Virus record (IMG/VR): IMGVR_UViG_3300045119_000359
Location: 1 to 54,810 of that record
Length of the DNA stretch: 54,810 nucleotides
From: a virus
Strand: one strand, 5' to 3'
Shown here in pieces: positions 1 through 54,810 of the stretch. The notes beneath the pieces were generated by a model. That model saw nothing but the letters and a program-made list of their open reading frames with translations. It searched no databases and had not been told where the DNA came from. Position 1 is the first letter of the stretch. Each line of letters opens with the position of its first letter. Position numbers and translations under genes: made by a program.

Positions 1-192
1 CCGGGCGAAGCGGCCAGATGCGCGGCACTTCGCGGCGCGAGGACAATGTGTTCTGGATCGTCTCTATTGATGACATCAGGAAAGACTCGGACGAGAGCGG
101 GGCGCAGTTCACCACCAGATTCACGAAGCAGAGCCGCAACACGCCGGACGAGATTCCCGATTACGAATGGCATTTTGAGCCGGACAAGCTGA
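1..192. repeat. Terminal overlap, left copy (circular assembly)
   Basis: These 192 bases match 54619-54810, with one difference: T at 65 against C at 54683. The change is synonymous (serine codon TCT/TCC) in the primase/helicase gene that crosses the junction. This is the usual signature of a contig from a circular or circularly permuted phage genome. A true short direct terminal repeat cannot be excluded from sequence alone. Confidence 0.93.
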
Positions 193-401
193 CCGGCCTG
201 ATTACGGTCACCCATAAGATGGCGCACTCACTGACGGTCTTCCGGTCGGTGATCGAGTCCGGCGTGACCAAGCCCAGCGAGATCGCCAAGGTGATGAGAG
301 TCGAGGACTATCAGGTCTCCAGAATGGCGCACAAAGCCATAGGTCAGGGATGGCTGGAAAGGGTCAATAGAGGGGAGTATGCACTCATTGAAGGTAAATA
401 G
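1..401 (+). CDS. Primase/helicase, C-terminal part (continues from 53130)
   Basis: This is the end of the gene that starts at 53130 and crosses the circular junction; the reading frame is continuous (codons start at position 3 here). The full protein would be about 629 residues. This segment holds the end of the ATPase core and a short winged-helix-like tail (about residues 560-629, with VTKPSEIAKVMRVEDYQVS) that could contact DNA. The stop at 399-401 falls three bases before the first CTTGCA iteron, so the replication protein and its candidate origin are adjacent. In this window alone it is a partial gene. Confidence 0.85.
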   Translation, partial: GRSGQMRGTSRREDNVFWIVSIDDIRKDSDESGAQFTTRFTKQSRNTPDEIPDYEWHFEPDKLTGLITVTHKMAHSLTVFRSVIESGVTKPSEIAKVMRVEDYQVSRMAHKAIGQGWLERVNRGEYALIEGK

Positions 402-403
402 TT

Positions 404-591
404 CTTGCACACTCTTGCAAACCGTCTTGCAGACTCTTGCACTTGCAACGTCTATATGTGTTGCAACTGCAAGAACTACCCTTTTTCCGGAGAACGAGTG
501 TTGATTATGAGACACTTACATTCCTGCAACACTCTTGCAGCCATGAATGCTCTTGCAAGAGTTTTTCGGCCAGTTCTTGCAGTGTCTTGCA
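404..591. repeat. CTTGCA iteron cluster, candidate replication origin
   Basis: The 202-bp gap between the primase/helicase stop and the methyltransferase start contains nine direct copies of CTTGCA, starting at 404, 414, 426, 436, 442, 534, 552, 576 and 586. One inverted copy lies at 468, and there is a palindromic CTTGCAAG at 552-559. Several spacings are 10-12 bp, one helical turn, as in iteron arrays bound by initiator proteins. Position next to the helicase supports an origin; an operator array controlling the downstream methyltransferase operon is the main alternative. No clear sigma-70 promoter is seen inside it. Confidence 0.6.
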
Positions 592-603
592 GTATCTCTA
601 GCC

Positions 604-1812
604 ATGATACCTGATTTTCGCATCCTTGTCGGTGACGCACTGGAAAAGCTGCGAGACCTCCCGCCGAAAAGCGTTCAAATGGTGGTGACCTCACCGCCAT
701 ACTACGGCCTGCGGGACTACGGCGATCCACGGCAGCTCGGATCAGAAAATTCCCCCGGGGAATACATCGAACGGATGGTCGCTATCAGCCGCGAGATCCA
801 CCGAGTCCTCCGCGACGACGGCACCTACTGGCTCAACCTCGGGGACAGCTACTACAACTACCGACCCGGGGTTGGACAGGCTCTGGTGAAGCAGACCGTT
901 GCCTCAAATGGACAAGACCTGCCCCAAGAATGTCCACGGCGGGCGAACGTTCTGGAAGGGTTCAAGGAAAAAGACCGGATGATGATTCCGGCGCGGGCCG
1001 CCATTGCGTTACAGGCCGATGGCTGGTATCTGCGGGACGAGATCGTGTGGCACAAGCCCAACCCGATGCCGGAGAGTTGCACCGATCGCACCACCAAATG
1101 CCATGAATTCATCTACCTGCTGACCAAGCAGGAGCAGTATTTCTACGATGGTTACGCCATCAAAGAACCGTACCTCGCGCCCATGAACCGATGGGGCGGC
1201 CAGAAGCTGAAGGCCGATGGGGAATCCATGTGGGACGAAGGCACCGGGCAGGCGACGTACCGCGACCGGGACATGCGGCCAGATCCGGCGGGACGTAACA
1301 AACGTTCCGTTTGGACGGTCAACACATCACCTTACCCTGATGCCCACTTCGCCACCTATCCCCCGGAGCTGATTACTCCGTGCATTCTGGCGGGGACATC
1401 CCAGATGGGCTGCTGTTCAAAATGTGGAGCACCGTGGGAGAGAGTGGTGGAAAAGGGAGAACCAGACCTTGAGCATCAGCTCGCCTGTGGCTCAAACATG
1501 ACTGGAGAGTACAGTGGCAGGGCCACCAAGTCATACGCCGAGGGCGGAGCGCAAGACCCGAGCGCGGTGAAGGCGAGAATTCTGGAAGGGATGCGGGAGA
1601 GCTTCACTGTCGGGTGGGAGCCGGGCTGCAAGGATTCCTGCCTTGGTGACGTCATTCCCTGCACGGTTCTAGATCCTTTTGGCGGGCGCGGGACAACCGC
1701 TGAAGTTGCCATCCAGCTTGGCAGGAGCTGTATCCTGATTGAGCTGAATCCCAAATACGCAAAGCTGTGCGAGCGCAGTGCCCATACTACCCCGGGGCTT
1801 AACCTGTTATGA
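604..1812 (+). CDS. Site-specific DNA methyltransferase (N6_N4_Mtase family)
   Basis: A 402-residue S-adenosylmethionine-dependent DNA methyltransferase. The catalytic motif TSPPYYGLRDYG is at residues 29-40. The SAM-binding motif DPFGGRGTT is near residue 357, close to the C-terminus. This order, catalytic motif first, defines the beta class, which includes N4-cytosine and N6-adenine enzymes. A CCSKCGAPW insert near the middle is a small zinc-knuckle-like region common in phage homologues. I take ATG 604 as start because the longer reading from 547 runs through the iteron cluster; no clear ribosome site precedes it. It has no partner restriction enzyme, so it probably protects phage DNA or regulates expression. 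The base modified and the target site cannot be read from sequence. Confidence 0.9.
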   Translation: MIPDFRILVGDALEKLRDLPPKSVQMVVTSPPYYGLRDYGDPRQLGSENSPGEYIERMVAISREIHRVLRDDGTYWLNLGDSYYNYRPGVGQALVKQTVASNGQDLPQECPRRANVLEGFKEKDRMMIPARAAIALQADGWYLRDEIVWHKPNPMPESCTDRTTKCHEFIYLLTKQEQYFYDGYAIKEPYLAPMNRWGGQKLKADGESMWDEGTGQATYRDRDMRPDPAGRNKRSVWTVNTSPYPDAHFATYPPELITPCILAGTSQMGCCSKCGAPWERVVEKGEPDLEHQLACGSNMTGEYSGRATKSYAEGGAQDPSAVKARILEGMRESFTVGWEPGCKDSCLGDVIPCTVLDPFGGRGTTAEVAIQLGRSCILIELNPKYAKLCERSAHTTPGLNLL

Positions 1813-2054
1813 ATTTTGAATTGAGACAAAAGAAGTACGAGGCACTGGTGGAACGTTACTACGGTAAACTCGACCTGCTGGCTGCATGGCAGGAACATCC
1901 CAATCCGCCGGTCAATTACATCAGAGACCTGAAAAAAAGGCTGAGAACCCATAAAAATGATCTTGTGTATCGGGGAGTGATAGCTCCTAATGGCGAAGAA
2001 TTTTTGGAGGAAGGTAAACTAACAAAGGAAGGAAATAACAACCATGTTGTTTGA
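1809..2054 (+). CDS. Conserved phage hypothetical protein (81 aa)
   Basis: The start overlaps the methyltransferase stop (ATGA at 1809-1812), so it is translationally coupled. The 81-residue product is charged and predicted mostly helical (LRQKKYEALVERYYGKLDLL near the N-terminus), with no Cys pair, signal peptide or membrane segment. I recognise no family. Its place between the methyltransferase and small conserved phage genes suggests an early accessory role, but no function can be assigned. Confidence 0.7.
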   Translation: MNFELRQKKYEALVERYYGKLDLLAAWQEHPNPPVNYIRDLKKRLRTHKNDLVYRGVIAPNGEEFLEEGKLTKEGNNNHVV

Positions 2055-2244
2055 AGTAGCTATCTTGGAAAAACCAACCAAGAAAGAAGTAGAGGAAGAA
2101 GGTAAGACAGAGAAACTGGTGTTCGGCCCCAAGGCCGTAGTCGCCAATGACCCACAGAGCGCGGCCATTTCTGCCGTGCTCGACGGAGAGAAGATCGAAG
2201 TGGATCGCGCCCGCATGACGGTGCTTGTGCGCCCTTTTGCGTAG
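2044..2244 (+). CDS. Small conserved phage protein (66 aa)
   Basis: It starts 11 bases before the previous stop, with AAGGAAGGAAATAAC just upstream as a plausible ribosome-binding site. The 66-residue product begins MLFEVAILEKPTKKE and carries a GPKAVVANDPQSAA segment. I recognise this as a recurrent unassigned small protein of tailed phages. No domain of known function is visible. Confidence 0.8.
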   Translation: MLFEVAILEKPTKKEVEEEGKTEKLVFGPKAVVANDPQSAAISAVLDGEKIEVDRARMTVLVRPFA

Positions 2245-2249
2245 AGCCG

Positions 2250-2453
2250 GTGCCAAGGCCAGCGGGGAATAAAACACCATGGGACGACCCAGTTGCCCGA
2301 GTCTCTCCCATTCCCCGTGGCATCGGTGAGGATGATTGGCGTGTAAAATTCGGAGTCGCAGGCCCACTGGGGCCGCATGGTGCATCCTACATGATGGCCT
2401 CTGCTCCGGCAGGTGGACAGACCTACACCGCAGCAAACCTGGGAGTAAAATAA
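2250..2453 (+). CDS. Small hypothetical protein (67 aa, GTG start)
   Basis: A 67-residue frame that begins with GTG at 2250 and ends flush against the next start (TAAATG at 2451-2456), which supports its reality. The protein is rich in Pro and Gly (GVAGPLGPHGASYMM) with no recognised domain. No strong ribosome site precedes the GTG, so expression would rely on coupling to the gene ending at 2244. Confidence 0.55.
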   Translation: MPRPAGNKTPWDDPVARVSPIPRGIGEDDWRVKFGVAGPLGPHGASYMMASAPAGGQTYTAANLGVK

Positions 2454-2933
2454 ATGCCGCTTCTCAACTACACCACGGAGGTAAGTGCCGAGCGATCGGT
2501 AGCGGAGATTCAGTCCAAGCTGGCCAAGGCCGGTGCATGGCAGATTCTCCATGAATACCAGCGCGGCACCGGAGAGTTGATCGGGCTGTCGTTTCAGATC
2601 GACACTCAGTTTGGCCCAATGGCGTTTCGCCTGCCTGCCAACATCGACGCGGTGGAGAAAGTCCTTATCCGGCAACGGGTACGTCGTCGGCCTGACCTCA
2701 AAGCCCGGGGTCAGGCCACTCGGGTAGCGTGGCGCATCCTCAAAGACTGGGTGGAAGCCCAGCTCGCCCTCATTGAAACCGAGCAGGTTAAAATGGAGCA
2801 GGTCTTTTTCGCCTTCGTGCAGGACAGCAAGGGACGGACACTCTACGAGGCGTATGAGGAGAAAAAGTTTGCTGGACTGTTGATGCCCGGCGAACGCAAA
2901 GTGGTTCACATGGAGGAATCGAAATGCTCGTAA
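2454..2933 (+). CDS. Conserved phage protein, replication-region type (159 aa)
   Basis: A 159-residue protein beginning MPLLNYTTEVSAERSV. It contains the segment VAWRILKDWVEAQLALIE and a LYEAYEE motif near the C-terminus. This pattern recurs in many tailed phages next to small early genes; no biochemical role is known to me. It lacks transmembrane segments and cysteine clusters until the last residues. The ATG directly follows the preceding stop, and its own end overlaps the following glycosyltransferase by 10 bases, so it lies within one transcription unit. Confidence 0.8.
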   Translation: MPLLNYTTEVSAERSVAEIQSKLAKAGAWQILHEYQRGTGELIGLSFQIDTQFGPMAFRLPANIDAVEKVLIRQRVRRRPDLKARGQATRVAWRILKDWVEAQLALIETEQVKMEQVFFAFVQDSKGRTLYEAYEEKKFAGLLMPGERKVVHMEESKCS

Positions 2934-4636
2934 TCTACCCATTCAGCGTCGTTGACCAGGATCAGGCGCTCAAAAACGCGCTCTGGATCAAGGAACTCGG
3001 AGGAAGCGAGGCGCATGACATATTCATGCTGTCTGACAGGAGATGCGACCCGGAGATCTGTCGGCAGATCAGGGAAGCGTTCAAGGGCACATTCAAGCTT
3101 TTGCAGCACCGCATGACCAAGAACGACATTGATGGATGGCCGCAGGGCGCAAACCAGTTGTTCTGCTACTCCACCTGCCTCATCCAGAACGAGCGAGGAT
3201 GGCCGTATTTTCTCTGGCTTGAACCGGATGCCATTCCCATCCGCCCGGGTTGGCTGGACTCGCTGGAGGCAGAATACCGGCTCAAAGGCAAGCCGTTTAT
3301 GGGAGAGCGCGTTGACCTTGGAGAGAAAAGGCCGGACGTCCCGGTGCACATGAGCGGGGTCGCCATTTACCAGAACCCGATTTACCTGCTGGCCGGTGAA
3401 GCGTACCGCGCCCATGAAGTGGCCTGGGACATCGCCGCCAAAGACCAGATCCTGCCCAACGCGCACTTCACGAAACAGATTCAGCATTATTGGAAACACG
3501 GCACGTTCACCGACCTGAGCGGCATCAGGCCGGAAACCGTGATTTTTCATTCATCGAAGGACGGAAGTTTGATTGACTTGCTCCGCTCGCAACGCAATGG
3601 TGTGTCGCGGGATGGAGCAGCGGTAGCTCGCCACGCTCATAACGTGGAGGCCGTGGGTTCGATTCCCACTCCCGCGACCATCAAAAAACTCCCCCACGGT
3701 GTTTGGGTCATTGAAGGTGACACCATTATCAGCAAGCAGGTAGAAGACAGTGGACGCCTTGATTTTGATCTCCTCATTCCTCACATCCTCCAACACATCA
3801 GACCCGGTGATACCGTGGTTGATGTTGGTGCTTTTATTGGGGATCATACTATTGCGTATTCTCACGCGGTAGGGAAAGACGGCAAGGTCATTGCCTACGA
3901 ACCCAGCCTGTCTGCCTTCCACTGCCTTGTGCATAATGTGGAACGATGCGGAAATGTCTTTACCTTTAATCACGCCCTTGGCGCATCACCAGATGTGGTC
4001 AGAATGACCACTTCTGCCAACGCCGCCAGCAATTACATCGGCGGAGTTGAGGGCGATAACATCATTGTCCGGCCACTGGACGAGGACATCTCCATCTTTG
4101 AGCGGCTGGACTTAATCAAGATCGACACCGAAGGCTACGAGCTGAAAGTCCTCAAGGGAGCGGAGAAACTCATCGAGAAATTCCATCCCAAACTGGTGGT
4201 CGAGATAAATGAGATCGCCTTGAACCGGCAGCACGTTACTCCGGAGGACGTCATTGCTTGGATCGTGCGGAAGGGCTACCAGGTCAGCATCCTTCACCGA
4301 CATGGCCCTGACGTTCCCTTTTATGACATTTTGGCAGTCGCCAATCGGCCACCGGAGATTTCAAGTGACGTCGGGATTGCCCATACTGACGAATCGCCCG
4401 CCGTCGCGCCTCCGGTGGCTGCCCATCGGCATCCCACCATCAAGGAAGAAATCGCATGGCACGTTGAAGTGCTGAGAGCATTTTGTGAACACGACCCTCA
4501 AACAAAAGCTGCGGTCATGCAGAAGCTGGTGTATTCTGGTCTTAGACAACCTAACAAGAAAAAGAATGCCACTTCAAAAACTCATAAACAAACCAACGGG
4601 AAACGTAGGGCCGCTGCTGAAGAACGCCAAACCTGA
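2924..4636 (+). CDS. Glycosyltransferase-like / FkbM methyltransferase fused frame
   Basis: One open frame of 570 codons holds two recognisable enzymes. Residues 1 to about 225 resemble phage glycosyltransferases, with a LWLEPDAIPIRPGWL metal/nucleotide-sugar motif and a terminal HSSKDGSLIDLL signature. Residues about 255-450 are an FkbM-type SAM methyltransferase: VVDVGAFIGDHT is the SAM-binding loop, IKIDTEGYELKVLKGA the conserved core, and LVVEINEI the later strand. Between them lies a complete tRNA gene (3606-3680) read in frame as residues 228-252. No stop separates the halves, and no ATG precedes the methyltransferase; only GTG codons inside the tRNA could start it. The pair probably modifies a virion or host surface glycan. 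Whether it is a true fusion or two genes joined across the tRNA is unresolved. Confidence 0.75.
   Translation: MLVIYPFSVVDQDQALKNALWIKELGGSEAHDIFMLSDRRCDPEICRQIREAFKGTFKLLQHRMTKNDIDGWPQGANQLFCYSTCLIQNERGWPYFLWLEPDAIPIRPGWLDSLEAEYRLKGKPFMGERVDLGEKRPDVPVHMSGVAIYQNPIYLLAGEAYRAHEVAWDIAAKDQILPNAHFTKQIQHYWKHGTFTDLSGIRPETVIFHSSKDGSLIDLLRSQRNGVSRDGAAVARHAHNVEAVGSIPTPATIKKLPHGVWVIEGDTIISKQVEDSGRLDFDLLIPHILQHIRPGDTVVDVGAFIGDHTIAYSHAVGKDGKVIAYEPSLSAFHCLVHNVERCGNVFTFNHALGASPDVVRMTTSANAASNYIGGVEGDNIIVRPLDEDISIFERLDLIKIDTEGYELKVLKGAEKLIEKFHPKLVVEINEIALNRQHVTPEDVIAWIVRKGYQVSILHRHGPDVPFYDILAVANRPPEISSDVGIAHTDESPAVAPPVAAHRHPTIKEEIAWHVEVLRAFCEHDPQTKAAVMQKLVYSGLRQPNKKKNATSKTHKQTNGKRRAAAEERQT
3606..3680 (+). tRNA. 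tRNA-Met (anticodon CAT), CCA encoded
   Basis: A full cloverleaf can be drawn. The acceptor stem CGCGGGA/TCCCGCG is a perfect 7 bp (3606-3612 with 3670-3676). The D stem is GAGC/GCTC with the AGCGGTA loop. The anticodon stem CCACG/CGTGG carries a CTCATAA loop (anticodon 3638-3640), and the T stem GTGGG/CCCAC carries the TTCGATT loop. The discriminator A is at 3677 and an encoded CCA at 3678-3680. The C1-G72 pair and the lack of three consecutive G-C pairs next to the anticodon loop point to an elongator Met tRNA, or an Ile2 tRNA if the C is lysidine-modified, rather than an initiator. It lies in sense orientation inside the 2924-4636 reading frame. Confidence 0.93.
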
Positions 4637-4659
4637 CGGCACCTGGGATTACCGACCTG

Positions 4660-5298
4660 TTAAGCGCCGCCCTTCACGACAACCTTTGCCGACCCCGGGG
4701 GATCGACGGTCACGGTCAGCACCGGAATAGACACATCGCCAGTGGAAGGCGGTGGCGTGTAGGCCGGAGGAGTGTCCTCGATGTGAACCCCTGAGATCTT
4801 GCTGGCAATGGCCTGACAGATTGTTTCAAAGTTGCGGTCGTACAGCTCGGCATCAGCCGTGCTGTCCACGAAGCAGACTTCGATCAGAATAGCCGGTTCA
4901 TCCGTGTTGTTCAGGAAGTAAAGGTCGTCCCTTTCCTTGGGGCCGCGGTTCAGGAAGCCACCGGAATGCGAGATCGCTGCGGCCACTTCCGACGCAAGGT
5001 CTTCCTGTGACACGAACAGGCACTCTGTTCCCATGGGTTTGGTTGTGGTTTGGTAGGCGTTAAAATGAACGGACACATCAAGGTCGCGTTCCTCGCCGTT
5101 GTGGAAGGCCACAATCCGTTCCAGGTTCTCGCTTTGCCCGGTGGAGACGTCATCATGGAACACTTCCGTCTTTACGCCTGCTCCGGCGAGCATCTCCGCC
5201 ACCCTGTTGACCACTTTTCGTGCTTCATCCACTTCATCGAGGTATCCGCTTGCTCCCCGGATGAGTTTCCCGTGACCGCTGCTTATTACTATTTTCAT
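4660..5298 (-). CDS. N-acetylmuramoyl-L-alanine amidase (Amidase_3), endolysin
   Basis: A 212-residue zinc amidase that cleaves the bond between muramic acid and the peptide stem of peptidoglycan. The zinc ligands and catalytic residue are visible: His9 in ISSGHG, a Glu in DEVDEARKV (22-25), His78 in DVSVHFNA and Glu140 in AILIEVCFVD. The last ~50 residues are a Pro/Thr-rich tail (ASKISGVHIEDTPPAYTPPP) that may serve as a linker or wall-binding extension. I start at ATG 5298, which follows the upstream stop by four bases; a start at 5340 would overlap that gene by 38 bases. It is the last gene of the virion operon and has no signal peptide, so release needs a holin, or the enzyme acts from the virion. 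Confidence 0.9.
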   Translation of the reverse strand: MKIVISSGHGKLIRGASGYLDEVDEARKVVNRVAEMLAGAGVKTEVFHDDVSTGQSENLERIVAFHNGEERDLDVSVHFNAYQTTTKPMGTECLFVSQEDLASEVAAAISHSGGFLNRGPKERDDLYFLNNTDEPAILIEVCFVDSTADAELYDRNFETICQAIASKISGVHIEDTPPAYTPPPSTGDVSIPVLTVTVDPPGSAKVVVKGGA

Positions 5299-5302
5299 AT
5301 TT

Positions 5303-6886
5303 TTATCCCGAAGTATAGACCGGCCTGTGCCCTTTTCCACGCTGCCCTTTTGGAGTAACGGTCGGCTGGTAGTAGTGCGTCCCGAGCATGGCGGGAATCA
5401 TCACCAGTACAGCTTTCCCGAATGACCGAAGGACTTTCTCGTTGAAATCCGCGGGAACCCCGGTGTCCTGCGACATCTCCTCGGCAAATTTATGGATGCC
5501 TTCCTCGGTGAAGATGGGGCCAAGTTCCGCTGTGACAAATTCCAGCCAGTGCGCTGTGTCAGCCGGTGCCTTTCCGAACGGTGCGGGAACATCAGTCCCA
5601 CCGAAACCGTAGCCTTTCATCAACGTGCCTACGAAGTTGATGAATGGATGAACCTTGCCCAGAGCGTAGTTTCCGAAGATGGTAGGAGCCTGTTTCGGGT
5701 GCATGCCCATTCTTATCAGAGTACGGATCATCGACGTCTCTCCGCCGGTCGGGTTCAGGATGCTGCCATCCGGCCCTTTGGCACTTCCCCAGTCCGGGGA
5801 ATCAAAATCACCAAGGTTGATCTTCTCATCGCTCCCGAAGAAATGCGTGAGCAGCAACTGGTTCAGCATCAGGAGCGAAGTTCCTGTCAGGGCTATGCGA
5901 ATCCATTGCCGTGTGTTGTAACCGGCCATGTAACGCGCTTCAGGGCTGGCGTCCCTCCACAGTTTCTGGAGCTGGTCTCCAACCACGGGCACCTTGTTCA
6001 GATTGTGCCGCGCCAGCGTGGTCATTGACTGCCCCAGGTCAACCGGACGCATCACGCGCCCCACATCAAGAGATGGCGCAAAGGAAACACCCCGGGCGAA
6101 TTCACCGAATTTTCCGGACAACGCCAGTGCCGCGCTGGGGCCGGGGGCACCTGTCATGTGGGCGACATTTACGGAAATTCTCTTGCGCAACTCATCCGTT
6201 CTCAGGTGCTCGGGCGCACCATCCCATGCGGCGTCCCAGGCCATGCTCCGGAGTTCCTTCAGGCCAAGGAAACTGTTTGAAAGCATCCTGCCGAGTTTGC
6301 CGAAGAACCCGCTGCGGTGCTGGATGTCGTCATAGATCTTGCGGGGATCAATGGGAAGGCCGCTTGTTACTTTCTCATCGAACCGTGGATCGAGCATGAT
6401 ACTCTGCGCAATCTGTCGGGCGTTGGATTCGCTCATGGAACGCCATGAATCAGCCCAGGTTTTTCCGTAGGCTTTCCACATCATCGGGTCGAAGGCATAC
6501 GGCCATGCGTGTGTTCCGTGCAACGCAGCCTGGTGCCCGACCACCTTCAGGGAATAGGGAGCCTGATAGAAACCCCGGAAGAACCTGTTGAGCGGCGATC
6601 GCTCCGTCCCTTCCACGAACGTACGCGCCTGCCGGAGCATCTGCGCCCTGTTCCTGTCGGCCAGCAGCAGGTTCTTGGTGCGGAGCCTCACCGATTTGGG
6701 AGTCGCCAGCAGGCGTGCCACCTCCTCCGGCACCATGCGGATGCCCTTCTGGGCGTAAATGTCGTCAGACAGCCTGTGCGTCAGCTCCTTGAAGTCCGGG
6801 TAACCGTAGCGACCGGGCTGCTTCAGATAGCGTTCCTTGGCGTAATCCCAAAGCTCCTTAGCCTCCTTGATGGTATAACAGGCCAT
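5303..6886 (-). CDS. Probable ejected internal virion protein, LPD-like (527 aa)
   Basis: A 527-residue protein starting at ATG 6886 inside a TAATG overlap with the giant upstream gene. It resembles the C-terminal large-polyvalent-protein-associated regions of phage ejected proteins, with many aromatic and Arg residues. There are two hydrophobic stretches, LTGTSLLMLNQLLLTHFF near residue 335 and AVLVMIPAMLG near 505. In related phages this region often forms the end of one giant polypeptide; here it is a separate gene, suggesting two products that work together. The hydrophobic segments would suit membrane insertion during DNA ejection. The family match is from pattern memory and is tentative; a purely structural internal protein is the alternative. 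Confidence 0.6.
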   Translation of the reverse strand: MACYTIKEAKELWDYAKERYLKQPGRYGYPDFKELTHRLSDDIYAQKGIRMVPEEVARLLATPKSVRLRTKNLLLADRNRAQMLRQARTFVEGTERSPLNRFFRGFYQAPYSLKVVGHQAALHGTHAWPYAFDPMMWKAYGKTWADSWRSMSESNARQIAQSIMLDPRFDEKVTSGLPIDPRKIYDDIQHRSGFFGKLGRMLSNSFLGLKELRSMAWDAAWDGAPEHLRTDELRKRISVNVAHMTGAPGPSAALALSGKFGEFARGVSFAPSLDVGRVMRPVDLGQSMTTLARHNLNKVPVVGDQLQKLWRDASPEARYMAGYNTRQWIRIALTGTSLLMLNQLLLTHFFGSDEKINLGDFDSPDWGSAKGPDGSILNPTGGETSMIRTLIRMGMHPKQAPTIFGNYALGKVHPFINFVGTLMKGYGFGGTDVPAPFGKAPADTAHWLEFVTAELGPIFTEEGIHKFAEEMSQDTGVPADFNEKVLRSFGKAVLVMIPAMLGTHYYQPTVTPKGQRGKGHRPVYTSG

Positions 6887-9800
6887 TAGCCGCAGACCTC
6901 CCTTAGTTTGGTGACCCAATCCAGCGTTGCTGGCCCTTCACGGTCAGTCCTGATGCGCTTAAATTCGTTGTCCATGGTATTGTAAACGTCAGCATTGGAC
7001 TTCATGTAGTCAGTCTGGGTCTCTTTTGTCTTCTGAGCAATCCTGCGGGCTGCGCCTTCCTCGGTCACCATGGGATCCCTGCCGCGAATCTCCCTGAACC
7101 GCCGCATTAGCCCGGTGTAGGATGTGGCGGATGCCGGATCTAGCGGCGCGTAGCCATTGAGCACCGGCAGCGTCTCCCTGGCCACTGCATCCATTGGCCG
7201 GTAGGCATTGGAAAATTTCTCCTCGACATTCAATGCTTCGTTGAACCTTTTCAGGAGACCTTCATCCTTCGGGTGCTTGGTCAGCGCGTCACCAACCTGA
7301 TTGGTAATCGACTGGAGATCGTTCAGGTGCGCCCGGGCTATTCCCATGGACGAAGTGGTGACCTTTCCGGTTCTCTGGAAATCCCTGACCACCTGATTGG
7401 GATCACCGCCTTTGGCCAGCCAGTCCTTCCCCTTGGTCAGAGCTTCATCCCATCCAATGGGTTCCCGGGGTTTCTGGTCTTCTACTGTCCGAACGGGTTC
7501 TTCATCGTGCCCGTAATGCCGGGCGGCTTCGGCAGCTCCGGTAGCTGCGTCTTCGTTGCTGGCGGTGCCTTCAAGGATGTCACCGAGGGATCCAGCCTGC
7601 TGATCTGTCTCTCCAGCTCGTTCAGCGCCGGTTGGTCTTTGTCTTTGAAACCTGACATCTCCCTGTGCATAGAACGAAGATACACGCTTGCGAGGAACTT
7701 CTGTTTCGTCGGGTCGTTCGGGGCCAAGGGCCGCACTAGACTTAAAGCTCTCGGCACGATTTTTCGTATTGTAATCCTGGAGTCTTTCATTGATCTGGTT
7801 GAAGGTATCCCAATGTTCAGCATAGATGTTTCTGAGGGCTTGTAAAAACTTTTCCTGTGGCACGCCCTTGGCTACCCTTCGCGCCTCGTTAGTCCCTTCC
7901 TCCGTGGTAAACGGCTCACCCTCGGTGCGTTTGGCAACATGGGTGATTTCGTGGTTGAACAGGTAAAAGGTTTCCGCTGCTGCTGCCTCTGGGCTGGTTC
8001 TGGCATAATGCGACAGAGCACCGGGGTTGACCCAGATGGCCTTGAAAGGACTGACCGTGTTGAGACCACGATAGCTCTTGTCGTAGGAAACACCGCCGAA
8101 CCATCCGGTGTGATCGGTCTTGGCGAGGTCAGCGTATTTCTCGCCAACCGCCTTCCCGAATTCCCGCATGTACTTGATGAGCGCGTTCCCGATCTTGGTT
8201 TCAAACTCCGCCGCCCCGGGTATGTCATCGAACTTGGCGTCGGTGTTATTGTGCAGATACGGCTTGGTAGGATCGAGGTGGCTTACGTCCAGCTTGGTCT
8301 TTTCAAAATCGACTTCCCTTTCCGGCTTGAAAGAAGGCTTGATGTACTGCTCAGGCGTGGTCTCGGTTGATTCACCGCCGGTGTAATGCGTTACGATCCT
8401 GTCCTTGCCAATATCTACGCTGGTCACCTTCCTTGGAGTGTATGGCGCGATCTCCCGCTGGGATTTGGCGGCGGCATTGATCCTGTCCACCTGCTCTTTA
8501 GTCAGGCTCTTGGTAGGATCAATGTCAGGAAGCTGCTTGATGGTCTTGAACACATCCTGTGCCTCAAGTAACTGCTGCTCGACAGCCTGGTTCTTGAAGT
8601 ACTGGTACATGGAATCCACATCTTTCTTGATGGTGGATCGGAATCCCTCCCGCTGGTTGTTAAAGGGATAAGCCGGGTTGTCGCCTCTTACATTGGGCCT
8701 GACGTCCAGCGCGAAATTGTAGGGGATCTTGGCCTCCCCGTAGCCGTAAACATCATTGCCATAAATGTCGAACTGATGCAGCCCGGCTGAAAGGACGTTG
8801 AACTTCGGGTAGTCGGTCTTGAATTTCGGATCGACGTAAACGTTGATCTTACCCCATGAGAAATTGAAGGTGTTATCCTTCTGCCAGTCCTTCTGGTGAA
8901 CCCCGAGAGGAAGCGTTTCCCCGTTCTTAACCACCTCGACAGGTGCCAGCAGTGGCTTGTCCAGAAAGGCCGGGTACTTGTGAAAATCAATGGCATGCGT
9001 TTCGCCATTGTTGTCAATGTAGCTCTTGGGTATCTTCACGGTGACCGTTGTGCCGTTAGGCTCATTGGTCTGTTCCTTCAGGATTTTAATAGTGGCCTTC
9101 GATCCTTCCTCAAGTGTCTGGGCTATCTCGTCGCTGCTGACATCTACGGTGGATTTCAGTTTGTCTTTGACTGTTTCCAGTCTGATTCGCTCCGACCCGA
9201 GCTGGAATGCCATCTTTGCCGCGCCCAGGCCGCCGGAGGTGTTTTCCGGAGAGCCAGTCTTTTTGGTTCCACCGATCGTGAAGAACGCCTTGCGCACTGT
9301 CTCCGGGGTCATGCCGATTCCGGTGTCCTTTACGGTGATCGTCCTTTTGTCGGCATCGTAATCTATGTGGATTGTCTTGGGATTTTTCGCCGTCGAACCG
9401 GCTTCACGCGAAGCATCGAGGGCGTTTTGCAGCAGCTCCTTGGTGGTCACCTCCAGTATCGGCTTTTCGTACATCGACTTTCCGAGTAGCTGGACGATCT
9501 GCCTCTTGTTCATCCCCATCTGGATTTGATCTTCACCACTGGAGGAATGAATGAGCGTGCTCCCCTTGTCGGCAGCCGCCGCAAGATCCATGTCGAGTTG
9601 CTCCGGAGACTTCTCATACCCCGGGGCAGAGGATTTCATTGGAAGCTCAGATCCCGGGAGGTCAGGCCCGAACTCGCCCTCATGGGTGAGTGCCACCAGA
9701 TCGGGATGCATCGGCCAGTTCTGCCACCGTGCCAGTTCAGCCTTCAACTGTTCGATCTTCCTTTGAACCGCCACCGGGTCTTTGACATCCACTCCCAGAC

Positions 9801-12800
9801 GCGCTGCCAGCTTTGGGTTTCTGGCCGCGCCCTGTACCGCGGAAATCTGCTGCCGAAGGCCGCGCTGGATCTTCATGGCGCGAGCTGCCTGCTTCTCCAT
9901 CTGTCGCATGGCGGCGTCATCGAACCTGAACAGGTCTCCTGTCTCTGGATGCTCGGCGGCGCGACCCAGTGCCGCCTTCACCAGATTGGCTGCGAAATTG
10001 GCGGGCTTCCCTTCAAGGGATGACCTGATTCCTACCTGCTGCGCACCGGGGTTGCTCGGCGCTGCCTCCGCTATCTCCTGAGCCGCACTGTCGGTAATCC
10101 TGCCCGACTGGTGTAGCGCAAAAAGGTCTTCGCTGCCGTCTCGCGCAATTTGGAATCCGGCTTGGCCTTTTGCTCTCGCCAGAAGTCCTCTGGATTCGGC
10201 ATCTGCTTGGCTGAGTTCCGAGTGTTTGAAGTAGTTTGCATAATCTCCTACGCTCCCTTTCTCGTCTCTGATGTTTAGCTCGGCGTCAAGCCGCGCTGCT
10301 GCTGTCGCATCGAATCCATCAGACTCACGATGGATCTGCGATGGAATAGTGTCCTCTCCAGTTCGACGCGCCAGATCGAAGCGATGACGACCGGAAATCA
10401 GCTCCAGGTCGCCATTGTTACGCTGCCAGAGTTGAACCGGTGCTGTGCCTGTGCGCTCATATTTTCCGGCCAGCGGCTCAACAACTCCGCGCTCATTTGC
10501 ACCGGCCTTGAACTGCGGGACGTCTTTGGACAGGGTGATATTGTCCAGCGGGATCTCCATGGTAGGCTTGCCGGTAACCTGCGTGGTGGTTTCCGGAGGA
10601 GGACGCCGCGTTGGTGGCAATGGCAGCGGAAATACATCGCCACCAGCTTGCTGCTGTTGCTGCTGTTGTGGCTGCGCAAGCGCGTGAAGCGCGTTCTTAG
10701 GGACTTTAGGCGGCGGTTCCGGTGGAGGAAGCTCTCTCGTCTTTTCTGCGCTCGTTTTCGACGTCACTCTGGAGGTAGGCACGCTCCTCGTCGGAGATGG
10801 GATACTCGGGCCACCAGTTGAGGTCGTCGATGGCTCCGATTCCGGAGTTTGTGTCGATGTCGTCTCCGCTGGTTTCTCGGTTTCCGGAGTTACCGTCTGG
10901 GCCGGTGTTTCGTCCGTCCATCCCTTGAGTCGCTTCAGCTCCAAATCCGCTGCTTCGATCTCCTGCTTGCTCGCCTTCCATTCAGGCAGTTTACCAGTCC
11001 TCCGTGCTTTTACAATATCGGATACAGCACTCGCGGCGATGTCCGTGGCGTCACCTTCCGCCTTGTCAATCCGGCGCGGCTTCTTCTCCCCAGGAAGGGC
11101 TTCCCTGATGTCTCCGCCAACATAAACGCCCGGCATACTGGTCTTCAGGCTGGCATCCTGTGGAATTACCGGCCCCGGGATTGGGTTACCCTTTCGGTCG
11201 AAAGTCGGTCTTCTGGCAATTCCTTCCGGCATCCATCCGGTGTTCAGGCCAGTGGACAGGAAGTTTTCCAGATGCGCCACAGGAATGTCCACCACTTCTC
11301 CGGTAAGTTTCGATTTCCCATTGGCATCTGTTACTCTTTTCGCCACCTGCACAGTAACTCCACCAGTGGATGGATCTGGTGTTATTTTCTTGACCTCACC
11401 CTGCACAAACTCAACCCGGCCTTGTTTCTCGTAGGCTCTGAGCCTTTCCATTTGATCCGCGCTTGTCTCAGGGCCGAATGGACTTCGGGACAATGCGACG
11501 ACCTTTTTGGTTCCTTCCCGAAGTGCTCCAATGATTGCCTGAGTAGCACTGTTACCTGCGCCATTGGTCATCCCCACCTTTCCAGTAGAAAGGCGACTAA
11601 ACCGTTCGGCGTTTCCCCATCCGGAATGCTCAAATCCTGGTAGTTCTACTATCTTTGATCCGGTCAGGATGCCTACCCGCATGGCAGGTATTACTCCGTG
11701 GTGTTTTGTAATGATGTCCACTCCGCCGTCTGGTCGTGGCTTCAGATTAACCACCTCAACTCCTGTGCGAATCTCTGCTCCTCGATTTCGGGCTGTCAGG
11801 TAACGTGGACGAAAATAATCCCTGCCGGTAGTCCCTTCACCGGATGCCCCGGTGTTGATAATCTCCAGTGACCTCTTGGATTGGCCTCCGGTGCTTGTTT
11901 CCCTCTCCACTACAACAGTGTCAACGCCCTCGTAGGCAGCTTGAGCGGCAGCTTTTAATCCGCCTGCTCCTCCACCGATGATAACAAATTCCCGGGGCTT
12001 TCCTGATTCGTTGCGAATCTTATGTATGGCATCCCATGTGTTCCATAGGTCGGTCAGCACGCGGTCGTGCTCTATCGCAATGGTGCGCCGGTCTTCGCGT
12101 GCCTGTCGGGATTCACCCACCGGCTTCTTTTGTTTCAGGATATTGCCTGCCTGATTTCTCAGGTCGGCTGTCCGGGCCAGAAGCTCAGTAAGCCTTGGAT
12201 CATCCGATACCTGCTGGCCGGGTACGGCTGCGTCTGCCTTTCTTTTCGCCAGTTCCTGCGTGTATGCCATCCCTACAGGCGGCGCATTGGGATCGGCGTT
12301 CTGTGACTTGATGTACTCCTCAAGTTGAGGAGTGGTCATCTTGACTGGATCGGTTGTTACCGGCAGTCCACCAGGTTCCTGTTCCGGCTCAGTGGGTGTT
12401 TTAACAACCTCCTTCGCTGCCGCTGCCGCGTTCTGGAGAAAGTCGGAATCCAGCGTTGCTTTACTGGCAGTGGCCTCCTCGATCGTGTCAGTCAGATCTC
12501 CTACAGTGGCCGTGGGATTTCGTTCATCCACGACGGCGTATTGCTCGCCTCGTTTCTCGATGACGAACGGAGTCTCTCCCAGTGGCGACCCCTTGCCGTA
12601 TCCACCGGTTGCCGCGTACATCTCCTCGGCTCTCTTTACTTCTCCAGCCCGGGATGACTCAGGTGACGGCTCTAGTTCGGGCGGCGGTTCTTCACCGGAA
12701 ATGATTTTCCTGAGATGGGCTATCTCGTCCACCCTCTCCTGAATTTTCTCCTTTGGTATTCCATCTATTTTCGACAGAATGTTAATCTCGTTCTGTGCTT

Positions 12801-13650
12801 CCCCGATACGCCGCTGGAAACCCTCCATTTGATTTGGAGCTATCTGGACTGGCGGCTTGTCGATCGGCATGGCTTCAGTGCCCGGAGCTGGTATCGGTGC
12901 ACCGGGTAGTGGCTGTTCAACTCTTGCCGTTTCGGACACCACGCCGGGTGGAGAAAACTGCTCGGGCTTAAACGCTCCTGGCACTGGCGGGATTGCCGCG
13001 CCGGGTCGCGGCACTGCTCTTACGCCCGCAGGAAGAAACGGTTTCGCCATGGTGATCCCCATGATTGCATTGGCTACATCGCCTCCTACTGTCTCGACCT
13101 GCTCTGCAAGAGGCTTCTGACCAAAATTCTCGTAGCGGTAAGCCTCTGGATACATCTCCCTGTTGACCTGTTCCATCGGCTCGCCCTGAGCCAGTTTGTT
13201 TATGGCCTGACCGCTTTTGATAACTTCCTCGACTCCACCAACGACCGGGGTGGCAAACTCCGCCGCTCCACGCCATGATGTCGGCACAAAACCTGCCAGC
13301 ACCCTTCTCATGCCTTCGGCCACCTGATTTGCTTCCGGAGTGTTACGCCATAGATACTTGCCGGGATCTTGGGAAAACGGAGTTTCGGTTGTTCCGTAGA
13401 GCGACCGCGCCCTCTGGTTTACTTGAGCAAGGTATCCGGCTGCGCTGCCAAGTGCCTGATCCGTGGCTGGCTGGCTTGGAGGCGGTGTGGACGACTGAGC
13501 CGGAGCGGGTGTGCTTACCAGCTTTCCCCCAAGATCCGATAAATCAGAACCACCGCCACCGGGCGAAGGTGTGTTTACCGGAGTAGCTCCAAGATCGGAT
13601 AGATCAAGGGACGATGACGAGTCCTGGGTCACGTTGCTTGGCTTGGTCAA
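6886..13650 (-). CDS. Giant polyvalent virion protein (2254 aa) with TrxR-like, ParB, GHKL ATPase and zincin modules
   Basis: Modules in order: a Pro/Ser/Gly-rich N-terminus with a doubled DLSDLG motif (residues 17-41); a FAD/NAD-binding thioredoxin-reductase-like fold (about 553-880: VIIGGGAGGLKAA, STGGQ, then TNGAGNSATQA and MPGVYVGGD); a low-complexity linker with a seven-Gln run near 995; a ParB-like domain (about 1030-1107, ISGRHRFDLARRTG) with its usual helical extension; a GHKL/Hsp90-type ATPase (about 1375-1545: ELLQNALDA, DTGIGMT, SGGLGAAKMA); and a zincin-like HEITH motif at 1900-1904. Such mixtures define phage polyvalent proteins thought to enter the cell with the DNA. The only cysteine seen is residue 2253, so the reductase-like domain lacks a CxxC pair. 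The frame begins with TTG at 13650 (a GTG at 13632 is possible), overlapping the previous gene. Confidence 0.85.
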   Translation of the reverse strand: MTKPSNVTQDSSSSLDLSDLGATPVNTPSPGGGGSDLSDLGGKLVSTPAPAQSSTPPPSQPATDQALGSAAGYLAQVNQRARSLYGTTETPFSQDPGKYLWRNTPEANQVAEGMRRVLAGFVPTSWRGAAEFATPVVGGVEEVIKSGQAINKLAQGEPMEQVNREMYPEAYRYENFGQKPLAEQVETVGGDVANAIMGITMAKPFLPAGVRAVPRPGAAIPPVPGAFKPEQFSPPGVVSETARVEQPLPGAPIPAPGTEAMPIDKPPVQIAPNQMEGFQRRIGEAQNEINILSKIDGIPKEKIQERVDEIAHLRKIISGEEPPPELEPSPESSRAGEVKRAEEMYAATGGYGKGSPLGETPFVIEKRGEQYAVVDERNPTATVGDLTDTIEEATASKATLDSDFLQNAAAAAKEVVKTPTEPEQEPGGLPVTTDPVKMTTPQLEEYIKSQNADPNAPPVGMAYTQELAKRKADAAVPGQQVSDDPRLTELLARTADLRNQAGNILKQKKPVGESRQAREDRRTIAIEHDRVLTDLWNTWDAIHKIRNESGKPREFVIIGGGAGGLKAAAQAAYEGVDTVVVERETSTGGQSKRSLEIINTGASGEGTTGRDYFRPRYLTARNRGAEIRTGVEVVNLKPRPDGGVDIITKHHGVIPAMRVGILTGSKIVELPGFEHSGWGNAERFSRLSTGKVGMTNGAGNSATQAIIGALREGTKKVVALSRSPFGPETSADQMERLRAYEKQGRVEFVQGEVKKITPDPSTGGVTVQVAKRVTDANGKSKLTGEVVDIPVAHLENFLSTGLNTGWMPEGIARRPTFDRKGNPIPGPVIPQDASLKTSMPGVYVGGDIREALPGEKKPRRIDKAEGDATDIAASAVSDIVKARRTGKLPEWKASKQEIEAADLELKRLKGWTDETPAQTVTPETEKPAETTSTQTPESEPSTTSTGGPSIPSPTRSVPTSRVTSKTSAEKTRELPPPEPPPKVPKNALHALAQPQQQQQQQAGGDVFPLPLPPTRRPPPETTTQVTGKPTMEIPLDNITLSKDVPQFKAGANERGVVEPLAGKYERTGTAPVQLWQRNNGDLELISGRHRFDLARRTGEDTIPSQIHRESDGFDATAAARLDAELNIRDEKGSVGDYANYFKHSELSQADAESRGLLARAKGQAGFQIARDGSEDLFALHQSGRITDSAAQEIAEAAPSNPGAQQVGIRSSLEGKPANFAANLVKAALGRAAEHPETGDLFRFDDAAMRQMEKQAARAMKIQRGLRQQISAVQGAARNPKLAARLGVDVKDPVAVQRKIEQLKAELARWQNWPMHPDLVALTHEGEFGPDLPGSELPMKSSAPGYEKSPEQLDMDLAAAADKGSTLIHSSSGEDQIQMGMNKRQIVQLLGKSMYEKPILEVTTKELLQNALDASREAGSTAKNPKTIHIDYDADKRTITVKDTGIGMTPETVRKAFFTIGGTKKTGSPENTSGGLGAAKMAFQLGSERIRLETVKDKLKSTVDVSSDEIAQTLEEGSKATIKILKEQTNEPNGTTVTVKIPKSYIDNNGETHAIDFHKYPAFLDKPLLAPVEVVKNGETLPLGVHQKDWQKDNTFNFSWGKINVYVDPKFKTDYPKFNVLSAGLHQFDIYGNDVYGYGEAKIPYNFALDVRPNVRGDNPAYPFNNQREGFRSTIKKDVDSMYQYFKNQAVEQQLLEAQDVFKTIKQLPDIDPTKSLTKEQVDRINAAAKSQREIAPYTPRKVTSVDIGKDRIVTHYTGGESTETTPEQYIKPSFKPEREVDFEKTKLDVSHLDPTKPYLHNNTDAKFDDIPGAAEFETKIGNALIKYMREFGKAVGEKYADLAKTDHTGWFGGVSYDKSYRGLNTVSPFKAIWVNPGALSHYARTSPEAAAAETFYLFNHEITHVAKRTEGEPFTTEEGTNEARRVAKGVPQEKFLQALRNIYAEHWDTFNQINERLQDYNTKNRAESFKSSAALGPERPDETEVPRKRVSSFYAQGDVRFQRQRPTGAERAGETDQQAGSLGDILEGTASNEDAATGAAEAARHYGHDEEPVRTVEDQKPREPIGWDEALTKGKDWLAKGGDPNQVVRDFQRTGKVTTSSMGIARAHLNDLQSITNQVGDALTKHPKDEGLLKRFNEALNVEEKFSNAYRPMDAVARETLPVLNGYAPLDPASATSYTGLMRRFREIRGRDPMVTEEGAARRIAQKTKETQTDYMKSNADVYNTMDNEFKRIRTDREGPATLDWVTKLREVCG

Positions 13651-14605
13651 CCTGGTCTGGAGAAATTGCCCACTGCTTGCCGTCCGATGTCCTGACGTTC
13701 ACCGTGGTTCCTGATGGTGCGGGAATTGGAGCTATGGTCGATTTTTGTGCCTGAAGGTCTTGCCACTGCCTGTTCAGATCGACAAACGTCTGGGTAGGCA
13801 CCTTTCTGGGATTGGGAAGGATCTTTCCCGTGGCATCCCTTTGGTAAACCAGCTTGTATCCTGTCGGCTCAGGTGGTGTTGGTGCTGGGCCGAAACCCGG
13901 TATGTGCCATCCTTGAGGTTTGTACTCAGTCTTGAGCGTCGGGCTGTCCTGCTGGTAGTTCAGCACGGGATTCAGATCCGTGTTAGTTCGCGTGCCATAG
14001 AGCGTGTCGCTCATGGTGTGCATGAAGTCCTGCGTTTTCGCGCCAAGAGCTTTCTGCTTCAGGTTGATGGCGGCGGTCTCGTCCTTGTCCACCTGATTGG
14101 TGAAGTTGTTCAGGACGGATGGCGGAAGCTTTCCTGTCAGGGACGCTGCGCCATTGAGCATGAAGGTTCGGTATCCCGGGTCACCTGGGTTAAGACCTTT
14201 CGCTGCGGCCTGCGACTTGAGACCCAGCAGCGATGTTTGTCCCGACATCAGGTCGTCGTATTTCTGGTAGGCCAACTGGGAAACATCGGTCTGATGCTGG
14301 TAATCATTCTGCATCTTCTGGCGGGCTATGTCAGCCATGGTCATCTTGTAGTCGTTGCCCAGTTGCTGCTGGCCCATCCTCAGTGCAAACTCTTTTTCCT
14401 TGAGCTGGCTGTCGGCTTCCAGTTGAGAATTCCTAAGTGCCAATGCCTGCATTTTACCCTCAAACTCGTCCCTCTTGAGTTTCAGGCCGGTAGTGAGCGC
14501 CCATGCGTTCAGGAACTTTTCCGCCGGGTTACCCAGTGCGATGTTCTCATAGGGAATCCTGTCAGCAGCCGCCTGCTGCTGGTTTAATCCTGATGCGTCT
14601 GGCAT
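13604..14605 (-). CDS. Putative internal virion protein (333 aa)
   Basis: A 333-residue soluble protein. Residues about 25-110 are strongly helical and rich in Gln, Glu and Lys (MGQQQLGNDYKMTMADIARQ), likely a coiled coil. The middle is Asn/Thr-rich, and the C-terminus holds a Pro-rich stretch followed by VRTSDGKQWAISPDQ, resembling short repeats seen in ejected phage proteins. It sits between two other candidate internal proteins and overlaps the giant gene by 47 bases. No enzymatic motif is seen; the virion assignment comes from position. Confidence 0.6.
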   Translation of the reverse strand: MPDASGLNQQQAAADRIPYENIALGNPAEKFLNAWALTTGLKLKRDEFEGKMQALALRNSQLEADSQLKEKEFALRMGQQQLGNDYKMTMADIARQKMQNDYQHQTDVSQLAYQKYDDLMSGQTSLLGLKSQAAAKGLNPGDPGYRTFMLNGAASLTGKLPPSVLNNFTNQVDKDETAAINLKQKALGAKTQDFMHTMSDTLYGTRTNTDLNPVLNYQQDSPTLKTEYKPQGWHIPGFGPAPTPPEPTGYKLVYQRDATGKILPNPRKVPTQTFVDLNRQWQDLQAQKSTIAPIPAPSGTTVNVRTSDGKQWAISPDQVDQAKQRDPGLVIVP

Positions 14606-14614
14606 AATGACCTC

Positions 14615-15652
14615 CTAGAGTACTAAGTCTTCAAAACCGGCTCCGCCGGAAGGAACTTGGTTGAACAAAACCGGGTTACCGCTCGCACCACTCGGGTAAC
14701 CAGACCCAAACCCGGGGCCGAAACTTCCTCCGAACCCGAATGGATTGTAACCTGCGGATGGCTGGAACGAACTCCACATATCCACTCCTCCGGTTGGGCC
14801 GGTGCTGAGATTGTATGAAGTAGGATCGCCGGGCTGACCAAAGGGACTCATCGCACCGGCGTTGAATTCATCCGCGCCCTGAAAGGGAGCGCCACCGGCG
14901 TTGCCGCTGAACAGGTTTCCTGGCTGAATGGCCTGCTCACCGGCGTACTGGGAAGGGCTGTAACTCGGCGCTGTTCCGCCGCCACCCTTGCCACCTCCTC
15001 CATGAAGCCCGCCGAGGTAAGCACCAAGCAGGTTGATAATGGTGTCGCTCACGCCCTTGGCCACCGGGTTGGGAGCAGCGTTCAGGTTGTTCTGAAGCTG
15101 CTTGGTCTGCTGCTGGTAGAGCCTGTTCTGCATGGTTGCCCCGAACTGCTCCGATGGCGACACGAAGAACGAGGCCGGATTCATCACCAGACCGGAAGCG
15201 ATCTGCGCCCATCGCTGCGCGGCGTTTCCCGCAGTTTCCTGCAACTTTGATCCCTGGTTAATCATGTCCAGTGAAGTCAGCCCAAGGTTGCGTGCCGTGT
15301 TCGACATTCCCATGGCTCCGCTCATAAGCCCGGACTGGAGGTTCTGGAACGCGGAGCTTCTGGTGACCGAGTTGATGACGTCCTGCGGTATCTGGCCGCT
15401 CAGAAACTCGCTGGCGGTTCCCTGCATTTTCTTGGTGAGATCGCCACCCATGGCGAGGATGTCGGAAAACCCGGGGATGGATTTGTCCATGAACCCGAGC
15501 ATGTAATCGTAGTACTTGCCGCCGAGTTTTGATATGTCGCCAAAGGCAGCCAGGTTCTCCTTGAGCGCCTTGATCTGTTCTTCGCCCAGGTTGGTTGGAA
15601 TGTAGGGAGCTACGTCAGGGGTATCCCCGAAGACTTCTGTTAGCGGATTCAT
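14615..15652 (-). CDS. Putative internal virion protein with Gly-rich tail (345 aa)
   Basis: A 345-residue protein whose first half is helical (MQGTASEFLSGQIPQDVINS) and whose second half is strongly biased to Gly, Pro, Ser and Phe (GGGGKGGGG near residue 220, GFGGSFGPGFGSG near 310). The layout is typical of internal or ejected proteins of short-tailed phages, which are often helical, low in cysteine and divergent. It starts at ATG 15652 with GGAGG-like sequence absent, close behind the adaptor-like gene. No family is recognised. Confidence 0.6.
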   Translation of the reverse strand: MNPLTEVFGDTPDVAPYIPTNLGEEQIKALKENLAAFGDISKLGGKYYDYMLGFMDKSIPGFSDILAMGGDLTKKMQGTASEFLSGQIPQDVINSVTRSSAFQNLQSGLMSGAMGMSNTARNLGLTSLDMINQGSKLQETAGNAAQRWAQIASGLVMNPASFFVSPSEQFGATMQNRLYQQQTKQLQNNLNAAPNPVAKGVSDTIINLLGAYLGGLHGGGGKGGGGTAPSYSPSQYAGEQAIQPGNLFSGNAGGAPFQGADEFNAGAMSPFGQPGDPTSYNLSTGPTGGVDMWSSFQPSAGYNPFGFGGSFGPGFGSGYPSGASGNPVLFNQVPSGGAGFEDLVL

Positions 15653-15657
15653 AGTGG

Positions 15658-17064
15658 TTATCTCGTCATGTAGTTGGAAACGTCACCCAAACCAAAGCCG
15701 TAAGTCTGTATGTGGATGGTGCGCCGGATCCCACCCAGATAAGCCTGGAGTTCCTTGTCCAGAATGTCGATGGCCGCAGCCCCGTTGAGCTGGGCGTTCT
15801 GCACATCCTTGGCTTCCTCCTGGAATTTCGCCATTGTCATCAGGCGGATGGCTTCGTAATTCTTGATGGTCATCATGTCCCCGGGCTGCTTCTGCACCCA
15901 GCGTAGCTTACAGACCGCCGTGATGCACGATCCATCCTGGCAGGGAGCGACCAGTTTGTATTTCCTCCTAGGCATTTCAAACCCGGGCTGCTTGTGATCG
16001 CCTTCGTCAATCAACATCGCGCTTTGCGGGTTCATCCCAGGCCCGTTATCGAGATGCTGGAAATACTGGCTGCGGATCGGGATCGGTGCCCCGTTGAGGT
16101 CAATGGCGTGAACCGCTCCCACGGCCTGCGGAAAGTAGATGTGACCGCCAACCACATTGGCTGTTATGGTAACCACGGTGTCTTTCCATGAGCCGCGCTC
16201 CATCAGTCGGCGCTCGGCCTGATTGATTGTCCATGTGAGGTCGAACTTTGAAACCCGGAGACCTTCCGGTACGTCGAGCGCAATCTGGGCGCGTGTCCAG
16301 CCCAGTGTGCCCTGAGCGAAGTTCACCAGGTCATCTCGGTATGCGGCCTTCCGGAACATATAGTTCCGTGGGTCGAAGATGTGCTTCTTCACCTCGGCCT
16401 GAAGCAGATCCATTCCTTCCTTTCGGTACGCCTGCGCCTGCTCGACGGCGTTGTTCTCGTAACGCTCGATCGACAGGATGATGCATTTCAGGGCTTCGAT
16501 GTTCTGCACGATGAGGTAGTCGTCGTCATTGGTCACCGGCAGGTAACGCTTCGCTCCCGTCGCCTGCACCACGCCGTTGGAAGGCTCTAACCCGGGGTAG
16601 AAATACACCCGACGAACATCCTGCGGATCGGCAGGATTCCCATTCAGCCCAAAGTCCAGAAGCGGATTATCCATCGCCATGCTGGGATCCATGTAGGCCG
16701 ACTGGTTGATGATCTCGTACCAGCCTCCGGTGGTGTCGCGGTTTCCGAACGCCTTGACGTCACCGACCGGGTGCACCTCGATGATGTTCTCCATCTGCGG
16801 AGGAAGGAACAGAAACCGGCTCTGGGCTGTTATGTTGGTGACCATCATGCCGCCGACCGGTATCATGTTGTCCAGCACGATCTTGGTAGCTTCGTTGAGG
16901 CGCACCAGCACACGCGGGTCATCCGCACACACGCCGTTGTCCACGACCCCGCAAATCATCGGGGCTGCGTCCCGGAATTGCAGGCCGCCCTGCAACGGCA
17001 AAGTTTCGCCCGGTTGCGGCGGAGGAGGAAACCCGACATCAATACTGGAAGGTGTGTCGATCAT
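15658..17064 (-). CDS. Putative head-tail adaptor or tail tubular protein (468 aa)
   Basis: A 468-residue protein. I use ATG 17064, three bases behind the preceding stop (TAACATG), rather than 17148. The N-terminal half has a helical segment (RVLVRLNEATKIVLDN) then beta-rich sequence; the centre has long helices (ALKCIILSIERYENNAVEQA). This arrangement recalls adaptor/gatekeeper proteins beneath the portal. The C-terminal third has a Cys-containing beta region (CQDGSCITAVC) and a final helix. The evidence is structural style and position between tail and internal-protein genes; I do not see a decisive family motif. Confidence 0.5.
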   Translation of the reverse strand: MIDTPSSIDVGFPPPPQPGETLPLQGGLQFRDAAPMICGVVDNGVCADDPRVLVRLNEATKIVLDNMIPVGGMMVTNITAQSRFLFLPPQMENIIEVHPVGDVKAFGNRDTTGGWYEIINQSAYMDPSMAMDNPLLDFGLNGNPADPQDVRRVYFYPGLEPSNGVVQATGAKRYLPVTNDDDYLIVQNIEALKCIILSIERYENNAVEQAQAYRKEGMDLLQAEVKKHIFDPRNYMFRKAAYRDDLVNFAQGTLGWTRAQIALDVPEGLRVSKFDLTWTINQAERRLMERGSWKDTVVTITANVVGGHIYFPQAVGAVHAIDLNGAPIPIRSQYFQHLDNGPGMNPQSAMLIDEGDHKQPGFEMPRRKYKLVAPCQDGSCITAVCKLRWVQKQPGDMMTIKNYEAIRLMTMAKFQEEAKDVQNAQLNGAAAIDILDKELQAYLGGIRRTIHIQTYGFGLGDVSNYMTR

Positions 17065-17065
17065 G

Positions 17066-17881
17066 TTAGTACCCCACGAAGATGATCCATCCAAGGGCGA
17101 TGAATGGGTTGATAATGCTGACCGGATCAGGCGTGGCGTTGCCGTCATCGCCAGCGTAAATCAGCCTGTTCTCGGTGTTGCTGGGATCAGGAGGAGACCC
17201 TGGCCCGCTTATCAGGTGCGGGTCACCAAACATCTGACCGGTGTCGCTTCTAGCGTTCCCGCTGGCAAACCACCGGCCTGACCACAGTTCCGGTCTGGCT
17301 TTCTGGTAGGTGTTGTCGGCAGTGGAGGTGAAATCAATCGCGCCACCGGTGGCCTTTGCCGCCTTTTTGTCTATCCAGCTCACCCACTCTCCGTCCTCAT
17401 AGTCGTTCTTGCTGTCGGTCTTGTTCATGTGCGCCCCGAGGAGGAACTTGTCCGACAAATCCGGAGTGCCATCCTTACCGTTGCAGATGTGCCAGCCGTC
17501 ATACTCCAGACCGGAGTTCCCCATCCCATTGGTGTTGAACAGGGCAGGAGCAGGGCCGTAGCCCGGTGCACCATGGTAAGCCCTGATCTCTCCAAGCATC
17601 CCGTTGTACACCCTGCGCCACGCACCATTGGGGCCGCTTCCCTGCCAGAACACCTTGATGGCAATCGGGCGTCCCTGGCTGTCTAGCTGAAACCACACCT
17701 TGTCTTGGTCATCGACATCCGGAGTGCCGTTCTTAACCACGTAAGGAAGGTAGCTTCCCACGATCTCGGAATGCACCAGAGAGTTGGCCAAGGTAAAGAG
17801 CTGAGTCAGGTTCAGTGGTGCCGCTCCGGGCAATGGCATCGAAAATTCGGTATGAACCGGAGGATTTATATTGTTAGGCAT
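17066..17881 (-). CDS. Tail protein with collar-like domain (271 aa)
   Basis: A 271-residue protein. The segment GWHICNGKDGTPDLSDKFLL (about residues 128-147) matches the phage tail-collar style motif 'W-x-C-DG-x-GTPDL-x-x-F', usually found in fibres and short-tail appendages. Upstream is an IAIKVFWQGSGPNG beta region; the C-terminus ends in hydrophobic PFIALGWIIFVGY. It lies between two short structural genes in the tail block and probably forms part of the receptor-binding apparatus. Confidence 0.65.
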   Translation of the reverse strand: MPNNINPPVHTEFSMPLPGAAPLNLTQLFTLANSLVHSEIVGSYLPYVVKNGTPDVDDQDKVWFQLDSQGRPIAIKVFWQGSGPNGAWRRVYNGMLGEIRAYHGAPGYGPAPALFNTNGMGNSGLEYDGWHICNGKDGTPDLSDKFLLGAHMNKTDSKNDYEDGEWVSWIDKKAAKATGGAIDFTSTADNTYQKARPELWSGRWFASGNARSDTGQMFGDPHLISGPGSPPDPSNTENRLIYAGDDGNATPDPVSIINPFIALGWIIFVGY

Positions 17882-17882
17882 G

Positions 17883-18197
17883 TTAAGTTTTTGAGGTTGA
17901 TTTCTCTATAATTATCATGGCGTGCAGCCGAAACCGGTCGAGTACCACATGGCCGCTCCCGCTGAATTTCACCTGAAATGCAAATCCCCGGCGCAGGCTT
18001 CTCTTGGTGGTGCCATCGCAGGAGTTCTGAGGTTTACCCATTGAGACCCGTGGAGCAAACCCGGGCTTTGCGGTAGGATTACCACCGGCGTCAATCTCCC
18101 CAGGGTCACCGATCATGTCGAATTTCTGGGTGAATTCACGCCATGGCACCCAGTATGGGAAATTGTCTGGTCGGTATTCAACTTTCAGCGTGTGCAT
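17883..18197 (-). CDS. Small structural protein (104 aa)
   Basis: A 104-residue beta-rich protein (LKVEYRPDNFPYWVPWREF at the start; FAFQVKFSGSGHVVLDRFRL near the end). It overlaps the upstream endonuclease gene by one base (TAATG). The sequence pattern and location suggest a small tail component. It appears separated from the preceding nozzle-like gene only by the inserted HNH gene. No family is recognised. Confidence 0.6.
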   Translation of the reverse strand: MHTLKVEYRPDNFPYWVPWREFTQKFDMIGDPGEIDAGGNPTAKPGFAPRVSMGKPQNSCDGTTKRSLRRGFAFQVKFSGSGHVVLDRFRLHAMIIIEKSTSKT

Positions 18198-18496
18198 TAC
18201 TCAATATACCTCCGGCACTTCTCCATGAACTCCTTGTCCTCGACTACTGAAACCTTCCAGTTACAATTTTGGCACAGTAAACCCCTGACCCTTCCGGTGT
18301 CGTGATGATGGTCAGCCGCAAGACTGTAACGGAGTTCTGATTGATGTTTCCCACATAGGGCGCAGCTCCCGTTTTGGAACGCAAAAAGGATCACATAATC
18401 ATCCCGCGTGAACTGAGTTCCGTTACGGTTCTTAATGCCATACTTCTTCCAGTTGTGCTGTCTTTGCTTCCTGCCAGTTCTGTCCCTGATTTTCAT
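18197..18496 (-). CDS. Endonuclease VII-type HNH endonuclease, copy 1 (99 aa)
   Basis: A 99-residue protein with a CALCGKH zinc knuckle followed by AADHHHDTGRVRGLLCQNCN. This is the beta-beta-alpha metal signature of the recombination endonuclease VII family (Endonuclease_7). The start at ATG 18496 follows the upstream stop by two bases; the longer frame from 18613 only reads through that gene. Placed inside the virion operon, it behaves like a free-standing homing endonuclease; a packaging or recombination role is less likely here. A second relative lies at 37233-37547. Confidence 0.85.
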   Translation of the reverse strand: MKIRDRTGRKQRQHNWKKYGIKNRNGTQFTRDDYVILFAFQNGSCALCGKHQSELRYSLAADHHHDTGRVRGLLCQNCNWKVSVVEDKEFMEKCRRYIE

Positions 18497-18498
18497 TT

Positions 18499-20169
18499 CT
18501 ACTCGATGATCTCCCTTAGCCACAGGTCGGCGTCGTAAAGCTCGTTCTCGGTGAAAGGCGTTGACTGCTGGGACAGCTTCTGGAAATCGAAGCTCCTGCT
18601 GACCATTTCCCATTGAATGCGCTGGCCGTCCCAGTCGTCCTTGTCGTCAACCGATAACTCAAAAAGCTGATTCTGATGCGTGCCATCACTAACCGGTACA
18701 ACCGCGAACATAAAAGCCCGCGTAATCCCGTTAAATGTTCCCGTGAGCAGTTGTGTTGGCAAAATGGACTTCTCCACCCACCAAAAACCTTCCCATGCTG
18801 GCTTGGTTGCTTCCGGTGCCTGAACCGAACCGCCGAACGAGCTGATGATGTCAAAATCAACCGCCACCAGTCCCCAGTGAAGCGGCCTGCCCTGGTTCCA
18901 CATCGGAGAGGTGGTGCATATGATCCGGTTATCGAAATAGATCGCGGAACAAAACTTCAGGAGGAACTCGCTGTCGTTTTCAAGGTATTGCCTCACCGGG
19001 GTTGAAAGAGGAATGTGCGCCCACCCGGTAGGCTCGCTGCGGGCCTGACGGTAGGAGCGCACGCCGTCATCGCTTCTGAACCAGAGGTCTTCGTTCACCA
19101 CCGCTATGGATCGGTGGCCACGCAGCCCGGTGGTCAGCATTGAAAGGATCTGGAAGGCGCTGGTTTTCCACTGCTCGCGTGGGATCGAAAGAAAGAAGTT
19201 GGTTGCTCCGCGCTCGGCAAACACAATGAGCTGCCCGTTTCCGGTGGAAGTGTCCTGCTGCGGAAAGAACATCATTCCGGTAACGATGCCCTGCGTGAAT
19301 GGAATGGCGGCATCCTGACCTTCAGCCAGAAAATTGCGCTCAGTGAAAAGGACGAGCGAGTCAGCCGGATCTGGAAGGTCGTGGCTTCCAATAAGGTCGC
19401 CAAAGGCAACGTCCCGGTCGTTGACGGTCACCACGATGCGTCCCATGCCATACGCCATGATTGTTCCAACGGGAATTTCTGTTTCATCCGGAAGACCGCT
19501 GGTTTTGGATCTCCTGGCCTTCGATCCATCGTAGATGATGGGCGCACTGATGCCGTCCTGAGCGATCAGCCATTTGTCGGCCTGAAGCATGTAGCCAAGC
19601 GGCATCCGCTTCATGTTCCGGAGATTCCTTGGCTCGTCCTCAATGATGATCTCCCTGACCTTGGCGGTACTTATACCCGGTATGATCTTAAAGAGACGAC
19701 CTCCAACGAGAGCCATAATGCAGTCTTCGCCATTGTGCGGAGAGTAAGCCTGGGCGCACTGAAAGATACCGTTCCTGTAGATGTATTCGGAATTCTCATT
19801 GGTAAGGTGGGTGTCCATCCGGTAATACGGCGGGTTTGGCAGAGTTGTGTACCAGTGCGCGTTGTCTTTCGGGTTCACATACTCGCCACCGATCTTGTCC
19901 ACCGATCCAACCTGGTAGGGAGCGTTGTAACACCAGACCTGTTTCTCAGGGTGAGGCACATGATGGATGTCATCAGGATCCACGATGAGTGGGAACGACT
20001 CGTCCAGTTTCCTGACGCCCGGGCGAGTGGCTGGACTGCCTCCACGGAAAGTCAGATTTATGGCGCTCTGCACCTGATTGATGTCAATAGTGTCCGGCTC
20101 ACGACCGGCATCTACGCCACCTTCCAGTGACAGCCATCCGTCGAACACTCTGTTTTTGTCAGCAATCAT
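18499..20169 (-). CDS. Tail nozzle / stabilization-like protein (556 aa)
   Basis: A 556-residue beta-rich protein starting MIADKNRVFDGWLSLEGG. The opening pattern, including NLTFRGGSPATRPGVRKL, is typical of short-tail 'stabilization' or nozzle proteins that begin with a list of ring contacts followed by a beta-propeller-like body (repeated segments such as PVGTIMAYGMGRIVVTVNDR and RGHRSIAVVNEDLWFRSDDG). It would form the tail nozzle below the adaptor. The start overlaps the previous stop by four bases (ATGA). Confidence 0.65.
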   Translation of the reverse strand: MIADKNRVFDGWLSLEGGVDAGREPDTIDINQVQSAINLTFRGGSPATRPGVRKLDESFPLIVDPDDIHHVPHPEKQVWCYNAPYQVGSVDKIGGEYVNPKDNAHWYTTLPNPPYYRMDTHLTNENSEYIYRNGIFQCAQAYSPHNGEDCIMALVGGRLFKIIPGISTAKVREIIIEDEPRNLRNMKRMPLGYMLQADKWLIAQDGISAPIIYDGSKARRSKTSGLPDETEIPVGTIMAYGMGRIVVTVNDRDVAFGDLIGSHDLPDPADSLVLFTERNFLAEGQDAAIPFTQGIVTGMMFFPQQDTSTGNGQLIVFAERGATNFFLSIPREQWKTSAFQILSMLTTGLRGHRSIAVVNEDLWFRSDDGVRSYRQARSEPTGWAHIPLSTPVRQYLENDSEFLLKFCSAIYFDNRIICTTSPMWNQGRPLHWGLVAVDFDIISSFGGSVQAPEATKPAWEGFWWVEKSILPTQLLTGTFNGITRAFMFAVVPVSDGTHQNQLFELSVDDKDDWDGQRIQWEMVSRSFDFQKLSQQSTPFTENELYDADLWLREIIE

Positions 20170-22013
20170 ACCGGTAGCGTGTGCGGTGTTCCCCGATTGA
20201 TGTTTGCCGATCGGCCACTTACCCGTGGAGCCATCAATGATGGATTGGCCCTGAGTATGTTACCGAGATTCACCTGACCCTGGTGGAATTGCTGGAATGT
20301 TTGACCTGGTGCCACGCTGGTTGCTCCGGAAAACGGACTTGGAGACTGCGCTCTGTTCATGCCATAAATTCCTGCTGGAGTGTAAAGCCCCTTGTACATC
20401 TTCCGCAGGTAACTCTGATTCATGGCGTTACCCATTGATGTGCCACCCAGATTCACAGGCCCGCTTCCACCGAGATTGTAAAACGCGCCTGCTACGGAAG
20501 TCGCGCCATGTGGCTGACCTGCGCTTGCACCGCCATGGAAATAACTGCCGGAATTTATTGCTCCGTACGCACCCGTGTCAGCCGCGCCAACGGTCGGCCC
20601 TGATACTCCGCCGGGAATAGATTCACCGGTGTTCATTTCGGTGTAACCAAGCGAGGCCAGATAATCCGGAGTCGTGTTCCTCGGATCGTTCATTATGTTG
20701 TCGATGAAATCCCTGCCCAGATTACCGGCTCCTTTGGCCAGATCGCCAAGAGTTCCCATCACCTTCCCGGCGGCATCGACAATATTGCCAGCCGCGTCCC
20801 TGAACAGTTGTCCGGCGTGCGACCAGTCAGTTGGGGCATTCAACTGAGCCAGTAACCCGGGCTGGATAGGAGTCAGTCCCTGCCTGTTGTAAATGTTGGC
20901 CTCATCCTGCGGGCTGAGTGCTGTTCCGGCTATCGGATTGCCTTCCGTGTCGAGCTGTCCCGGTTGTCCGGTGGCAAAAACGGGACTGCCTCGCAGCTCA
21001 GTGAACGGATTGGCCGGAAGATCCTCCGGCGTCACGCCGGGAGGCGTCGGCAGATTGCCCGGATCGTTCGGGTATGGAGTATTTAGAGGGCCGCCGCTCC
21101 AGTCGATGTTGGCCTGTCCTCCCCAGATGTCCGTCGCTCCAGGCGCTACCGCAGGAGGCGCGGTCAGATCCTCACCGGGGTAATTTGTAGCGCCATAATC
21201 AGGAGCTTGTTGAAGGTTTTGCCAGTCGATCGGTACGGCATCCGCACTGAAAATGTCAGGTGTTGGCTGGTAATCCTGATAGGTGTCCACCGGAGTCGGC
21301 GTCATTGCCTCGTTAGGTGCTGGGTTGTTGGGAAACATCTGGTCGTAGATCCCGGCGTACGGGTTCGATGGCGGGTTCGGAGCGTTGACATCAAAATGCA
21401 CGGTGTCGTCCCACGGATTCGGAGCGATTCCGGAAGGCTGACCGTACGGGTTGACCGGCAAATCCTGAAACGGGCCAAATGTTCCAGGTGGAACATCCAT
21501 GGCCTCATGCGGGTAATTGCCGCCCGCCGCGTTCACTGGAATTGGACTCGGCTCAATGCTGGGATCTGAGAAATCCATGCTCGGCCTGTTGGGGTTCGGG
21601 AGGTTCTGCTGTGGCCCTCCGAGCAGTCCTTCCTTGAACAGTCGAGAAGCGAAACGATTGTAGATGTCCTGCTCGTCCTGTCCCCACCGCGCCCTTTCAA
21701 AATTATTGTAGATCGGTGGATCGGCGGTGATGCGACCGAACGTCCCCGGGTTATCAACCTGCGGAACAGGCTGCGGAGTTCCAACCGGAATCGGCCTCGG
21801 TGCCGGGAAGGAAGGATCATCCAGCCAGACATTCGGCTCTGTGGTTGACCGATAGATATTCGGGTTGGGAGACAACTGATTCGGATCCAGCGGCCTACCA
21901 GACACGAAAGGATCTATTCCCTGACGAAAATGAGGATAGCTGCCAGCAACGGGGCTGCTGTCACCTCCACCGTTGTAGAGCTGCATCAAATATCTGAACT
22001 GGTCTTCGTTCAT
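20166..22013 (-). CDS. Pro/Asn/Gly-rich structural protein (615 aa)
   Basis: A 615-residue protein beginning MNEDQFRYLMQLYNGGG at ATG 22013 (ATGA overlap with the previous gene). The first ~330 residues are dominated by Pro, Asn, Asp and Gly with little predicted fold; the later part contains helical LFRDAAGNIVDAAGKVM and a Gly/Ser-rich tail. It lies between fibre and nozzle genes. It could be a flexible fibre linker or an internal protein; no domain is recognised. Confidence 0.55.
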   Translation of the reverse strand: MNEDQFRYLMQLYNGGGDSSPVAGSYPHFRQGIDPFVSGRPLDPNQLSPNPNIYRSTTEPNVWLDDPSFPAPRPIPVGTPQPVPQVDNPGTFGRITADPPIYNNFERARWGQDEQDIYNRFASRLFKEGLLGGPQQNLPNPNRPSMDFSDPSIEPSPIPVNAAGGNYPHEAMDVPPGTFGPFQDLPVNPYGQPSGIAPNPWDDTVHFDVNAPNPPSNPYAGIYDQMFPNNPAPNEAMTPTPVDTYQDYQPTPDIFSADAVPIDWQNLQQAPDYGATNYPGEDLTAPPAVAPGATDIWGGQANIDWSGGPLNTPYPNDPGNLPTPPGVTPEDLPANPFTELRGSPVFATGQPGQLDTEGNPIAGTALSPQDEANIYNRQGLTPIQPGLLAQLNAPTDWSHAGQLFRDAAGNIVDAAGKVMGTLGDLAKGAGNLGRDFIDNIMNDPRNTTPDYLASLGYTEMNTGESIPGGVSGPTVGAADTGAYGAINSGSYFHGGASAGQPHGATSVAGAFYNLGGSGPVNLGGTSMGNAMNQSYLRKMYKGLYTPAGIYGMNRAQSPSPFSGATSVAPGQTFQQFHQGQVNLGNILRANPSLMAPRVSGRSANINRGTPHTLPV

Positions 22014-23413
22014 GGAATTTCGCAAACAGAGATAGCAACTCCGCCGACATTGCAGTCACCAGTGGTCACAGGTGCCAGTATAAGGTCATACCAATACCTG
22101 ATGCCTGGTGTGAGCTGGATAACATCACTGACCGAGAAGGGAACTGCTTTAGAAGTGCCTCCCTCAAACGCAAGGATTATGGCTCCTACCGCCAAATAGG
22201 TGTTTGAAGGCGGTTTAACCGCTCCTCTGTCCGGTGCTGTTCCTGTCCCGATGGCCATCCGCACGGTCGCCTGTCCAGCCGCATTGGAATTCCAGATGTA
22301 GCCAGCAATGGTAGCTACGAGTTTTCCGTTCGCGGAAGGCTGAATGTAGCCAGCCAGACCAGCCATCCTGCCAGCAGTGTCGGTGATCCCGGTGATGTTC
22401 CCCGTTGGGACAGTTTGCAGGTATTGGTACACCGGCGGCTGACCTCCAACTCCGCCTGTGGGATCAACCCAGTGCGTGTTGTAATCCTCAGGCCCAGCTT
22501 TGGCCAGAACCTGATTGATTGCGCCACCCTGTGGAACGCCAGCCCCGGGAGGGCCGGGAGGCCCAATGGCGGATGCGCTGGAAAACAGCACGAAGTTCTT
22601 TGCCTCAAGGATGTAGTCCGGATCTGGATTGACGCAGTGATTGACCTGAACCCAGGCAGTTCCGGCGTTCAAGTTTCCTTCCAGAACAGTGCAGTAAGCT
22701 CGATTGAGATCAGTTTCAGGGTGCGCGGGATCAGTGTGGTTGCAGTCGGGAGATCGCGTCCAGGTGTGATTGGTGTCCGTGCCAATGACGTAGATGCCGA
22801 TCTTGTGAGGCTCAGTCTGCCGGTTCTTTACCAGAATCCTGTTGTTCGGAGCGGTCTGAATGCCATCAACGATTGGCAGTCCGAACAGGTTCGTTGGAGC
22901 TGCCGTGGCAAGCCGCACCGCCGCCTTCGGGTTCAGTCCTTCGACCATTGAATCCAGAAATCGAAGGTTCACAGCGTCCTGTGCATTGGTGGGATCGGCA
23001 AGACCGGTGAGCTTGTGACCGGCCATGCTGACATCGGTCACGGGAGCACGAATGGCATTAAGGTTGGGAAGGAACGCCGGGTTGATTATCGACGCCTGCC
23101 ATACGCCAACGGTGACTGTCCCGAGCTGGGTAATGGCACGCTGCTGCGCCTGCGTCAGATTGCCAGCCAGATGGCTGAAATTGGGCTGAGTTGTTGTCCA
23201 TGCGTGCGCGGCAGTGTCCCAGTCATGCAGCCACTGGTTGGCCGGGGGATGAATGGTCGGAGGAGCACCCAGCCCGATCAGGTTGGATGTGTCTAGGTTG
23301 AGCAACTGGTGGTGCGCCATGTCAACATCGGTCTGAGCCAATGCCGCATACAGGAGCGTCCTTCCCCAGTGCTGGATCTCGGGAACATCAGAATCTAAAG
23401 TGGTTGGTTCCAT
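22010..23413 (-). CDS. Tail fibre protein (467 aa)
   Basis: A 467-residue fibre. Residues about 130-165 hold the common fibre segment MAGHKLTGLADPTNAQDAVN followed by FLDSMVEGLNPKAAVRLAT, and RILVKNRQTEPHKIGIYV follows. There is a very short collagen-like patch (GPPGPPGAG near 290). The last ~100 residues (from about TGTAPDRGAVKPP to the final VCEIP) closely resemble in layout the C-terminal domain of the collagen-like protein at 26744-28141, pointing to a shared receptor-binding or trimerisation tip. Likely function is host recognition. Confidence 0.8.
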   Translation of the reverse strand: MEPTTLDSDVPEIQHWGRTLLYAALAQTDVDMAHHQLLNLDTSNLIGLGAPPTIHPPANQWLHDWDTAAHAWTTTQPNFSHLAGNLTQAQQRAITQLGTVTVGVWQASIINPAFLPNLNAIRAPVTDVSMAGHKLTGLADPTNAQDAVNLRFLDSMVEGLNPKAAVRLATAAPTNLFGLPIVDGIQTAPNNRILVKNRQTEPHKIGIYVIGTDTNHTWTRSPDCNHTDPAHPETDLNRAYCTVLEGNLNAGTAWVQVNHCVNPDPDYILEAKNFVLFSSASAIGPPGPPGAGVPQGGAINQVLAKAGPEDYNTHWVDPTGGVGGQPPVYQYLQTVPTGNITGITDTAGRMAGLAGYIQPSANGKLVATIAGYIWNSNAAGQATVRMAIGTGTAPDRGAVKPPSNTYLAVGAIILAFEGGTSKAVPFSVSDVIQLTPGIRYWYDLILAPVTTGDCNVGGVAISVCEIP

Positions 23414-23414
23414 A

Positions 23415-24470
23415 TCAGGGTATTTGTGTTAATGGCGTTATGACCTGCCAGATGGCGATGTCGCTGTTGTTGTAGCCAGCCTTTGCCGCGTATGCGGTTA
23501 TGATGTCGAAATCCTTCACCGATATGGTGTCGTGAACGTCATCAGTGACGACACCGTGATACTTCACCTGACCCTGCTTGTACGGGTTTCCGTTGATGGA
23601 AATGAACATGGCTGAATCCCTGAGAGGTGAGCGCACCGTCACCAGGACTTCCGTCTTCGACCAGGTATCCAGAGTGATGACCGGCTTAGGGCAGGTCGGC
23701 TGATATTCGACATCCACCTGAAATTGGTGCCACTGCATGTCTCGACCGAGGTAGTCGGTGGGTTCTCCCATTTCACCGGGATCTGGGACAGCGCCGGGAG
23801 CGTTACCAGTTCCAATCCCAATGGCGACGGGAAGAAATTCAGGAGGAAATACGCCGGAGGTAAACTTGGAAGCATCCAGGGGAGGCATTATCCCGGGAGG
23901 CATCCGTTCCACCTTGAATGAAGGCTTCAGCACTCCGTCCAGACCTACGCCATGGACTCCGAACCAGCTTCCATCGGGAACATCGTTCCATTGAGGACTG
24001 AAAACTCCGCTGTCCGTGATCGGGGGCGTTGCCGTCAGCTCCGGTGGAAGCAGAAACGCAACCGAGGTGACTGTCCCAAGACCAGCTCCTGCGGCAACAT
24101 TAGACAGGGGAATCTTACCGGCGGCATCCAGCGCCGCGTATCCGTTTGGAGCGCCTTTGCGTGACCGGAACTCCGCGCTGCTTCCCTTTGCCGCCACTTT
24201 CTGGCCTGAAATGATTGCCGTTCCATCCGTAAGCCACTCCGGGGGAATGACGTCATTGAGGTTGAGTTTGCTCTGGGAAATCTCAGCGGCGGGACTCACG
24301 CTGTCATTGGTCACCGAAGCGAACGGAGGCACCCGTGGGTCGTACAGGGTCGGATCGTTCTTATCCACCAGTCCATCCGGCACCGGGTAAAAATGACCGA
24401 TGTTCTGGAGGTCAAGGTTCTGGCAATCCAGATCGCTTTCCAGAGCTGCTTCCTCAAGGATTGGGGTCAT
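23415..24470 (-). CDS. Fibre-type protein, tandem paralogue B (351 aa)
   Basis: A 351-residue protein that aligns by eye along its whole length with the next upstream gene (24467-25489). Both begin MTPI(L/I)E, share TDDSV/TNDSV, SKL(N/S)L, YA(A/G)LDA(A/T)GK(I/V)P, GLGTVTSV, LDAS.(F/V)TSG and DYLGRDM, and end with ITAYAAKAGYNNSDI versus IYAYAAHAGYKNSAI. This is a tandem duplication with strong divergence. The modular beta-rich sequence and location between fibres indicate an appendage protein; no enzyme motif is visible. Confidence 0.75.
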   Translation of the reverse strand: MTPILEEAALESDLDCQNLDLQNIGHFYPVPDGLVDKNDPTLYDPRVPPFASVTNDSVSPAAEISQSKLNLNDVIPPEWLTDGTAIISGQKVAAKGSSAEFRSRKGAPNGYAALDAAGKIPLSNVAAGAGLGTVTSVAFLLPPELTATPPITDSGVFSPQWNDVPDGSWFGVHGVGLDGVLKPSFKVERMPPGIMPPLDASKFTSGVFPPEFLPVAIGIGTGNAPGAVPDPGEMGEPTDYLGRDMQWHQFQVDVEYQPTCPKPVITLDTWSKTEVLVTVRSPLRDSAMFISINGNPYKQGQVKYHGVVTDDVHDTISVKDFDIITAYAAKAGYNNSDIAIWQVITPLTQIP

Positions 24471-25489
24471 ATGTTGAGACTCACAATGGCGGAGTTCTTG
24501 TAACCGGCGTGCGCGGCGTAGGCGTAAATGGTGTCGGGATGTTTCACATGCACGAACTTCTCCGGAGGAAATTCAGTGAACGGGCCTGCTGCCGCTGTCA
24601 GCGAGTAAAAGAAGACGGTGTGCGTGTCATCCAGCGGGTTGCCGGAGGCGTCGGCAAGGGAGATCATCACCGCCACCGGATCGTCCACCGTGCTGTCCGG
24701 GGTAAGAACCGGATTTGGCAGCGTAGGCTCGTAGGCTGGATCGGTGTCCGGAAGATTATGAAACACCATGTCGCGCCCGAGGTAATCATTCGGGAACACG
24801 CCCGGCCCCGTTCCATCACCCGGCGACGGAACCGCTCCCGAGGCGTGGGAGAGACCAACGCCCACGGCCACCGGGAGACGAGCCGGAGCGAACACTCCAG
24901 AGGTAACCATGGAGGCATCCAGAGCAGGAATCAGGGAAGGAGGAAGCGCGTCTGTGTAAAACTTTGGCTGCCCAGACGCGCCTTCCTTGTTGCCGAACCA
25001 AGAAAGATCAGCTACCGCTCCCCACACCACTGCGAGCGTCCCAGCTCCAGTGACCGGGCTTCCACTGACTCCAAACTGCGGAGGCATGGTGAGTCCGACA
25101 GAGGTCACGGTGCCAAGCCCTACCGCCGTGGGAAGATTGGCCGGTGGAACTTTCCCGGTGGCATCCAGTCCGGCGTAACCTCCGGGAACGTTCTTGTTTG
25201 AGAGATATTCGGCCAGATCCCCTTGTGCTGCCGTGGTGGAGGAGGTGCCCAACCATGCCGTAGGGATCTGGCCGTCCAAACTGAGTTTCGACTGAACGAT
25301 CGCCGCGTCATCCGCCACACTATCGTCTGTCACGCTCCCTGGGATCGGCGGCCTTGAGTCGCTCAACCCCGGGTGATCGCTGGTGGCGAGGTTTGCTGGC
25401 ACCGGCACCAAAGCTCCGACGTTCAGCAGGTCGTAGAACCTGCCATCCAGGTCAGTGCCGAGAATGGAATCTTCGATGATCGGGGTCAT
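24467..25489 (-). CDS. Fibre-type protein, tandem paralogue A (340 aa)
   Basis: A 340-residue paralogue of the gene at 23415-24470, in the same orientation and overlapping it by four bases (ATGA). Shared blocks include YAGLDATGKVPPANLPT, GLGTVTSVG and the C-terminal YAYAAHAGYKNS repeat. The central region (SWFGNKEGASGQPKFYTDAL) differs from its partner, as expected if the two copies bind different partners. Probably part of a branched or heteromeric fibre. Confidence 0.75.
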   Translation of the reverse strand: MTPIIEDSILGTDLDGRFYDLLNVGALVPVPANLATSDHPGLSDSRPPIPGSVTDDSVADDAAIVQSKLSLDGQIPTAWLGTSSTTAAQGDLAEYLSNKNVPGGYAGLDATGKVPPANLPTAVGLGTVTSVGLTMPPQFGVSGSPVTGAGTLAVVWGAVADLSWFGNKEGASGQPKFYTDALPPSLIPALDASMVTSGVFAPARLPVAVGVGLSHASGAVPSPGDGTGPGVFPNDYLGRDMVFHNLPDTDPAYEPTLPNPVLTPDSTVDDPVAVMISLADASGNPLDDTHTVFFYSLTAAAGPFTEFPPEKFVHVKHPDTIYAYAAHAGYKNSAIVSLNI

Positions 25490-26106
25490 GGAGTTCTCAC
25501 CTTCAGGAAATAGAAATCCGAACGCGGAGTTGGATTCACTGCAACGAAGAACCCGTTCAACGTCTTGGCGTACACCTGAACGCGAATGAGCGCCTGAACC
25601 GCCGGTGCTTCGGTGAGATTTTCCACACGAAGCTCGCTGAACCCGTAATTGAGGTTGCTGCGCGGGTTGACGAAATTGATCGCCATTGTGTTGGTGCGCG
25701 GCATTTGCAAATACAGGTTCTCGGGCGCATCGACCTGAACGATTGACGATGTTCTTACAATCGTCGCCCGCCAGTGCAGGACGTAACCATCCGCGATCGG
25801 AGTACCGGCGAAAACAACCCCGAACCCTTCTCTGGCTCTTACCGTGGGAATGATCTGGATCGCCCCGGGGAAGTTGAACCCAGGATCGCCCATGGCGTCG
25901 ATGTAGAGGTATTCAAAGTTGTACTCGGCGGTGATCTTTGGCACCTGAAAGACGACAACTGCCTGAGTCTGGCCGGGCGTAAGCTCAAGAGAGCCTCGCT
26001 CGTCCATGTCGCTGCTGGTGCCGCCGGTATCGACCAGCAGGTCGTCCTTCGGTTCAATGATCTGAACCGTGTCGCAGTTGGCGATGCAGTTGTTGTTGCC
26101 GTTCAT
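25486..26106 (-). CDS. Structural protein, beta-rich (206 aa)
   Basis: A 206-residue protein with alternating hydrophobic strands (QAVVVFQVPKITAEYNFEYL, YVLHWRATIVRTSSIVQV, ALIRVQVYAKTL) and no helix-rich region, consistent with a decoration, neck or fibre-base protein. It starts at ATG 26106, overlapping the small membrane-protein gene by four bases. No recognised family. Confidence 0.6.
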   Translation of the reverse strand: MNGNNNCIANCDTVQIIEPKDDLLVDTGGTSSDMDERGSLELTPGQTQAVVVFQVPKITAEYNFEYLYIDAMGDPGFNFPGAIQIIPTVRAREGFGVVFAGTPIADGYVLHWRATIVRTSSIVQVDAPENLYLQMPRTNTMAINFVNPRSNLNYGFSELRVENLTEAPAVQALIRVQVYAKTLNGFFVAVNPTPRSDFYFLKVRTP

Positions 26107-26270
26107 CGTGCGCCGCCCTGGATCGCGTGGATCGCTCCGCCTCCCATCAGGAACGCGAGCAAGCCCGTCCAGAACATGATCCGCCCGACTTCAACGATTT
26201 TCGGGTTGGATGATAGGACGTACATGAGCAGTCCGATGATGGCGATTAGCAATGGTAGGTAGATAATCAT
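26103..26270 (-). CDS. Small two-helix membrane protein, holin candidate (55 aa)
   Basis: A 55-residue frame begins at ATG 26270 and overlaps its neighbours by ATGA at both ends, strong evidence that it is real. It has two hydrophobic helices, LPLLIAIIGLLMYVL (residues 5-19) and IMFWTGLLAFLMGGGAI (31-47), separated by a short polar turn SSNPKIVEVGR. This is the usual form of a recurrent unassigned phage membrane protein. It may be a holin; the amidase lies 21 kb away, so linkage gives no help. Confidence 0.75.
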   Translation of the reverse strand: MIIYLPLLIAIIGLLMYVLSSNPKIVEVGRIMFWTGLLAFLMGGGAIHAIQGGAR

Positions 26271-26515
26271 GGTGTTGGTTTCTCCTGTTGTTGGTTGTCT
26301 GCTGAAGGTTCCTGTCCGTTGCGCAGTTTTCTGAGTTCCTCGATGCCTCCTGTTATCTGGGCAAAGCGGGTCTGGTTCTTGACTACCTGCTGTTGGAACT
26401 CCTGGTTCATCCTCTGATTTTGTTTCAACATGGCGTTATGAATGTTGTCCAGGTTCTGCTGCTCGGCTGTCAGTTTGCTGATTCTCTCGTCTATTAGTGT
26501 GTTTAGGTTTTCCAT
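26267..26515 (-). CDS. Small coiled-coil protein (82 aa)
   Basis: An 82-residue, Gln/Glu/Asn-rich helical protein ([33 protein letters not shown]) with a probable coiled coil over most of its length and a disordered Pro-rich end. It overlaps the upstream membrane-protein gene by 80 bases in another frame and the downstream one by four. The type is common next to small membrane proteins in phages, perhaps a spanin-like or structural accessory, but nothing proves that. Confidence 0.6.
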   Translation of the reverse strand: MENLNTLIDERISKLTAEQQNLDNIHNAMLKQNQRMNQEFQQQVVKNQTRFAQITGGIEELRKLRNGQEPSADNQQQEKPTP

Positions 26516-26747
26516 TGCGATCGTGTACTATTTCCCAGGTGCGAAGGCCAGATAAACCGAACACCAGAATGGCCAGCGCCCTCTGAAACTCGTAAAGGTA
26601 TTTGAACTCGGCTTGTGGCAGCTCCTTGGAAAGAACGTCCGGGAAAGCCAGCGCCAATAACTGGATCACCATGATAAGCACCGGCATCCCCAGAAACATG
26701 ATGACCACTCCCCAGTTGAGAAAATGTTTCCAATTCTCCTCCTTCAT
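26436..26747 (-). CDS. Membrane protein with two hydrophobic segments (103 aa)
   Basis: Starts at ATG 26747 in an ATGA overlap with the collagen-like gene. Hydrophobic segments are [20 protein letters not shown] (residues 12-31) and [15 protein letters not shown] (about 61-75); the C-terminus is charged and polar. Together with the 55-aa protein at 26103-26270 it forms a small membrane cluster in the fibre block. A holin or membrane-anchor role is possible; no family is recognised. Confidence 0.6.
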
Positions 26748-28141
26748 GGAATTTCCACTGCCGAGAAAAAGCAACCAGTCAGGTTCGCGTTGCCGCTGCT
26801 GACAGCCAGCGAAAGATCGAACCATAACTGAGTTCCCACAGTCAGTCCGGTAAGCACCAACGGCATGGTGAAGAAATTCATTTGAGCCGCTGCGTTTCCA
26901 GCACCACCGCGAGTAAACCCGATGCCCGCGCTTGTACCACCCGTGGGGAGAGCACCGTTCGGTGGCGCAATTCCGGTGCCGTAACGCACGTTTAAGAAGA
27001 TGGTGGAGGCAGCAACGCTTCCCGAAACACCTCCACTGATAACAAACATTACCTTGCCGCTTGCGGTCGGAGTGAATACGAAAGGCCCATACGTTACCCC
27101 GCCAAGTCCCATCATCACTCCACCAGCGGCACTGGACGCTGGCGGATTAGCCGGAGAAGCGACCTGTGCTACTGCAAATGTCTGCCATGCCGTATCGTTG
27201 TCAGTTGCAGTTTTCTTTCGCAGGATCGCGCCGGTTGCGCCGCCAAGCGGGACTCCCGCTCCCTGTGGGCCTGTAGCCCCGGTTGCTCCATTTGTGCCGG
27301 GATCACCCTTTGCGCCTGGTGCACCTTGAAGACCTTGCGCACCTTGCGGGCCGGTTGCTCCCGTTGCTCCCGTGTTGCCGGTTGCCCCTTTTGCTCCGGT
27401 TGGCCCTTGGATTCCCTGAATTCCCTGCGCTCCGGTAGCACCTGGGTCGCCTTTGAGTCCCTGTGCGCCGGTCGCTCCGATCGGCCCCTGCGGGCCGGGA
27501 TCCCCTTTTGATCCCTGCGGGCCGGTCGCTCCTGCTGGGCCTTGAGCGCCTGGTGCACCTGTCGCTCCAGTTGCCCCGGGCGGGCCTTGGATCGGCCCAA
27601 TGTCGCTCCATTGACCAGGCAGTCCCCAGACCCAGCCGTGTCCCGTGTCGATCGTAATCCATAAATCCCCCGGGGTATTTCCGGTTGGCGGAAGGGCGGC
27701 GGAATTGGCAACAGAACCTTTGATGGAAACACTGGTGCCGTCAGCTCCCTTCGGCCCCGTTGGGCCTGCTGGCCCCTGAATGCCTTGTCCTCCGGTTGCA
27801 CCGGGGACTCCCTGTGCTCCGGTGTCACCCGTTGGGCCGGGGACGCCCGGCGGGCCTTGCGGGCCGGGAGTTGTGGAAACTGCACCGGGATCTCCCTGCG
27901 GCCCTTGCGGGCCGGGTGGCCCCTGTGGGCCGGTGTCTCCCGGCGGGCCGGGTGGCCCTTGGGTTTCAGTGGGTGGCGCGGGTTCATCGACCTGACCGCT
28001 GCCGGGAGTTTCTCCGAAGACCACCTGAATGGGCGCATCTACCGCCCCGAAGATCTGCACTCCGCCAAAGGGTGTCTCGGGATTCGTCACCTCGACTATG
28101 ATGGCCGACAAATCAAGATCCGGATCGTCCAGTGAAGTCAT
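26744..28141 (-). CDS. Collagen-like fibre protein (465 aa)
   Basis: A 465-residue fibre with two Gly-X-Y tracts, residues about 61-142 and 188-305, able to form a triple helix. The interruption between them ([20 protein letters not shown] then [20 protein letters not shown]) is a known conserved insert of phage collagen-like fibres. The first 60 residues should anchor it to the particle. The last ~150 residues form a beta-rich head ending in FFSAVEIP, resembling the end of the fibre at 22010-23413. Each chain would trimerise; role is adsorption or decoration. Confidence 0.88.
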
Positions 28142-28530
28142 GTGGTGGAAGGAGGCGCGGGCTGCGGGGGAATCGGATTACGCCCGTTGCCGCCATTGAA
28201 TTTGCTGGTTGGCTGCCTGATCGCCACCTGACCGGCAAGGAAAGGCGGAAACCTGTAGTCGGTAGGAGTCCTGTTGTGCTCCCAAATCCAGTCCCATGAT
28301 TCCGTTCCCAGTCTCAGGTTGGCGGTCTCATCCCTGGTGAGCGACAGGGTAACAACTCCGCCAGCAGGATCGGTAACCGTTGGGTTCAGGTCGATATTGA
28401 GAGACTTGGCCACTGGCCGGAACTGGGAAACGTTCAGGGCGACACCATTGGCGTCTTTCCACTTGAATGTGACCGGCCCCCAGTCGCAGCCGCGCCATAT
28501 TGTTGGTAAATCGAGCTTGCCGGGTTTCAT
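28138..28530 (-). CDS. Small beta-rich virion protein, baseplate/BppU-like style (130 aa)
   Basis: Begins [20 protein letters not shown] at ATG 28530, overlapping the LamG-like gene by four bases. The pattern 'W-x-G-x-D-W-x-P-V-x-F-x-W-K-DA-x-G-x-P-x-N' followed by alternating strands ([19 protein letters not shown]) is typical of small phage beta-sandwich proteins at the base of fibres. The C-terminus is Pro/Asn-rich. It may connect the collagen-like fibre to the particle. Confidence 0.6.
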
Positions 28531-30158
28531 AGCGCATCCGCCTTCCACCATGCCATCATCCCGGGAATAGACGTTGGATCAACCGCTGTACCTCCGGCTA
28601 CCGCGATTCCGTATTTCTGACCGAGGTATTTCTCGATGTTGGCCCTGTCTCCAGCTGCCATTGGCTCCGGCTCCACTTCCTGTTCTTCCTGCTCCGGTGG
28701 AGTGAGCGGGCCTCCTGGAGTTATCAGCGCGGGGATCAGCGGGATTAGCTTGAGTTTTCTCATCAACGCAGCCAGCGCACTGTTGTAAATTATGATCTCG
28801 GCTATATCGCCATCGCTATAGTAGGGAGTAGATGGTTCATATCCGATCTTGGTGTAATCGCCTTGATTTGACACTGGCGATGCTCCACTCAGCCTTTCTG
28901 TTCCGTCCCTGTAAAGCATGGTGTAAACTCCATTCAACAAATCCGCTGTAATGATGTGAAAAACAGTGTTATCTCCCGGCCCTATGACGACGGTGCTTCT
29001 GCTAGTGCTGTAAATATTCCCATCACCACCACACGACGGGCCATACGGATTAGAAATATCTCCACGCAGGCTATACAGTCCCACGGTATTGGAAACTGCT
29101 TTCATCACCACGAAACAGGTGGTGTCTCCCGCTCCTGACACTGGCAGTGCCAGATCAAGTCCTGACTGACCGGCGGTAGTGAAGCGCACCACCGGCTTGC
29201 CATTAAGGATGTTTTTCTTCAGGATGGGACGCTTGCTTCCGGTTTGAGTGGCATGATGCCCGAAACCGCTAAAGTCCGGCCACATGGAAACCGGGTCACC
29301 GTCTGCCAACAAGGGCGGCGTCCATAGGGAGTCTGCTTTCCACCAGCCTTGCAGACCGGGAACAGTGGTGGGATCAATCACCGTTCCGGTGGTGACATTG
29401 ATCCCGTATTTCGCGCCCAGATACTTGCAGACATTACAGCGATCAGGGACACTGGCTCCTACATCGGTGTTATAGAGGAGAATTTCAGCAATGTCGCCGT
29501 CGCTGTTTGTGTCTCCTATCCTGGTCCAATTATTATTGGAAGCGTTGGCCTGTAGGGCACTTGTGCCAAACTGGTTGCTGGGATCACCGCCATCCAGGTA
29601 ACTCCACATCGTGGTAGGCGAATCACTACGCACGAAGTAAATGTGAAAGGCGTTAGCCCAGGAATCGCCTGCGTAAACAAATCCGACCGTGGTGGCAGCG
29701 TAAAAGGTTCCCTGATATTCGGTTGCCGCCTGCGGGCCATTGACGCCACCTATGAGTGAAGTCAGGTTTTTGGAGATGGACGGAGAAGCTACCCTCATCA
29801 CCACGAAAGCGCACCACGGCGAAACGCCTGGTATGGCAGACAGGATGTTAAATGTCGTGGAGTTCGCGGAGCTGAAGCGCACCACCGGAAGACCGTTGAG
29901 GATGTATGTTTTGAGGATTGGTCTTGCTGTTCCGGACTGCGTGGCATCGTGACCATGCCCGCTGCTGTCTGCCCACAGACTTACCGGATCGCCGTCATTC
30001 AGGCCGGTTACTGGCGGAGTAACTCCTCCGGTCAGTCCCAGCCACCGGTCAGTCTGGTATCGGTCACCACGCCGCCAAAGGCCGTAGCCGCGATCAGGAA
30101 GATACCTGTCGCCTCCGGTCTGGTTCCTGTCACCACTGCGAGTGCTTCCTCTTGCCAT
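28527..30158 (-). CDS. LamG/concanavalin-like repeat fibre protein, 5' end disrupted
   Basis: Up to 543 residues. Two repeats of a LamG-like unit are clear, each with DGDPVS(L/M)W..(S/F)SG.GH.AT, RPIL...ILNG.PVVRF and SDGDIAEI(L/I)(L/I)YN. A third unit starts (GTAVDPTSIPGMMAWWKADA) but the protein stops there, so it ends in a truncated repeat. The first ~45 residues of this frame are Arg/Gly-rich and look non-coding; a more natural sequence occupies another frame at 30032-30184. The true 5' end was probably lost or shifted at a GACTGACCGG direct repeat near 30026-30055. Likely function is glycan binding on the capsid or tail. Confidence 0.65.
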   Translation of the reverse strand: MARGSTRSGDRNQTGGDRYLPDRGYGLWRRGDRYQTDRWLGLTGGVTPPVTGLNDGDPVSLWADSSGHGHDATQSGTARPILKTYILNGLPVVRFSSANSTTFNILSAIPGVSPWCAFVVMRVASPSISKNLTSLIGGVNGPQAATEYQGTFYAATTVGFVYAGDSWANAFHIYFVRSDSPTTMWSYLDGGDPSNQFGTSALQANASNNNWTRIGDTNSDGDIAEILLYNTDVGASVPDRCNVCKYLGAKYGINVTTGTVIDPTTVPGLQGWWKADSLWTPPLLADGDPVSMWPDFSGFGHHATQTGSKRPILKKNILNGKPVVRFTTAGQSGLDLALPVSGAGDTTCFVVMKAVSNTVGLYSLRGDISNPYGPSCGGDGNIYSTSRSTVVIGPGDNTVFHIITADLLNGVYTMLYRDGTERLSGASPVSNQGDYTKIGYEPSTPYYSDGDIAEIIIYNSALAALMRKLKLIPLIPALITPGGPLTPPEQEEQEVEPEPMAAGDRANIEKYLGQKYGIAVAGGTAVDPTSIPGMMAWWKADAL

Positions 30159-30184
30159 TTAACAATGTAGTTATCGACCAGCAC
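30032..30184 (-). CDS. Possible displaced 5' part of the LamG-like fibre gene (50 codons)
   Basis: In the frame different from the LamG-like gene, bases 30184-30032 encode 50 residues from a GTG, including YIVKWQEEALAVVTGTRP and GIFLIAATAFGGVVTDT. The composition is normal for a protein, unlike the overlapping Arg/Gly-rich frame. It ends 30 bases before the LamG sequence becomes recognisable. A good AGGAG lies before ATG 30209, but that ATG opens only 12 codons in a third frame. I read this as the remnant 5' end of the fibre gene after an indel or deletion; an independent small gene is the alternative. Confidence 0.4.
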   Translation of the reverse strand: MLVDNYIVKWQEEALAVVTGTRPEATGIFLIAATAFGGVVTDTRLTGGWD

Positions 30185-30219
30185 TACCTTGGGCGTAATG
30201 CTGGCGCATAACTACACTC

Positions 30220-31437
30220 CTAGGAGTAGCAGGAGGTGTGCGGCACACGCAGCGGCGGGCAGTTCAAGTGCGCGATCGCGTAGCCCAGGTAGGTTTGACC
30301 CGGCTGGGAGGCGCTCGCATAGAGCGCATCGAAGAAGCCGAGTTCACCACGCGGGTTGCAAGCCTTGTCGGTGATGACAAGGAATTGGAACTCGCCCATG
30401 TGGGACGCGAAATCGAACTTGAGACCACCGCCAGGAGCGGTGCTGGGCCTCTCGTACAGGCAGGTGAACACCGTGGGGATGAAGATGAAGCTGACCTGGA
30501 ACTTGGCGTAAATGTACGCCGGGTTAACTTCACGTTTCCATCCTTTGGTGGTCGTTGCAGGCGGCAGATAGGGGTAAACCCTCGCGCCCGCTGCGTCGTA
30601 ACGCGGCGGGAATTTCAGCCAGACATGCTTGTAGCCATTATAGCTGTAAGGCGTGCCCAGCGTGTTGATGAGTTTATCCGGATCAGCGTACCGGAAGTCC
30701 ATTCGCAGGTCGGGGTCTTGCCGGATCAGGTCGCGGGAGGTGACCGCATCGGTGAACAGAGCGAAGATCGGCTGATCGTTCGCGCCTTTTCCGATTGCGC
30801 CACTTGTGGCGACAGCACCGTCAAGGACGAGCTGCGTGTAGATTTGTTCCAGTGTTCCCTGCACCAGACGGCTGGTTGCTGTCGTCGGGATGGTAGCCGG
30901 TGTGAACGGGGTGGTGGCCTTCACATCCTGAATGGCACCTGTGCCAGTCTCGATGATGTTGTGGCCAGCAAGGTTCAGATACTCGTTCTGAAACCTGTTG
31001 CTCCAAACCCATTCCGTGACCGTCTCCAACTGATCCATCACGTTGCCCAGCGTCTGCGCGATCATAAAATCGTTTTGCAGATCGTTGATGCAGAAGTTCT
31101 CCGTCTGGATATTTCTGCGCTGCATCGTGAAAGGAGTCAGCGTCTGACCGAATTTCAGCAGCTCGGGAGTAGGCAGGCAGTTGTTGTGGTCAACAACGCC
31201 ACCGTCAATACCGTTGGTACTGGACGGGGTTGCATTTACCCACTCATGTCCGTCTTCTGAGTCTGTCAACGTGCGCTCCAGCATCATCGAGTTGATGGTG
31301 AAGCCCATGCCGGTGGGCCATTCGCCCTTCTCGACATAAGCGACCCACGGGTCGTTAATGCTGATGCGGTTGTACAGACGCGGAGACACCTGTCCTGTCA
31401 GAGCGTAGAAAGCGTTCTTGATGTTTTCGCAAGCCAT
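30220..31437 (-). CDS. Major capsid protein (405 aa)
   Basis: A 405-residue protein placed directly after scaffold and portal genes, the usual capsid position. I start at ATG 31437, preceded by GAAAGGA at a good distance; the frame upstream to 31506 is not needed. It is rich in acidic, aromatic and Thr residues, with segments such as FCINDLQNDFMIAQTLGNVM (an E-loop/spine-like helix) and KFQVSFIFIPTVFTCLYERP. No short signature proves the HK97 fold, but length, gene order and composition agree. A sigma-70-like promoter on this strand at 31652-31624 would give it separate high expression. Confidence 0.8.
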   Translation of the reverse strand: MACENIKNAFYALTGQVSPRLYNRISINDPWVAYVEKGEWPTGMGFTINSMMLERTLTDSEDGHEWVNATPSSTNGIDGGVVDHNNCLPTPELLKFGQTLTPFTMQRRNIQTENFCINDLQNDFMIAQTLGNVMDQLETVTEWVWSNRFQNEYLNLAGHNIIETGTGAIQDVKATTPFTPATIPTTATSRLVQGTLEQIYTQLVLDGAVATSGAIGKGANDQPIFALFTDAVTSRDLIRQDPDLRMDFRYADPDKLINTLGTPYSYNGYKHVWLKFPPRYDAAGARVYPYLPPATTTKGWKREVNPAYIYAKFQVSFIFIPTVFTCLYERPSTAPGGGLKFDFASHMGEFQFLVITDKACNPRGELGFFDALYASASQPGQTYLGYAIAHLNCPPLRVPHTSCYS

Positions 31438-31623
31438 CGAAGTAGTCCTTTCGTAAGTCTCAAACAGTTTTGCCGGATGAAGTTCCTCCTCCGATGGAGA
31501 AGGCATCCTGCGTTTTCCGGGTGGCTGGCTTCCGGTATTCAGCCGTTCTGTTTGAGATCGGGACTACATCTCAGACTGCGTTACGCCCTTCGGTGGATGA
31601 GGCCGCGATTACATCCAAGAAGG

Positions 31624-31652
31624 CTTGTAAGACCCCGGGGCAAACCGGTCAA
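31624..31652 (-). promoter_or_regulatory. Candidate sigma-70 promoter for the capsid gene
   Basis: On the minus strand, TTGACC (31652-31647) and TACAAG (31629-31624) are separated by exactly 17 bases, in the 260-bp gap upstream of the capsid start. The spacer contains CCCCGGGG. A separate promoter for the capsid gene would fit its need for high copy number. The -10 box is imperfect. Confidence 0.4.
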
Positions 31653-31700
31653 GATGAATTTTCTTGCAGCCGAAAAAAGCGGTGCTACGAATCGAAGGTT

Positions 31701-31889
31701 ATGGATAAACACACCACCACGCACCACGACAAGGACAGCAAAGACGCCAAGGCAGGCGAGGAATTCCGCGATTCACTCGGTCAGGCGAATCCGGCCCACG
31801 ACCTGGAGAAGAAAAACATTGCCGATGTGAAAACACGGCAGGACGAAGCTGACAAAGAGGCCAAGAAAGCAGAGAAAGCCGAAAAATAA
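31701..31889 (+). CDS. Small charged protein on the opposite strand (62 aa)
   Basis: ATG 31701 opens a 62-residue frame, very rich in Lys, Asp, Glu and Ala (KNIADVKTRQDEADKEAKKA), probably one long helix. It lies antisense within the virion operon, between the capsid gene and a small gene ending at 31891. A weak promoter-like pair, TTGCAG (31664) and TACGAA (31686) with a 16-base spacer, and GAAGG precede it. This layout resembles an inserted 'moron'. No function can be assigned. Confidence 0.5.
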   Translation: MDKHTTTHHDKDSKDAKAGEEFRDSLGQANPAHDLEKKNIADVKTRQDEADKEAKKAEKAEK

Positions 31890-31890
31890 G

Positions 31891-32079
31891 CTACTCCACC
31901 GGGTCGGGCTGAAGGGCAAGAGGCGGTATCGAAGGATCGCTGGGGATCCAGCGGGCGATCTTTTTCCAGTAGTCCAGCTTTTTGCGCAGTATCGGAGCGC
32001 AGACGGTCACTTCGCCGTCACGCACCACGAATGCGGCGGTGATATTTTCCCGGTTAACGACATAGAGACCGTCTCTCAT
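31891..32079 (-). CDS. Small conserved capsid-region protein (62 aa)
   Basis: A 62-residue protein with ITAAFVVRDGEVTVCAPILR followed by KKLDYWKKIA. I recognise this as a very common unassigned phage protein, found in variable places and often near capsid or replication genes. It overlaps the scaffold gene by ATGA. No catalytic motif, membrane segment or signal is present. Confidence 0.8.
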   Translation of the reverse strand: MRDGLYVVNRENITAAFVVRDGEVTVCAPILRKKLDYWKKIARWIPSDPSIPPLALQPDPVE

Positions 32080-33332
32080 CTTGACTTCGCCCTGGCCTTG
32101 TGAAATTCCCGCAGGAACACATCAGCGAATGGTTTTTTCAGATCTTCATTGAACTGGCCGGAAGGCGTAAGGTTGCCCGCGTTCCCCGGACTCTCTGACA
32201 GGTTAGGCTCGTTGCCGAACCGGTCGTCCACCAGTTTTTGAAGCTCTGTTACCTTCTTTTGTGACGCCAGGAACAGTTTCCGGTAGGCGTCGGCGGCAGG
32301 CGCGAGCAGGCAGGCCAGCGCCACCCGATCCAGGTCGGTGTTTTCCAGAAAGAGATCCCGCCCCTGCTGAACCAGCCGCTCTCCCTGCTCGTTCCACCAT
32401 GCTGACTCGGGATCGCTGGTCTTCTGGAAGACTTCCACCTTGGCCTCGTCACGCAGACGGAGCAGTGCGCGGTCGAACATGCTGGCCATGTCGTTTCGCT
32501 GCTTGCTGATTTCCTGGAACTGCCGCTCGGTTTCCCGCGCACGGATGGCTTCCAGCGTTTTCGGGGCATTGGCCACGGCGCGTTGCCGCGCTTCCTCGTA
32601 ACGCCGGTAGGATCGCAGCGCGTCATTGGCTTCCATCTTTGCGCTCTCCGGCATTTCCGAAAAGAGAAGGTCGAGTCCTTCAAACTGCGCCTTTCCAGAG
32701 AGCGACATCACCTTGGCCAGTTCCTGCGGATCACCGCCAGCATCACGCACGATCCGGGCTGCCTCGTTCCATGACGCGGTGAGCGGTGCCATGATTTTCT
32801 GCTGGAACTCCGCCGAGTGTTCCACACCTACCCGTGACAGCATTTCGGCCATCTGCCGGTTCTGACCTTCCAGCCACTGGAGCCTTTGCTGCTCCTGCGG
32901 ATCTCGGTTTGGCTGGGAGCGAAGCGTCTCCACTTCACCTTTGAGTTTCTTATACGCCTCCCGCAAACCTTTGATGCGGCTCTTGCGCTCCTCCGGTGGA
33001 AGCTCCTCGGGGAACTCGGCATCAGGCTCCGCGGCGGCTGGCGGCTTCGCTGGCTCGCTTGTCGTTTTGAGCGCCTCCTCCAGAAACGAAGGGATCTTCA
33101 GCTCCTCCGGCGGTTTGGCAGGCTCCTCGGATGGCGGCGGCGCGGGATCGGTCGGCGGCGGCGGAGTCGTCGGCTTCGGTGGCTCGGCAGGCTCCTTGGA
33201 TGGACGCCTGATGTCCGGCAGCACCTGGTCGAATGCTCTTTGCACCTGTTCCAGACCCGGGGAATTGTCCTCGGCTCCCGGTGACGGCTGGGAAATTGTC
33301 GGTGGCGGCGGTACGATTACTGGTTCGGGCAT
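32076..33332 (-). CDS. Scaffold-like protein (418 aa)
   Basis: A 418-residue acidic protein. The first ~110 residues are Pro/Glu/Lys-rich and disordered; the centre is a long helical, Gln/Glu/Arg-rich region (SRIKGLREAYKKLKGEVETL, RYEEARQRAVANAPKTLEAI) typical of internal scaffolds that guide capsid assembly. The C-terminus ends in a basic patch (FHKARAKSR), often the capsid-binding element. Position between portal and capsid fits. A capsid protease is not seen nearby. Confidence 0.75.
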   Translation of the reverse strand: MPEPVIVPPPPTISQPSPGAEDNSPGLEQVQRAFDQVLPDIRRPSKEPAEPPKPTTPPPPTDPAPPPSEEPAKPPEELKIPSFLEEALKTTSEPAKPPAAAEPDAEFPEELPPEERKSRIKGLREAYKKLKGEVETLRSQPNRDPQEQQRLQWLEGQNRQMAEMLSRVGVEHSAEFQQKIMAPLTASWNEAARIVRDAGGDPQELAKVMSLSGKAQFEGLDLLFSEMPESAKMEANDALRSYRRYEEARQRAVANAPKTLEAIRARETERQFQEISKQRNDMASMFDRALLRLRDEAKVEVFQKTSDPESAWWNEQGERLVQQGRDLFLENTDLDRVALACLLAPAADAYRKLFLASQKKVTELQKLVDDRFGNEPNLSESPGNAGNLTPSGQFNEDLKKPFADVFLREFHKARAKSR

Positions 33333-33335
33333 GGT

Positions 33336-33638
33336 TTACTTTTTCTCCTCCTTTGGCGGCGGTTCGTAGGTTGGTTCTCCGGCAGCTTGGGCCACCAGCA
33401 CCGGCTTGGCCAGCAGTATGAGAGTATCTCCGTACTTGGAATAACCCCGGGTAAGCCCAAGCTCAATAGCTGCGCGAGTAGGAGAAACGTCCTCGTCCTT
33501 GTCCCCGCGTATTGCGAAATGGGATGGATGATTGTCCTGCATGACCTGAATAACGGCTTGCAGGATTCCGTTGGTAGCCAGTTCCTTGCTCCACTGGGAA
33601 GGAAGGAACTTATGCTTTCTGAACTCCTCAATGGTCAC
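33336..33638 (-). CDS. Small protein after portal (100 aa)
   Basis: A 100-residue protein starting MTIEEFRKHKFLPSQWSKEL, overlapping the portal stop by ATGA. It contains EDVSPTRAAIELGLTRGYSK and a charged Pro-rich end. Its small size and location between portal and scaffold suggest a head-assembly accessory, but I recognise no family. Confidence 0.65.
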   Translation of the reverse strand: MTIEEFRKHKFLPSQWSKELATNGILQAVIQVMQDNHPSHFAIRGDKDEDVSPTRAAIELGLTRGYSKYGDTLILLAKPVLVAQAAGEPTYEPPPKEEKK

Positions 33639-36295
33639 TCGCGTTTCGGTTTCTGTTTGGCCTGCTTATCCTGTTGCGCGGCCTTCTTCTCTGCCAGCCG
33701 TGCGGCATGGCGGGCCTTGCGTTCGGCCAGAGACATTCCGTGCTGCGTCCTTACCCGCTCGATCCCCATTCCATGCTGCGCCTGTGCGCGTTCCAGTCCC
33801 ATCGACTGTCCTGTTCGTGCGCGTTCCAAGCCGGTGCTGGCCACCGTGCGGCCAATGTCAGCGGTGGTCTTGGCTGTCCCGAGCTGGATGCCGTGAGCGG
33901 TCTTCTTGTCGGCCAGAGCCTCGCTGAATTCCTGTTTCCGCTGCTTCAGGTTGAGGTCAAAATCCTGCTTCGATTTTTTCAGGTTCAGATCCCCGATCAC
34001 CTTGGTCATCTTGGGAATCATCTCGGGATGCATGTCCTCCCCGGGCTGCAATCCGCCGTTGCCGTTCTGCTCCTGAGCCTGAGCGGATTCCTCCACCTGC
34101 TGCTGCAACTGGTCGGTCTGTTTGCCGAGTTGATCGAGCTGCTGCTGCTTCTGCTTTACCTCGTTCTTGCGGGTGGGATCTCCCTGAAGCATCTGAAGGT
34201 GCTGCGCCATGTGCGGCCCTGCCTGCTCAAGATGGATGAGAACCGGCATCGGATCGGTAGGCGCGGGAGGAGCAGCGCCCGGCGGCATGCCGTTGCCTCC
34301 GTTCATTCCAAGGGTCGGCCCCATCACGCCGGTTGCGTTGCCGTTGCCCAGCAGCCCGGTTTGCGGCGGGACGTTCTGCGCTCCCACCGCTCCGCCCGCC
34401 AGCGTCTGGTAATGCGCCATGGCGTCTTTCATGTGGACATCGAAATGGATGGAATGGTTCTGGAGCGGCTCAACCAGCGCCTTTCCTCCGGGCTGTCGAA
34501 GGGCGTTGTTTTCAAGGACGGCCATGGAAGCGTGCGCGTTGGGGACGCCCTGCTTCTCTATGGGCGGGAAAAAGGAATCGACCGAGAACATGCCGATGCC
34601 CGGGAGTGACGCGGCGCGTGCGCGGAGCGCGTGGTTGCGGCTTACCTCATCCATGTACGGGATCATGCTCACCAGTTCGCGGGTGGCGATGTCGCGGAGC
34701 TGCGGCGAACCGTAACCGATCGAGCGCGTGGAGATCACCCGCTTAATGGATTTCATGTTCATCACCTGCGCCGGTATCCCGCGCATGACGCACCTGTCCA
34801 CGAACTCCATGGCTTCCTGTCCTCCGGGGATGGATGGCGACTGGGCCGGATCCAGGAGGCGTCTCACGGTTTCCTTGTGCCATTTGTCGAAATTGGAGTA
34901 GTAGCGGTTGGTGCTTCCCTTGGTCAGCATGCCCTGTTGCTGCTGCACCAGCTCGGCCTGTCCCAGAGTCGGCTCTGGCCTTCCCTCGTCGGTTCGCTGG
35001 CGGTAGCTGCCGGTGTTGGCCTGCAACGTCCCGTGCAGCTCGCGCCGCATTTCCATTGCGCCGTTCAGGGCTTCAGCGATCCTGGTCTGGACGACCTTGT
35101 AACCCGGGGCGACAACCGCTGCGCCGCCAACCAGGGAGATCTGGGTTTCCTCCATGGCGTTCCCGTCGCCGGTTTCCAGTGTTATGCCTGACCCAATCAC
35201 CGCGCCATCGAGCATCTGGCAGAACGTCCTGTTGCTGATGTCGCAGAAATCGTAGATCTTCGGCCCCAGCCCCTTGATGGCGTGCCATGTCCCATCCGGC
35301 CCTGAGTCGAAGAAGAAGGGGCAAAGCACCTGGGAAAAGGAATCGAATTTCCGTCGCCGCTTAAACAGGTATCCGGTCTCCTCCGACAAATCGTCGCCTG
35401 CCGTCTCGGCCTGGTGTCCCAGCACCGAGTCGGTAATCATGTAGTGGCTTACCTTTCCGCCGAATTCCTTGATGAAAAGGCTTGCCACATAAATGCGATC
35501 AGAACGATGAATGCCGTAAAACAGATCGCCAGTTCTAATAGCACGCTGATAGAGGTCATAGTTTTCCATGCCATAGGTCTGCCTCATTTCCCGGAAGGCG
35601 GAGTCGATGATGGCCTGCTTGCAAAGCGGTATGTTCCAGCCATCGCCGTCAGGCTCATAGGTGCCTCCGCGCATGATGAAAGCTTCCAGCTCGTCGGCCC
35701 GATAGGAGTGCAGCACCGCGCACATTTCCAGCTCGTCCACGTTGGCCTTGGTCTCCATCGGGACAAGCACCTTGCGGCACTTGATGGCCTCGGAATGCCA
35801 GCCGATGTAATGCGGCCAGAACAGCGGGCCTATCCCGTTGACCACCATCTGCCACTGGTGAAGCTGGATCTGGTGATCGAACCCGTTCCACTGTGAAAGG
35901 GTGTCGGTGTATTCCTCGGTAAAGATGTCGCCCCATTGATCGACCACATGCGGCTCCGCGCCCTGAACGCCAAACTCGATCTTGGCAAAGAAGGGAACCT
36001 CAAAAACAAGGTCGTAATAGGGCGTCTTGGCCGCTTCAACGATGCCTTCGCTTTCGCGGAGATTGAAATTGGCGCGGTGCCCCTGTCCGATGTCGATCAG
36101 CTTCTGGCTGCTCCACGGCGGGTTGCCGTCCATCAGCCCCATCATGTTTGTGTAGCGGAACATCCGCGACTCATCTTCGTACTTGAGCCGCTGGACGAGG
36201 GAGCGTGCGTTACCGGCGTTGCCTATTCGTGAAGAAGGACGCTGCCCGGTTTCCGGGTCTAATGTGGCAAGCCGTTGACCGTAGGTTTCAGTCAT
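33635..36295 (-). CDS. Portal protein (886 aa)
   Basis: A large portal typical of short-tailed phages: a beta/alpha N-terminal half (YTNMMGLMDGNPPWSSQKLI, EAAKTPYYDLVFEVPFFAKI) and a long Gln-rich C-terminal helical region (KQKQQQLDQLGKQTDQLQQQ) followed by repeats of R-A-(R/Q)-(T/A)-Q-H-G-M(G/S) (about residues 833-875) that would form a barrel or crown. I use ATG 36295, which overlaps the preceding 32-codon gene by ATGACTGA; an alternative TTG at 36322 is less likely. It forms the dodecameric vertex used for packaging and ejection. Gene order after terminase supports the call. Confidence 0.88.
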   Translation of the reverse strand: MTETYGQRLATLDPETGQRPSSRIGNAGNARSLVQRLKYEDESRMFRYTNMMGLMDGNPPWSSQKLIDIGQGHRANFNLRESEGIVEAAKTPYYDLVFEVPFFAKIEFGVQGAEPHVVDQWGDIFTEEYTDTLSQWNGFDHQIQLHQWQMVVNGIGPLFWPHYIGWHSEAIKCRKVLVPMETKANVDELEMCAVLHSYRADELEAFIMRGGTYEPDGDGWNIPLCKQAIIDSAFREMRQTYGMENYDLYQRAIRTGDLFYGIHRSDRIYVASLFIKEFGGKVSHYMITDSVLGHQAETAGDDLSEETGYLFKRRRKFDSFSQVLCPFFFDSGPDGTWHAIKGLGPKIYDFCDISNRTFCQMLDGAVIGSGITLETGDGNAMEETQISLVGGAAVVAPGYKVVQTRIAEALNGAMEMRRELHGTLQANTGSYRQRTDEGRPEPTLGQAELVQQQQGMLTKGSTNRYYSNFDKWHKETVRRLLDPAQSPSIPGGQEAMEFVDRCVMRGIPAQVMNMKSIKRVISTRSIGYGSPQLRDIATRELVSMIPYMDEVSRNHALRARAASLPGIGMFSVDSFFPPIEKQGVPNAHASMAVLENNALRQPGGKALVEPLQNHSIHFDVHMKDAMAHYQTLAGGAVGAQNVPPQTGLLGNGNATGVMGPTLGMNGGNGMPPGAAPPAPTDPMPVLIHLEQAGPHMAQHLQMLQGDPTRKNEVKQKQQQLDQLGKQTDQLQQQVEESAQAQEQNGNGGLQPGEDMHPEMIPKMTKVIGDLNLKKSKQDFDLNLKQRKQEFSEALADKKTAHGIQLGTAKTTADIGRTVASTGLERARTGQSMGLERAQAQHGMGIERVRTQHGMSLAERKARHAARLAEKKAAQQDKQAKQKPKRE

Positions 36296-36386
36296 CGTAG
36301 TGATTGTCGTGGTTTCCGCCAAGAAAGATGGCCAGCCCGATAGCCGCTAACAAGGCCAGCAGGGAAGCAATGAAAAGGATCTTCAT
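36288..36386 (-). CDS. Single-pass membrane microprotein (32 aa)
   Basis: A 32-codon frame with ATG at 36386 (TGATG overlap with the previous gene) and its stop inside the portal start (ATGACTGA). The sequence is one hydrophobic helix, ILFIASLLALLAAIGLAIFL, then a polar His/Asp/Asn tail. The double overlap argues that it is translated. It could be a lysis or membrane-associated peptide, or a translational coupler for the portal gene. Confidence 0.6.
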   Translation of the reverse strand: MKILFIASLLALLAAIGLAIFLGGNHDNHYDD

Positions 36387-36592
36387 CACGGCTTTGGGAA
36401 TGCCTCGATGCGCTCTCCCAGGATGGAGGAGTAACGCATCATCACCCTGAGCTGGTCGCGCAGCCTGTACTTTTCGTCCGGCGGCAAAGCCGCGAAGATT
36501 TCTTCACCGGTTATGAACTTGTCCAGCTTGGAAATTTTCTCATCGAGTTCCCTGCGCTCATCGACCACCCGTTGCTGGTAGGGCTGCATCAT
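36386..36592 (-). CDS. Small conserved helical phage protein (68 aa)
   Basis: Begins MMQPYQQRVVDERRELDEKI and contains LRVMMRYSSILGERI near the end. I recognise this pattern from many tailed phages, where it is usually encoded close to capsid or terminase genes and beside small Acb2-like genes, as here. It is a soluble helical protein of unknown role. It overlaps the upstream gene by ATGA. Confidence 0.8.
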   Translation of the reverse strand: MMQPYQQRVVDERRELDEKISKLDKFITGEEIFAALPPDEKYRLRDQLRVMMRYSSILGERIEAFPKP

Positions 36593-36828
36593 AGCTCCAG
36601 GTTATCGGCTGTTGGATCGACCACCGGGCTGGAAGGATCGTAGCTGGTGGGATAGGGATTGGGTTCATTCAGGCGCTTCAAATCCATTCCCAGCCACATG
36701 ATCGACTCCTGCAACTTGGTAATTGCCAGTGCGCGTTCCCGGCTCCCAGGGAGGCTCTTTAGGTGCTGAAGCTGTTCATCGAGATTTTTCCGGAGCTGTT
36801 TGTCTTCCTTTACTTCGTCGGCGTTCAT
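36589..36828 (-). CDS. Acb2/Tad1-like hairpin domain protein, candidate anti-CBASS/anti-Thoeris
   Basis: A 79-residue helical protein with the segment GSRERALAITKLQESIMWLG followed by a NPYP motif. This closely follows the consensus of the Acb2/Tad1 hairpin family (formerly an unassigned phage domain), whose members form oligomers that sequester cyclic oligonucleotide or cyclic ADP-ribose signals of CBASS and Thoeris defence. The typical location near head genes also fits. The C-terminal ~20 residues are Pro/Asp-rich and variable in the family. The assignment rests on pattern recognition; binding activity in this member is inferred. Confidence 0.7.
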   Translation of the reverse strand: MNADEVKEDKQLRKNLDEQLQHLKSLPGSRERALAITKLQESIMWLGMDLKRLNEPNPYPTSYDPSSPVVDPTADNLEL

Positions 36829-37094
36829 GGCTGGAATCCTGGTGGTGTTATGATGGCAGGCGCTCCGTTGGGTGTTATGACGTTATGCGGCTCTCCGTGT
36901 TCGTGCTCCATGGGAAAACGCCGCTGACTTTCGGCTTCCTCGTTAAGCACGTTGCGAAGGCGGGAAGTGATCTGCTGCATGGAATTTCCCTTGATGCCTT
37001 TCTGCCGGTTGTTGACCACATCAAGGACGGCGCAGCCGTAGCCCCGATCGGGATCAAAGCCGATGTCGATTCGGTACATGAGCTGGACAGCCAT
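36825..37094 (-). CDS. Small hypothetical protein (89 aa)
   Basis: An 89-residue protein starting MAVQLMYRIDIGFDPDRGYG; the start lies in a TAATG overlap and its stop overlaps the Acb2-like gene by ATGA. It has a beta-like first half and a His/Pro-rich end (MEHEHGEPHNVITPNGAP). No family is recognised. It belongs to the small-gene cluster between terminase and portal. Confidence 0.65.
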   Translation of the reverse strand: MAVQLMYRIDIGFDPDRGYGCAVLDVVNNRQKGIKGNSMQQITSRLRNVLNEEAESQRRFPMEHEHGEPHNVITPNGAPAIITPPGFQP

Positions 37095-37246
37095 TATTTT
37101 CCTTTCCTGGCCTTGGCCATGGCCTTGAACCGGCGGGCCAGCGCGGCCCTGCGCGGAGTGCAGGTGCTTTTACTCATCGGGGTGCAGTAACCGGCGTGTT
37201 TCGGGTTCACGGCACCGGCGATCCAATTCTTTTTAGCTTTGGACAT
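37094..37246 (-). CDS. Small basic phage protein, KNWIxGA family (50 aa)
   Basis: A 50-residue Lys/Arg-rich protein with NWIAGAVNPKHAGYCTPMSK and a basic end (LARRFKAMAKARKGK). I recognise this as a widespread unassigned small phage protein encoded near head genes. It starts 14 bases inside the end of the HNH gene and ends in a TAATG overlap with the next gene. A truncated, sequence-diverged copy of its N-terminal half lies on the other side of the HNH gene (37537-37605). Confidence 0.75.
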   Translation of the reverse strand: MSKAKKNWIAGAVNPKHAGYCTPMSKSTCTPRRAALARRFKAMAKARKGK

Positions 37247-37547
37247 GATGAACGAGCCTTTCCAGCATTCCTTTGTTTTTGTCGAACCTCCCGATCACTC
37301 TGTTACAGCCATTACAGATGACGCCCCTGACTTTTCCGGTTTCGTGGTTGTGGTCAACGTGCGTGGCGGGGTTCACCTCGCAGATGGGGCATTGGTCGTC
37401 AGTCTTGGCCGCCAGAGCGACGAAATCCTCAAAAGTCATCCCGTAGAGCCGCCGCAAATCCCTATCACGATACCAGTCCCTGGTTCGCTTCTTGGTGGTC
37501 GGGAGTTTGTTGTAAACCCGCATGTAGGCGACTTTATCAAACATCAC
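37233..37547 (-). CDS. Endonuclease VII-type HNH endonuclease, copy 2 (104 aa)
   Basis: A 104-residue protein with CPICEV zinc knuckle, then THVDHNHETGKVRGVICNGC, the Endonuclease_7 signature. HNH enzymes next to terminase can assist packaging in some phages, but this one is flanked by a broken copy and an intact copy of the same small gene, which better fits a free-standing homing endonuclease that inserted here. It starts in an ATGA overlap with the zinc-cluster protein gene. Confidence 0.87.
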   Translation of the reverse strand: MMFDKVAYMRVYNKLPTTKKRTRDWYRDRDLRRLYGMTFEDFVALAAKTDDQCPICEVNPATHVDHNHETGKVRGVICNGCNRVIGRFDKNKGMLERLVHHVQS

Positions 37548-37605
37548 AGTATCCCTTGTGCTTTGGGTTGACCGCGCCTTGGATCCAGTTCTTCTTTGCC
37601 GCCAT
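37537..37605 (-). pseudogene. Truncated copy of the KNWIxGA small gene
   Basis: From ATG 37605 a frame encodes AAKKNWIQGAVNPKHKGYC, matching the first 22 residues of the intact gene at 37094-37246, then stops after DV. The break occurs exactly where the HNH gene begins. The two copies differ at many third positions, so this is not a recent simple duplication. It overlaps the 3' end of the zinc-cluster gene in another frame. Confidence 0.65.
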
Positions 37606-38221
37606 GGAAATTCTCGCTTTCTTTGTTGAGCCAGCAGAAGCCCGGGTACATTGATTGCACCTTTTGTGATTCTGTGTCAAGGGTCTCGATTGGAAAATGC
37701 ACCTTTGCCTGTAAAAAGCATTTGCAGACGGCGCAGGTATTTATGGAGGCGTCATGCTTGGAATGCTTGTCCCGGACAACCTCCTGAATGGCCTGCTGGC
37801 AACCGGCGCATCCCTGCACATTGACGTTGAGGTAGCAGCGCGAGCAGATCAGCGCACGCCGGTCGGCTTCCTCCTGTGAGACGTACTTGCATCCACCGGC
37901 GATCCATCGGGCAAAGGTTTTCAGGCCGCCAGCGACATCGTTGTAGGAGAGCGACAGCGTTGGCCTTGGCCGGTTGTCGTCATCGTACCTGCACCAGCCC
38001 GGGGGAAGGCTCTGGCAAAGCTGGTTCTGCATCTGCGCTCCCAGGTCGAGCGGAATTTCCCTGTTGTTGACCTGAAGGTGACGCGCCTGGATGTCCACCC
38101 AGTCAACGTAAGTCCAGGCGTGGGCGATGAAGCCGTCCACCGGATCGACGTATCGGAAACCGTCCGGCGGGCATGGCCCCCACTCGTTAGCGAGACAGAG
38201 CTGCGTATTGCGGGATGACAT
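37544..38221 (-). CDS. Cysteine-cluster protein after terminase (225 aa)
   Basis: A 225-residue protein starting MSSRNTQLCLANEWGPCPPD at ATG 38221, overlapping the terminase end by 35 bases. The C-terminal half has ICSRCYLNVNVQGCAGCQQ, then CAVCKC and a later Cys, giving at least three CxxC-type pairs that could bind two zinc ions. The last ~20 residues overlap a broken small gene and may be a replaced end. I know similar zinc-finger proteins next to phage terminases, but no function is established. Confidence 0.65.
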   Translation of the reverse strand: MSSRNTQLCLANEWGPCPPDGFRYVDPVDGFIAHAWTYVDWVDIQARHLQVNNREIPLDLGAQMQNQLCQSLPPGWCRYDDDNRPRPTLSLSYNDVAGGLKTFARWIAGGCKYVSQEEADRRALICSRCYLNVNVQGCAGCQQAIQEVVRDKHSKHDASINTCAVCKCFLQAKVHFPIETLDTESQKVQSMYPGFCWLNKESENFHGGKEELDPRRGQPKAQGIL

Positions 38222-39854
38222 TGCGTTTCTGGAGAAAGCGTTTCCACGGCGTATCCGGGCGCTCCTCGGAATGGGAATACTCGTTAGGCGAAAGATGGCA
38301 TCGGGCCGCGGCCACCTGCGCGGTGACCACATCGGCGTCGGCGATGTCGGGGCTTCTTCGGGTGCGGTCTTTCATTTTCTGCTTGGTTTCCAATGAGATG
38401 ACAGGGCCGCGCATCATCCACCAGCGGCGGCAGAATTCCATGGCGCTCTCAGGGTCGAGTCCCCGGATCTGCTCGTTGAGGAGGATCAGCCGGAAGAAGA
38501 ACCACAGCTCTGTGACGCGGCGGTCATATTCCTGATCCGCTCTCTTAGGGTTGGTATTGGAAACCGGATTGCTACTCGGCCTTCCCCCGAACTCGACACA
38601 GAGGATTTCACGACTCCATTCCCTTTGAAAAATTGAAGCCAGGCCGCCGCCTTCTCCCGTAGAGTCGAGTCCGAAATAATATGGTGTAACGCCTTCATTC
38701 TTGCATGCCTCCTTTACCTGCCTGACAATCTGGTAATGCGCGGGGTCATCCGGCTTCACTTTTGTCTTGATAAAAAGCTTCCGGCCCAGCCTGAGTGTCA
38801 TCTTACCATTGACCTTCCCGCAGTGACCGAGCCTGAGCACGCATCGGTCATCCCCTTCAAAGGCCGGATCGAGACCAGCTACGGGAAACACTTCCTGATC
38901 GAAGGAACAATCCTCAAAGCTGCTGCTTCTCATAATCATGGGCATGGTGAGGACGGTCTTGGTGATTCCTTCGGGTGCCCAGAACCCGCGCCGCATCTGC
39001 CAGAACTGCGGTGAATCGACGCCGTACACCTCGGTCGTGGTATTGATGTCGGCCTGCGTCAGAAGCCCGGGGTAATTCTTGGTCTTGTCGGTGATGTTGG
39101 GAGATTTGAGGCCATCGAGGTGGATGCATGTCCCACGGCGCGTTTCCCATTCCGTGGATTCTACATCCACGGAGTTCCAGCCAGCACGCGGCTCGGACAT
39201 GCGCCCGTGCGGGTCGAGCATGTCGTCGGCGTTGCCCAGGCCGATGAACTGGAAGGATTTGGCCCCTGTTTCAAGGTTTACGCACGCTTCCACGATCGCT
39301 TCAGGCGTGTAAGGCATCTCATCCACGATGACCACCATGTTGGGAGCGTGAAACCCGATGATTTTTCCGATTGCCTTGTCGATTTCCCCTTTGTCAGTAG
39401 CCAGTCCGAAAATACCCGCATCATCATGGCCTTTTCGGTATTGGATACAGTTGCGGGACTGAACCATGTGACCGAAAAGTGGTCGCAGCCGGTGGAAATG
39501 AGATATTTCCTTCCAAACTCGTCGTCGGAGACCGTCCAGTGTAGTGGAGGTGACGATGACAACAGTGTCTTTCGGGCTGGAATAGAACCGGGCAAGGCCA
39601 AAGAGTCCGGCGGAGGTGGTTTTCCAGGAGGCGGCAGGGCCGGTGACCGTGCACCAGGGATTTTCAGCGAATGTGCGCTGCATCCACTCGCTCCAGTCGT
39701 TCCAGATGTAGGTTCCTGGGTGATATTTGTTCCAGGTGAGATCAATGGCGTTGCGCAGATGCTGATATTTGCCAAGTCCAAGAGGCGGATCATTGGCAAA
39801 GCACCAAAACTCAATCGCTTTCTGGTCGCTGGTTGGAAAGTTCAGGCCGTACAT
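38187..39854 (-). CDS. Terminase large subunit (555 aa)
   Basis: The DNA-packaging motor. The ATPase has a Walker A-like loop TGPAASWKTT (residues 71-80), with Trp where the second Gly is usual, and a Walker B MVVIVDE (173-179). The nuclease domain supplies acidic residues D329 (AGLDPAF), D397 (FGLDSTGEGGGL) and D506/D508 (IADADVV), the usual RNase H-like triad. Length is normal. It overlaps the small subunit gene by 44 bases, and binds the portal to drive genome entry. Confidence 0.92.
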   Translation of the reverse strand: MYGLNFPTSDQKAIEFWCFANDPPLGLGKYQHLRNAIDLTWNKYHPGTYIWNDWSEWMQRTFAENPWCTVTGPAASWKTTSAGLFGLARFYSSPKDTVVIVTSTTLDGLRRRVWKEISHFHRLRPLFGHMVQSRNCIQYRKGHDDAGIFGLATDKGEIDKAIGKIIGFHAPNMVVIVDEMPYTPEAIVEACVNLETGAKSFQFIGLGNADDMLDPHGRMSEPRAGWNSVDVESTEWETRRGTCIHLDGLKSPNITDKTKNYPGLLTQADINTTTEVYGVDSPQFWQMRRGFWAPEGITKTVLTMPMIMRSSSFEDCSFDQEVFPVAGLDPAFEGDDRCVLRLGHCGKVNGKMTLRLGRKLFIKTKVKPDDPAHYQIVRQVKEACKNEGVTPYYFGLDSTGEGGGLASIFQREWSREILCVEFGGRPSSNPVSNTNPKRADQEYDRRVTELWFFFRLILLNEQIRGLDPESAMEFCRRWWMMRGPVISLETKQKMKDRTRRSPDIADADVVTAQVAAARCHLSPNEYSHSEERPDTPWKRFLQKRNVIPQYAALSR

Positions 39855-40332
39855 CTTCGATTACTCGTCCTTCCACCGCCCGGGCTTCCACTTCGGCGGG
39901 GTTAATGGTCGGTTTCGCGCTTCCCAGCAGGATTGCGCCCTCAATCAGTCCCTCGCCGCCCTCCTCCGCCGGAAATAGCACCTGGTGGACACCAGCGACG
40001 TCGCGCACTTTGCGGGCTACCTCCAGCGGATCTCTGTGCTCGGCAGCTTTCTTGGCTGCTTTATCGACGTACTTGGCCAGGTTCAGAGTGGAAGCGTTCT
40101 TGTGTTTCTCCAAAGCTTCCGCCAACAGGTCAGCAGCGTCCTTGCCGGTAACGCCATCGTGCCGCCGCGGCTCCTTCTTGAATGTCGCTTTCTTCCATTT
40201 GTAGCGGAACGCATACGCGGAGATCGTACCGTAAGGAACGCCGGACACCCGGGATGCCTCCCGCGTCCCGTAAACGGTAACCAGCGCCTTCAATGCACCA
40301 AGTTCCGCGTCAGGTCGCTTCGGTAACGCCAT
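39811..40332 (-). CDS. Terminase small subunit-like HTH protein (173 aa)
   Basis: Starts at ATG 40332 after AAGGA. Residues about 8-45 form a helix-turn-helix (ALVTVYGTREASRVSGVPYG followed by TISAYAFRYKW), as in small terminases that recognise the packaging site. The C-terminal two-thirds is helical and acidic, suited to oligomerisation and contact with the large subunit. It is the first gene of the virion operon. Confidence 0.75.
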   Translation of the reverse strand: MALPKRPDAELGALKALVTVYGTREASRVSGVPYGTISAYAFRYKWKKATFKKEPRRHDGVTGKDAADLLAEALEKHKNASTLNLAKYVDKAAKKAAEHRDPLEVARKVRDVAGVHQVLFPAEEGGEGLIEGAILLGSAKPTINPAEVEARAVEGRVIEDVRPELSNQRPESD

Positions 40333-40750
40333 TGTGTCCTTGGGATGATGTTTACCTCCAGGGGTTCTTCCCTGCAAGAAGAATCTCTCCCCCGGGCTTC
40401 TTAATAGGAAATAATAACCCCGGGGTTCCTAGTAATTGATAATTTTTCCAGTACTGGATCGGCCTTTCACCAGTAAGAGAATCTCCAGGTAACTAGCCCC
40501 CCCGAACCCCCGGCATTCGCAGTAAATTATTCTGTGGCATAGCCGGTAACCCGCTGCCACCCTTCAGGTTAGACATCAAGGCATGCTTTAGGATCTCCTG
40601 TAAGTCACGCTTACCCCGGGGTAACTCCTTTACTTATGCTGTCTCCCGCTCTCTGGTCGGCTTGACTGGTTTGGATGCTGACTGAATGCGTACACAGCGA
40701 AGCCGCACCATTACTGATGCGGCTTGCTTATGACCTTACTGCTCTTGTGA
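40333..40750. other. Intergenic region between terminase operon and vWA cassette
   Basis: No convincing gene. It is the 5' region of the virion operon. It holds two CCCCGGGG palindromes, AACCCCGGGGTT (40416-40427) and the 14-bp TTACCCCGGGGTAA (40611-40624), an AT-rich pocket (about 40400-40450), and an 8-bp hairpin at 40700-40725. The terminase promoter should be here, but I find no clean -35/-10 pair. Confidence 0.6.
40700..40725 (-). terminator. Hairpin downstream of the vWA gene, possible terminator
   Basis: AAGCCGCA (40700-40707) and TGCGGCTT (40718-40725) form a perfect 8-bp stem with a 10-base loop, 25 bases after the vWA gene stop. No U-run follows on either strand, so it is a weak intrinsic terminator or an RNA 3'-end stabiliser. 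Confidence 0.45.
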
Positions 40751-42187
40751 TTATTCGGCCATGACTTTCTTCATCCGGCGTGCTGCTCTTGCTGCTCGTA
40801 CGGCAATGATGCGCTTCTCTCTTTCCTTCCTTCGCTCGGCGTCTGCCAAGTTCTTTTTCCCGCCGAATGCTTCATAAGCCGCATCGAGTGAACGGTAAAC
40901 CGTCAGTTCTCCGCGACGTTCGGCACGTTCAACGAGCGCATGCGCAATGGTCTCGCTTCCCAATATCCCGCAGCAAAACTCCAAGTCACTGACGAGAGTC
41001 CACGGCTTGCTTTGTTGCATCATCCATCGAATAGCCGGAAGATCAACGGAGTTCCCGCCGTGAAGCGTCTTTTGTGGCAACTCTCCCGCGTACCGCTTGC
41101 CTTGGTGCGCGTAAATGGACAAGTCACCTTTTGCCGTGTCATATCCCGAATAGTAACCCACGGTTGCGGTCGGGACTAAGGCACAAAGCTCGCTCAGGTT
41201 GTCTCGGTTTGCGCCCATTGAACCGCTCGCGTCGATCAACACCGTTCCACCGGGTTTTTGTCTCACTCGGCGCGAGAAAAGCCCGTTGGCATCTCCACTG
41301 ACTACCGCAGAAACGTAGCGTGTCGGGTTAATGATTACACCGTTGGGCGCGTTGCGTCGGCTGATGGTCTTTTCCTTGGCGCAAAAGACAGACTTTGGCC
41401 GGAGGTCGTGAATGTCCATTTTACCGTCGAATGCGTCACCGTGTTCCGGTGGCATCAGTATTTCGCCGCCTTCCTCGGTTTCGATTTCCTCACCTTGTTC
41501 CGGTTCGGGTTGCTCCATCAGGGCAACGAGCATCGAAATCGCTCTGGCGCGTTTACTGCGAAGCTTCGCCATTTTAACGACTTGGGCGACTCCCGAAAAC
41601 ATGTTGTCACCGATCGCCTTCCGTACCTTGTGGTAACCTTTCGTCCGTGCCTTAATCTCGGAAGCGTTCCCCTGCCCGTAATGATGCAACATCGCCACGG
41701 TTCGCACCGCGTTTAAGAGGTTGCCGTTGCGAAGCTGTGCCGTGTCGTCTTTCGGGTGGCGCGTGATGTGCCGCTTGTTCTTCAACAGGACTCGGACTCC
41801 ATCCATGGCCGTCTTTAGGTGCGCTCGGCGGTACGGCCGAATTGAGGCAACGTCAGGAAGCGGCGAAGTTTCAATGTTTACATCGTCCACGATCTGTCCG
41901 GCGATTGCCTCGTTTTCGGTTTTGGGTTTCTTCCGGCGCGGAGTGTGCCGTGTGGCGTGCCGTGTCTCATGGCCGCGCACGGTGATTCCATACGCATCAT
42001 CCGAAGCGGGTGCGCCGATCTTAACAACATTCCCGCCTCCTGTCTCTCTCTCGTACTCGGTGAAGCCGCCAATTTGCATTGCGTCGGTTCGCTCCTTCAG
42101 TACGATTTGCGCCTTTCGTAACTTTCCGTCCGGTACGCTGGCGCGTATTGCATCGCGCACCGTTCGTTTACTCGGTTTTGCTTTCAA
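40751..42187 (-). CDS. vWA-domain protein with HExxH metallopeptidase-like N-terminus (478 aa)
   Basis: The C-terminal half is a von Willebrand A domain: TVLIDASGSMGANRDN carries the MIDAS motif (D319, S321, S323), with later TLVSDLEFCCG as another acidic loop. The N-terminal region has GHETRHATRH (HExxH at 73-77, further His at 81), then a basic stretch and IVDDVNIET, a layout like the metallopeptidase-plus-vWA (DUF2201/CobT-like) proteins that pair with MoxR-type AAA+ ATPases. An acidic linker (about 226-250) separates the halves. The ATPase partner is encoded just upstream at 42461-43210. The pair probably remodels or metallates a target protein; the target is unknown. Confidence 0.8.
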   Translation of the reverse strand: MKAKPSKRTVRDAIRASVPDGKLRKAQIVLKERTDAMQIGGFTEYERETGGGNVVKIGAPASDDAYGITVRGHETRHATRHTPRRKKPKTENEAIAGQIVDDVNIETSPLPDVASIRPYRRAHLKTAMDGVRVLLKNKRHITRHPKDDTAQLRNGNLLNAVRTVAMLHHYGQGNASEIKARTKGYHKVRKAIGDNMFSGVAQVVKMAKLRSKRARAISMLVALMEQPEPEQGEEIETEEGGEILMPPEHGDAFDGKMDIHDLRPKSVFCAKEKTISRRNAPNGVIINPTRYVSAVVSGDANGLFSRRVRQKPGGTVLIDASGSMGANRDNLSELCALVPTATVGYYSGYDTAKGDLSIYAHQGKRYAGELPQKTLHGGNSVDLPAIRWMMQQSKPWTLVSDLEFCCGILGSETIAHALVERAERRGELTVYRSLDAAYEAFGGKKNLADAERRKEREKRIIAVRAARAARRMKKVMAE

Positions 42188-42188
42188 T

Positions 42189-42458
42189 TTAGCCGCCTTT
42201 CCTTGTTAGACCGTCAACGAATCGGAAAAAGTCCTCAACGTTGGACAGGTCAATTTCGGGTTTCGTGTCCTGTGGCATGCTGGCGCAACTGATCGAAAAC
42301 GCCTTGTCCGGCATGTAATCCCAGTACCATTGGACGTTCAGACAAATAACGCAGGTGTGCGCCTTCGTGTTGTTAATGCATGAATCCTCATGCTCCCAAA
42401 CAAAGCCGCAAAAGTCGCATTTGTGCTTGTGTGTTCCGGTGTTGTGTTCGTGTTCCAT
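42189..42458 (-). CDS. Zinc-ribbon-like small protein (89 aa)
   Basis: An 89-residue protein with an N-terminal His-rich stretch (MEHEHNTGTHKHKCDFCG) and two Cys pairs, CDFC and CVIC, which can hold one zinc ion. The rest is soluble and acidic (DLSNVEDFFRFVDGL). It lies between the AAA+ gene and the vWA gene with gaps of two and one bases, so all three are likely co-translated. It may act as an adaptor for the ATPase-vWA complex. Confidence 0.75.
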   Translation of the reverse strand: MEHEHNTGTHKHKCDFCGFVWEHEDSCINNTKAHTCVICLNVQWYWDYMPDKAFSISCASMPQDTKPEIDLSNVEDFFRFVDGLTRKGG

Positions 42459-42460
42459 GA

Positions 42461-43210
42461 TTAGTCAGCCTTCAGAGCGTTCCGTTGAGCGTCCACCATT
42501 GCCATAAGGACGGTTTTGCCTTGTCCCTCACCGAATACCAGTTCGGCGGCCAGTTCGTCGCTCAAGCCCTGCTTTCGCAGATGCTCAAAGGATAACATCC
42601 GGCGCGGCGTGATGGTCGGTGTCCAGTTGTACTCGTCCGGCTCGTTCTGCACCTTGTTTAAGATGAAAGCCGCGCTTTCGGGCGATAGCCGCCGGATAAT
42701 TCCGTCGTGCGGTGTGTCGCATCGCAGAACGATGTCGAACCTATCAAGTACCGCCTCGGCCAGTTGATCGGGTGAACCGTTCATGGTCGCAATTACGCGG
42801 TAGCCTTTGGCGGGTTTGATCGCCTCGCCATTGTCCAAGTTTAGGACGCATACCGCCTCGTCGTCGAGTACGGCTTGCAAGGTCGAATCAAGTTCGCCTC
42901 CGGCTTTGTGGATTTCGTCCGTCACCAGTGGAACGCCTTTGATTGCTGCCCTTGCAGCCGGAGCGTTCGCCCAGAACGTCGAACCGTCACGGAGTAGAAA
43001 CTTGCCGTAAAGGGCATCCGGAAACATGCCCTGTGTTAAGGTGATGCGCTCGCTTTCCGGTGAGAGTGAGAGCGCGTAAGTAGTTTTGCCGCTTCCGGGT
43101 TTGCCATAGAGCAACTGTCGGCGCGGCGGGTTCGGGAGAGCATTCACGATGGAAAGCACCCTCGGCCAATCCTGAATTGAAACTTTCTCAGTTCCGATGG
43201 TTTTTGTCAT
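42461..43210 (-). CDS. MoxR/CobS-like AAA+ ATPase (249 aa)
   Basis: A 249-residue AAA+ ATPase: Walker A GKPGSGKTT (36-44), Walker B PLVTDE (94-99), sensor 1 ATMN (141-144) and an arginine-finger-like LDRFD (155-159). The LTQGMFPDALYGKF loop and the sensor region match the MoxR/CobS class, which works with vWA partners. It starts at ATG 43210, in the divergent region shared with the early genes. First gene of a three-gene cassette separate from the virion operon. Confidence 0.87.
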   Translation of the reverse strand: MTKTIGTEKVSIQDWPRVLSIVNALPNPPRRQLLYGKPGSGKTTYALSLSPESERITLTQGMFPDALYGKFLLRDGSTFWANAPAARAAIKGVPLVTDEIHKAGGELDSTLQAVLDDEAVCVLNLDNGEAIKPAKGYRVIATMNGSPDQLAEAVLDRFDIVLRCDTPHDGIIRRLSPESAAFILNKVQNEPDEYNWTPTITPRRMLSFEHLRKQGLSDELAAELVFGEGQGKTVLMAMVDAQRNALKAD

Positions 43211-43376
43211 ATAGAGTTAGAACACTGCGAAGCCGTTCCGTTCAATCAAAAGGTGAAGAAAGTTTAGCCGGTGGCATCATATCTAAGACTCCCCCCTATA
43301 GTCCCCCCAAAGCAACGGTTTTTTCGGGCTTTCGGGACGGGTTGGCATGCTTTACGCTCTTATGACAAGGTGACAC
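43211..43376. promoter_or_regulatory. Divergent control region between AAA+ cassette and early genes
   Basis: This 166-bp gap separates divergent transcription units. It contains a weak sixth match to the 17-bp operator (TGCGAAGCCGTTCCGTT at 43226-43242), just upstream of the AAA+ start. A purine/pyrimidine-biased stretch with C-runs lies near 43289-43308. GACAAGGTGACAC before 43377 is the ribosome site for the plus-strand gene. No clean -35/-10 pair was found for either side. Confidence 0.45.
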
Positions 43377-43598
43377 ATGACAACAAGACGCAAGAGCGAC
43401 AAAGCGATACGCGACTACATGGCGCGGCTCGGATCGCAGAAAAAGCGCATGTCTCCGGCTGCCATCGAGCAACGACGCGCCGCCGGGGCTAGGAGCGGTG
43501 CCGCCCGCCGCGCCGCCGCGACGACGCGCCCCCCCAGCCCGCCCGCGACCCGGACTAGCACAACTCGACCTTTGGAAGATCACGCCCATGAAGCCTGA
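43377..43598 (+). CDS. Small basic protein (73 aa), first early gene
   Basis: A 73-residue Arg/Ala/Pro-rich protein with YMARLGSQKKRMSPAAIEQR then RAAGARSGAARRAA, resembling short basic phage proteins of the 'lGxxKkxx...rrxAaxAg' type. AAGGTG precedes the ATG. The C-terminal third is very GC-rich and low-complexity. Possibly a DNA- or RNA-binding peptide. Confidence 0.55.
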   Translation: MTTRRKSDKAIRDYMARLGSQKKRMSPAAIEQRRAAGARSGAARRAAATTRPPSPPATRTSTTRPLEDHAHEA

Positions 43599-43631
43599 CG
43601 GCACAGCACAACTTGACTTTTTTCCATGATC

Positions 43632-43648
43632 TACGAAGCTACTTGGTA
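43632..43648. promoter_or_regulatory. 17-bp palindromic operator, site e
   Basis: TACGAAGCTACTTGGTA, ending two bases before ATG 43651. It matches the operator shared with sites at 43818, 44225, 46052 and 47966. Unlike those it has no good -35 at the expected spacing, so it may regulate by blocking initiation or belong to a weak promoter. Confidence 0.55.
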
Positions 43649-43650
43649 TT

Positions 43651-43812
43651 ATGACAACAACATCGACAGCAATCAAGGACTTTCTAAGGAAAGCCGGTAG
43701 CAAAGGCGGGAAGAAATCCGCCCAACATCCAGAGAGAAAACGGCTCAATCGTGAAGCGGCAATTTCACGGTGGCGAGGCCACATGCCAGCACCAAAAGAA
43801 ATCCCGAAATAG
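43651..43812 (+). CDS. Small basic protein (53 aa)
   Basis: ATG 43651 to TAG 43812 encodes 53 residues with FLRKAGSKGGKKSAQHPERK and REAAISRWRGH, similar in style to the small basic protein at 43377 and to short 'KGGK...RRW' phage peptides. It follows operator site e directly, and its stop lies four bases before the next promoter's -35. Probably nucleic-acid binding. Confidence 0.65.
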   Translation: MTTTSTAIKDFLRKAGSKGGKKSAQHPERKRLNREAAISRWRGHMPAPKEIPK

Positions 43813-43816
43813 TTAC

Positions 43817-43844
43817 TTGCCAAGCTGCTTGGAATGGCTATAAT
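43817..43844 (+). promoter_or_regulatory. Early promoter with operator site d
   Basis: TTGCCA (43817-43822), a 16-base spacer and a perfect TATAAT (43839-43844). The palindrome TGCCAAGCTGCTTGGAA (43818-43834) fills the spacer and overlaps the -35. The start codon ATG 43854 is nine bases past the -10, so the transcript has almost no leader. Confidence 0.75.
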
Positions 43845-43853
43845 AGCAGCAAG

Positions 43854-44078
43854 ATGAAACACCGAAACTCAATAAGAATCAGACTTCCCCCCTCAACCTC
43901 CTACGAGGAACGATGCGCGGCCAGAGAGCGAGCCAAGTACCGAATCGTGGAAGAAATCGACGGGAAGTTTAACGTCTTTCTCAGCAACACCGACCCTGAC
44001 GACCTTGTGTTTGGCAGGGCATTCCCACTGGCGACATTCAACACTCACGACGAGGCAGTCGCGTTTACCACAACATGA
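43854..44078 (+). CDS. Small hypothetical protein (74 aa)
   Basis: ATG 43854 is set by the promoter just upstream; the frame extends further back, but that part precedes the predicted transcript. The 74-residue product is basic then acidic (YEERCAARERAKYRIVEEID, DPDDLVFGRAFPLATFNTHD) and soluble. It overlaps the next gene by ATGA. No family is recognised. Confidence 0.65.
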   Translation: MKHRNSIRIRLPPSTSYEERCAARERAKYRIVEEIDGKFNVFLSNTDPDDLVFGRAFPLATFNTHDEAVAFTTT

Positions 44079-44254
44079 AACGACCACCCGTTGAGTCCAT
44101 CGCAGACTTCAAGCACCGCATCGCGCTAATCATGCGCAACAGGGAAGGTGGCAAGGTGTACTCCATCATTGGAGCAGCGCGGCCAGACCCCTGCGTCATT
44201 CGACCGAAACAATCTCTTGACAAATGCCAAGCAGCATGGCATAATGAAGCATGA
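44075..44254 (+). CDS. Small hypothetical protein (59 aa)
   Basis: ATG 44075 overlaps the previous stop, and its own stop overlaps the next start (ATGA at 44251-44254). The 59-residue product contains SIADFKHRIALIMRNREGGK and a Cys/Pro-rich centre. The last 13 codons contain the promoter and operator for the next gene, so coding and regulatory signals are superimposed. Confidence 0.65.
   Translation: MKRPPVESIADFKHRIALIMRNREGGKVYSIIGAARPDPCVIRPKQSLDKCQAAWHNEA
44217..44245 (+). promoter_or_regulatory. Early promoter with operator site a
   Basis: TTGACA (44217-44222) and CATAAT (44240-44245) with a 17-base spacer filled by TGCCAAGCAGCATGGCA (44225-44241). ATG 44251 begins five bases after the -10, where transcription itself should start, so the mRNA is predicted to be leaderless. 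Confidence 0.8.
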
Positions 44255-44511
44255 CCAAGAAACACTTTATCGAACTGGCCGATACCATACGGTACCAGAA
44301 CGAGCGCAGAAGGAAGGCCAGTCTGCCGCTGATGTTCGACATTGCGACTATTGAGGCACTGGCTGATTTCTGCCAGTCTCAGAACCCGCATTTCAACCGC
44401 TCCCGCTGGCTCGGCTACATCGCCGGAACAAACGGCAGTAACGGGGGAGCAATCAAGCCAAGCACCACCAGCACAACCAAAGATTTGGACGAGATCATCG
44501 AACAAACATGA
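44251..44511 (+). CDS. Conserved small phage protein (86 aa)
   Basis: An 86-residue protein starting MTKKHFIELADTIRY and containing ADFCQSQNPHFNRSRWLGYI then AGTNGSNGG. I recognise this as a very common unassigned early protein of tailed phages, located near recombination and replication genes. Expression should come from the promoter at 44217-44245 with no leader. Function unknown. Confidence 0.85.
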   Translation: MTKKHFIELADTIRYQNERRRKASLPLMFDIATIEALADFCQSQNPHFNRSRWLGYIAGTNGSNGGAIKPSTTSTTKDLDEIIEQT

Positions 44512-45152
44512 ACACACTAACACCTAACAGGATTTTACAGCAAGGCGACGAGTACCGAGACAACGGGAAATGGAAACTAATTCCCAATCGGGACTTTGGA
44601 TTGCAGATTCAATTCACCGACTACAAAGAGGTACGACGACCGAACGAAACTTTACGGGAGACGCCAGATACGGCCAAAGATGCGCCGACTGAAGCACCCA
44701 AGCGGGTAGCGTCTCCCACCCCAATCTCGCCGGACAGGTCACAATCCCCTGCGAAGGCAGAGAGTGACAAATCTCCCGTAGCTAGTCACTCGGCTACGGG
44801 AGACGCCTCTTACCTTCCCACAGTGGTAAGCAAAAAGGCGCACGGCAGCGTAAAGGTCGTTGACCCCACTGATAACAGAGGCACAAAAGACATGCCAGTG
44901 ATTATCACGAAGATTTACCACCCACAGGCTGATGTTACATGGCATTCGTCCGAGCCGCCCACCCGGTGGATTGGGCGCAATGGCACGTTCAGCAGTGTTG
45001 GACTGAAGCTTATCAGGAATAAGTCCGGCACGATCACCATCAAACCAGTGGGCAAGCGGGGATTGGCCAAGAACGCGGAGATTGAGTTTCCGATCAATGC
45101 CATCCCGCAGATCATTCACTTTCTAACAGACAACAAAACACCGACAACATGA
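44508..45152 (+). CDS. Hypothetical protein with disordered middle (214 aa)
   Basis: Starts in an ATGA overlap. The first ~45 residues and the last ~75 (DMPVIITKIYHPQADVTWHS, TFSSVGLKLIRNKSGTITIK) look folded and beta-rich; the middle is Pro/Ser/Thr/Lys-rich and disordered. The coding sequence contains an 11-bp perfect hairpin at 44772-44803 in the disordered section. No recognised family; a DNA-binding or scaffold role in early infection is possible. Confidence 0.6.
   Translation: MNTLTPNRILQQGDEYRDNGKWKLIPNRDFGLQIQFTDYKEVRRPNETLRETPDTAKDAPTEAPKRVASPTPISPDRSQSPAKAESDKSPVASHSATGDASYLPTVVSKKAHGSVKVVDPTDNRGTKDMPVIITKIYHPQADVTWHSSEPPTRWIGRNGTFSSVGLKLIRNKSGTITIKPVGKRGLAKNAEIEFPINAIPQIIHFLTDNKTPTT
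44772..44803. repeat. Perfect 11-bp hairpin inside a gene
   Basis: TCTCCCGTAGC (44772-44782) pairs with GCTACGGGAGA (44793-44803) across a 10-base loop. Related pieces, GGGAGACGC near 44658 and 44798 and GCGTCTCCC near 44709, give further inverted matches in the same gene. No U-run follows, so not a standard terminator. Confidence 0.65.
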
Positions 45153-45475
45153 CAATGAACGCAAAACGAATTGCAGTACAACCCGACCACGACGAGGAAT
45201 GCGAAGCAGCACTCCACGCAGAGCTAAGATCGCTCCGCGCCCACAAGCTGCGGCTCGACCGCGAGCTGCCGCTGATGCGCAAAGAGAATCAACGGCTGAC
45301 AGGATTCCTACAGGATGCTGCGGCCTACGTTCGCGTCATGGATGGCACAGAGGATAACCAGACCCTGGCGACCCTGGTGCACGACATCAACGGACTGGCC
45401 AATGACGAACCCTGCTTTCTGCCCCGGGTCAGCGGTTACGCGAAAGCAGAAGCACAACAACAACTCAAACGATGA
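45149..45475 (+). CDS. Hypothetical coiled-coil protein (108 aa)
   Basis: A 108-residue protein overlapping its neighbours by ATGA at both ends. The central region (LHAELRSLRAHKLRLDRELP then MRKENQRLTGFLQDAAAYVR) is a predicted coiled coil; the C-terminus has ATLVHDINGLANDEPCFLPR. No family is recognised. Confidence 0.65.
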   Translation: MTMNAKRIAVQPDHDEECEAALHAELRSLRAHKLRLDRELPLMRKENQRLTGFLQDAAAYVRVMDGTEDNQTLATLVHDINGLANDEPCFLPRVSGYAKAEAQQQLKR

Positions 45476-45780
45476 AGACAAACGAATTTCAGGATTTACC
45501 CCGGAGTTATTGGGAGACACTCGATACTCTGGTGGATGGCGGCTGGGAACCACTCATTAACTGGCTCAAAGCCGAGGGAAGATGGCATGTCAATCTCAGC
45601 CACCACACCGCACCCGTTCCAGTGGTGTACGTTGACTTGGATTCCGGCACTCAGCACTACAATCCGCACCGCTACCGTAAGCACGGCTACGGAGCAACAC
45701 TGGCCGAAGCACTGGACGAGGCATTCAAACAAGTCCTGCACCTGATTGAACCCGCACCGCCGCAAACACCAACGATATGA
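45472..45780 (+). CDS. Hypothetical protein (102 aa)
   Basis: A 102-residue soluble protein with LVDGGWEPLINWLKAEGRWH and GYGATLAEALDEAFKQVLHL. The second segment has the form of a small phage helical motif ('G-x-T-x-x-E-A-L-x-x-A'). Linked by ATGA overlaps within the operon. Function unknown. Confidence 0.65.
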   Translation: MKTNEFQDLPRSYWETLDTLVDGGWEPLINWLKAEGRWHVNLSHHTAPVPVVYVDLDSGTQHYNPHRYRKHGYGATLAEALDEAFKQVLHLIEPAPPQTPTI

Positions 45781-46037
45781 ACATCGACAAAGTAGAGCAA
45801 TTCGTCGCCGCAGGACAGCGAGCGCAGAACGCCGCAGATGAAATCATCAAGCGGCACTCCCGCGTCATTAACCGGGAATACGTCAAGCGGTGGGCATTGG
45901 ACTACGCTCGCACCAAACGCTCTCACCCTTTCAGCCGCGTCTCGGAGCAGTTTCTGAATATGATCGAATGCGACACCAAAGCTGCCATCCGTAGCAGGAT
46001 TGACCGGCATCCCTCCAAGGGAAAAACTTTAATGTAA
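45777..46037 (+). CDS. Hypothetical helical protein (86 aa)
   Basis: An 86-residue basic helical protein (EQFVAAGQRAQNAADEIIKR, SRVSEQFLNMIECDTKAAIR). It ends the operon that begins near 43854; the next promoter starts seven bases after its stop. It may bind nucleic acid, but no motif shows this. Confidence 0.65.
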   Translation: MNIDKVEQFVAAGQRAQNAADEIIKRHSRVINREYVKRWALDYARTKRSHPFSRVSEQFLNMIECDTKAAIRSRIDRHPSKGKTLM

Positions 46038-46043
46038 CCCCCC

Positions 46044-46072
46044 TTGACAAATACGAAGCAGGTTGGTAATTT
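46044..46072 (+). promoter_or_regulatory. Early promoter with operator site c
   Basis: TTGACA (46044-46049) and TAATTT (46067-46072), 17-base spacer, with the palindrome TACGAAGCAGGTTGGTA (46052-46068) between. The gene it serves encodes a zinc-finger protein (46089), a candidate for the regulator acting on this operator. Confidence 0.75.
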
Positions 46073-46088
46073 GCACAACTTCAAACCT

Positions 46089-46622
46089 ATGGATAGTAAC
46101 ACCGATACAGATCACACAGAGCAGCTAACCACTTTGGAGAACATCGCAATCTCAGAGAAATTGCCGATGCCTCTTAACCCGTCAGAAATGCCATGTCCGA
46201 AATGCGGCAAGGTATTTGGGAGCAAGAACGCGCTCCATATGCACGACATGAGAGTCCACTCCAAGAAACTTGGGGATGGATTCCGATGGAAGGGCAAGGG
46301 CGTAGCCGTTCCGGTACTAACCCGCGAACAACGACTGGCGAATCGGAGAGCATACAACCGCAAATGGCGCATGGAGCGCGGCATGAAGCCACGACCATCG
46401 TCCTACAGGGGCGGCAACAAGGGCATGAAGCTTTCCAAGTGGACGCCCGAAAGACGCCGGAAATTCATCGCCACCATGAAGGCGAAGAACCAGAGCAACA
46501 AGCCTATCGAGCTGAAGCCGAAGGCAGTTACCCCGGTGCTGCAATCGGTCAACTTCTGTCCACGCTGCGGCTGCAACGTCGAAGTGGTGCGCAAAGCAAT
46601 CGAGTTTGCCGATCGAGTATGA
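46089..46622 (+). CDS. C2H2 zinc-finger DNA-binding protein (177 aa)
   Basis: The finger CPKCGKVFGSKNALHMHDMR..H (about residues 36-58) is a classical C2H2 unit. A long basic region follows (QRLANRRAYNRKWRMERGMK, WTPERRRKFIATMKAKNQ), and the C-terminus has a second zinc element, FCPRCGCN. Such proteins act as phage transcription regulators or nucleic-acid-binding factors. I start at ATG 46089, 16 bases after the -10 box; an in-frame ATG at 46044 lies inside the promoter. Confidence 0.8.
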   Translation: MDSNTDTDHTEQLTTLENIAISEKLPMPLNPSEMPCPKCGKVFGSKNALHMHDMRVHSKKLGDGFRWKGKGVAVPVLTREQRLANRRAYNRKWRMERGMKPRPSSYRGGNKGMKLSKWTPERRRKFIATMKAKNQSNKPIELKPKAVTPVLQSVNFCPRCGCNVEVVRKAIEFADRV

Positions 46623-46903
46623 AACAGACATTCATGGCCGCGAGAGGCAAGCCGCGTCGGGTGGATTTCGGACTTCACAAGCAGGACTTTGAGGCCGCGC
46701 TGTTGGGGTCACTTGGACAATCCACACTCTCCATTGCAGTAAGCACTCAACTCTCAAGAGGGCAGGTCACCTACAGGCTTCGCAAGGCCGGAGTACGCCT
46801 TGGCGACTACCGCAGTGGCCAAAGCACCATTGCCAGACTGGTGATGCGCAACATGCGTCCAGTTTTGGAACGGGAGCTGCACGATCACTTGAGGAAACTC
46901 TGA
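46619..46903 (+). CDS. Small HTH DNA-binding protein (94 aa)
   Basis: Starts in an ATGA overlap with the zinc-finger gene. Residues about 25-60 read as a helix-turn-helix (AALLGSLGQSTLSIAVSTQL then SRGQVTYRLRKAGVRLGDYR). The C-terminus is helical and basic. A further candidate for the protein binding the palindromic operator. The longer frame upstream to 46193 is an overlap artefact with the zinc-finger gene. Confidence 0.75.
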   Translation: MKQTFMAARGKPRRVDFGLHKQDFEAALLGSLGQSTLSIAVSTQLSRGQVTYRLRKAGVRLGDYRSGQSTIARLVMRNMRPVLERELHDHLRKL

Positions 46904-47097
46904 TGTTCAACAACCTGACCAAACGAGAATTGACGGCAGTCCGTAGCTCGGTGCGCAACTCCATCGAGTTATACAAGGGCTACGTCAAGCTGCGTCCCGA
47001 ATCGCCAGTCATGGCACGAAAACAGGGACAGAAGCGTCAACGTCTGATCGACCTGACGTCTGCCCTTGAGAAACTCAGCGACAAACATTTTTTATGA
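46903..47097 (+). CDS. Small basic helical protein (64 aa)
   Basis: A 64-residue Lys/Arg-rich helical protein (LTAVRSSVRNSIELYKGYVK, GQKRQRLIDLTSALEKLSDK). Its ATG shares one base with the preceding stop (TGATG), and its stop overlaps the next gene by ATGA. No family is recognised. Confidence 0.65.
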   Translation: MFNNLTKRELTAVRSSVRNSIELYKGYVKLRPESPVMARKQGQKRQRLIDLTSALEKLSDKHFL

Positions 47098-47451
47098 GCA
47101 AAAACACACACTGCGATGCAGGGCCACCTTCACCGACCGCGATCAGGCTGGCGCACAGGCTGGCCGAGAAATTCCTTGAGAAAGGCCAAGCACTGGTAAT
47201 CAAGCCGGATGGTTCGATTACCACGGTAACCCCGGAGAACGGAACAGAACTTTCAGTTGGAAGAACTGAACCGGTTCGTGGATGGCTACATCGAAGTCAT
47301 ACGACCACCCGGCATCCCCGGTGTAATCATGGTTATCAATGAGGAAGGGAAACTCAAAGATCTGAAATTCAACGCCGTGGCCACCGTGATATGGCAGGTG
47401 GACGCAATCGTGGGCAATGCCCTTTTGTGCCACAGCGACCAGGTGAAATGA
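47094..47451 (+). CDS. DUF3846-like protein interrupted by a +1 frameshift
   Basis: The first frame (47094 onward) reads IKPDGSITTVTPENGTEL, the second (to 47451) reads EELNRFVDGYIEVIRPPGIP and ends with a 'ATVIWQVDAIVGNALL' type segment. Joined, they match the usual DUF3846 pattern (…DG…L.E.(L/M)...VDGYIE(V/I)I…(I/V)V(I/N)EEGK…N..AT…D.IVG.(A/V)L). The join needs a +1 shift at GAA CTT TCA (47247-47255), where CTT to TTT slippage like that of prfB would give GAA TTT CAG. Fused length would be about 118 residues. Without the shift the first frame adds an unrelated tail to 47342. A sequencing indel is possible. Confidence 0.6.
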
Positions 47452-47672
47452 AGTCGCTTTGTCTTTTGATGGCACTGGCGACAATCACCTTTGGCCAAAC
47501 ACTTGCTCCGGAGATTCCCTACATCGAACCGCCGTGGCTACAGGTCAACGCCATTCAGCATAAGCGAGCCGACCTGAAGCCGGAGAGCGTCAACATCATC
47601 ACCAGCGCAAAGCCGACCGTGAAACAGATCGACTTCAACCACTGGCAAATCACTTTCAGCAGCAGATTCTAA
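47448..47672 (+). CDS. Secreted small protein with signal peptide (74 aa)
   Basis: ATG 47448 overlaps the DUF3846-like stop by ATGA. The N-terminus MKSLCLLMALATITFGQTLA is a signal peptide with a likely cleavage after QTLA. The mature ~54 residues have IPYIEPPWLQVNAIQHKRAD and a beta-like end. It would act in the periplasm or outside the cell; no family is recognised. No lipobox is present. Confidence 0.65.
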   Translation: MKSLCLLMALATITFGQTLAPEIPYIEPPWLQVNAIQHKRADLKPESVNIITSAKPTVKQIDFNHWQITFSSRF

Positions 47673-47962
47673 TGAAGATCAACAAAACGAAATGTCCCAC
47701 CTGTCCATGGCGGGAGAACAGTCCCTATGCCTATCTGCGGGAAGAATTGACTCTGAGCGCGTTGAGTCGCACTTCCCGCATCTGTCATTGCACCGGAAGC
47801 AACGCCATTAACGCCGACACTGGCAAGCCAGAGTCAATCTGCCGTGGGGCGCGTGACGAGCAGCTACAATTCTTTGCGGCCACAGGATTCCTTCCGGAAG
47901 CAACCGACGAGGCGTGGATTGCCAAGTGCAAAAAGTTGAAAATAAAGCCTGATAATAATTGA
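47672..47962 (+). CDS. Cysteine-rich conserved phage protein (96 aa)
   Basis: A 96-residue protein with CPTCPWR near the N-terminus, ICHCTGSNA in the middle and ICRGARDEQLQFFAATGFLP later. The spaced Cys groups resemble a known family of small phage metal-binding proteins ('C-x2-C-P-[FW]-R ... C-H-x-T ... C-x-G-[AG]'). Starts one base inside the previous stop (TAATG). Function unknown; it may bind zinc or an iron-sulfur cluster. Confidence 0.7.
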   Translation: MKINKTKCPTCPWRENSPYAYLREELTLSALSRTSRICHCTGSNAINADTGKPESICRGARDEQLQFFAATGFLPEATDEAWIAKCKKLKIKPDNN

Positions 47963-47986
47963 CAATACGAACCAGCTTCGTATCTT
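47959..47986 (+). promoter_or_regulatory. Early promoter with operator site b
   Basis: TTGACA (47959-47964) and TATCTT (47981-47986) with a 16-base spacer. The palindrome is the best of the family: ATACGAA and TTCGTAT, 7-bp perfect arms at 47965-47983. ATG 47994 lies seven bases after the -10, so the transcript is predicted to start at or within a base of the start codon. Confidence 0.75.
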
Positions 47987-47993
47987 AGCAGCG

Positions 47994-48545
47994 ATGAACG
48001 ATAAAAGCATAACTATCACCGAAGCGTTGGCCGAAATTAAGACTATCGGCAAGCGCGTTGAAACCAAACAGTCTCAGCTACAGGCTTACCTGTACCGTGA
48101 TTCCCGAATGAGAGACCCGATGGAGAAGGAAGGCGGAAGCGCGGAGTACATCAAGCGCGAGCGACAGGCCGTGACCGACCTGCAAAAGCGCGTGGTCGAA
48201 CTGCGGCTGGCCATCCAGAAATCCAACATGGCCACTAAGCTGGCCATGAACGGCACTGAAATGACCGTTTACGAGTGGCTGATCTGGCGGCGTGAAGTCG
48301 CCCCGGGCATCCAGAACCACCTGATGCAGCTATGGTCTGGCTTGCAGACCGCCCGTCGCTCCGCTCAACAGCGCGGCGTGAACGTGGTCGCTGCGGCGGC
48401 TGCTGTGCAGGGAAGTAACGACGTCCAGGAGCTGATCGTGAACGTCAACGAGCAGGAGCTGGCCGAGCAGCGCGAGAACATCGAGAAGATGCTCGGTGAT
48501 CTGGACGGTCGCCTGTCCCTGATTAACGCCACCACCACAATCTAA
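47994..48545 (+). CDS. Helical hypothetical protein (183 aa)
   Basis: A 183-residue, largely helical protein starting MNDKSITITEALAEIKTIGK. It contains paired coiled-coil stretches (ERQAVTDLQKRVVELRLAIQ, NEQELAEQRENIEKMLGDLD) separated by an Ala-rich hinge (NVVAAAAAVQG). The opening 'ITITEALAEIKT(I/L)' is recurrent in phage early proteins and recalls DIP1984-like proteins. Function unknown. Confidence 0.7.
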   Translation: MNDKSITITEALAEIKTIGKRVETKQSQLQAYLYRDSRMRDPMEKEGGSAEYIKRERQAVTDLQKRVVELRLAIQKSNMATKLAMNGTEMTVYEWLIWRREVAPGIQNHLMQLWSGLQTARRSAQQRGVNVVAAAAAVQGSNDVQELIVNVNEQELAEQRENIEKMLGDLDGRLSLINATTTI

Positions 48546-48704
48546 CAACAATTTGCCTTCGATAGCGAAACAAAAGGAAACGCATACAACAAAGCAAGGA
48601 TTCGTCCTTTAAGACGACCCACCCTGCAATGGTGTTGAAACCAAAAAACCACTCAAAGCTTAAAGCGTGAAAGGTCAGAAGCTGAAACTAATCAACGCTC
48701 ACCG

Positions 48705-48839
48705 ATGAAACTACAAAAGCTGGATAAAATCCGTGGTAACAACCCTCCCGAGCGGAGACGTTCGGAAACGCGCCGTGTGTGGCGCACTTTTGGGTTCATG
48801 GCTGCGATTTGGAGGCAACCCTTTTTAACAAAACTATGA
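48705..48839 (+). CDS. Small basic protein (44 aa)
   Basis: ATG 48705 opens 44 codons rich in Arg (NNPPERRRSETRRVWRTFGF) and ends in an ATGA overlap with the next gene, its main support. The preceding 48546-48704 holds no gene that I can see. A 5-bp hairpin GCGCC/GGCGC (48770-48785) lies inside. It may be a leader peptide. Confidence 0.4.
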   Translation: MKLQKLDKIRGNNPPERRRSETRRVWRTFGFMAAIWRQPFLTKL

Positions 48840-49048
48840 GAACCAAATACCAACTATGGAAAGTAAGTAACGGCTGGCTGCTTGTGCCGGAAGGCAAGGA
48901 TGGCCAGATCGTTTCTGCCGACGCGCCACAGTGCGTCGTGTTCAGAACACTGAAAGAATTTGCGGATTACAAACCCAAGAGGGAACGCAAAAGCAGAGCG
49001 GCGGTCAAAACACCGTCACCAGAAGAACCCCAACACACGAAAGACTAA
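48836..49048 (+). CDS. Small hypothetical protein (70 aa)
   Basis: A 70-residue protein, MRTKYQLWKVSNGWLLVPEG then CVVFRTLKEFADYKPKRERK, with a short beta N-terminal half and a basic disordered end. This 'W-x-V-x-N-GW-x-L-x-P' pattern is common among small phage proteins of unknown role encoded near ssDNA-binding genes. The start is fixed by ATGA overlap. Confidence 0.7.
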   Translation: MRTKYQLWKVSNGWLLVPEGKDGQIVSADAPQCVVFRTLKEFADYKPKRERKSRAAVKTPSPEEPQHTKD

Positions 49049-49053
49049 ACACA

Positions 49054-49320
49054 ATGCCAATCTCAATTAACGTCAATATCGAAAAAGTAGATAAGGAACG
49101 TTTCTTCAAAGGGAAGAAAGGCCGCTACATGGACTTGGTGCTTTTTGAAACCCCGGACTCCGAGTACGGAGACTACATGGTCAAACAGCGCGGAGACAAA
49201 GGCGAGAAGATGCCGATTCTTGGGAATGGCAAGTACTTCAAGCCGAAAGATGGAACGGCAGGAGCAAAGAAAGGAAAACCTGATGAATCCGAATCCGGCA
49301 GCGGCGGAGACCCTTGGTAA
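49054..49320 (+). CDS. Conserved early phage protein (88 aa)
   Basis: Starts MPISINVNIEKVDKERFFKG at ATG 49054, five bases after the previous stop. The centre reads YMDLVLFETPDSEYGDYMVK, then KMPILGNGKYF and a Gly/Ser/Asp-rich end. I recognise this as a frequent phage protein located with recombination or replication genes; the acidic disordered tail recalls ssDNA-binding proteins, but an OB fold is not evident. Confidence 0.7.
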   Translation: MPISINVNIEKVDKERFFKGKKGRYMDLVLFETPDSEYGDYMVKQRGDKGEKMPILGNGKYFKPKDGTAGAKKGKPDESESGSGGDPW

Positions 49321-49543
49321 CATAACACCCTGCCCTTACTGCGGCTGTCCTGACGAGTTTGACCACACCGAGGAATGCCCTGTGCTTCCCGAAGTGGTGG
49401 CATTGCAGCGGCGGGTTAAGGCTTTGGAACAAAATCAGGCCATACTGACCACGGCACTACAGGGCACTGTTACCCAATGCATGGAGCTGGCCAAGCTGAT
49501 AGCTGATATTGGCCGAGTCATGCAGGGACTTAAACCCGCATGA
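49283..49543 (+). CDS. Zinc-knuckle coiled-coil protein (86 aa)
   Basis: ATG 49283 follows GAAAGGA by seven bases, so I prefer it to in-frame starts at 49145 and 49250. Residues about 13-28 have CPYCGCPDEFDHTEECP, a Cys/His knuckle. The rest is a coiled coil (LPEVVALQRRVKALEQNQAI). It overlaps the previous gene by 38 bases. Function unknown. Confidence 0.65.
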   Translation: MNPNPAAAETLGNITPCPYCGCPDEFDHTEECPVLPEVVALQRRVKALEQNQAILTTALQGTVTQCMELAKLIADIGRVMQGLKPA

Positions 49544-49722
49544 AATACCGACTGCTAAAATCCACCAAAGCCAGCGGATTCGTCCTTTGGGTAGTCCAGA
49601 AAAAAGTCTTGTGGTGGTGGGATTACGTCGATTCCTACATGGACGAACAGAAGGCGTTGCTTGTCTTGGACAAACTCCGTGAAGGAACACCCGAAGAAAC
49701 CAGAGAAGTAATCAACGCATGA
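49540..49722 (+). CDS. Small hypothetical protein (60 aa)
   Basis: A 60-residue protein, MKYRLLKSTKASGFVLWVVQ followed by the aromatic VLWWWDYVDSYMDE. Linked to both neighbours by ATGA overlaps. The type is common in phage early operons as a single small beta-hairpin/helix unit; role unknown. Confidence 0.7.
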   Translation: MKYRLLKSTKASGFVLWVVQKKVLWWWDYVDSYMDEQKALLVLDKLREGTPEETREVINA

Positions 49723-50141
49723 AACTAACAGGCAACTATAAACACGGCCATGGTCGCGGGAGTCGAGCCTATTACTGCTGGCGTAACATGCTCAATCGCT
49801 GCCAGAATCCCAAGGTTAAATCCTTCAAGGATTACGGAGCGAAGGGCATCACGGTTTGTAGCCGGTGGTGGGACTTCAGGAATTTCCTTGCTGACATGGG
49901 GGAACCACCCCCGGGCATGACCATTGATCGCATCGAGAATCACAAGGGCTACTTCAAAGGAAATTGCCGTTGGGCTACCAGACTTCAACAACTTCAAAAC
50001 AAATCCAATAAAATCACCTTCCGTGGCAGGACGCAGACTCTCAGAGCGTGGGCAAAGGAATTAGGGATAAAGGAAACCACGATCTGGATGCGCTTGAATG
50101 CCTACGGTTGGCCAATAGAAAGGGCTTTCCAGTGCGCTTAA
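49719..50141 (+). CDS. HNH/AP2-type homing endonuclease (140 aa)
   Basis: A 140-residue protein with the hallmark pattern of phage HNH-AP2 endonucleases: WRNMLNRCQNPKVKSFKDYG, GITVCSRWW, F..FLADMG, TIDRIENHKGYFKGNCRWAT and LQQLQNKSNKI, then a C-terminal helix-turn-helix-like AP2 extension (RAWAKELGIKETTIWMRLNA). It lies immediately before, and overlapping by ten bases, the PD-(D/E)XK nuclease gene, as expected of a mobile free-standing endonuclease. Confidence 0.9.
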   Translation: MKLTGNYKHGHGRGSRAYYCWRNMLNRCQNPKVKSFKDYGAKGITVCSRWWDFRNFLADMGEPPPGMTIDRIENHKGYFKGNCRWATRLQQLQNKSNKITFRGRTQTLRAWAKELGIKETTIWMRLNAYGWPIERAFQCA

Positions 50142-51064
50142 CAAACCGATTCAACCTGCCGGAACCCTTTGTTGCTGCTGTCAGCAGTGACGACTACGAG
50201 CGCGGCGGTGCCGAATACACGGCCACCGAGCTGATTAAGCCGAGCCGCATTGTAGCCTACTCCCGTAAATACGACGACATTATGACAGAGGATGCCTCTG
50301 AGCGCGTGTGGCGTTTCCAAGGCCAGACCAAACATGTTGTTCTTGAGCGCATCGCCAAGACCAACCCTGTCCGTTACCTGGTGGAGCAACGCTTTGAAAC
50401 CACCATGCCCGGGACTGGCGCGAAGATCAGCGGCAAGATCGACCTGTTCGACAAGCAGATGGACTGCCGCACCCTTTACGACTGGAAGGAAACCTCTGTA
50501 TGGAAATTTATGATGGGCGACACCGAGGAATGGGAGCAACAGGCCAACATCAACCTTTATCTAATGCGGGTAAACGGCTTCAATGTCGAGAAACTTATCA
50601 ACATCGCAATCCTAAAAGACTGGAAAGCGCGTGAAGCGCGTTTCAGCCGAAAGCCTGACTATCCAAAGTGTGCGGTTCATGTCATGCCGCTTCCTATGTG
50701 GAGTATCGGACAGGCTCAGGATTACATCAACAAGCGGGTGGAGAAACACCGCGCAGAGGCGGCTAACCCTCCGGTGTGCAACAAAAAGGAACGCTGGCAG
50801 CGGGACGCAAGTTTCGCTGTCATGCGCACCGACCGGAAGAGGGCCATCAAGCTGTGCATGAGCCGCGATCAGGCCGAGGCTGTCATGATGCATGGAATGA
50901 AGATAGCTCCCCCGGGGGACTCCAAGAAATTTTACATCGAGGAACGCGCAGCCGAGCCTGTTCGCTGTCTCGATTTCTGTGCAGTGCAGCTACAATGCGA
51001 CTTTGGCGTGGATGCCGAAACGAAATGGAAGGCCAAGCATGCGACGACTGAAACTGAGAGTTAA
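50132..51064 (+). CDS. PD-(D/E)XK nuclease, Cas4/RecB-like (310 aa)
   Basis: I start at GTG 50132 (RLTNRFNLPEPFVAAV), which has AAAGGG eight bases upstream; the longer frame from 50048 runs through the HNH gene. Catalytic motifs are GKID (101-104) and DWKET (117-121), giving the D...D-x-K site, then EQQANINLYL (Q-x-x-x-Y-like). The C-terminus has CLDFCAVQLQCDF, a Cys group like the iron-sulfur end of Cas4-type exonucleases, but the first Cys of a full cluster is not certain. It probably resects DNA for recombination or replication. Confidence 0.8.
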   Translation: MRLTNRFNLPEPFVAAVSSDDYERGGAEYTATELIKPSRIVAYSRKYDDIMTEDASERVWRFQGQTKHVVLERIAKTNPVRYLVEQRFETTMPGTGAKISGKIDLFDKQMDCRTLYDWKETSVWKFMMGDTEEWEQQANINLYLMRVNGFNVEKLINIAILKDWKAREARFSRKPDYPKCAVHVMPLPMWSIGQAQDYINKRVEKHRAEAANPPVCNKKERWQRDASFAVMRTDRKRAIKLCMSRDQAEAVMMHGMKIAPPGDSKKFYIEERAAEPVRCLDFCAVQLQCDFGVDAETKWKAKHATTETES

Positions 51065-51161
51065 ACTCCTGTGGCATTGCCTGATTCACTTGCACAGGCC
51101 AGCCTACGATAGCACCCATCCCGATAGCTCGTTCTGTTGGGACTGCGATTACATGCCATGA
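51039..51161 (+). CDS. Small Cys-containing protein (40 aa)
   Basis: ATG 51039 begins inside the nuclease 3' end and stops in an ATGA overlap with the next gene. The 40 residues are basic, then FCWDCDYMP with a CxxC pair. The overlaps support it; the short length keeps confidence moderate. Confidence 0.45.
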   Translation: MRRLKLRVKLLWHCLIHLHRPAYDSTHPDSSFCWDCDYMP

Positions 51162-51697
51162 ACACACACACAGCATATTCAGGAAAGCGAGACCCGATCA
51201 ACTGTCCGGCCAATCAACCAGACCCGAGGAAGTCACTACAAAGATTAAAAAGTGCGGTTGGGTCATGCACCTGCCTAACAAAAACACCCGAAGTGAAGTT
51301 TCATTCACCGGACTGCCAATACCGCAAGATAATGGAGCAGCCAGCTACGGACAAGCAGTGGACGCCTGTTTATGGCAGCATTGATTGTGGGAATGGTAAG
51401 CCGTTTTTGTCTTGCGGCACCTACGATAACGCAAAATCAATATGTGACGCTCACAACGCAGAGCGGGACGCGCACAGGACTGTTCGGCATGAATATCAGC
51501 ACGTTCTTGTGTTTACGCGCCAGCAACTCGCCGCCGAGCAGGAGAAGGTGAAGAACCTTCACAGGATTCTCGGAAAGAAACGCACCGAGATAAGGGACTT
51601 GAAAGAGCAGCTTGCTACCGTCAGGGAGCTACGGGAAGACGATCTGAGAACAATTATGCAGCTTCGTGAACGAGTGGAGCAGCCGGAGGAAAAATGA
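51158..51697 (+). CDS. Hypothetical coiled-coil protein with Cys motifs (179 aa)
   Basis: A 179-residue protein. The first half carries scattered Cys (SAVGSCTCLTKTPEVKFHSP, SIDCGNGKPFLSCGTYDNA); the second half is a long coiled coil (LAAEQEKVKNLHRILGKKRT, REDDLRTIMQLRERV). The start is fixed by ATGA overlap. Unknown function. Confidence 0.65.
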   Translation: MNTHTAYSGKRDPINCPANQPDPRKSLQRLKSAVGSCTCLTKTPEVKFHSPDCQYRKIMEQPATDKQWTPVYGSIDCGNGKPFLSCGTYDNAKSICDAHNAERDAHRTVRHEYQHVLVFTRQQLAAEQEKVKNLHRILGKKRTEIRDLKEQLATVRELREDDLRTIMQLRERVEQPEEK

Positions 51698-51894
51698 TCG
51701 ACCCAAAGGAAGTGAAAGGATTACAGTGTCACTGGAAAGCGGGAGACAAAATAAAAGTCCCGGGGATTGAAGGTTATGCGACCATTCTCAGGGTTACCGA
51801 CAGCTCATTGATCGACGTTCTGTATTACGACAGGGTTCTCACAGATCAGGAAAAGCGGTGCATGGAACAGTATCTCAGGGAGAAAATGAAATGA
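51694..51894 (+). CDS. Small protein with LamG-terminus-like helix (66 aa)
   Basis: A 66-residue protein; the first half (CHWKAGDKIKVPGIEGYATI) looks like an SH3-like barrel piece, the second (DVLYYDRVLTDQEKRCMEQY) resembles the last strand and helix of LamG-like domains such as those in the fibre at 28527-30158. Linked to neighbours by ATGA. Function unknown. Confidence 0.6.
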   Translation: MIDPKEVKGLQCHWKAGDKIKVPGIEGYATILRVTDSSLIDVLYYDRVLTDQEKRCMEQYLREKMK

Positions 51895-52244
51895 TCGAAG
51901 ACGAAGAAATAAGAGACATCGAAAAAAAAATGCAGGAGTGCATCGCCCGCATGAAAACGCTCGCTCCACTGGTGGGTGTGGCGAGGCAGGTCAAGGAATT
52001 TAGCGGTGACCAGCGCAAGAACGCTCTGGCTGCCGAGCAGATCAAATACATCACTCGCGGGGAATCGGTGGCCGCATCAGAAACGCTGGCACGTTCCAAT
52101 CCCGCCTACCTTGAAGTCTTCAAGTCATTGGAAAAGAACTATGCCGATGCCTGTGGCACCATTGCCGAGTGGGAATCTACCTTTGCCCGTTATGAGGCTT
52201 GCCGTAGCATGCTGGCCATGGCGAGGGAAACTCTCGGGCTATGA
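51891..52244 (+). CDS. Helical hypothetical protein (117 aa)
   Basis: Starts MIEDEEIRDIEKKMQECIAR at ATG 51891 (ATGA overlap). It is helical throughout, with ARQVKEFSGDQRKNALAAEQ and a C-terminal Ala/Met-rich helix. Its style suggests a small oligomeric protein; no family is recognised. Confidence 0.65.
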   Translation: MIEDEEIRDIEKKMQECIARMKTLAPLVGVARQVKEFSGDQRKNALAAEQIKYITRGESVAASETLARSNPAYLEVFKSLEKNYADACGTIAEWESTFARYEACRSMLAMARETLGL

Positions 52245-52384
52245 GTGATGCGTGGGCAACCGTCGGAGCATTTTTCAACGGGCTGGCGAAGTCCCGGTTC
52301 ATCCGGTGGACAGGCCGCACCACTAAAAGCGAGCGTGTTGATCGCCACACCGGGATGAACCGGATCTGGTTGAAGATCAAATGA
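52241..52384 (+). CDS. Small basic protein (47 aa)
   Basis: ATG 52241 overlaps the previous stop by ATGA, and TGA 52384 closes the frame four bases before the next -35 box. The 47 residues include AFFNGLAKSRFIRWTGRTTK and many Arg/Lys. Possibly nucleic-acid binding; no family is recognised. Confidence 0.55.
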   Translation: MSDAWATVGAFFNGLAKSRFIRWTGRTTKSERVDRHTGMNRIWLKIK

Positions 52385-52388
52385 CCGC

Positions 52389-52417
52389 TTGACAACCCCG
52401 GAGTTGCGTCGCTTAAT
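52389..52417 (+). promoter_or_regulatory. Early promoter without operator
   Basis: TTGACA (52389-52394) and CTTAAT (52412-52417) with a 17-base spacer. ATG 52426 lies eight bases after the -10. It belongs to the same leaderless-type promoter class, but its spacer lacks the 17-bp palindrome, so it may be constitutive. Confidence 0.65.
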
Positions 52418-52425
52418 CAGAGGCG

Positions 52426-52617
52426 ATGAAAACTACATCGCAGAAAAACGCCTTCGGCGGTGGCTACGGAATCAATCGCGGCCTCAAGGGTAGCTCCCAT
52501 CTGACCACTGCACTTCCTCCGCATGCCAACGTGCGGGTTTCCCCGGGTCTCCACAAGATAACTCCCGGCAGTCCCAAATCCGGCCATGCCAGAGTCACGG
52601 CCAAGCGCAACGCCTGA
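52426..52617 (+). CDS. Small Gly/Ser/His protein (63 aa)
   Basis: A 63-residue basic protein, KNAFGGGYGINRGLKGSSHL then NVRVSPGLHKITPGSPKSGH. No Cys, membrane segment or signal. It is the first gene of a short unit with two very small basic partners and a terminator. No family is recognised. Confidence 0.6.
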   Translation: MKTTSQKNAFGGGYGINRGLKGSSHLTTALPPHANVRVSPGLHKITPGSPKSGHARVTAKRNA

Positions 52618-52670
52618 TGGCCAAGAAAAAGAAAAAGAGGAAGGGCGGTAAACCGCCCATGCCCTACTGA
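52617..52670 (+). CDS. Lys-rich 17-residue peptide
   Basis: ATG 52617 shares a base with the previous stop (TGATG) and encodes MAKKKKKRKGGKPPMPY, ending one base before the next ATG. Very short, but the overlap and the Lys-rich composition, seen in other phage micro-ORFs beside DUF6496-type genes, make translation plausible. Confidence 0.4.
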   Translation: MAKKKKKRKGGKPPMPY

Positions 52671-52671
52671 C

Positions 52672-52833
52672 ATGCCGCTCAAACAAGGGAAATCCGAGAA
52701 GGTGGTGGGTGAGAACATCCGTGAGTTTCATTCCGGAAAAACGTATCAGCGCACGTTGAAGAAATTCGGTCGCAGCGCAGCCAACAAGCAAGCCATCGCA
52801 GTGGCTTTGTCGATTCGGCGCAAGGGTAGATAA
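52672..52833 (+). CDS. DUF6496-like small phage protein (53 aa)
   Basis: A 53-residue basic protein, MPLKQGKSEKVVGENIREFH then SGK and AANKQAIAVALSIRRKGR. This follows the familiar small phage protein pattern 'MPLKKGxSxKxIxxNIxxxxxSG....KQAxAIALxxxR' (DUF6496-type). Its role is unknown. It ends five bases before a strong terminator. Confidence 0.8.
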   Translation: MPLKQGKSEKVVGENIREFHSGKTYQRTLKKFGRSAANKQAIAVALSIRRKGR

Positions 52834-52837
52834 GAAA

Positions 52838-52880
52838 GCGGCGCAGGCACACCGATGAGCCTACGCCGCCATTTCTTCTC
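52838..52880 (+). terminator. Intrinsic terminator of the early block
   Basis: GCGGCG-c-AGGC (52838-52848) pairs with GCCT-a-CGCCGC (52859-52869): a 6-bp and a 4-bp stem with one mismatch and a 10-base loop, followed by a pyrimidine-rich CATTTCTTCTC. It closes the plus-strand early region. Confidence 0.75.
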
Positions 52881-52920
52881 ACTTCAACCTCGTTGTCCGG
52901 AAGCTAAAATCAAAATTTTC

Positions 52921-53105
52921 TGCCGCAAGCATCTTTTTTCTTGCGCACCATCCGCGCAGTGGCGAAGATGCGATTCATGCGAGTAGGAATTCACCAGTCT
53001 CCCAGTGGGTGCTCTGTGTGTATCTTCGGCATCACGCTGAAACTACTCGCAAAGCACGGAGCATCCACTGGGGGGCTGGCCAATGTCGTCTGACCAGCAG
53101 CGGCA
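52921..53105 (+). ncRNA. Structured leader upstream of the primase/helicase gene
   Basis: The 250 bases between the terminator and ATG 53130 hold no gene but several complementary segments: TGCCGC (52921-52926) with GCGGCA (53100-53105); CGCAAG/CTTGCG (52924-52945); CGAAGAT (52963) with ATCTTCG (53022); GCGAGTAG (52979) with CTACTCGC (53043); and a 21-base arm at 52994-53014 with 53059-53079 (18 of 21 pairs). The last three interleave, implying pseudoknots. GGGAGGG (53117-53123) is the ribosome site for 53130. It may be a regulatory RNA, an origin structure, or a separate small RNA. Confidence 0.5.
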
Positions 53106-53129
53106 AACACTTCACCGGGAGGGTTGCCT

Positions 53130-54810
53130 ATGACTGTCTCGATGGTGAAACGCTGTCACCAGACAGAAACCCATCCGATCACGTTCGATGAAATCTGGTT
53201 AGCCATTAGATCCGGCGACCACGGCCTCAAGGAAAAGATCACTCAGATCCGGAATCGCTACGAGGTAGAGAAAGACATCACCGGAGATGTAGCAAAGGCC
53301 AAGAAAGCCATTGCTGACCTCAAGCTGGAACTGCCGGGCTTCCTGCCCAGTGGGACGTTTTCAAAGCGGGAGAGCGGCAGCCTGGTTGAATACTCCGGTG
53401 TTCTGTGCGCCGACATGGACTCACTGGGAGATCGGCTGGCCGAGATCCGGGCGCTTTTCAAGACGATGCCGTTCGTGCGAGCGATCGCGCTGTCGCCATC
53501 TGGTGATGGGCTGAAGGTTTTCTTCAACGTCATCAAAGATCCTCTCCGGCATGAGGATTCCTTCCGGTCGATCCGGGACAACGTTCGGGACTTGGGCATC
53601 GAGATTGACGAGAAATGCAAAGATCCGTGCCGCATCTGCTTTTTCACCTACGATCCCGACTTATGGCTGCGGGAGGACGGAAACGAGATCCTTCCACCCG
53701 CCGACCCGTTGCCCCGGGGTAAGACATTGCCTGTCCCACCCCCGACGTCAGCCGACGTCAGCTCCGCGTTGTCTCGGGAGCAGATTGCATTCAGGCTGCT
53801 GGGCGAGCTGCGGCCTGCTCCGGAGAAGGGCGGATACTTCGTGGATTGCCCCGGGGTAACTTTTCACACCAACAAGAGCGGGGAAAAGCACACCATTTTA
53901 TACTTGGATTCCGTCCCAACTCTGTCGTGCCAGCATGCCTCTTGTTCCCATGTTGTTGAGTCCTTCAACAAGGTGCTCCGATCCGAGATCGGGAAGGCCG
54001 AATTCAAGCCCGGGGTTAATCGTCCGTCCCCGAATGGAAGGAACGGAGAGGAGGCGGTGCCGGAAGTTCCATGGATCGAGATTCTGACCAAGGGAGCTGT
54101 CACCGCGACAGAGCTGAGTGGCCTGAACATCGTCCCGCGCAAGAAACTGCTCGGGGAATGGTTCTGCGAAGCCGACCTGGGGTTCTTTTTCGGGCCGCGG
54201 GGAGCAGGCAAGACCTGGTTCACGCTCGGGTTCATCGGTGCCGTCACCACAGCAGGGTCGTTCGGAGACTGGAAAGCGCCCGAGGCAGTCAAGGTGCTCT
54301 ACGTCGATGGCGAAATGCCGCCTGATTCGATGAAGGCGCGGTGCGAAGGGCTGCGAACGGTCAATGATAACCTGACCATCATCAATCACTCCATCCTGTT
54401 CGACCGCACCGACAAAACCATGAACGTCACAAACCCGCTGATTCAGGATGCGCTGACGACCTACTGTCTGAACAACGCCATGCGGGTGCTGGTTCTGGAC
54501 AACCTTTCCACGCTCGGCGTGGGCATGAAGGAAAACGACGCCGACTCATGGGAGCTGGTCAATGCGTGGCTGCTGAACCTTCGCAAGCGCGGGATCTCGG
54601 TGGTCATAATCCACCACTCCGGGCGAAGCGGCCAGATGCGCGGCACTTCGCGGCGCGAGGACAATGTGTTCTGGATCGTCTCCATTGATGACATCAGGAA
54701 AGACTCGGACGAGAGCGGGGCGCAGTTCACCACCAGATTCACGAAGCAGAGCCGCAACACGCCGGACGAGATTCCCGATTACGAATGGCATTTTGAGCCG
54801 GACAAGCTGA
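53130..54810 (+). CDS. VirE_N-type primase/helicase, N-terminal part (continues at 1)
   Basis: Runs off the right edge and finishes at 401; about 629 residues in all. The ATG at 53130 has a GGGAGGG ribosome site. Residues about 15-180 match the VirE_N/BT4734-like primase-associated domain (LCADMDSLGD at 92-101, ALSPSGDGLKVFFN at 120-133). A Cys/His group (CPGVTFHTNK, SCQHASCSH) follows near 240-274. From about 340 is a RecA/DnaB-type ATPase: GPRGAGKT (355-362), YVDGEMP, VLVLDN (453-458) and VIIHHSGRSG with sensor residues. It should act as replicative helicase with associated priming; no DNA polymerase is encoded, so the host's would be recruited. Confidence 0.88.
   Translation, partial: MTVSMVKRCHQTETHPITFDEIWLAIRSGDHGLKEKITQIRNRYEVEKDITGDVAKAKKAIADLKLELPGFLPSGTFSKRESGSLVEYSGVLCADMDSLGDRLAEIRALFKTMPFVRAIALSPSGDGLKVFFNVIKDPLRHEDSFRSIRDNVRDLGIEIDEKCKDPCRICFFTYDPDLWLREDGNEILPPADPLPRGKTLPVPPPTSADVSSALSREQIAFRLLGELRPAPEKGGYFVDCPGVTFHTNKSGEKHTILYLDSVPTLSCQHASCSHVVESFNKVLRSEIGKAEFKPGVNRPSPNGRNGEEAVPEVPWIEILTKGAVTATELSGLNIVPRKKLLGEWFCEADLGFFFGPRGAGKTWFTLGFIGAVTTAGSFGDWKAPEAVKVLYVDGEMPPDSMKARCEGLRTVNDNLTIINHSILFDRTDKTMNVTNPLIQDALTTYCLNNAMRVLVLDNLSTLGVGMKENDADSWELVNAWLLNLRKRGISVVIIHHSGRSGQMRGTSRREDNVFWIVSIDDIRKDSDESGAQFTTRFTKQSRNTPDEIPDYEWHFEPDKL
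54619..54810. repeat. Terminal overlap, right copy (circular assembly)
   Basis: Matches bases 1-192 with one synonymous difference (C 54683 versus T 65). It is the same genomic segment read twice at the ends of a circular or permuted genome. Confidence 0.93.

Follow-up and report, generated by a model that had tools for sequence, protein, structure and literature searches.

What does an uninterrupted reading frame of 2254 codons encode among the late genes of a phage, and do its parts belong to one protein? The frame, which we call P0001, occupies positions 6886..13650 of the minus strand of the 54,810-nucleotide stretch of DNA analyzed here (the window; all features below lie on this strand), and its source is an uncultured short-tailed phage. 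The sequence-only reading had described a polyvalent protein of four disparate modules in the ejected-protein position, a description supported by our profile, structure, and synteny comparisons. The claimed 2254-residue frame runs from a TTG start at 13650 to 6886 with zero internal stops and has a colinear homolog in a sister phage. The residue ranges named for the four modules were correct, and every module found support when structural and profile matches were sought for residues 553–880, 1030–1107, 1375–1545, and 1840–1960. At least two unrelated domain types lie within this one polypeptide, a property by which polyvalent proteins are recognized, and P0001 is very likely a phage polyvalent protein. 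Its domain set (flavoprotein-like, ParB/Noc-like, Hsp90-type GHKL ATPase, and zincin) is previously unreported. The modules are preceded by an N-terminal region (residues 1–220; 12991..13650) with a low-complexity start and two copies of a DLSDLG motif and are followed by a C-terminal alpha-helical domain (residues 2050–2248; 6907..7503) that is 61% identical to its counterpart in the sister phage.

That sister phage, contig L008, whose TerL is 90% identical to that of the window phage, bears directly on whether unrelated genes were joined into a chimeric frame during assembly, the outcome that would have undone the earlier reading. Every module does occur separately in other phages, as such an assembly would allow. 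However, L008 is an independent contig and is colinear with P0001 for the reductase, the ParB module, and the C terminus; further independent contigs carry ParB–GHKL–zincin; base composition is even; and the frame has no stop and no frameshift. Because independent contigs are colinear with it, we reject a chimeric origin, to which we assign a negligible chance. The alignment with L008 also delimits an insertion: it breaks off after P0001 residue 1329 and picks up again at residue 2050, and these two points are 17 residues apart in L008. The segment missing there, residues 1330–2049 (7504..9663), contains the GHKL and zincin domains, and no GHKL was found in the entire L008 record. Because the sister phage lacks it, we regard this segment as a cassette subject to gain or loss.

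The first module is an FAD/NAD(P) oxidoreductase domain (residues 545–885; 10996..12018). Residues 555–866 match Pfam Pyr_redox_2 over profile positions 3–289 of 291 (E 2.9e-9, over the curated cut-off), and the L008 copy matches the same family independently (E 6.8e-10). Foldseek returned thioredoxin reductase and ferredoxin-NADP reductase (FNR) structures (E 3e-7), from a predicted structure of moderate to low confidence and with low TM-scores. A GGGAGG motif for FAD is found at 559, a GAGNSA motif for NAD(P) at 697, and a second FAD motif, VGGD, at 844. The module had been called thioredoxin-reductase-like, and the full-length profile match upholds the fold, which is the two-domain FAD/NAD(P) fold common to thioredoxin reductase and TrxR-type ferredoxin-NADP reductases, but not the dithiol chemistry. 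Thioredoxin reductase carries a redox-active CxxC, whereas residues 545–885 contain neither a CxxC nor any cysteine, and the body of the L008 protein is likewise cysteine-free. Because its reductase has no cysteine, P0001 cannot be a dithiol thioredoxin reductase, and a cysteine-less FNR-like flavoprotein fits the module better. FNR-type enzymes are not known to need a cysteine pair.

We give about even odds to the module being a working NAD(P)H oxidoreductase. It may instead be a cofactor-binding or structural relic that catalyzes nothing, a possibility to which we lend somewhat limited credence: the lack of cysteine, the weaker NAD(P) motif of the sister copy (GGSNAV), and the presence of the module in only two related phages all point that way, while the retention of both FAD motifs in the two phages, at 40% identity, and the FNR-type enzymes among the fold relatives argue against it. 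A defense-system reading was set aside after PADLOC gave only a weak FAD-motif match.

The ParB/Noc-like module, a CTPase-like core with a helix-turn-helix (residues 1024–1318; 9697..10581), was recognized from structure and homology. Residues 1030–1107, where a ParB-like domain had been proposed, matched nothing in Pfam and reached a PHROG ParB family only at E 0.13, and profile comparison of the module to Noc was weak (E 0.016). The proposal was nonetheless confirmed by a confident model of residues 1024–1318, which matches ParB/Noc structures (Foldseek E 2e-6 to 4e-6; TM by target, 0.62 for 6t1f and 0.59 for 7nfu), and by 51% identity over 296 residues to a polyvalent protein of Shewanella phage X14, a module that Vibrio phages share. 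An alignment-seeded search found the module on 89 viral and 10 bacterial contigs, and GRHR (1087–1090) and N1126 are conserved across the family.

The third module was predicted to be an Hsp90/MutL-type ATPase at residues 1375–1545, and it proved to be an Hsp90-type GHKL ATPase with its middle (transducer) domain (residues 1372–1700; 8551..9537). It matches Pfam HATPase_c (E 4.1e-9) and the NCBIfam HSP90 family (E 2.3e-12), and Foldseek aligns it with TRAP1/Hsp90 over about 400 columns (E 3.5e-11). The GHKL motifs are the N-box (E1405, N1409, and D1412), G1 (D1442 and G1446), G2 (G1473 and G1476), and G3 (G1533 and T1534), together with an invariant arginine, R1667; the N, G1, G2, and G3 motifs, catalytic glutamate included, are invariant or nearly so in 35–36 of 36 GHKL–zincin relatives. 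The ATPase N-domain and middle-domain fold are those of the HtpG/TRAP1 Hsp90 proteins, in which a dimerization domain occupies the C-terminal position that the zincin takes in P0001.

This zincin-like metallopeptidase domain (residues 1785–1960; 7771..8298) is recognized from motif conservation and from WLM matches in its relatives, and it is modeled with a pLDDT of 89–97 over most of its length. The HExxH motif expected between residues 1840 and 1960 is HEITH at 1900–1904, and its H, E, and H are invariant in all 36 relatives. E1910, six residues past the second histidine, is a possible third ligand and is a histidine in 31 of the 36. The resulting pattern, HExxHx5[H/E], appears to resemble WLM proteins and metzincins rather than the Glu-zincins of polyvalent proteins, which have their glutamate in the second helix (PMC5512222). 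Among 26 members of the GHKL–zincin family, Pfam WLM matches three (best 1.1e-4), and the polyvalent metallopeptidase (MPTase) Pfam models match none. A profile of the zincin gave only weak matches in the PDB, including Wss1 and proabylysin (E 0.07–0.55); a weak match to dynein was taken as chance.

The same order, GHKL then zincin, recurs on other contigs in some 40 distinct giant phage ORFs; in five of them the order is ParB–GHKL–zincin–LPD38, with the same ParB module upstream. Judged from these sequences, GHKL–zincin is an inherited, conserved unit that moves through different architectures, with and without ParB. None of the published surveys consulted describes this pairing in giant phage proteins. 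The combination of reductase and GHKL, which had been put forward as unusual, is indeed so among the loci searched, being absent from all of the roughly 150 retrieved loci besides the window, but many giant phage proteins carry GHKL–zincin alone. Alignment-seeded queries recovered the ParB and GHKL–zincin relatives, while whole-protein, plain reductase, and downstream-gene queries matched no viral contig. The rarity of the reductase is judged from seed-limited scans that returned only the sister contig. The reductase, the zincin, and the downstream gene had no tblastn match in named phages, and GHKL–zincin had none in plasmids. Neither the GHKL–zincin profile, for which a positive control worked, nor the reductase profile, run without a control, matched in a small sample of 274 genomes from one bacterial class.

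P0001 lies among late and virion genes, of which the TerL-like gene was assigned by similarity to annotated terminases and the tail-fiber genes by PHROG; the portal and capsid genes in the window were assigned by size and order alone. Directly upstream is a cysteine-free 333-residue protein (13604..14605) with a 35% identical homolog directly upstream in L008, followed by a cysteine-free 345-residue protein (14615..15652); both are candidates for co-ejection. Downstream, a 538-residue protein (5303..6919) overlaps the end of P0001 and is 78% identical in L008; in phage L007, its homolog is fused to the C-terminal domain within a giant ORF (26% identity, E 1.5e-7). It was considered as an LPD38 carrier, an assignment we do not make, as it gave no Pfam match and no match to X14. 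In related phages, the ParB-module giant is placed after coil proteins and before the tailspike, and on contig L105 the gene directly upstream matches a PHROG family of DNA ejection proteins (8.2e-17), its end overlapping the GHKL–zincin giant.

Cysteine content points the same way. P0001 has a single cysteine, residue 2253 of 2254 (codon at 6892..6894). The 84 nonredundant giants contain 63 cysteines in 230,415 residues against about 1,601 expected from the 0.695% seen in 328 further ORFs at these loci, a 25-fold depletion. Lack of cysteine has been reported for N4-like virion RNA polymerases and tied to their ejection (PMC2784036, PMC3715699). The N4 enzyme is likewise a giant and is cysteine-free; it carries an MPTase domain and is injected with DNA. 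P0001, for its part, has no RNA polymerase module. The polyvalent proteins of Shewanella phage X14 and Vibrio phages 1.211, 1.183, and D478 are also giant, cysteine-free, and encoded in the ejection-protein region; X14 carries a methyltransferase and LPD38 where P0001 has its reductase and GHKL–zincin. From synteny, the L105 ejection gene, and cysteine depletion, we infer that P0001 is probably ejected with DNA into the cell.

P0001 could otherwise be made late and act in the producing cell, in assembly or lysis control, as has been suggested for rIIA-type GHKL proteins, and never be ejected. The closest annotated GHKL matches in named phages are indeed rIIA proteins, which, like that of T4, have an N-terminal GHKL ATPase with 27–32% identity to that of P0001. 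In P0001, however, the ATPase has a middle domain, is followed by a zincin, and sits inside an otherwise cysteine-free giant. The limitation of the similarity to the ATPase part, synteny with ejection proteins, cysteine depletion, and fusion with LPD38-type polyvalent proteins make action in the producing cell improbable.

Our main reading, with a probability of roughly 0.6, is that P0001 is a late, probably virion-packaged polyvalent protein that is ejected through the short tail and whose four modules act in the cell. It would leave with the DNA and work in the first minutes of infection, its near-absence of cysteine sparing the chain from disulfide trapping as it crosses the tail and periplasm. 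The ParB core would load onto entering DNA as a nucleotide-gated clamp, and the flavoprotein module would either sense redox state or oxidize NAD(P)H by a route that involves no dithiol. The GHKL unit would open and close with ATP, capture or unfold protein substrates, and hand them to the attached zincin, whose cleavage targets would be its own polyvalent chain, proteins located on or close to the incoming DNA, or both. Such coupled GHKL–zincin action is put forward tentatively. The reductase and GHKL–zincin need not act together, because they are separable in relatives.

In a narrower role, the zincin would process only its own chain, either ahead of packaging or once ejected; the Hsp90-like part would do no more than refold or hold the chain around transit, and there would be no host target. 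Self-processing is the leading proposal for polyvalent-protein zincins, and DdrB of phage P1 is cut before packaging (PMC5512222); the GHKL part, moreover, has its strongest match to the Hsp90 type. Against this, GHKL–zincin travels as a unit among many architectures, some with ParB and some lacking it, and L008 lacks it at the same point, so it is unneeded for the transit of such proteins. We consider exclusive self-processing rather unlikely. More speculative still is the boldest reading, namely that the cassette is a self-contained ATP-driven protease, an Hsp90-type clamp joined to a WLM/metzincin-like peptidase, delivered by many short-tailed phages in cysteine-free carriers and accompanied here by a DNA clamp as well as an NAD(P)H flavoenzyme that lacks cysteine.

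The polyvalent proteins surveyed by Iyer et al. (2017; PMC5512222) share with P0001 the joining of disparate domains in one late-gene protein, a zincin, and a ParB-superfamily domain; P0001 also shares a module with a protein bearing LPD38, a domain listed in that census as phage-type polyvalent only. The ParB of the census is DdrB-like, whereas that of P0001 resembles ParB/Noc with a helix-turn-helix, and the main text of the survey contains no GHKL, Hsp90, thioredoxin, oxidoreductase, or FAD. P0001 adds two module types, an Hsp90-type GHKL ATPase and a cysteine-less flavoprotein, to the set found in phage-injected proteins. The cysteine depletion extends to a large family what had been remarked for the N4 virion RNA polymerase, and it could serve to mark ejected proteins by sequence. 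The ATPase and the zincin travel as one conserved cassette and so present a bounded candidate for an ATP-driven protease, or a chaperone-protease, delivered by injection; if this is true, an Hsp90-type ATPase and a peptidase in one chain would constitute a new kind of ATP-dependent protease.

The gene for the polyvalent protein (13650 to 6886, minus strand; TTG start, 2254 codons without a stop) lies within a long minus-strand late operon of the 54,810-base IMG/VR virus record. The operon starts with a TerL-like gene (38187-39854) that has weak similarity to annotated terminases, and putative portal, scaffold and capsid genes, assigned by size and order, lie between it and the genes for two small cysteine-free proteins (14615-15652 and 13604-14605), the second directly upstream of the polyvalent protein gene. 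Tail-fibre genes, recognized by PHROG matches, also lie in this interval; the gene for a 538-residue protein (5303-6919) overlaps the end of the polyvalent protein gene, and the operon runs on to a gene (4660-5340) termed amidase-like from its sequence alone (all minus strand). Near the N-terminus of the polyvalent protein (residues 1-40; 13531-13650, minus), a DLSDLG motif is repeated, and the protein of L008, a sister phage, shows similar repeats (SYEEVVGG, LSWEQVTGG); they may be a packaging signal. Just upstream of the terminase genes, a protein that by eye is VWA/CobT-like (40751-42187, minus) and has no Pfam match adjoins a MoxR/CobS-like AAA ATPase (42461-43210, minus; also by eye). A 75-base tRNA-Met gene (anticodon CAT; 3606-3680, plus) lies wholly within ORF 2924-4636, at the linker between a glycosyltransferase-like and an FkbM-like domain (both judged by eye); the L008 counterpart of this ORF is 60% identical, with no tRNA detected.

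The sequence-only reading had proposed four modules, the first thioredoxin-reductase-like, and here the fold stood while the dithiol chemistry did not. Residues 555-866 match nearly the whole Pfam Pyr_redox_2 profile (2.9e-9), and the L008 copy, 40% identical over 435 columns, matches it alone at 6.8e-10. A two-row reductase profile found thioredoxin reductase in the PDB (3.5e-9), and Foldseek, with a model of only moderate to low confidence, returned TrxR and TrxR-type ferredoxin-NADP reductases from 3e-7. FAD motifs are retained in both phages. The fold is shared with thioredoxin reductase, whereas the CxxC of that enzyme is absent because the only cysteine of the polyvalent protein is residue 2253; dithiol reductase chemistry is therefore excluded.

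The other three assignments were borne out. Residues 1024-1318 share 51% identity with part of Vibrio phage proteins and of a 2740-residue Shewanella phage X14 protein that carries a methyltransferase domain and LPD38, a domain of phage-type polyvalent proteins. From sequence alone the case for ParB is weak. The structure was modelled with confidence (pLDDT mostly 86-97), and Foldseek matched the model to chromosomal ParB and Noc structures that include CTPase and HTH parts. Scanning with an alignment of four copies identified the module on 89 viral and 10 bacterial contigs, and in Vibrio phage 1.211 its gene comes after a run of coil-containing proteins, which follow the stabilization protein. 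The ATPase part matches Pfam HATPase_c (4.1e-9) and the NCBIfam HSP90 family (2.3e-12), and a fold search gave Hsp90/TRAP1 structures at 3.5e-11, with MORC2 and GyrB close behind; the Hsp90/TRAP1 alignments extend beyond the nucleotide domain into the middle domain. Aligning the window's GHKL-zincin with four ParB-carrying relatives (L011, L035, L051, L056) retrieved 49 viral loci. Alignment gaps aside, the catalytic and nucleotide-binding residues E1405, N1409, D1412, D1442, G1446, G1473, G1476 and G1533 are unchanged in 36 relatives of 25-53% identity, as are H1900, E1901 and H1904 of the HExxH zincin. Position 1910 is His in 31 of the 36 and Glu in five, whereas the polyvalent zincin is described in the 2017 survey (PMC5512222) with its Glu ligand in a second helix; the zincin of this protein therefore looks like a different type. 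Pfam WLM was matched by 3 of 26 zincin family members (best, 1.1e-4).

L008, on a 54,543-base contig, has the gene order of the window and a TerL 90% identical to its counterpart. Its protein aligns to window residues 256-347, 486-910, 1018-1329 and 2050-2248; residues 1330-2049 have no counterpart in it, and no GHKL was found in the whole L008 record. The GHKL-zincin cassette was therefore acquired or lost as a whole. The remainder of the reading frame, which might have been suspected of being chimeric, is confirmed by an independent assembly. Modules come and go in the polyvalent protein, while its 538-residue downstream neighbour stays 78% identical between the sister phages (5303-6919 in the window, 11533-13203 in L008). 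At a further locus, L007, the window's C-terminal domain and this downstream gene form one polypeptide, suggesting that the downstream protein is part of the same machine. When every ORF at the retrieved loci was scanned with profiles built for this analysis, the counts, which are lower bounds because the scans depend on short exact seeds, were: GHKL then zincin in about 40 distinct giant ORFs, five of them ordered ParB-GHKL-zincin-LPD38; ParB-methyltransferase-LPD38 in 17; ParB-LPD38 in 20; reductase-ParB in one (L008); and reductase-ParB-GHKL-zincin in the window only.

The 84 non-redundant giant ORFs that bear such modules (L002-L144) contain 63 cysteines in 230,415 residues, some of these cysteines upstream of likely start codons, where about 1,601 are expected from the 0.695% in 328 other ORFs of at least 300 residues at the same loci. 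This 25-fold depletion is family-wide in the ParB- and GHKL-zincin-bearing giants; one giant ORF of 4649 residues (L070) has no cysteine, nor has either upstream neighbour in the window. N4-like virion RNA polymerases lack cysteine, a feature that has been tied to their route across the tail and periplasm (PMC2784036, PMC3715699). We regard the depletion as support for ejection, not proof. At L105, the gene whose end overlaps a GHKL-zincin giant has a PHROG match to a DNA ejection protein (8.2e-17), and at L116 the second gene upstream of the giant has a weak one (4.6e-4).

Fold assignments, conserved motifs, the behaviour of the cassette and the scarcity of cysteine are established by these comparisons; beyond them, the polyvalent protein is probably packaged in the virion and ejected. 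Its ParB module may clamp the entering DNA, the GHKL unit could capture by ATP-driven action and feed the zincin, and the Cys-less flavoprotein module might oxidize NAD(P)H or sense redox state. The main rival to this scheme is that the protein only processes itself and handles its own chain, with no target in the host.

In its main text, the 2017 survey (PMC5512222) nowhere uses the terms GHKL, HSP90, thioredoxin, oxidoreductase, FAD or histidine kinase, and the open-access literature offered nothing relevant on polyvalent proteins with HSP90 or on phage Hsp90-like proteins with a metalloprotease, an absence that is weak evidence because only open-access literature was covered. Cysteine depletion may be a general sequence mark of ejected proteins.
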